Virus record (IMG/VR): IMGVR_UViG_3300025174_000776
Location: 1 to 22,721 of that record
Source of the DNA: a virus
Direction: 5' to 3' (one strand)
Length of the DNA stretch: 22,721 nt
In this document: one piece after another, positions 1 through 22,721 of the stretch
Position numbering within the stretch: the stretch's first letter is position 1
How the letters are laid out: the number at the start of each line of letters is the position of its first letter
The notes under the pieces: generated by a model
The model's input: only the letters and a program-made list of their open reading frames with translations
Told to the model about the DNA's origin: nothing
Databases searched by the model: none
Translations under genes and position numbers: made by a program

Positions 1-2
1 CG

Positions 3-164
3 GACCCGCGCCGCGCACCCGGAGGCGACTGGCGGCTACAGCGGCGACTCAATGAGGGCTTCCGGGCGCTCGCTTGCGGGGACGATAAGGACCTGTCTGA
101 CCGGACCGCGGAGGATAAGATTGCCGGGGGATTGCTGCCTGCGGATTTTGGGGATGAGCCGTGA
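3..164 (+). CDS. C-terminal end of an unknown protein (5' truncated by the window)
   Basis: An open frame enters from the left edge and stops at TGA 162-164, giving about 53 residues that end in ...[15 protein letters not shown]. It is hydrophilic and charged, with a possible short amphipathic helix ([11 protein letters not shown]), and no motif I recognise. The stop overlaps the GTG of the next gene (GTGA, 161-164), the same junction style as the rest of the block. That supports it as a real gene end rather than a chance frame. The start and most of the protein lie outside the window, so function cannot be assigned. Confidence 0.55.
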
Positions 165-766
165 AGAGCCTTCGTGTTGAATTGCGCTTCAAAAACGCCG
201 TGCTCTGGCAGGCGTTACGGGATCGGTTTGGCAAGACGGCCAGGCTCTTGCTTGAAGGTAGGGCTGGCCTCAGATCGCCCATTCCGGTTGCCGCGCAAAT
301 TGCAGGTGTCTCTGCCGAGACTTTGCGAGAACTGTTACGTCTAGCGAAGTCGCCTTACAGGGCGAGAACTGCCCAGGCTACAGAAACTGCCCTCAAGATT
401 GCGGAAGTCCTGGATATGCCCGTCAGTGAATTGTTCCCCATTGAATTGTACGCGCAGCGCTGGCCGAAACTCTGCGCTTACCATGTCGATGCCGAGATGT
501 TCTTGCCGCTCGAAGCGGCTCGGAATCTGACAGTGCCGCCGCCAGATGAACTGATTGATACCCAGTTGTGTATCGATAAAGCACTCCTTCGATTGTCCCC
601 ACGAGAGGAGAAAGTCATTCGCCAGCGCTTTGGTCTTGATGGTGAGGAGAAAACCCTTGAGGAACTCGGTCGTGATCTAAATGTCACGCGCGAGCGTGTG
701 CGGATGATCGAGGCGCGCGGATTAAGGCACTTGCGGAAATATAAGGCGCTTCTCGCTCTGAGGTGA
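161..766 (+). CDS. Phage regulator: XRE-like HTH fused to sigma-70 region 4
   Basis: 201 residues, starting at GTG 161, which overlaps the previous stop. Residues about 40-95 look like a Cro/CI-type HTH: an Ala-rich recognition region ([15 protein letters not shown]) followed by the typical tail [15 protein letters not shown]. Residues about 144-196 match sigma-70 region 4, with [15 protein letters not shown], then [19 protein letters not shown] and a basic end. In sigma factors this HTH contacts the -35 element and the beta flap. There is no region 2, so it cannot melt DNA as a complete sigma factor would. It may recruit RNA polymerase to phage promoters or act as a repressor/activator. Domain assignment is by eye but the motifs are strong; the promoter targets are unknown. 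Confidence 0.82.
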
Positions 767-772
767 GAAAAC

Positions 773-1210
773 ATGACTGCCCTGGAATCCCTCGCCGAGC
801 GTTATCGCTTGAAGATCCGCCGCGACGAGTGCGGCGATCCGATCATCCCCGGGCGGCGAGGTCACCTGTATTGTGACGCTGGCAGGCTATGCCTGATGAT
901 GCTGAATGCTCGGCCCGTGCAGCCTCGGCGTCTACGGGAACTGGTCCGAAACCTACTAGGCGACGGAACTTTCTGGCAAGGCGACATCTCACGGACCCCG
1001 GAGGGGCGCAGAGCGCAGGACCTTCAGGCTTGGGGGTTACCTCCCAAGGCCGCGATCAAGTTGGCAGGAGTCAAGCGTCGGCGAGTACTGTCCGAGAGCC
1101 AGGCTGTGGCCGGCGCGGAACGCCTTGCGGCGGCTAGGGCAGCCCGGAGAATCGCTGGAAGTACACCTAGAACGCAACAATTGGGCCTAGAAATGCACGG
1201 GAAGGCGTGA
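773..1210 (+). CDS. Conserved-looking small phage protein of unknown function
   Basis: 145 residues, ATG 773 with a good ribosome site (GAGGTGAG) about 6 nt upstream. The N-terminal part has a compact RRDECGDPIIPGRRG..Y segment that resembles a small uncharacterised protein I associate with tailed phages; I cannot name a family with certainty. The C-terminal half is very basic and Ala/Arg rich (KRRRVLSESQ..., AAARAARRIAG), consistent with nucleic-acid contact. It sits between the HTH-sigma regulator and an HNH nuclease, so a DNA-related role is reasonable inference only. Confidence 0.6.
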   Translation: MTALESLAERYRLKIRRDECGDPIIPGRRGHLYCDAGRLCLMMLNARPVQPRRLRELVRNLLGDGTFWQGDISRTPEGRRAQDLQAWGLPPKAAIKLAGVKRRRVLSESQAVAGAERLAAARAARRIAGSTPRTQQLGLEMHGKA

Positions 1211-1213
1211 GCT

Positions 1214-1579
1214 GTGAAATATGACACGGGCGTTATAAAACAGCCCCGAAACGGCCATTCCGGGCATACTACGACGGCCAAAGGCTATGTTCGGCTCACC
1301 GCTGGCCCGAACCGGCACCGATACGAGCATCGTGTGGTTATGTGTGTTTCCTTACAAATCTTCTGCCCGGAGTGGCTGAAGGCCCGATTGAATGGCGATG
1401 GGTTGCCCGCAGGCTTCCACGTTCACCACATCGACCAGCGCCGGGCGCACAACTGCCCGCAGAACCTGATGCTCTTGGACGCTGTGATTCACGACTACCT
1501 GACGCTGGAGGGGATCAAGCGGCGACGGTTGGCAAGACAACTGGAGACCCTGAGATGCCTAGAAGAAGCAAGGCGGTGA
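1214..1579 (+). CDS. HNH homing-type endonuclease
   Basis: 121 residues, GTG start at 1214 with GGAAGG about 8 nt upstream. The core HVHHIDQRRAHNCPQNLMLL at residues 69-88 carries the His-His pair (71-72), Asp74, Asn80 and Asn84 expected of HNH_3-type beta-beta-alpha metal nucleases. The N-terminal part (GYVRL..GPNRHRYEHRVVM) is the usual beta-strand lead-in of this family. These enzymes nick or cut DNA with a divalent metal, and in phages they are often free-standing mobile genes. The gene is short, lacks an obvious DNA-binding NUMOD extension, and lies directly upstream of the glycosyltransferase cassette. Family call is confident; whether it is mobile or has been recruited is unknown. Confidence 0.8.
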   Translation: MKYDTGVIKQPRNGHSGHTTTAKGYVRLTAGPNRHRYEHRVVMCVSLQIFCPEWLKARLNGDGLPAGFHVHHIDQRRAHNCPQNLMLLDAVIHDYLTLEGIKRRRLARQLETLRCLEEARR

Positions 1580-1580
1580 C

Positions 1581-2756
1581 GTGAAACCTACTCCTATCCT
1601 GTTTCTTGGCGACTCCCCCGACCTCCAGACCGGCCTCGGACGCATCAGCCGCGATCTGGCCGTCCGCGTATCGTCACTCCCCGAGTTTCGTGTCGGGTTC
1701 CTAGGGCGTGGCGGCTGCGGTTCCAGCCAGCTCCCTTTCCATCAATACACTTTCGATGAGCGCTGGGACTGGGGTGAGCAACACCTGGAACGGGTCTGGC
1801 GGGAATTCTCCAAAGGCGATTCTGGCATTCTCATGACGATCTGGGACCCGGTCCGCCTGCATTGGTTGGTAGACCCCCGGCCAGAGGCGTTCGATCAACA
1901 GACATTCAGTTTCCTCCGCCGCCCGCCCTTCCGCCGCTGGGGCTACTTCCCGGTCGATGCAACCGGACCCGGCGACCGCCTAACCGGCCTCGCGGTCGCT
2001 GCCGTCAGAGGCTTCAACCGCCGGTTGGCCTATACGCCCTGGGGAGCCAGTATTCTTAGCGGTTCGCTCGGCACAGAGGTAGACTGGCTGCCGCACGGAT
2101 ATGACCCTGCATCCTTCTCGCCCCGCGAGCGTGCTCCCGGTCGGATGACTCTCGGCATTCATGCGCACGACATTCTGATTGGTTGCGTCATGACCAATCA
2201 GACCCGGAAGGACTGGGGCCTCGCATTCGCCGCCGTCGCTGACCTGCGTTCCAAGATTCAGAATTTGCGTTTTTGGGTTCACGTCGATGCGATGGTCCGC
2301 GCTTGGTCGATCTATGCCCTAATCCAAGATTTCGGGCTGGCAGACGTTGTTCGAGTCACGATGTCAGAGACCAAGAACGACGTGGAGTTGAGCTATCTGT
2401 ACTCAGCTTGCGACCTGACGATCTTGCCGTCGCTCGGCGAGGGTTTCGGCTATCCGATCGTTGAGAGCTTGGCTTGCGGCGTCCCGGTTATTCACGGCGA
2501 CTACGGCGGCGGCGCTTGCCTGCTGCGCAACGACGACGACCTGCTCGTGCGCCCCGTCAGCTATCGCCTCGACGGCCCCTACAATTTGCTCCGTCCGGTG
2601 TTTGAGCCTGCCGACTGGAGCGCCTGCATTCAGAAGGTGCTGGCCGAATCGAGCTGGCGCGACCCTGAGCGTGCAGTCGGTATCGTCGAGCATCTTCAAT
2701 GGCCCCGGCTGTGGGAAGGCTGCTGGAAGAAGTGGTTTCTGGAGGGCCTGAAGTGA
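1581..2756 (+). CDS. Glycosyltransferase, GT4-like (GT-B fold)
   Basis: 391 residues, GTG 1581, 1 nt after the HNH stop. The N-terminus ILFLGDSPDLQTGLGRISRDL is a GT-B Rossmann start with the Gly loop. The C-terminal half has the retaining GT4 donor-site signature: LYSACDLTILPSLGEGFGYPIVESLACGVPVI, with the E-x7-E pair (about Glu287 and Glu295). The middle segment GIHAHDILIGCVMTNQTRKDWGL matches the start of the C-terminal Rossmann domain. It should transfer a sugar from an NDP-sugar in the cytoplasm; donor and acceptor are not predictable. It is the first gene of the glycan cassette, and length is normal for the family. Confidence 0.88.
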   Translation: MKPTPILFLGDSPDLQTGLGRISRDLAVRVSSLPEFRVGFLGRGGCGSSQLPFHQYTFDERWDWGEQHLERVWREFSKGDSGILMTIWDPVRLHWLVDPRPEAFDQQTFSFLRRPPFRRWGYFPVDATGPGDRLTGLAVAAVRGFNRRLAYTPWGASILSGSLGTEVDWLPHGYDPASFSPRERAPGRMTLGIHAHDILIGCVMTNQTRKDWGLAFAAVADLRSKIQNLRFWVHVDAMVRAWSIYALIQDFGLADVVRVTMSETKNDVELSYLYSACDLTILPSLGEGFGYPIVESLACGVPVIHGDYGGGACLLRNDDDLLVRPVSYRLDGPYNLLRPVFEPADWSACIQKVLAESSWRDPERAVGIVEHLQWPRLWEGCWKKWFLEGLK

Positions 2757-3460
2757 CCATGACAGTCTGCATGGCCTGTCCTTCCGAACCTGTTAGCGGG
2801 CCTGGAGATGATCGGTACTTTGTAACGGGAGTCGGGTCGGTGGTTGCTATGTACCAAGAGTTACTTGAGGTAGCTAAGGCCGACATTCTGGCTTACCTGC
2901 ATAACGACGTGGAGATTTACGATCCTGATTGGCCCGAGCGTGTGCTGGCCGAGTTTTCCGATCCTTCGGTCGGCCTCATCGGTTTCGGCGGCGCTTTGCG
3001 ACATGGCAGCCCCGACCTTTACCGCTCGCCCTACCGCTTGCAGAACCTCGCTCGCTACGGATACCTCTCGAATACTACAGACGCCGAACAGCACGGCCAG
3101 CGATTCACCGGCGCGTGCGACGTGGCCGTGCTTGATGGCTTCGCTCTGATTGTTCGCCGGGTGATCCTGGAGAGAGCGTGGCACCAGGACGGGATGAAGC
3201 AGTGGGCTGGGTGGCCGGTTCACAAGTTGATCTTCCATAATTACGACTACTGGCTCTGCGGTGTCGCCCGCCGTCAGGGCTATCGCATCCGCATGGTCGG
3301 CGTCTCGTGCCTGCACAAAGGCGGGCAGACTTCTACCAAGCCTGCCTACCAAGACTGGCTTCGGGAGCGCGGGTTGACCGATGAGCAGACACACGCGGAC
3401 GCTCACCGATGGCTGTGGGATGAGATGCGGGATGTGTTGCCGTGGGAGGTGAGGGCATGA
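2753..3460 (+). CDS. Glycosyltransferase, GT2-like (GT-A fold), short N-terminus
   Basis: About 235 residues from GTG 2753, which overlaps the previous stop and has GGAGGG 6 nt upstream; an earlier in-frame ATG (2699) would lie deep inside the upstream gene. ADILAYLHNDVEIYDPDW holds the DxD-like metal/nucleotide-sugar motif (NDVEI). Later segments IFHNYDYWLCGVARRQGYRIRMVGVSCLHKGG match the acceptor-side acidic motif followed by a terminal His seen in GT2-type enzymes. The usual first beta strand and VDDGS motif are not clear, so the N-terminal nucleotide-binding part looks shortened or divergent. Sugar specificity unknown. Confidence 0.75.
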   Translation: MTMTVCMACPSEPVSGPGDDRYFVTGVGSVVAMYQELLEVAKADILAYLHNDVEIYDPDWPERVLAEFSDPSVGLIGFGGALRHGSPDLYRSPYRLQNLARYGYLSNTTDAEQHGQRFTGACDVAVLDGFALIVRRVILERAWHQDGMKQWAGWPVHKLIFHNYDYWLCGVARRQGYRIRMVGVSCLHKGGQTSTKPAYQDWLRERGLTDEQTHADAHRWLWDEMRDVLPWEVRA

Positions 3461-3594
3461 GCGAACGTACTTGGTTTTGGACGGTTGTGATAATCGAGTT
3501 ATTTGCGCTCTATCTCGTTTTCACATGGTTCCTGAAGGTCGGATTCCCTTGGATCAAGGCTTTTCTGGTCGTGAACGGAGTCAAGTTGCCATGA
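3457..3594 (+). CDS. Small single-span membrane protein (45 residues)
   Basis: Reads MSERTWFWTVVIIELFALYL... and ends ...NGVKLP. The ATG (3457) overlaps the upstream stop (ATGA) and has a strong ribosome site (GGAGGTGAGG) just before it. Residues about 6-27 form one hydrophobic helix, and a second, weaker hydrophobic stretch follows around residues 30-40. No family recognised. Its place between two glycosyltransferases could mean a membrane anchor or accessory subunit, which is inference. Confidence 0.55.
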   Translation: MSERTWFWTVVIIELFALYLVFTWFLKVGFPWIKAFLVVNGVKLP

Positions 3595-3646
3595 AAGCCC
3601 CTACATGAAGGGACTGTCGGTCGTGATGAAGAACAAACTGATATGA
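3591..3646 (+). other. Two micro-ORFs (5 and 13 codons) chained by ATGA overlaps
   Basis: ATG 3591 opens a 5-codon frame ending at TGA 3606-3608. ATG 3605 opens a 13-codon frame ending at TGA 3644-3646, which overlaps ATG 3643 of the next gene. Each junction is a 4-base ATGA, as is the one joining 3591 to the membrane protein before it. The peptides are too short to be clear products; they may pass terminating ribosomes along to the 3643 gene, which has no good ribosome site of its own. They could also be chance remnants of a decayed gene. Confidence 0.35.
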
Positions 3647-3984
3647 CGAATCAAGCTGCTTACGATGTCTGCTTGGTATGCGGGGCAACAGCCCCAATGA
3701 GGTACGGTGGGGCGCTGTGTCCACACGGTCACGGACCTATGATGCACGCTGGACCTCAAAACGAGCTTGATAGACGCCAGGATCTCCTCTACCTGGATGC
3801 AGACATACGTGTGTTACGCGATCGCATTGAGGGACTAGAGCATTCGGTGCATGCTATTTGTGAAATACTCAAGCGCTTTGAGGAACTTGTCAAGCGCCTT
3901 GATGAGCTGGAGCGGTCAGTGGCTGATCTCCGCTACTATGTTGAGTTTCTGCATTGCGCTTACTTGAATAGGCGGAGTCCTTGA
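3643..3984 (+). CDS. Small protein with Cys/His knuckle and coiled coil
   Basis: 113 residues. The N-terminus CLVCGATAPMRY...LCPHGHGP has a CxxC pair, a further Cys and two His that could bind one zinc. Residues about 40-100 are heptad-like and charged (LDADIRVLRDRIEGLEHSV, LKRFEELVKRLDELERSV), strongly suggesting a coiled coil and oligomerisation. The ATG overlaps a micro-ORF stop. The coding sequence is richer in A/T than the flanking transferases, like the other small inserted genes. No family recognised. Confidence 0.6.
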   Translation: MTNQAAYDVCLVCGATAPMRYGGALCPHGHGPMMHAGPQNELDRRQDLLYLDADIRVLRDRIEGLEHSVHAICEILKRFEELVKRLDELERSVADLRYYVEFLHCAYLNRRSP

Positions 3985-4704
3985 ATGACCGTCAACATCG
4001 TCATGCTAGTCAAGGATCGCCCTCGCCTTACCGAGCAGGCGCTGTCTTCGCTCTACGCCCACACCGAGCGCGGTTCATTCAGTCTAACTGTTGTTGATGA
4101 TGGCTCACAACTCCAGACTCGGGGCGTCCTCGATCTGACGACTACCGGGCGTGATGATACTGTCATTGTCCGCTTATCTCGCTCCAAGGGCATCGTCGGG
4201 CTGGTACGCAATCTCGGCATCCGGGCGGCGGAACTGTATTGGAGCCGGGGGGATTTGCTCTACATGAGCGACAACGACGCCTACTTCACCCCCGGATGGT
4301 TGGAGAGGCTGCTGGTCGCGTGGCCCGCAGCATGCGTGGAGGGCTACAGGATTCTTGGGGGATATAACCATCCTTACCACGCCATCGAGGGTATAGAGGT
4401 GGGCCGACCCGCGCCCGTTACCCCTTATCCGCACGGCGAGATCCGCGAATACTACACGGTCGGCGGGCTGAGTTGGTTGATGGAGTGGCAGACGTGGGAC
4501 AGGTTCGGGATGCTGGATGCCAAAGTTGTGGGGGTGGCCAAGTCGGAAGACTGGGAGTACACACAGAGGATCAGAGGGGCAGGATTCAAGGTGGGTGCGG
4601 TGCATCCACATGTGGTGCATAACGCAGGGTTGACCAGTAGCTTTGGGGAGAAAGCAGTGGGGCATGAGGCGATGGCGAGAGTGGCGGGAGTGGTGATGGA
4701 GTGA
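3985..4704 (+). CDS. Glycosyltransferase family 2-like
   Basis: 239 residues; ATG directly follows the previous stop. GT-A features run in order: N-terminal NIVMLVKDRPRLTEQALSSL, VVDDGS (residues about 37-42, nucleotide binding), LVRNLGIRAA, DLLYMSDNDAYFTPGWL with the DxD-type SDNDAYF, and SEDWEYTQRIRGAGFKVG as the C-terminal ED acceptor/base motif, then a final HNAG. This is a complete catalytic domain of ordinary size. It should act in the cytoplasm on an NDP-sugar; no membrane span is present. Confidence 0.88.
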   Translation: MTVNIVMLVKDRPRLTEQALSSLYAHTERGSFSLTVVDDGSQLQTRGVLDLTTTGRDDTVIVRLSRSKGIVGLVRNLGIRAAELYWSRGDLLYMSDNDAYFTPGWLERLLVAWPAACVEGYRILGGYNHPYHAIEGIEVGRPAPVTPYPHGEIREYYTVGGLSWLMEWQTWDRFGMLDAKVVGVAKSEDWEYTQRIRGAGFKVGAVHPHVVHNAGLTSSFGEKAVGHEAMARVAGVVME

Positions 4705-4941
4705 ATGATGATATACCGAGATAGGGACATTTACGTGAATCTGGATGAGGTGGTGGCGATACAGGATAGCGAAGGTTCACGAGGCGGGATAGTAGTCCTA
4801 AAGAACGGCATGACGCTGAAACTAACGTCATATCAGATCGATGCCATTCTCATGGCGCTGGAGCGTGCCGAGAAGCACGCTATGGGCGTAGGTCTAGGAC
4901 TTCAGTTGATGCCTGAGGCGATTCAAGCGAACAAGTCATGA
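4705..4941 (+). CDS. Small beta-rich protein of unknown function
   Basis: 78 residues; ATG 4705 follows the preceding stop directly (ATG 4708 is an alternative) with GGAG upstream. DIYVNLDEVVAIQDSE and GGIVVLKNGMTLKLTSYQIDAIL alternate hydrophobic residues as in a small beta barrel or sheet, then a C-terminal helix (ILMALERAEKHA). The pattern recalls small FlbD- or LytTR-like sheets but I do not claim homology. It ends by overlapping the next gene (ATGA 4938-4941). A small accessory ORF inside the glycan cassette. Confidence 0.55.
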   Translation: MMIYRDRDIYVNLDEVVAIQDSEGSRGGIVVLKNGMTLKLTSYQIDAILMALERAEKHAMGVGLGLQLMPEAIQANKS

Positions 4942-5882
4942 ACATTCTCTACGTAGCTAACGAGTGGGACTACGGCGATCCGACCGCCGGGCGCAGCTTC
5001 GAGCACTACAACTTCTACGATTCCCTGCGGCAGATGGGACACAGGATCATCTACTTCGACTACTTCCAGAACTCTCGCCGACAAGGGAACGAGGCGATGA
5101 ACCGCGATCTGGAACAGCTTGTCAAAGACGAACGACCCGATTTGCTGTTCGCCTGTTTCATGTACGACGAGGTCAGCCGCGAGACCATGCGGCGGATTTC
5201 CGACAGCGGCCTCACCACCACGCTTCATTGGTTCTGCGACGACCACTGGCGGTGGGACAGCTTCTCCTGTCAGTGGGCGCCGTGCTTCAACTGGATCGTC
5301 ACTACCGCCAGCGAGGCTCCGGCCAAGTACGCCTCCATCGGCTACACGAATGTCATCAAGAGCCAGTGGGGAGCGAACCCTATCCTCTACGAGAGGGATA
5401 GGGATTGGGAGCACTCTGTAACTTTTGTCGGACGCTCGCATGGGGATCGCCATCTCTATCTCAACGCGCTTCGAGACGCGGGCATCAATGTTCAAGTCTG
5501 GGGTCCGAATCATGGAAACGGCAGGCTCACCCAGGAGGATATGATCCGCGTTTTCGGCAGTAGCAAGATCAACCTGAACTTCGCTGAGGCTGCCCAGCCG
5601 GGCTGTCGTCAGATCAAGGGGCGGAACTTCGAGGTTCCCTCCTGCGGAGGGTTCCTCCTGACGAATGTAGCCGATAACTTGGGCGACTACTTTGAACTCG
5701 GCAAAGAGATTGGTGTGTTTGAGGGGCTAGGCGATCTAGTGGATAAGGTTCGCTACTATCTTGCCCACAGCAGCGAACGAATGGCCATCGCCCGTCGTGG
5801 CTACGAGCGCTGCCTGCGGGATCACACCTATGAGCGCCGGTTTAATGAAATCTTTCAGAGGATAGGCCTATGCGAGAGGTAG
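4938..5882 (+). CDS. Glycosyltransferase, CgeB / GT1_2-like
   Basis: 314 residues from ATG 4938 (ATGA overlap). The N-terminus MNILYVANEWDYGDPTAGRS and DYFQNSRRQGNEAMNRDL fit the first Rossmann unit, with DLLFACFMYDEV following. The C-terminal half is typical of the Glyco_trans_1_2 (CgeB-like) group: NLNFAEAAQPGCRQIKGRNFEVPSCGGFLLT, then a GKEIGVFEGLGDLVDKVRYYLAH repeat-like end with an Arg-rich helix. The E-V/PSCGGFL signature is the donor-sugar region in these GT-B enzymes. Donor and acceptor unknown. It overlaps the next gene by 13 nt. Confidence 0.85.
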   Translation: MNILYVANEWDYGDPTAGRSFEHYNFYDSLRQMGHRIIYFDYFQNSRRQGNEAMNRDLEQLVKDERPDLLFACFMYDEVSRETMRRISDSGLTTTLHWFCDDHWRWDSFSCQWAPCFNWIVTTASEAPAKYASIGYTNVIKSQWGANPILYERDRDWEHSVTFVGRSHGDRHLYLNALRDAGINVQVWGPNHGNGRLTQEDMIRVFGSSKINLNFAEAAQPGCRQIKGRNFEVPSCGGFLLTNVADNLGDYFELGKEIGVFEGLGDLVDKVRYYLAHSSERMAIARRGYERCLRDHTYERRFNEIFQRIGLCER

Positions 5883-6535
5883 CCTTAGTCGTTCCAGCCT
5901 GCTACCCGGACATCTTCGCTCAGTTCCTGTGTTCACAGCAGCAGTACGAGCCGGACACCTTCTGTCGCAAAATCCTGGTCCGCGACGGCCCGGCGATCGA
6001 ACCTCCGTCAGATTGGGCAGTGGTCGAAGGCCCGCAGCCCTACGTCATGCCTCGTAACATCAACTTGGGGCTGCTGGCGGCCGGTAGGGCTGACGTTCTA
6101 ATGGCGTCCGACGACACGCAGTTTATCACTCCAGATACGGTTAAGCGACTACAAGACGCCGCATATATGCGCTCCAAGATCGCGGTCGTTTCTCCCCGAA
6201 TTGACGGAGGCTGCGGAATCGTAGAACAGCAAGTCGTGAAAGCGGACTACCGTTACTGGGCTATTACTGCTACCAGGCTCGCTTTCATTTTGATCTACAT
6301 TCGCCGGGCGATCATCGACCTGATTGGCGGGTGGGACGAACAGTTCACCAGCTACGGGCATGACGACTTCGACTATTGCGAACGTATCCGCCGAGTAGGC
6401 TGGAACCTGCTCATAGCCGACGTAATCGTCAAACACGGTTTCCATTCGCCCTGTATGAACACCTACATGCGAAAGGGAACGGCTGATACCGCCGAAGGTG
6501 CGCGAATCTTCGCAGAAAAATGGGGGCAGCAGTGA
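5870..6535 (+). CDS. Glycosyltransferase family 2-like
   Basis: 221 residues; ATG 5870 lies inside the end of the upstream gene with AGAGGAT ahead of it. NLGLLAAGRADVLMASDDTQFITPDTV contains the DxD-like SDDTQF. GGWDEQFTSYGHDDFDYCERIRRVGWNLL is the classic C-terminal HDD/ED acceptor motif of GT2 enzymes, followed by a terminal HGFHS. The N-terminus (VALVVPACYP) is a normal first strand but the VDDGS element is replaced by LVRDGP. Soluble cytoplasmic enzyme; sugar specificity not predictable. Confidence 0.82.
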   Translation: MREVALVVPACYPDIFAQFLCSQQQYEPDTFCRKILVRDGPAIEPPSDWAVVEGPQPYVMPRNINLGLLAAGRADVLMASDDTQFITPDTVKRLQDAAYMRSKIAVVSPRIDGGCGIVEQQVVKADYRYWAITATRLAFILIYIRRAIIDLIGGWDEQFTSYGHDDFDYCERIRRVGWNLLIADVIVKHGFHSPCMNTYMRKGTADTAEGARIFAEKWGQQ

Positions 6536-7134
6536 GGGAGCGGATTGCCGACATCCTACGGACTATCCCCGATCCTACGGTGATTGAGTTAGGCGCTCAT
6601 CGGGGGAATGATACAGTCTGGTTGCGGAGTCTGTGCTCTGGAGCGCCCAAATATCTTGCCGTTGAGGCCGATCCACGCCACTATCCCTTGCTACGCCAAA
6701 TATGGGGGTTTCAGATGGTGGAGGCTGCAATCGCATCCTACACGGGCATGATTACCCTACACCTAAGCGACAACGATGTTGGTGTGGTTCCTGCTTCTAG
6801 TTCAATCCGGCAGCCGCTCTTGCATCAGGAGCACTGGCCCTGGTGCCGATTCGACCAAACTATCGAGGTACCCTGCGTTACATTAGATAAACTTGCAGGG
6901 CGGGAACTACCCATTGGCCCAATTCATCTCTTATGGGCTGACATCCAGGGAGCCGAGCGCGACATGATCGAGGGCGGTCGAAAGACCTTGGCCCGTACCC
7001 ACTGGCTCTACATGGAAGCCTATGAGTGCGAGATGTACGAGGGACAGGCCGTGCGCTCGGAACTGCTGGCCATGCTGCCGGGTTTTCAGTTGGTCATGCA
7101 GGACGCGGAGAACGTTCTGCTGGAGCACGTATGA
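6532..7134 (+). CDS. FkbM-type SAM-dependent methyltransferase
   Basis: About 200 residues from GTG 6532, which overlaps the upstream stop (GTGA); ATG 6520 is an alternative that adds four residues. VIELGAHRGNDTVWL is SAM motif I (Gly-rich loop), YLAVEADPRHYPLL the acidic ribose-binding motif II, and IHLLWADIQGAERDMIEGG the D-x-Q-G-x-E motif typical of FkbM enzymes. These usually O-methylate sugars in glycans or polyketides. The position among glycosyltransferases supports glycan methylation (inference). Full length for a minimal FkbM domain. Confidence 0.85.
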   Translation: MRERIADILRTIPDPTVIELGAHRGNDTVWLRSLCSGAPKYLAVEADPRHYPLLRQIWGFQMVEAAIASYTGMITLHLSDNDVGVVPASSSIRQPLLHQEHWPWCRFDQTIEVPCVTLDKLAGRELPIGPIHLLWADIQGAERDMIEGGRKTLARTHWLYMEAYECEMYEGQAVRSELLAMLPGFQLVMQDAENVLLEHV

Positions 7135-7361
7135 CGCAAGAATCAAAACGCATAATCGTGATTTGGGATAGGCGGAGAATATCTACATGGCAGATGGAAG
7201 CTGTTGGCAAAGCGATGAAGGAGAAGTGGGCTATCATGGCACTCCTGATACGTGCGACGGATTTAGATGGCTCACCACTTGTTGTTTACAACATTGACCA
7301 GTTGGAGCCGGGCCAGTTTGAGCAACTTAGGGAACTTGTAGGCAAAGAGGTGAGCACGTGA
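7131..7361 (+). CDS. Small hypothetical protein
   Basis: 76 residues from ATG 7131, which overlaps the FkbM stop (ATGA) and has GGAG 6 nt upstream. It begins MTQESKRIIVIWDRRRIST, then a helix (QMEAVGKAMKEKW), a beta-rich middle (LVVYNID) and an acidic C-terminal helix. No motif recognised. It is richer in A/T than the flanking enzyme genes. Likely a small accessory or cargo gene. Confidence 0.5.
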   Translation: MTQESKRIIVIWDRRRISTWQMEAVGKAMKEKWAIMALLIRATDLDGSPLVVYNIDQLEPGQFEQLRELVGKEVST

Positions 7362-7495
7362 ACTCCAAAACCATCGTTTTGATGCGTCGTTGGCTTGCTC
7401 GGAACTGTTGGCGCCGAGAATGTCCTGCTCAGAAACAGGAGTTGCGCATGAACCCCCGAACGATCTTCTGGATTCGCCGCTGGCTGATCCAAAAC
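7358..7495 (+). repeat. Short degenerate tandem duplication around two alternative starts
   Basis: The 48-nt units 7358-7405 and 7448-7495 encode related 16-residue peptides. Between them, 7396-7430 also resembles the end of the FkbM gene in two ordered blocks: GCTCGGAACTGTTGGC (compare GCTCGGAACTGCTGGC near 7050) and GCCGAGAATGTCCTGCT (compare GCGGAGAACGTTCTGCT near 7108). The joined remnant lacks the stretch between those blocks. Read together, this is a scar of local duplication followed by deletion. Confidence 0.4.
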
Positions 7496-7708
7496 CCAGA
7501 TCGGGCAATACGTATCAGTTACAATCGGCAGGCTCCTGAGGGTGCAGCACGATGGCTAGTCCAAGGAGAAGCGCAGTCTATGACGCTAATGTACTCAAGG
7601 GGCGGCTCCTTCATCGAGGCGGTTGCTCGCTTTAGCCGGGCTGCCAATACCGATTACCGGGTCGAACGGATGATGAATGTAGACGCGATGCAGCTAATAG
7701 AGGAGTAG
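7358..7708 (+). CDS. Small hypothetical protein with duplicated N-terminus (start uncertain)
   Basis: 116 residues if read from GTG 7358, which overlaps the upstream stop (GTGA); 86 residues if read from ATG 7448, which has AGGAG 6 nt upstream. The two possible N-termini are near-copies: MNSKTIVLMRRWLARN and MNPRTIFWIRRWLIQN share about 9 of 16 residues. This suggests a small tandem duplication that created a second start. The rest (ISYNRQAPEGAARWLVQGEAQSMTLMYSRGG) is a beta-rich soluble domain without a known family. Confidence 0.5.
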   Translation: MNSKTIVLMRRWLARNCWRRECPAQKQELRMNPRTIFWIRRWLIQNPDRAIRISYNRQAPEGAARWLVQGEAQSMTLMYSRGGSFIEAVARFSRAANTDYRVERMMNVDAMQLIEE

Positions 7709-8224
7709 ATGCTGAAACTCAACATCGGCAGCGGTCAGCGCCGCTTCGGGGAAAGCTGGACCAATATCGACCTCGTCTCTCGCCCGCCCGATCAGGTTCC
7801 CGACGTGCTCGCTGACGGCGCTGTCCTGCCCTTCCCGACCGGGAGCGCCGAAATCGTCTGCCTGCATCATGTCCTCGAACACTTTGGCTGCGGTGAGGGT
7901 GATGGCTTGATTCGAGAGTGTTGGCGTGTTCTCGCCCCTGGAGGCAGCCTGCTCGTGTTTGTCCCCGACCTCTGGCAACTCGCTCAGCGCTGGATTCTCG
8001 GGCAGATCAACGACTACATCTATTGCGTCAACCTGTATGGGGCCTACCAGGGGCTGGAAAGCGACAGACACCGTTGGGGTTTTCGCCGTCAAAGCCTGGC
8101 TCTTACCCTAGCAGGCGATGACTGCGTTCGTTGGGCGCAGATCAAGCCCTTTGATTGGCGGGCGATTTCGGGCATGAGCGCCGCTCGGGATTGGTGGGTA
8201 TTATCACTGGAGGCCGTGAAATGA
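7709..8224 (+). CDS. Class I SAM-dependent methyltransferase (Methyltransf_11-like)
   Basis: 171 residues, ATG 7709 right after the upstream stop, with GAGGAG ahead. Motif I is LNIGSGQRRFGESWTNID, with the acidic residue ending strand 2. LPFPTGSAEIVCLHHVLEHF is motif II/III, and ECWRVLAPGGSLLVFVPDL is the post-III strand typical of Methyltransf_11. The C-terminal WGFRRQSLALTLAGDDCVR is the usual cap. Substrate unknown; by context a glycan or glycolipid intermediate is likely (inference). Confidence 0.85.
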   Translation: MLKLNIGSGQRRFGESWTNIDLVSRPPDQVPDVLADGAVLPFPTGSAEIVCLHHVLEHFGCGEGDGLIRECWRVLAPGGSLLVFVPDLWQLAQRWILGQINDYIYCVNLYGAYQGLESDRHRWGFRRQSLALTLAGDDCVRWAQIKPFDWRAISGMSAARDWWVLSLEAVK

Positions 8225-8703
8225 CACTGACCACAACCATCAACCTAATAAACAAGCATCGCGCTTGTGTGGCGGCAGCGGCAGACACCGGTTTTGTCAG
8301 CGGTTGGTCCCTAGCGTGCATATCTGAGCGCTTCGCTAGCTTGTTATTTTTGATCGGCTTGGCCCCAGATGCGAACCCCGAGCATCTAGACAGCATCCTG
8401 GGAGGACTAACCTCCGTACAATGCAACGAGCCGATTAATTTGACAGTGATCCTCAATGCGAATGGTTTGGGGGATTGCCTTTGGGTGATGACCGTTGCAA
8501 CCCAAGAGGATGTAAGTCCAGTGTGGGTGGAGTACTACCGTGCAATAGCTCCAGCACAAGTGAAGTATGAACAAGCGAGAGCCGTAGCGTTGGCTAATCA
8601 TAAGGGCATAGACACGTGGGATGAATATAAACAAGCCCTCGCTATGGCAAAAGTTGAGTATACGCGGGGAAAGACCACAGCGTTGGCGGCAATTCTTCAG
8701 TGA
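8221..8703 (+). CDS. Hypothetical protein with C-terminal A/Y helical repeats
   Basis: 160 residues from ATG 8221, which overlaps the methyltransferase stop (ATGA) and has GGAGG about 6 nt upstream; an earlier in-frame ATG lies inside the upstream gene. The N-terminal ~100 residues show no known motif. The C-terminal part has two related helical units, YRAIAPAQVKYEQARAVALA and YKQALAMAKVEYTRGKTTALA, which look like tandem A-x-x-Y helices. A/T-richer than its neighbours. Possibly an oligomeric accessory protein. Confidence 0.5.
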   Translation: MTLTTTINLINKHRACVAAAADTGFVSGWSLACISERFASLLFLIGLAPDANPEHLDSILGGLTSVQCNEPINLTVILNANGLGDCLWVMTVATQEDVSPVWVEYYRAIAPAQVKYEQARAVALANHKGIDTWDEYKQALAMAKVEYTRGKTTALAAILQ

Positions 8704-8716
8704 AAAGAGGATGTCG

Positions 8717-9445
8717 ATGAACTGGATTCTCTGTCCTCACCGCAATAGCCTGCATCTTACTCGCCCCGCTCTTGCCAGCTTCTATGCTCAGGACATCGGC
8801 AACCTCTTCATTCTGTTGATAGACAACAGCGACGAGGGCATCAGCCGATGGCTGCCGAATGATTCCGAAGCCGATCTTGGTATCTGGCATTCCCGCCCGC
8901 CCCGATCAGTGGCTGAATCTTGGAATGCCGGGTTGCGGTGGATATTCGCACAGAGCGAAGACTACGTTTTGGTGGTGAACAATGACGTAGAGCTTCGGCC
9001 CGATACGTATAGACGACTAGTGGAAGATGGCGGGGAGTTCGTTACTGGAATCGGCGTAAGAGAGCGAGAGAAGATCGGCAGTCCGTACCTGCCTCCCGAC
9101 CCGGCCTTGAAACGCCCCCATCCCGACTTCTCTTGTTTCCTCATCCGGCGCTCTGCCTGGGACCGCGTCGGCCCATTTGATGAGAACTTCAAGATCGCCT
9201 TTTGCGAGGACTGGGATTACCACGTGCGCCTGCATCGTGCGGGCATCACCGCCTGTTCGCTCGATCTGCCATTCCTGCACCACGCCAGTCAGACTCTCAA
9301 AGCCGCTCCCGATGCTGAGGCCCATGCCATCCAAAAGCAGGCTGACCGCAACCGGGCTTACTTTCGAAAGAAGTGGGGCGTTGCAGGAGCCTCGCCTGAG
9401 TACTATGCTTTATTTGGGAACACCGCCCCGGAGGAGATAACATGA
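8717..9445 (+). CDS. Glycosyltransferase family 2-like
   Basis: 242 residues from ATG 8717, with AGAGG 6 nt upstream; ATG 8711 is possible but abuts the ribosome site. MNWILCPHRNSLHLTRPALASF and LLIDNSDEG form the first strand and nucleotide motif. VAESWNAGLRWIF precedes VLVVNNDVELRPDTYRRL, which holds the DxD-type NNDVEL. FDENFKIAFCEDWDYHVRLHRAGI is the C-terminal ED motif and LHHASQT the final His. Complete GT-A domain, last of six transferases in the window. Sugar unknown. Confidence 0.87.
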   Translation: MNWILCPHRNSLHLTRPALASFYAQDIGNLFILLIDNSDEGISRWLPNDSEADLGIWHSRPPRSVAESWNAGLRWIFAQSEDYVLVVNNDVELRPDTYRRLVEDGGEFVTGIGVREREKIGSPYLPPDPALKRPHPDFSCFLIRRSAWDRVGPFDENFKIAFCEDWDYHVRLHRAGITACSLDLPFLHHASQTLKAAPDAEAHAIQKQADRNRAYFRKKWGVAGASPEYYALFGNTAPEEIT

Positions 9446-9666
9446 CCCGTCGTTTTCTGTTGACGCTTCCGATTTTAGCGCTTCCGCGCTTTGATCGAGC
9501 ACAAGAACTCCTTCGTCAGTTCTACATCGCTCCGGGGGCGCTTTTGTCCATCAGCAACATTGAGAGAATGATGTTATACATGCAGCTACACAGGGTCGGC
9601 TTAATCGACAACTGGACGCTTCTTGAAGGTTTGGAAATCCCCAATGTGGATCGGAAGGTGACATGA
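9442..9666 (+). CDS. Free-standing fragment homologous to the portal C-terminal segment
   Basis: 74 residues; ATG 9442 overlaps the transferase stop (ATGA) with GGAGGAG 5 nt upstream. After a 14-residue hydrophobic lead (FLLTLPILAL), residues 15-69 match portal residues 528-584 of this window: both read PRFDRAQE-LRQF, IAPG-LLS-S-IER, LY-QL-R-GL-D-WTLLE-L-IPNV. I count about 41 identities in 55 aligned positions, with a 2-residue gap. The DNA differs much more than the protein, so this is not a recent copy. The reading frame is intact with its own ribosome site, so it may be expressed. Could interact with portal, or be a domesticated remnant. Confidence 0.7.
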   Translation: MTRRFLLTLPILALPRFDRAQELLRQFYIAPGALLSISNIERMMLYMQLHRVGLIDNWTLLEGLEIPNVDRKVT

Positions 9667-10268
9667 AACGCGACCTCGACAATCGCCCGGTCCCTGACAA
9701 CCCCCGCTACGACGCCTCGATGCACAAGTTCTTTCATAACGTCCCGTTGGGGGAGTTTACCGCCGCCCTTGCTCTCCAGGAGGAGCAACGGTTCCGTGAC
9801 TTGCAGACCTCCATGACCGACCCGCGCAACTCCCGTATGACGCTAGTGACGCTCTGCCGCCATCATGCCGTCACATTGACCGACCTTCAGGATGTCTGGC
9901 GGCGTCATCAGGTCAACTTGGGCCTGATGGCGATGTCCACGTTCGCTCCCAAGGTGATGGAAAACATCGCCTCCGATGCCGCCTCCTTCACCGATCTGTG
10001 CCCGACTTGCCGGGGCAAGGGCAAACTCAGCCGCAAGTCGAAGTCGCTCTGCCCGCGCTGCTCGGGTCATGGGGTCATCCAGAAGCCCGGCGACCTCGAA
10101 TCCCGCCACATAATGATGCAGGCGCTGGGGGTCACCGGCGACGCCCCCCTGGTCGCTAACTTCAACTCCTTCTCCGCCTCTTTCGGCCCCGATCAGGGCA
10201 TGGAGAAGATCATCGAGATGGTTCAGGTCAGGCCGGGCCGCCCTGCCGAGCCGGAGATTCCAACATGA
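9663..10268 (+). CDS. Candidate terminase small subunit with DnaJ-like zinc knuckles
   Basis: 201 residues, ATG 9663 (ATGA overlap) with GAAGGTGA upstream. Residues about 58-100 contain an HTH-like segment (LVTLCRHHAVTLTDLQDVWRR, FAPKVMENIASDA) of the kind seen in phage small terminases. CPTCRGKG (113-120) and CPRCSGHG (130-137) form a CxxCxGxG pair that should bind one zinc, as in DnaJ knuckles. It lies four genes ahead of the large terminase ATPase, the usual position of TerS. The TerS role is inference from position and HTH; the zinc knuckles are seen directly. Confidence 0.55.
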   Translation: MKRDLDNRPVPDNPRYDASMHKFFHNVPLGEFTAALALQEEQRFRDLQTSMTDPRNSRMTLVTLCRHHAVTLTDLQDVWRRHQVNLGLMAMSTFAPKVMENIASDAASFTDLCPTCRGKGKLSRKSKSLCPRCSGHGVIQKPGDLESRHIMMQALGVTGDAPLVANFNSFSASFGPDQGMEKIIEMVQVRPGRPAEPEIPT

Positions 10269-10549
10269 TGTACGTCACGCTGTTTCTGCTGCTGTTCTTT
10301 GGTATGGCACTGCTCGGGATGTTTTACGTCATCAATCAGGCTATGCTGGCCGAACTTCGCGTCCTTAACGAGAGCCTGCGGCGTCTGTATAACCTGGTCG
10401 AGGCGGCGCTGTTGGGCATCAAGCCCTCGCCAGAGGCTCTACCGTTTGACGATGACGCCATCACCTACGTAGACGAACTAGCCCAGTTGCGTCAGGAGAT
10501 GCGTCGCAAGCAGGGCATCGTCAGCCCGGTGGGGCAGGAGACGGAATGA
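10265..10549 (+). CDS. Small single-span membrane protein with coiled-coil tail
   Basis: 94 residues, ATG 10265 (ATGA overlap), GGAG about 8 nt upstream. Residues 1-24 (MMYVTLFLLLFFGMALLGMFYVI) form one transmembrane helix, followed by a cytoplasmic or periplasmic helix (LRVLNESLRRLYNLVEAALL) and an acidic tail. Small spans like this near packaging genes are sometimes holins or membrane-anchored packaging factors, but nothing here decides that. Confidence 0.55.
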   Translation: MMYVTLFLLLFFGMALLGMFYVINQAMLAELRVLNESLRRLYNLVEAALLGIKPSPEALPFDDDAITYVDELAQLRQEMRRKQGIVSPVGQETE

Positions 10550-10803
10550 AATCCACGAAAGACGATGCCGCCAATGGCATACCTGTTCTTTGTCCCTACG
10601 ATGAGTACAATCTGTCCGACGACGGCATGGATAGCAACCATTTCGTAGAACTTCCAGACGGGCGGCGCGGCATGTGGTGGGGAGTAGGAGGGGTTATTGC
10701 AACAAAGTGGTACGACGCGAATGAAACTAGTGGCGGCGTAGGGACATGCTGGAAGTGTAAGCGGAGATTCAGGCTGAAGGATATGATTGAGTTGAAGGAC
10801 TGA
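10546..10803 (+). CDS. Small zinc-binding-like protein
   Basis: 85 residues, ATG 10546 (ATGA overlap), AGGAG upstream. The C-terminus CWKCKRRFRLKDMIEL has a CxxC pair on a basic background; two further possible ligands are Cys and His residues in the N-terminal half (LCPYDEYNL, NHFVEL). Gly/Trp-rich middle (GMWWGVGGVIATKW). No family recognised. Immediately before the large terminase ATPase and in the same operon. Confidence 0.5.
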   Translation: MKSTKDDAANGIPVLCPYDEYNLSDDGMDSNHFVELPDGRRGMWWGVGGVIATKWYDANETSGGVGTCWKCKRRFRLKDMIELKD

Positions 10804-12042
10804 GTGTACTCCGACAAGATCATCCTTCGCCGCACTGAGCAGGTCGAGAGCGCAACGAAAGTCCGCCTCAAGCGACACGCCCCGTCTGAGTCGCAGGGCC
10901 GCGCTCTTGAGATTCACTCGCTGGTGACTGACAAGGGATTGAAGCGTCCGCTGACCCGCGAGGAGAGCCTGTTCTGCATCAACGAAGTGCTGTTGTCGAT
11001 GTGCGACTTCCGCTACTTCGCCGAACGCTACGCCACCATCGACATTGACCCCGAGATGGGAGGCGGCGTCGGCCCGATGACCTTCTGGGCTTCCCAGGAA
11101 ATCATGCTCAAGCTCATCGGCCAGGCGGAAGAATCCCAGTGGGACTCCTTCGACCGTGCCAAAATAGCCGACGGTATTCGGATCGCCTGTCACAAAGCTC
11201 GCCAATTGGGAGCTACGATGTTGGCCCGCGCCCTAATGCTTCACCGCGTCCTGTTTCACAAGAATACCCGTTCGCTTGCCGCCTCCGTCAGTGAGGGTAA
11301 GATCCTTGAACTCTACCGGCGCGACAAGTTAATTCTCGACAACCTTCCTTGGTTTCTTCATCCTTCTATCGGTTTTGATGTGAAGTCTCAACATCTTCAT
11401 TTTGATCGGCTCAATTCGCATATTCTTTACCAGCAGGGTCTTCAACATACTGGCATCGGGCAGGGAAGCAACTTTCCGACTGGTCATCTTACCGAATGTG
11501 CCTCCTGGGAATATCCGCTGACAATCGAGAACGATTTCTTCCCGACCTTGCCCCGGTCGATCGACACCCTCGCTTTTTTGGAAAGCGCCGCAAACGGTCG
11601 AGGCAACTGGTGGCATAGTTTTAGTGAAGCTGTCCGAGCAGGCCGCCGCGTCGATTGGATCTATAGCTTCACCCCCTGGTATATTGAGCCGAAGCGCTAT
11701 CGACGCAATCCGCCTGTTGACTGGCGACCCTTCGAAACTACCGTACTGGCTGCTCGCAAGATTGAGGATACCAGCCCAAGGCTGGTTGGTTATCGCTACA
11801 GTCCTTCACCAGAGCAAATGTATTGGTGGGAGACGACTCGAAGAGCAGCGCAGGGCGACGGCGATGGGCACGTGGGGCCAAGTTCATCTACGCTGAATAT
11901 CTTCCTTACGAATTATTGCGCCACTCCCGAGGAAAGTTTTCAGCACTCCGGCCAGGCTGCCTTCGATGCCGAGTTGATGGAGCGGCTGGACTTGAGAGCG
12001 CGCGCGGGCGTACCCTATGAATTGATACGGAGAGCATCATGA
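10804..12042 (+). CDS. terL: Terminase large subunit, ATPase half
   Basis: 412 residues from GTG 10804, directly after a stop and with GAAGGA upstream. KARQLGATM (131-139) is the terminase-type Walker A/arginine region, GHLTECASWEYP has Thr230-Glu231 at the Walker B/coupling site, and ESAANGRGNWW (from about 260) matches the ATPase coupling motif. The end YCATPEESFQHSGQAAFDAELMERL is the standard end of the ATPase domain before the nuclease linker. It powers DNA translocation into the procapsid through the portal. The nuclease half is absent here and lies in a separate downstream gene, so the large subunit is split at the linker. Stop overlaps ATG 12039. Confidence 0.85.
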   Translation: MYSDKIILRRTEQVESATKVRLKRHAPSESQGRALEIHSLVTDKGLKRPLTREESLFCINEVLLSMCDFRYFAERYATIDIDPEMGGGVGPMTFWASQEIMLKLIGQAEESQWDSFDRAKIADGIRIACHKARQLGATMLARALMLHRVLFHKNTRSLAASVSEGKILELYRRDKLILDNLPWFLHPSIGFDVKSQHLHFDRLNSHILYQQGLQHTGIGQGSNFPTGHLTECASWEYPLTIENDFFPTLPRSIDTLAFLESAANGRGNWWHSFSEAVRAGRRVDWIYSFTPWYIEPKRYRRNPPVDWRPFETTVLAARKIEDTSPRLVGYRYSPSPEQMYWWETTRRAAQGDGDGHVGPSSSTLNIFLTNYCATPEESFQHSGQAAFDAELMERLDLRARAGVPYELIRRAS

Positions 12043-12287
12043 TAAAAGGACCATATCAAATGTTGGAAGAGACGGGAGAGGCTTTTCTCAAGTCTGAGCC
12101 AAAATATGATGTTGATAGTCCAGACAGGTCCAATGTGTCAATCTCCGCCTCCGCAGGCAACCGTTTCACTGAGGCAGCCAATGAACTTGCAGCCCACTTG
12201 GATGCTGAGAAGCTGAAACATCGTCACCGTTTGGCTCGTGATGGTGAAAGGCGGGAAGATAGTCCCGCCGATGATACAGCGACGTGA
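12039..12287 (+). CDS. Small protein resembling the portal N-terminus, inside the split terminase
   Basis: 82 residues, ATG 12039 (ATGA overlap). EETGEAFLKSEPKYDV and SASAGNRFTEAANELAAHLDAEK line up with portal residues about 21-37 (QEGESFVKAQPGYNL) and 58-80 (STTSANHYAKVADDLAAYLTDIK). Identity is modest (roughly 6/17 and 8/23) but spaced as in the portal, with conserved turns. The portal continues for over 500 residues beyond this point; here the frame becomes charged and stops. Best read as a truncated portal paralogue, less certain than the 9442 fragment. Confidence 0.5.
   Translation: MIKGPYQMLEETGEAFLKSEPKYDVDSPDRSNVSISASAGNRFTEAANELAAHLDAEKLKHRHRLARDGERREDSPADDTAT
12250..12269 (+). other. 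GC-rich hairpin within the terminase insert
   Basis: GGCGGGA (12250-12256) pairs perfectly with TCCCGCC (12263-12269) around a 6-nt loop AGATAG. It lies near the 3' end of the portal-like mini-gene and about 40 nt before the next start (TTG 12312). There is no T run after it, so it is not a standard intrinsic terminator; it may slow ribosomes or RNA polymerase, or be chance. Confidence 0.35.
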
Positions 12288-12311
12288 CTCCTAAAAGGGA
12301 GGGTTACTAAA

Positions 12312-12524
12312 TTGGATAAACAGAAGTGGCGTTGCCTGGATTGCAAACAGGAGGGTAGTACTGCAATAGATGGAGCGTTGACGGATGATCTGATACGCTG
12401 CTTGATGGTTAGCCATGCGGAACTCTCACCCAACTGTCCGGGAACAAATCTGCAATGGGTAGTTCTGGAAGGTACAGAATATCATACTCCAACAGGAGCT
12501 TACGTAACTACTGTTTGGAAATGA
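12312..12524 (+). CDS. Small Cys-rich protein between the terminase halves
   Basis: 70 residues from TTG 12312, with a strong site (GGGAGGG) 8 nt upstream. WRCLDCKQEGS has a CxxC knuckle; later Cys residues (IRCLMVSH, SPNCPG) and a His could complete one zinc site. The last codons overlap ATG 12521 of the terminase nuclease gene (ATGA), so its translation may be coupled to the nuclease. No family recognised. A/T-richer than the terminase genes on either side. Confidence 0.5.
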   Translation: MDKQKWRCLDCKQEGSTAIDGALTDDLIRCLMVSHAELSPNCPGTNLQWVVLEGTEYHTPTGAYVTTVWK

Positions 12525-13369
12525 TGCCTACACCCACCTCCTATACGATCGGAACCACTCAGACTCTCTCTCCGCTCGACGCTGGGGAAATCGACCGCGA
12601 CCCTCGCGGCATTATCTGGCTCTGGGAACCTCCGCGCCCACGCGCCTCCTACGTTATGGGCATCGACCCGACCATGGGCATCCCCAATTGGGACCGTATG
12701 CTGCGCACTCGGGATGACATTACCGTTGACAACGGGGCGATCACTGTCCTGCGAATCGGCCAGGAGCCTGAACCAGACGTGCAGGTTGCCGAGTATGCGG
12801 CCCCAATCGACCCGGAGGACCTCGGGATCGTCGCCAACGCCCTCGGGCGTCTCTACGGCGGCTCCAACGAGGATGGTCAGTGCCTTTCGATCATCGAAGT
12901 CTATCCCGGCCCTGGTCTCCAGACTCTGCGTAAGATGATTACGCTCGGCTACACCAACCAATATGTCTGGACCTATCTCGATGCCTTGGTCCCACATCCG
13001 AGCCGTACTGGAGCTTTGGGCTGGACCGCTACCGCCAAGTCGGTCACTCACCTATGGGTACGCGGGGCCAAGTTCATACATCGTGACCGCGTTACGATCA
13101 ACAGCCCGTGGCTGATTGAGGAGATGCGCAGCGCCGAGATGGATCCCGTGAAGATGTCGGCCAAGGCCGCCTACGGCGCCCACGATGACCGCCTGCGGGC
13201 GCTCCTATTGACCCTATGGGCTGGCCACCACTGGACGATGGAAGTAGAGACCGAGCGGGAGCCGGTCCTTGCGGGCGAGAAGGTGCCCTCGTGGCAGGCC
13301 AGCGACATCTCAGCCGCTAAAATGTGGGATGAGTGGGAGGAGCGGTTTTCGGAACTGACGGAGGGCTAA
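12521..13369 (+). CDS. terL: Terminase large subunit, nuclease half
   Basis: About 282 residues from ATG 12521, chosen because it overlaps the previous stop (ATGA); ATG 12524 follows directly. IWLWEPPRPRASYVMGIDPTMG is the entry to the RNase H-like nuclease, with Asp49 as the first metal ligand. IIEVYPGPGLQTLRKM fits the second motif (Glu), and YGAHDDRLRALLLTLW carries the final Asp pair (about Asp222-Asp223). This domain cuts the packaged concatemer. Together with the 10804 gene it makes a complete TerL of about 690 residues, but the two parts are encoded separately and must associate if functional. Confidence 0.85.
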   Translation: MMPTPTSYTIGTTQTLSPLDAGEIDRDPRGIIWLWEPPRPRASYVMGIDPTMGIPNWDRMLRTRDDITVDNGAITVLRIGQEPEPDVQVAEYAAPIDPEDLGIVANALGRLYGGSNEDGQCLSIIEVYPGPGLQTLRKMITLGYTNQYVWTYLDALVPHPSRTGALGWTATAKSVTHLWVRGAKFIHRDRVTINSPWLIEEMRSAEMDPVKMSAKAAYGAHDDRLRALLLTLWAGHHWTMEVETEREPVLAGEKVPSWQASDISAAKMWDEWEERFSELTEG

Positions 13370-13377
13370 CCTCCATC

Positions 13378-13406
13378 TTGCCTCTCGCCCCGGCTTGCTG
13401 TATTGT
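13378..13406 (+). promoter_or_regulatory. Possible promoter in the gap after the terminase genes
   Basis: TTGCCT (13378) and TATTGT (13401) are separated by 17 nt, each matching 4 of 6 consensus bases. The gap of about 46 nt between genes is one of few such gaps, and transcription would start very near ATG 13416. Weak; could be chance. Confidence 0.2.
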
Positions 13407-13415
13407 ATCTCCCGT

Positions 13416-13829
13416 ATGGCAGCCGCCCCTGTGCAGTCCGCCCCCGCCCGCACCATCGTCCTGTCGATCGAACTTCCCGAGGAGACCTACCGGGTCTATC
13501 AGTCTCAGGCTCGCGCTCTCGGGCTGACCACTGAAGCCGCCATCGTCGCCCGCCTGCGTTCCTGCTGGTCCCATGACGATGGCCGATCGCTCTATTTCAA
13601 CGATGAACGACGCCGGGAGCTTGAGAAGCTGCTTGGCCGCAACTTCCCTAGCGGCGGTCACGTAGTTGAGTTTCTGCGCCGCGCTAACACCATCAAGCTC
13701 GACGGTAAGCCTGTCCACATCAAGCCCGACTTGCTTCAGAAGATTAAGTACGCCGCCGGGCGCAAGCCGTTGGAGGACGCCATCGAGGAAATCGTCACGC
13801 GGGCGTTGCAGGGCTATCTCGGAGGATAA
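13416..13829 (+). CDS. Hypothetical phage protein with RHH-like N-terminus
   Basis: About 137 residues from ATG 13416; a TTG at 13395 in frame would add 7. ARTIVLSIELPEETYRVYQSQARALGLT looks like the beta strand and first helix of a ribbon-helix-helix-type domain. The rest is charged and helical: LYFNDERRRELEKLLGRNF, LKPDLLQKIKYAAGRKP, DAIEEIVTRALQ. No strong ribosome site is visible. No named family; DNA binding is only a suggestion. Confidence 0.5.
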   Translation: MAAAPVQSAPARTIVLSIELPEETYRVYQSQARALGLTTEAAIVARLRSCWSHDDGRSLYFNDERRRELEKLLGRNFPSGGHVVEFLRRANTIKLDGKPVHIKPDLLQKIKYAAGRKPLEDAIEEIVTRALQGYLGG

Positions 13830-13833
13830 GGCC

Positions 13834-14253
13834 ATGAAGCGGAGAACACTTGTTGTGATGTTGCCAGCACTGGCGACAGCAAATCTAGCCTCTATCGTAG
13901 ATCTATGGGGTTCAGATTGTATTCCGCAGGATTTATTGTGCGACTGGCCTGAGCCAGTGTTCGTCTATAGGGGGATGCCGGTTAGTTGGACAGGATGGAA
14001 AGGCGCATCAACTTCTCGCCACATTTGTGGACAATGGACCGCATTGGAACGATTACCGAATGGCAGAGTCGGACGGTGTTTCTACGTCAATACGCCTGGA
14101 ACTGGAGAGGGTCCGTATCGGCCAGGGGATGAGTTCTATATCGGTGGTTGGACACTTGAAGATGAAGAGGGAATGTTCAAGAAAAAATACCGTTTGCAAC
14201 TGATTGAACAGGGTCGTCAACGTATGATCGCACTACTGGATCAGTACCTGTAG
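13834..14253 (+). CDS. Hypothetical protein with hydrophobic N-terminus
   Basis: 139 residues from ATG 13834, with GGAGG 8 nt upstream; an in-frame ATG at 13666 lies deep inside the upstream gene and is not used. The N-terminus MKRRTLVVMLPALATANLASIV could be a weak signal peptide. The rest is Trp/Gly/Tyr-rich (FVYRGMPVSWTGWKG, YIGGWTLEDEE) and looks beta-rich and globular. It uses A/T-rich codons unlike its neighbours, suggesting an inserted cargo gene. No family recognised. Confidence 0.5.
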   Translation: MKRRTLVVMLPALATANLASIVDLWGSDCIPQDLLCDWPEPVFVYRGMPVSWTGWKGASTSRHICGQWTALERLPNGRVGRCFYVNTPGTGEGPYRPGDEFYIGGWTLEDEEGMFKKKYRLQLIEQGRQRMIALLDQYL

Positions 14254-14257
14254 AGCC

Positions 14258-14674
14258 ATGCCCTTCCTTGCCTGCTGCTCCTGTGGTCTAGCGATTGAGG
14301 GAGACTGTTCTCAGCATGGCGAACTGGCGGTCGCCCAGGCTGTTCGCCACCTGCAAATCGCCGATGGGCATATCGTCCACGACGATGAAGTCTCGATTAC
14401 CTCGCTGCCAATCCGCCCCTACGGGTATCGGCATGTTCCTGCTATCCATCCATCGGAGCGAGCTGTTGTTTGGATGCACCCCAAAACCGGCGAAGTCCGC
14501 TACCCTGACCGCAACGACCGCCGGATGCCCGAGCGTTATGCCCGTCAAGGTTTCGTCCGCCATGATCTGCCCACCCTTCATTCCGTCGAGCGTTTTGAGC
14601 GCGATCATAACGTCCAAAACGAGGCTGCTTGGTTCGATCAAGGCAGCGGACGCAGCTTCCTTGAGGAAGGCTAA
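14258..14674 (+). CDS. Portal-adjacent hypothetical protein with Cys knuckle
   Basis: 138 residues, ATG 14258. MPFLACCSCGLAIEGDCSQHGE has several Cys and a His that may bind zinc. The C-terminal part, VVWMHPKTGEVRYPDRNDRRMPERYARQGFVRHDLPTLHSVERFE and NEAAWFDQGSGRSFLEEG, resembles small uncharacterised proteins that commonly sit just before phage portal genes. I cannot name the family. It ends 2 nt before the portal start. Confidence 0.55.
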   Translation: MPFLACCSCGLAIEGDCSQHGELAVAQAVRHLQIADGHIVHDDEVSITSLPIRPYGYRHVPAIHPSERAVVWMHPKTGEVRYPDRNDRRMPERYARQGFVRHDLPTLHSVERFERDHNVQNEAAWFDQGSGRSFLEEG

Positions 14675-14676
14675 CC

Positions 14677-16569
14677 TTGGCTGACCAGATTCCAACCTCC
14701 GACCGTGACAGCCAAGTCCACGGATGGATACGGGAAGCTATTCAGGAGGGGGAATCCTTCGTCAAAGCTCAGCCCGGCTACAACCTGATCGCCAAGTCCA
14801 TCGAGGCTGTCGGCCAGACCCGCGAAGACATCCGCCCCGGAAACCTCTCGACTACCTCGGCCAACCATTACGCCAAGGTCGCCGACGACCTCGCTGCCTA
14901 TCTGACCGACATCAAGCCTTTCTGGGAATACCGTACCCAGAACAAGCGCTACGAGAAGCAATCTGAAATCTTCGGCAAGCGCGCAACCCACTGGTACCTT
15001 CAGCGCCAGATCGACTTGCGCTTGCTGGAGGTTGTCAAGTATTGGTTAGTAGCGGGCACCGGATTTCCGCATGTGTTCTGGAACCCCGAGATAGGCGACA
15101 CCGATGTTCGCGCCTTGGACCCTCGGGATGTTCTCCCCATTCGGCCCTCCTCGAACCTGACGTTGCAGGACGCTTTCGGAGCCGTCATCCGCGAGGAGCG
15201 GACAGTCAACTCGCTGCGCCGTCGGTGGCCTCAGTTCGCCTCCCAGATTCATCCTGACCGTGACGGCTCGACTTCCTCCCGGCAGGATGCTCAATCCCGC
15301 GCCGCCCAAATTTATGAGGCTGTTTCCCCATTCTGGGACCGCATCCGAGGCAAGGCAGCGCGGGAAATCCCTCGCATCCCCACCGCCGATCATTACACGG
15401 TCTATCTCCGGGACGATTCCCGTAATGAGAACAGCTACCCCGTGCAGATGGGCGAATTCGATCAGGCTGGCCGCCCGCTGACGAACTGGTCCTACATCGT
15501 CCAGCCGGATGAGCCGCTCTATCCGCGTGGGCGCTGCATCACTGCCACCAACACGGTCATCTTGCATGATGGTCCGAACAGGTATTGGCACGGCTTGATC
15601 CCGCTGCCTAAGTTCACCTTGAACCCCTGGCCGTGGTCATGGCTCGGCAAAGCGCCCTTGTGGGACCTGTTACCGCTTCAGAAATCTCTCAACAGCCTGC
15701 TGAGGGTGGTCGATGACCATAACGAGAGAGTAGCGCGTCCTGGCCTGATCGCCGACAAGAACTCGATCAGCAAGTCGGAGTTGAACTCGATCGACACCCG
15801 CCGGGCCGGTCTGCGCATCCGCCACAATCCTACCGCCGGAAAAGGCGTGGTCTTGGCGCTCGAACCGCCGCTCGACCCGACGATCGAGAAGACAATCCAG
15901 TTCCTCATCAACGAAATGGACACCCTGAGCGGCGTTCGGGATCTCGGGCACCTCTCGCGGCTCAACCAACTCCCCTCCGGTGACACCATTGAGCGGCTGG
16001 TAGAGGCCATGACGCCCAAAATCCGCCTGTGGAGCCGGATGATGGAGTCCTTCGTCCGCGAGTTTGCGATGATGTTGGCCTATAACTTCGCCCAATTCGA
16101 CACGCTGCCGATCCGGCTGCACCTTCTAGGGGAAGATGGCGTTACGCCGGAGGACTTCGACTTCGATCCGGGCAGCTTGATTCCAGACTATGTCCACGCT
16201 TCTGACTTTGACAATCGCGGGGTAGCGACCGCCGAGGCGCTGGCCCGAGGGCCGATGCCTCGCTTCGACCGGGCGCAAGAGTTTCTGCGCCAGTTCACAT
16301 TCCATATCGCTCCGGGATCGCTGCTGTCGGCCAGCGAAATCGAACGGAAGTTGTTGTATCTGCAGTTGGCGCGGGCTGGTCTGGTGGACCCCTGGACGCT
16401 TCTTGAGGTCTTAGGCATCCCCAATGTAGGCAATCCCCCGTCAGGGGCCAACAGCATCACTGAGCGCTTACAGGCCGCTCAATCGCTCGGCATCGGGATG
16501 CAGGTCAATCCGGCGGGGCGCAAAGCCAGCGGGCAGGAGATGCCCAGAATGGTGATGAAAGAGAGCTAG
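14677..16569 (+). CDS. Portal protein
   Basis: 630 residues from TTG 14677, with GGAAGG upstream. The N-terminus is helical (EGESFVKAQPGYNLIAKSIE, then DDLAAYLTDIKPFWEYRTQN). The core has WLVAGTGFPHVFWNPEIGDTDVRALDPRDVLP, LIPLPKFTLNPWPWSWLGKAPLWDLLPLQKSLN, and LPSGDTIERLVEAMTPKIRLWSRMMESFVREFAMMLAYNFAQF, the wing/stem and clip features of tailed-phage portals. Twelve copies form the DNA gate and docking ring at one capsid vertex, where TerL binds. Residues 528-584 are duplicated as the 9442 mini-gene. No separate capsid or protease gene follows it. Confidence 0.85.
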   Translation: MADQIPTSDRDSQVHGWIREAIQEGESFVKAQPGYNLIAKSIEAVGQTREDIRPGNLSTTSANHYAKVADDLAAYLTDIKPFWEYRTQNKRYEKQSEIFGKRATHWYLQRQIDLRLLEVVKYWLVAGTGFPHVFWNPEIGDTDVRALDPRDVLPIRPSSNLTLQDAFGAVIREERTVNSLRRRWPQFASQIHPDRDGSTSSRQDAQSRAAQIYEAVSPFWDRIRGKAAREIPRIPTADHYTVYLRDDSRNENSYPVQMGEFDQAGRPLTNWSYIVQPDEPLYPRGRCITATNTVILHDGPNRYWHGLIPLPKFTLNPWPWSWLGKAPLWDLLPLQKSLNSLLRVVDDHNERVARPGLIADKNSISKSELNSIDTRRAGLRIRHNPTAGKGVVLALEPPLDPTIEKTIQFLINEMDTLSGVRDLGHLSRLNQLPSGDTIERLVEAMTPKIRLWSRMMESFVREFAMMLAYNFAQFDTLPIRLHLLGEDGVTPEDFDFDPGSLIPDYVHASDFDNRGVATAEALARGPMPRFDRAQEFLRQFTFHIAPGSLLSASEIERKLLYLQLARAGLVDPWTLLEVLGIPNVGNPPSGANSITERLQAAQSLGIGMQVNPAGRKASGQEMPRMVMKES

Positions 16570-16582
16570 ATAGGAGTAATAT

Positions 16583-16867
16583 ATGGCGCTTCGCGCAATT
16601 ACCGTTACTCTCGGGGCGACAGCGACCCGTGCCATTACCGCACACACGCCTATTTCATTCTTGATGGTCGAGAGCGAGACAGGCAACGCCGATGTCAAAA
16701 TCGGCGGCTCCGGCGTTTCTGCTACTGACTACGGCGCTATCGTCACCGCCGGCCCGAACAACGCAAAGCGTATCGGTCCCTTCCCGCACGGGATCACGAA
16801 CCTTGACGAGTTCTACTTCTTAGGCACCGATACCCAGAAGATTCACCTTTTGGCGATCACGCCGTAA
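16583..16867 (+). CDS. Small beta-rich virion-like protein
   Basis: 94 residues from ATG 16583 with AGGAG 6 nt upstream. Short beta strands alternate throughout (ITVTLGATATRAIT, FLMVESETGNADVKIGG, DYGAIVTAG, FYFLGTDTQKIHLLAIT), like a small beta-sandwich decoration or adaptor protein. Its C-terminal half resembles that of the protein encoded at 17324. No family named; a structural role is inferred from fold pattern and place after the portal. Confidence 0.55.
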   Translation: MALRAITVTLGATATRAITAHTPISFLMVESETGNADVKIGGSGVSATDYGAIVTAGPNNAKRIGPFPHGITNLDEFYFLGTDTQKIHLLAITP

Positions 16868-16880
16868 GGAGCTATCGCCG

Positions 16881-17324
16881 ATGTCTACTTGGGGCGTGCC
16901 TACACCGCAGATCACCCGCTTTGTCGGGCCAGTCATTGACGATCGGTTGGAGAAGTTGATAGCCAATCAGTATCGCGCCGCTGAAGCCCTGGAGTCGGCC
17001 AAGGACGAGCTTCGTGCGCACACGCAGGGGAACCAGGTCGAAGTCCTACTGATCCTGCGGGGGTTGCAAGAGCAAGAAGCGAACGATCAAACGGCGCTGG
17101 TCGCCGCGATGGCTGCTCTCAATGCGACACTCCTTCAGGAGATTGATCGAACGCAGGTACGGATCATTGAGATCCAGCGCGAGCAACACAATGATCTTCA
17201 GAGGCGATTTGTCTGGATGGAGGATCATTTGTGGGAACTATTCTGCTACAGCCTGTGGCAGTGGATCAAGGTTTGCGCTGACCGAAGCTGGACGGCAACC
17301 AGCAAGTTGTGGAGAAGGCCCTGA
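16881..17324 (+). CDS. Coiled-coil protein with Trp-rich C-terminus
   Basis: 147 residues, ATG 16881, AAGGAG 9 nt upstream. Residues about 20-110 form a long charged helix (DDRLEKLIANQYRAAEALESAKDELRA, MAALNATLLQEIDRTQVRIIEIQREQHNDLQRR). The last 40 residues hold six Trp (WMEDHLWELFCYSLWQWIKV...), an amphipathic or membrane-interacting segment. Could be a spanin/holin-like or structural helix; nothing decides this. Stop overlaps ATG 17324. Confidence 0.5.
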   Translation: MSTWGVPTPQITRFVGPVIDDRLEKLIANQYRAAEALESAKDELRAHTQGNQVEVLLILRGLQEQEANDQTALVAAMAALNATLLQEIDRTQVRIIEIQREQHNDLQRRFVWMEDHLWELFCYSLWQWIKVCADRSWTATSKLWRRP

Positions 17325-17671
17325 TGCCCGTCTCGAACACTCCCTGGGCAGGCACGCTTACCCTGACTACGGCTAATACGCCTTATCAGTTGTCGCAACT
17401 ACTTAGTGACGTCCCCGCAGCCCGTCGTCCGATTATGGGCAACCCCCCACGCGCTCAGTTCGTCGCTATCCAAGCCAACCCCGATGCTGGCGGCGCTCGT
17501 TTCTACATCGGCAATCCTGACTTGAGTACAACCAACTACGGCGCGCTGATCTACGCCACGCAGGTCTGGCCGATTTATTCGATGGACGTGAACCTCATCC
17601 GGCTAGACCACATCTACTTGGCTTGCGACACTAACGCCGAAACGGTGAATGTCCTCTTTATAACACGATGA
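17324..17671 (+). CDS. Small beta-rich virion-like protein, paralogous to 16583
   Basis: About 115 residues from ATG 17324 (shares one base with the upstream stop), GGAGAAGG just upstream. IGNPDLSTTNYGALIYATQ and LIRLDHIYLACDTNAETVNVLFIT line up with VKIGGSGVSATDYGAIVTAG and NLDEFYFLGTDTQKIHLLAIT in the 16583 protein, so the two are likely paralogous beta-sandwich proteins. Probable virion accessory or decoration protein (inference). Confidence 0.55.
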   Translation: MPVSNTPWAGTLTLTTANTPYQLSQLLSDVPAARRPIMGNPPRAQFVAIQANPDAGGARFYIGNPDLSTTNYGALIYATQVWPIYSMDVNLIRLDHIYLACDTNAETVNVLFITR

Positions 17672-20600
17672 TGCGGCTGATCTTGTTATTTGTGTGTCTG
17701 ACCACGTCCTTGCTGGCTCAGGCCGGCAACACCGTGATTCTTCGTTTCGCCGGCGTGCCGGCAGGTTCTTGCGCTCCGATCATGCTGGCGGTCAACAATG
17801 CCAACGGAAATTTGTATGATTGTCAAGCGGGAGCGTGGAATCTGGTCGGCCCCGGTGGCGGAGTGGGCGCGCATAATTTCCTGTCTGCCACCCATTCGGA
17901 TTCGCTTGCTTCCAGCCCGGTTCTGGGCGGCATCGTTGCAGCAAACGCTACGCCGGCATGGGCGCAAGTTACCGGCAACACAACGACAACTAAACAGTTC
18001 CTCACTCAAACCGGAACCGGCGCAGTCAGCGCCCTTCCGGCCTGGGCCGTTATCGTCGATGCGGATGTGCCGGCTACAATTACGCGGGATTCCGAGGTCA
18101 ATGTCCAGGGCACGGCAAACGAGATTACCTCCAGCGGGTCTGGCGTCGCTCCTACGCTCTCGATCGCAGCAGTTCTGAATCTGAGCACAAAAGTACTTTC
18201 TGGCGGGTCCCCTTTGGTGTTCGAGGGGGCTACTCCTGATGCCTTCGAGACAACGCTGGTGGTAACGGAGCCAACTGCGCCACGAACCCTCACGGTGCCC
18301 AACGCGGACAGTGCGGCGGTTCAGCCCTTGACCTGTTCCGGGACGGACAAGGTAAGTGGGGTTTCGACCCTCGGGGTCATCACCTGTTCGGCGGACGTGG
18401 ACACGACGGCGGCGCATAATCTGCTCTCGGCGACACACACCGACACGGCTGCGGCGAGCGCGGTTCTGGGGGATATTCTGGCGGGGAACGTGACGCCGGC
18501 GTGGCAGCGAGTGGCTGGCAATACGACCACCGCCAAACAGTTTTTGACCCAGACGGGTACGGGGGCGGTGAGTGCCCTTCCAGCGTGGGCAGCGATTGTG
18601 GACGGCGACGTACCGGCGGCAATCGCCCGTGACGCCGAGATCAACGTCCAGGGAACCGCCAATGAGATTACTTCAAGCGGAGCGGGCGTTGCTCCCGTGC
18701 TCTCGTTGTCCGCGTCGCTCGACGTTTCGGGAAAGGAATTCCTCGGTGGAAGCCCGTTTCGGATGGAGGGCACGACCAACGATAATGTGTACGTCACCGT
18801 CGTCGTGACCGACCCTACGCTGGCGCGGACGTTCACGCTTCCGAACGCCGATAGCGTCGCCGTTCAGCCCGACGCCGGAGCCGCGAATCAATTCTTAACG
18901 GCCATCTCGACGCTCGGGGTCATCAGCAAGGCGCAACCTGCGTTCTCAAACCTCTCAGGTTCGGCGACCTTGGCGCAACTCCCGTTCGGGACCGCCAACC
19001 AAGTTCTCGGAACCAACGCCGGGGCCACGGCGATCGAGCACAAGAGCTTGGCGACGGGCACTACTGGAACCGACTTTGCCATTGCCCACGCGGCCAACTC
19101 GGTTACGTTCAACCTCCCGTCGGCGTCGGCGACCGTTCGTGGGGCGCTGTTGTCGGCGGACTGGACGACCTTCAACAACTCCGTCGATTCTGTGTCCGGC
19201 ACCGCCAGTGAAATCGGTTCGACCGGGGGACAAACTCCGGTTATATCGCTGGCTGCGCAACTTGCCCTGTCGGGGAAAGAACTATTGGGCGGATCGCCTA
19301 TCCAGTTCGAGGGCACAACCGATGACAATGTCTACACCACGATTGTGGTGACTGACCCGACTCTGGCTCGTACCTTTACCCTGCCCAATGCGAACAGCGT
19401 GGCGGTGCAGCCACTGACTTGCTCGGGCAGCGACAAGGTGAGCGCCGTATCGGCTCTTGGCGTCGTTGCCTGCTCGGCGGACGTGAGTGGAGGGACTCCC
19501 GCATGGGAAAGTTTGGTGAATTCCGCCGATACCGCCACATCCTACACCTCAAACAATACTGCCGAGACGGTCACGTTCTCGTTTGAATCGGCGTTTGGGG
19601 CGAGTCAGCAATTCTTAATCCGGCAGCAGACCGGGAATCCCACTGCCGGTACGCTGCTCGATGTTCGGGCGGCGGATGCGCAGGTGACGGTATTTCGGGC
19701 GGGCGACGGGACGAACGGGATCACGGTCAGCCAGACCGGGGCGCTCACGGCTGAGGGAACCGGGTCGATTACCGCGACGCTGGGCGACAGCGCTACATCC
19801 TTTTGGGCCGCCGGGCAATGTGAAGCTGCTCGGGGTTGCACGGGCGATGACACCAGCGGTACGACTGGGGTGCCTCGGATCACGGCTGGAAACTGGACCT
19901 ATGATGCGGGGATCTCCCATCTCGCGGCTTCTACCTCAGCGGACTTGTTGGGTGTTTTGAATGATGAGACCGGCACAGGAGTGGCAGTCTTCGGAACTTC
20001 CCCTACCATCACAACCTCGCTATCCCAGGACGGCGACGCAGCCGATGCCGGGTACCTGCGGTTACAGAATGCCGCCACCATCGGATGGGAAGCCTCCCCC
20101 GCCGGGACCGACATCACCCTCACCGTGGATACCTCCGAAGTGATGCAGGCCTCGGGCACCTTCAATGCTGTCACCCTCACGGAGAGCGGTAATGCCGTTC
20201 CCAACGCGACTGACAACCTTTCATTCTTTGCCGCCACCACCTCATTGCAGTTACTTGGGGTCATCAGCGACGAAGTCGGCTCTGGCGCTTTGGTCTTCGG
20301 GACCTCGCCGACGATCACTACATCTCTTTTACAAGATGGGGATGTGGCGGACGCCGGATACTTCCGTCTACAGAACGCCGCCATCATCGGATGGGAAGCC
20401 TCGCCCGCCGGAACCGATATAACCTTCTCGGTCGATGCCTCCGAGATTTTCCAATTCAGCTCGATCGTGAATGTGACGACGGGGTTGAGGGTTGGGGGCG
20501 CGGCTACCACTGGGAACTACCTACGGGGCGACGGGACGAACTTCATCTCCGCCGCCATCGTCCACGGCGACCTCCCCGCCGTGGACCGCACGCGCCAGAT

Positions 20601-20934
20601 CATGTTCATAGTCGGGGCCGACAACGGTGCGGTTATCGTTGACGGTGACGATCAAGCGACGATTTACATGAACAGACTCGGACAGGGGATCACGATCACA
20701 GAGGTTCAGTGCGAATCAGACGCGGGCAGCCCGATCATCAACTTACAGCGCGACGATGGCAGCCCGGCGAACATCTTGTCATCGAACCTGACATGCTCGA
20801 CCTCGGGAGCGACGGGAACGATCGACACGAACGAGGACAACGTGGCAAACACCGAGCGGATCGACTACCTGATGATCACGGCAGGCGGGACGGCGAAGCG
20901 GATCACGGTGGCGGTAAAGTTCGTTGTGGATTAA
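17668..20934 (+). CDS. Large repeat-rich fibre-like structural protein with signal peptide
   Basis: 1,088 residues from ATG 17668 (ATGA overlap; ATG 17671 next). Residues 1-19 (MMRLILLFVCLTTSLLAQA) form a Sec-type signal peptide with an AQA cleavage site before Gly20. The body is beta-rich and built of repeats: two ~180-residue units at residues 68-248 and from 249 to about 420, a partial third unit near 495-610, and two ~100-residue units (about 750-950) with LGVLNDETG..GTSPTITTSL and GWEASPAGTDIT. The end (NYLRGDGTNFISAAIVHGDLP, then a compact C-terminal sandwich to FVVD) is typical of environmental phage fibre-like proteins. Probable host-contact protein; the signal peptide is odd for a virion protein. 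Confidence 0.72.
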   Translation: MMRLILLFVCLTTSLLAQAGNTVILRFAGVPAGSCAPIMLAVNNANGNLYDCQAGAWNLVGPGGGVGAHNFLSATHSDSLASSPVLGGIVAANATPAWAQVTGNTTTTKQFLTQTGTGAVSALPAWAVIVDADVPATITRDSEVNVQGTANEITSSGSGVAPTLSIAAVLNLSTKVLSGGSPLVFEGATPDAFETTLVVTEPTAPRTLTVPNADSAAVQPLTCSGTDKVSGVSTLGVITCSADVDTTAAHNLLSATHTDTAAASAVLGDILAGNVTPAWQRVAGNTTTAKQFLTQTGTGAVSALPAWAAIVDGDVPAAIARDAEINVQGTANEITSSGAGVAPVLSLSASLDVSGKEFLGGSPFRMEGTTNDNVYVTVVVTDPTLARTFTLPNADSVAVQPDAGAANQFLTAISTLGVISKAQPAFSNLSGSATLAQLPFGTANQVLGTNAGATAIEHKSLATGTTGTDFAIAHAANSVTFNLPSASATVRGALLSADWTTFNNSVDSVSGTASEIGSTGGQTPVISLAAQLALSGKELLGGSPIQFEGTTDDNVYTTIVVTDPTLARTFTLPNANSVAVQPLTCSGSDKVSAVSALGVVACSADVSGGTPAWESLVNSADTATSYTSNNTAETVTFSFESAFGASQQFLIRQQTGNPTAGTLLDVRAADAQVTVFRAGDGTNGITVSQTGALTAEGTGSITATLGDSATSFWAAGQCEAARGCTGDDTSGTTGVPRITAGNWTYDAGISHLAASTSADLLGVLNDETGTGVAVFGTSPTITTSLSQDGDAADAGYLRLQNAATIGWEASPAGTDITLTVDTSEVMQASGTFNAVTLTESGNAVPNATDNLSFFAATTSLQLLGVISDEVGSGALVFGTSPTITTSLLQDGDVADAGYFRLQNAAIIGWEASPAGTDITFSVDASEIFQFSSIVNVTTGLRVGGAATTGNYLRGDGTNFISAAIVHGDLPAVDRTRQIMFIVGADNGAVIVDGDDQATIYMNRLGQGITITEVQCESDAGSPIINLQRDDGSPANILSSNLTCSTSGATGTIDTNEDNVANTERIDYLMITAGGTAKRITVAVKFVVD
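17869..18930 (+). repeat. Two long tandem repeats in the fibre gene
   Basis: Unit 1 (17869-18411) and unit 2 (18412 to about 18930) encode matching segments: AHN-LSATH, PAW..V-GNTTT-KQFLTQTGTG, NVQGTANEITSS, GVAP-LS, GGSP, NADS-AVQP and S-STLGVI. Sequence divergence means old duplication. A partial third unit follows (about 19153-19490). Confidence 0.7.
19918..20520 (+). repeat. Second repeat pair in the fibre gene
   Basis: Units from 19918 and 20218 encode LLGV--DE-G-G--VFGTSPTITTSL-QDGD-ADAGY-RLQNAA-IGWEASPAGTDIT---D-SE. Most positions agree, and DNA also matches over long stretches, so this pair is younger than the upstream repeats. Confidence 0.7.
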
Positions 20935-20980
20935 GATGAGCCCAATTCTCGCCAATGACTATTTTCCGTACAGCAACGTG

Positions 20981-20989
20981 TGGTAAAAT
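20981..20989 (+). promoter_or_regulatory. Extended -10 promoter before the 21010 gene
   Basis: TGGTAAAAT matches the extended -10 form TGN-TANNNT. No good -35 lies 17 nt upstream, as expected for the extended type. It lies in one of the few gaps of the block (20935-21009) just before a gene with a near-perfect ribosome site (AAGGAGGG, 7 nt spacing), so separate transcription is plausible. Confidence 0.4.
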
Positions 20990-21009
20990 CGACGAAGGAG
21001 GGATGAAAC

Positions 21010-21681
21010 ATGGCTGAGGTGCAAGCAGGACTGACTGTCGATCAAATTGCGCAGATTGTAGCCCAACTCACTCAAGCCGTTGCGGCAGCCCAGGGGGCTT
21101 CCCAGACGGTTCAACAGGCGGTACAAACCGCCAACACTCTCATCGCCGACTTGACGCAGAAGACATCTGAGCAAGTCGCGTCCGGAGTCGCGGCCTCACA
21201 GGTCGAGCAGGCGGAGACATTCTCCGCCGAGGCGATCCAGGCGGCGGCGGCGGGCAAAACAGCGAGACTGCACTCGGCTGGGCCGGACCACGCCGGGACG
21301 TTGTTCAACAACTTGAAGTGGCTGTCGGATACCTGCCAGCTCACTCACTTCACCCAGCTCGCTCTTAATCAGGGGTTGTTCCAGAACGCGGCCAATCAGG
21401 CGCAGAAGGAACTGGCGACGCTCAACGCCGTAACGACTCAGCACCTACAAAACGCGGTGAACGCGGCCAAGCAGCTCGATACGATGTTTGCGTCCCATTA
21501 TGCAGATGCGAGCAAGCAGACCAGCGCGCATAGCGACATCGCCACTGACCGTATTTGGAACGTCGATGAGCAGAGTCACATCGTAAGCGAGATTCTGCGG
21601 CAGAATACGTTCAAGGATGCGATTGCCGGGGCGGTGGCCGCGGCTGTAGCCGAGATTGTGGCGGGCAAGAAGACGGCGTAA
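21010..21681 (+). CDS. Ala/Gln-rich helical protein of unknown function
   Basis: 223 residues, ATG 21010 with AAGGAGGG 7 nt upstream, the best ribosome site in the window. The first ~90 residues are Ala/Gln/Val helices (QIAQIVAQLTQAVAAAQGASQTVQQAVQ), likely a coiled coil. Residues about 95-160 continue as helices with aromatic contacts. The C-terminal DIATDRIWNVDEQSHIVSEILR then AIAGAVAAAVAEIVAGKK ends in a hydrophobic helix. No family recognised with certainty; a virion or host-interaction role is possible. It has its own likely promoter. Confidence 0.55.
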   Translation: MAEVQAGLTVDQIAQIVAQLTQAVAAAQGASQTVQQAVQTANTLIADLTQKTSEQVASGVAASQVEQAETFSAEAIQAAAAGKTARLHSAGPDHAGTLFNNLKWLSDTCQLTHFTQLALNQGLFQNAANQAQKELATLNAVTTQHLQNAVNAAKQLDTMFASHYADASKQTSAHSDIATDRIWNVDEQSHIVSEILRQNTFKDAIAGAVAAAVAEIVAGKKTA

Positions 21682-21692
21682 TCGGGCTAGGC

Positions 21693-21714
21693 CCTTCGGA
21701 GAAAACGCCGAAGG
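21693..21714 (+). other. Hairpin after the 21010 gene
   Basis: CCTTCGG (21693-21699) pairs with CCGAAGG (21708-21714) around an 8-nt loop. No T run follows, so it is at best an imperfect terminator. Its 3' arm contains GAAGGA, which sits 5 nt before ATG 21721 and would be hidden in the folded form. Confidence 0.4.
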
Positions 21715-21720
21715 ACGAGT

Positions 21721-21813
21721 ATGAAAGGTGTCGGCTCAAGAGAGTTGTGTTTGCAATTCGCAGAAAGTAGGATGGCGATGAAACGGATTCTATCGGCTAG
21801 TGGGAGGGATTGA
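21721..21813 (+). other. Possible 30-codon ORF in the gap
   Basis: ATG 21721 to TGA 21811-21813 gives MKGVGSRELCLQFAESRMAM... and ends ...SASGRD, 30 residues. GAAGGA 5 nt upstream overlaps the hairpin arm. Too short and featureless for a firm call; otherwise this stretch holds only the hairpin. Confidence 0.2.
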
Positions 21814-21815
21814 AC

Positions 21816-22169
21816 ATGGCAACCTACGGGATTCTATACAACCACCAAGACCTGACGGCAATCGCCGCCAACGTACAAACGAGCCTGACTGATGCGCGGC
21901 TTACAAATCAAGAGCGTCAGGTTGCCAACCGTCATTGGAACGCGGGCCTGAATGCCTGGTCCACCGCCCCGGTTGCTCCTTTGGAATGGCAGTCGGGCGA
22001 TCCCGACACACGGGTCGTAGTAGTCAGCCACCCGCAAGTTAATATTCAACAGCTCATTGATCTCTTGCGGGCTGTGGGGACGCGCATCCCCGGTGCTTCC
22101 TACATGTTGGCGATTGCGGACGATATTGCAAGACCGAGTGGAGGTCAGCAACCGTGGCCACCGGCATGA
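21816..22169 (+). CDS. Small hypothetical protein
   Basis: 117 residues from ATG 21816 with GGGAGGG about 8 nt upstream (TTG 21810 is a less likely start). An N-terminal helix-rich part (DLTAIAANVQTSLTDARLTNQERQVANRHWNAGL) is followed by a beta/alpha segment (TRVVVVSHPQVNIQQLIDLLRAVG). No known motif. Stop overlaps the next ATG. Confidence 0.5.
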   Translation: MATYGILYNHQDLTAIAANVQTSLTDARLTNQERQVANRHWNAGLNAWSTAPVAPLEWQSGDPDTRVVVVSHPQVNIQQLIDLLRAVGTRIPGASYMLAIADDIARPSGGQQPWPPA

Positions 22170-22528
22170 GAACGATGCGGTATCTCGCTTGGGTTTTCGC
22201 CTTCGCTATTTGCTACAACGGCGCGGACATGCTCCAGATCCGCAAGGCCGTAGATCAAGGTAGGAGAGATGCCAGGATCGCTCCGACGATTCGCAAACTT
22301 GCGGAGCGTCTATGGCAGGCAGGCGTCAAGGATGCGGACAAGGCCAAGGAGGCGCACGTCATCTGTAGGGGTAACGGTGATGATCCCGACATGCGGCGGC
22401 TGGAAGTGACGGGGCCGCTCTACAGGCCGGATCTACGGAAGGTGCTCTACGTTATAGGCGAGACCGACAACGGCTACGCCAAGGCGCTGGCGGACGACAT
22501 GGCCGGGGATCTGGAGGTTCGGCGGTGA
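22166..22528 (+). CDS. Hypothetical membrane or secreted protein
   Basis: About 120 residues from ATG 22166 (ATGA overlap with the upstream stop); GTG 22154 is an earlier option. Residues 5-20 (RYLAWVFAFAICYNGA) are hydrophobic, either a signal peptide or single anchor. The rest is a charged helical/beta domain (DARIAPTIRKLAERLWQAGV, VLYVIGETDNGYAKAL). No family recognised. The stop overlaps the next start (GTGA). Confidence 0.5.
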   Translation: MRTMRYLAWVFAFAICYNGADMLQIRKAVDQGRRDARIAPTIRKLAERLWQAGVKDADKAKEAHVICRGNGDDPDMRRLEVTGPLYRPDLRKVLYVIGETDNGYAKALADDMAGDLEVRR

Positions 22529-22721
22529 AACTGCTGGCGCTGTTGCTTCTCTGTTTGCCTGCATGGGGGGCGCACACCTACATCACCGGCTTTGAGATGG
22601 GGAGCCTAGGAGAATTTCCTGTTATTGGCGGATTTCCAAGTATTCAGGGAACAACGGTCAGAACCGGAGCTTTCGCGCTGCAAGTAAATCCTACAGCCAC
22701 CGATGGCTGTAGGATTTACTT
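22525..22721 (+). CDS. Start of a lectin-like secreted or virion protein (3' truncated)
   Basis: GTG 22525 overlaps the upstream stop. MKLLALLLLCLPAWGAHTYI is a clear signal peptide (cleavage near AWG/A). YITGFEMGSLGEFPVIGGFPS and TTVRTGAFALQVNPTAT follow, the start of a jelly-roll/concanavalin-like domain (GFE-G---EF ... V-TG-FAL-V-P) seen in many phage structural and carbohydrate-binding proteins. The frame runs off the end, and the last ~13 residues lie inside the terminal inverted repeat, so they may not be authentic. Confidence 0.55.
   Translation, partial: MKLLALLLLCLPAWGAHTYITGFEMGSLGEFPVIGGFPSIQGTTVRTGAFALQVNPTATDGCRIY
22682..22721. repeat. Perfect terminal inverted repeat (18-bp arms, 4-nt loop)
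   Basis: AAGTAAATCCTACAGCCA (22682-22699) is the exact reverse complement of 22704-22721, with loop CCGA. The right arm ends at the last base of the window. No mismatch in 18 bp. It lies inside a reading frame, where such symmetry is unexpected. A fold-back assembly or amplification artefact is likely; a true hairpin or telomere-like end is possible. Confidence 0.85.

Follow-up and report, generated by a model that had tools for sequence, protein, structure and literature searches.

Podovirus portals, typified by SU10_portal (PF23899) and by the portals of SU10, N4, T7 and P22, have a full architecture of clip, stem, wing and crown over about 600 aa. In the T7 portal, a hinge leads from the last strand of the wing into the crown (PMC6702177). 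Bacterial immunity also reads portal and capsid proteins: portal, terminase and capsid proteins trigger Avs, CapRel and Lit (PMC11087589), the portal being sensed by Avs and the MCP by CapRel and Lit. The portal also triggers SpbK, which has been modelled on the clip and not on the crown (PMC12847820). Proteins with Tat signals, represented by the profile TIGR01409, begin with an N-terminal twin arginine (RR) followed by a hydrophobic stretch. Tunturi_1 and Tunturi_2, podoviruses of Acidobacteriota (PMC11924767), encode ORF97 (XJP11587.1), a hypothetical protein in which a leader precedes an MCP N-terminus with 40% identity over 52 aa to the phage's own MCP (E=8e-8), and whose gene sits upstream of the terminase gene. 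In the open-access papers searched, a set that lacks most subscription journals, nothing was found on portal fragments or on genes that join a leader to a capsid fragment.

The gene considered here lies in a 22.7-kb IMG/VR record of a virus of soil bacteria, the whole of which was analysed and is referred to as the window. A fuller genome of the same phage is IMGVR_UViG_3300002485_000002 (61.7 kb), which is close to complete because it carries a 73-base direct terminal repeat, and further near-identical records exist in IMG/VR. Relatives of its portal occur at about 80 loci, one of them in an Acidobacteriota MAG, and its nearest cultured relatives are the Tunturiibacter phages Tunturi_1 and 2, at 23% portal identity. 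The features that bear on the gene and its parent are as follows.

9430..9436, + strand: ribosome-binding site GGAGGAG of the mini-gene, seen in the sequence, with 5-base spacing to the ATG
9442..9666, + strand: mini-gene of 74 aa, with ATG at 9442, stop at 9664-9666 and an open frame
9442..9480, + strand: leader MTRRFLLTLPILA, RR then a hydrophobic stretch, without portal homology
9481..9648, + strand: portal-derived passenger, equated by analogy with the end of the wing (last strand), the hinge and the start of the crown (first helices)
9663..10268, + strand: putative small-terminase-like gene that follows the mini-gene directly, so named from its position and a DnaJ-type zinc motif
14677..16569, + strand: full portal gene of 630 aa, the parent family (PHROG 156 and SU10_portal matches; Foldseek to SU10/N4/T7 portals)
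16255..16428, + strand: portal codons 527-584, which the mini-gene copies (BLASTP)

Residues 14-69 of the mini-gene product align with portal residues 527-584 over 58 wing and crown columns, 41 of which are identical (71%; BLASTP, E=2e-24), where the original prediction had counted about 41 of 55, and two residues (TF) are deleted in the mini-gene relative to the portal. A crown HMM scores the product at 75.0 bits, a value that 5000 shuffles approach no nearer than 8.8. The two genes share 68% of their DNA, or 71, 88 and 45% at the three codon positions, and use the same codon at 17 of the 41 residues that they have in common, bearing out the earlier claim that the DNA is much more diverged than the protein. 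An ATGA overlap joins the start of the mini-gene to the stop of an upstream glycosyltransferase gene, and a second joins its stop to the start of the downstream gene. The coordinates, the intact frame, the translational coupling and the strong ribosome site of the original prediction are thereby confirmed, and its view that a portal sub-domain has been kept outside the portal is supported; the RR leader and a second ORF of the same build at 13834-14253 had not been part of it.

The model of the full portal, which resembles the SU10, N4, P22 and T7 portals by Foldseek, places a helix at residues 529-538, a strand at 540-544 and further helices at 552-566 and 572-579. Named by analogy with the T7 portal (PMC6702177), the mini-gene would run from the last strand of the wing through the hinge into the first helices of the crown. 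In contrast to podovirus portals, it has no clip, no stem and nearly nothing of the wing, and the last 46 portal residues are also absent; its product cannot form a portal. When the mini-gene product was modelled alone, its crown helices reached a pLDDT of 93-95 and its leader 54, and a structure search with this model returned no significant match. Searches of Pfam and PHROG with the mini-gene alone give no portal family match; there is no Pfam domain in the mini-gene and no Rfam match in the window. The full portal architecture is thus missing from a gene whose descent from portals is evident from the alignment and from a codon tree. A remnant of a mobile intron or homing endonuclease was considered and rejected, as Pfam and Rfam reveal neither an endonuclease domain nor an intron structure.

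The N-terminal 13-14 residues of the product (MTRRFLLTLPILAL) consist of a twin arginine and a hydrophobic run and are not portal-derived. This beginning resembles that of Tat signal proteins, from which it differs in being short (about 10 hydrophobic residues, with a 10-residue peak hydropathy of 2.58), in having no AxA site and in going unmatched by TIGR01409 up to E=5; nor did that profile match elsewhere in the record of this phage. The curated cut-off of TIGR01409 (16.7) is passed at the related loci L076, L078 and L105. A match of the leader to phrog_8697 (E=0.008) was uninformative. The leader mini-genes compared here also depart from Tat signal proteins in their passengers, which are fragments of virion proteins and not exported enzymes. 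L076 carries three consecutive small ORFs upstream of its portal, each with a Tat-like leader and a different piece of MCP. In L078, the leader LTSRRSFLKLGGIAAAVTIVGLPALAEA precedes the N-terminus of the phage's own MCP (60% over 42 aa, E=1e-14), and this gene lies directly upstream of a small-terminase-like gene, the same place as that of the window mini-gene. Tunturi_1/2 ORF97 shares with the window mini-gene the joining of a leader to a fragment of an own head protein and differs in taking that fragment from the MCP N-terminus. At L026 and L028, a leader is combined with the MCP C-terminal motif WTGWKPAQGNSVYVGQWLAA, and the L026 leader ORF (L026:2881-3294) has homologs at L022:2365-2838 and in the window itself.

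13834..14253, + strand: second leader mini-gene of the window, with a MKRRTLVVMLPALA leader and an MCP C-terminal motif (WTGWK..GQW), recognized from homologs and a profile
13987..14043, + strand: MCP-like motif WTGWKGASTSRHICGQWTA within that ORF, where the phage's own MCP has FTGWKPSQGNTKVAGQVLAA

A profile of the L026, L022 and window ORFs matches MCP residues 321-344 (E=3e-5, probability 73%). L073 and L105 have in common a leader ORF with a motif that looks similar by eye and is not significant by HMM. A small ORF at L075:229-633 contains a 19-residue match (58%) to MCP residues 215-233 (E=0.002); it may be one more fragment gene and has no clear leader. Tunturi_3, a different Acidobacteriota phage, has no ORF joining a leader to a fragment of its own MCP or portal. 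It does encode (L133/L130, PP885686.1, 42137-42649, - strand) a protein with a Tat-like leader, MNRRQLFKGAAALVAATVLPLPALAEA, and no such fragment.

The association was counted with a leader rule asking for RR within the first 11 residues and a subsequent 10-residue hydropathy of at least 1.9, in ORFs of 45-170 aa with a ribosome-binding site, a rule devised after L076 and the window gene had been seen. Among 3686 small ORFs with such a site, 36 satisfy the rule, the window mini-gene with the weakest leader of its class. A virion-protein match (E<0.01) is found in 7 of these 36, as against 54 of the 3650 ORFs without a leader, the seven being the six tabulated genes and the third L076 ORF (8968-9246, tabulated under a later start), and three of them coming from one phage, or nearly so. 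Most of the 54 leaderless matches belong to real genes that were given a wrong start or cut at a contig edge; Fisher's test gives p=1.4e-6 with all such artefacts counted and 6e-13 after their removal by hand. In a sample of 150 random small ORFs, members of whole families and truncated genes aside, the sole ORF to score as a virion fragment was an L076 leader ORF. Leader and virion fragment are associated across phages. The window mini-gene, whose passenger is homologous to the portal, a virion protein of its own lineage, probably belongs to this class of leader and virion fragment, which appears from sequence comparison to recur in this lineage of Acidobacteriota podoviruses, cultured isolates included.

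Portal fragments are scarcer. HMM searches of all ORFs from 69 loci and 32 whole records detected no second strong portal fragment, and the roughly 80 related loci hold no second strongly matching portal mini-gene; by these searches, the portal type is unique to one phage species. Conserved occurrence, which had been proposed as a sign of function, is accordingly lacking for portal mini-genes and present for the wider class. A wider phage collection yielded no homolog for the mini-gene or for those in L076 and L078, and one record has a weak portal match that contains a stop. Within the 61.7-kb genome, the only small ORFs that are fragment paralogs of large ones are the mini-gene and, weakly, an ORF between the two terminase genes. 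Two lesser matches to the portal are listed here.

12039..12287, + strand: tentative echo of the portal N-terminus, no leader (BLAST pairwise, E=3e-5)
L072, 482-661, - strand: ORF of 59 aa that carries a helix motif of the portal crown (VLQMYRMGMIDSWTLYEAL) and has an acidic tail (HMM)

The first, weakly similar to the start of the portal protein (GEAFLKSEPKY...NRFTEAANELAAHL), scores 12.1 bits against an N-terminal HMM, a value reached by 0 of 5000 shuffles, with E=0.29 among all ORFs; it can be called a second portal echo only tentatively. The L072 ORF bears a 24-residue crown motif (E=2e-4, 0 of 5000 shuffles), has no leader and is located near the small-terminase-like gene of its locus, adjoining a diverged tandem copy of itself that is interrupted by a stop.

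Several other features of the window and its relatives were observed. The large terminase is split in the window (10804-12042 and 12521-13369), as it is in most relatives, where the halves overlap or are separated by a gap of up to 3.4 kb with small genes or homing endonucleases in it; in L033, L068, L074, L075, L077 and L078 the gene is a single frame. In one such gap, a small ORF (L050:4597-4812) ends in 17 residues that share 94% identity with the C-terminal end of the first-half terminase of L054, as if an old gene end had been displaced by an insertion. A LAGLIDADG endonuclease ORF (57263-57856) breaks up the MCP gene of this phage (L091-L094; reverse-complement 57050-58830 of the 61.7-kb record), and the insertion is probably a mobile intron; L050, L052 and L073 have similar short first MCP pieces. 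At 17668-20934, the window encodes a large fibre-like protein that starts with a Sec-like signal peptide (MMRLILLFVCLTTSLLAQA), as does its L012 counterpart (12072). Positions 1581-9445, just upstream of the packaging genes, hold a series of at least six genes for glycosyltransferases and methyltransferases, with small low-GC ORFs between them, and 21810-22528 holds two adjacent paralogous ORFs (32% identical), a relation seen weakly also for 16583/17309.

The best explanation of the mini-gene, to which a probability of about 0.45 is given, is that part of the phage's own portal gene was duplicated long ago, that the copy stands behind a short leader of RR and hydrophobic residues, and that the product, one of a recurrent class, acts as a mimic. 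The fragment would mimic a portal or capsid surface and bind whatever normally reads that surface, and the leader, if functional, would take the mimic and its partner to the cell envelope; that partner might be a sensor with which host immunity recognizes virion proteins, or else a scaffold or ejection partner. The leader may target the product to the envelope; the role of the fragment as mimic or bait is put forward tentatively. Since the Tat system translocates proteins in the folded state, and complexes as well, a bait could take whatever it has bound along with it. An immune sensor is plausible as that partner because portal and capsid proteins trigger Avs, CapRel, Lit and SpbK, and the class draws its fragments from the same two proteins, the likeness being one of logic only. 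The SpbK example is not a direct fit, since SpbK is modelled on the clip and the mini-gene is crown. It is unlikely, as a joint claim, that leader-tagged baits catch cytoplasmic immune sensors that read portal or capsid proteins and deliver these to the envelope or periplasm, the window mini-gene being a bait of portal type and ORF 13834-14253 and Tunturi_1 ORF97 baits of capsid type.

That the mini-gene is instead a relic without function, a leftover of duplication or illegitimate recombination in a region where many small genes have been inserted, and has merely not been broken yet, is somewhat unlikely. In favour of this view, the portal mini-gene is seen in one phage only, and its neighbourhood is full of non-conserved small ORFs. 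A neutral model also fits, with 0.49 substitutions per codon on the mini-gene branch and 3.75% of changes creating stops, under which an intact 74-codon frame would arise by luck with a chance of about 0.26. The frame is open, and not broken as in a pseudogene, in all records, these being near-identical; the same ORF sequence in two other IMG/VR records of this phage is uninformative on selection because those records match the window almost exactly across 14-20 kb. Against a relic stand the ATGA coupling on both sides, the strong ribosome site, a deletion that is in-frame only, and the recurrence of virion-fragment mini-genes with leaders in other phages. Relative to the portal, dN is 0.19-0.20 and dS is saturated; on the best topology, omega is 0.09 on the mini-gene branch against a background of 0.04, and omega=1 on that branch is rejected (LRT 4.44, p=0.035), whereas on one disfavoured topology it is not (LRT 1.66), in a test of 55 codons with saturated dS in which synonymous change can shift to the portal branch. 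Purifying selection on the window mini-gene is likely but weakly shown. The domestication raised in the original prediction is supported in kind, and the dN/dS comparison proposed there leans modestly towards constraint, at a significance of p=0.035 that depends on topology.

The main functional rival to the mimic is a role in assembly, according to which the product would act as an incomplete portal subunit, perhaps anchored in the membrane, and would promote or restrain formation of the portal ring or connect that ring with scaffold or ejection proteins. The fragment spans the wing/crown hinge, which in T7 moves with the valve (PMC6702177), and the P22 crown contacts scaffold and ejection proteins (PMC13386823); the crown helices of the isolated fragment are predicted with confidence, and the gene lies within the packaging cluster. 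Such a role is nonetheless improbable, given that two residues are gone from the strand before the hinge, that an RR leader would put the passenger outside the cytoplasm, and that the class also carries MCP pieces, which a portal-only role leaves unexplained.

The origin of the fragment can be read from the portals themselves. The mini-gene core is 75% identical to the portal of its own phage and at most 67% identical to other portals, and in a codon model its placement as sister of the own portal (lnL -1648.6, where two alternatives score -1661.9 and -1663.2) is favoured by 13-15 log units among the sampled portals. Residues F, Q, S and R are common to the mini-gene and its own portal. Ten other residues of the mini-gene are absent at their positions from 44 distinct related portals, and its two-residue deletion is seen in none of the 44, which argues that the gene has long evolved separately. 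As far as the sampled portals tell, the mini-gene is a partial paralog that arose within this lineage long ago, and not a recent graft. The alternative that it was taken from the portal of a related phage as a footprint of superinfection, the recombination raised in the original prediction, would account for the large DNA divergence and the lower GC3 (0.59 vs 0.75) and is very unlikely in view of the sister placement, of the low GC3 common to other small genes of this phage and of the failure of IMG/VR searches with the mini-gene and with a crown alignment to find a donor.

Fragmentary copies of virion genes tend to be written off as debris. Here they recur in one architecture across a phage lineage, and the broader class of leader and virion fragment is the more interesting finding. 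The cultured Tunturi_1 makes this class directly testable at the bench. Because several bacterial immune systems sense portal and capsid proteins, the class suggests a decoy route, or else a new envelope-linked step in head assembly.
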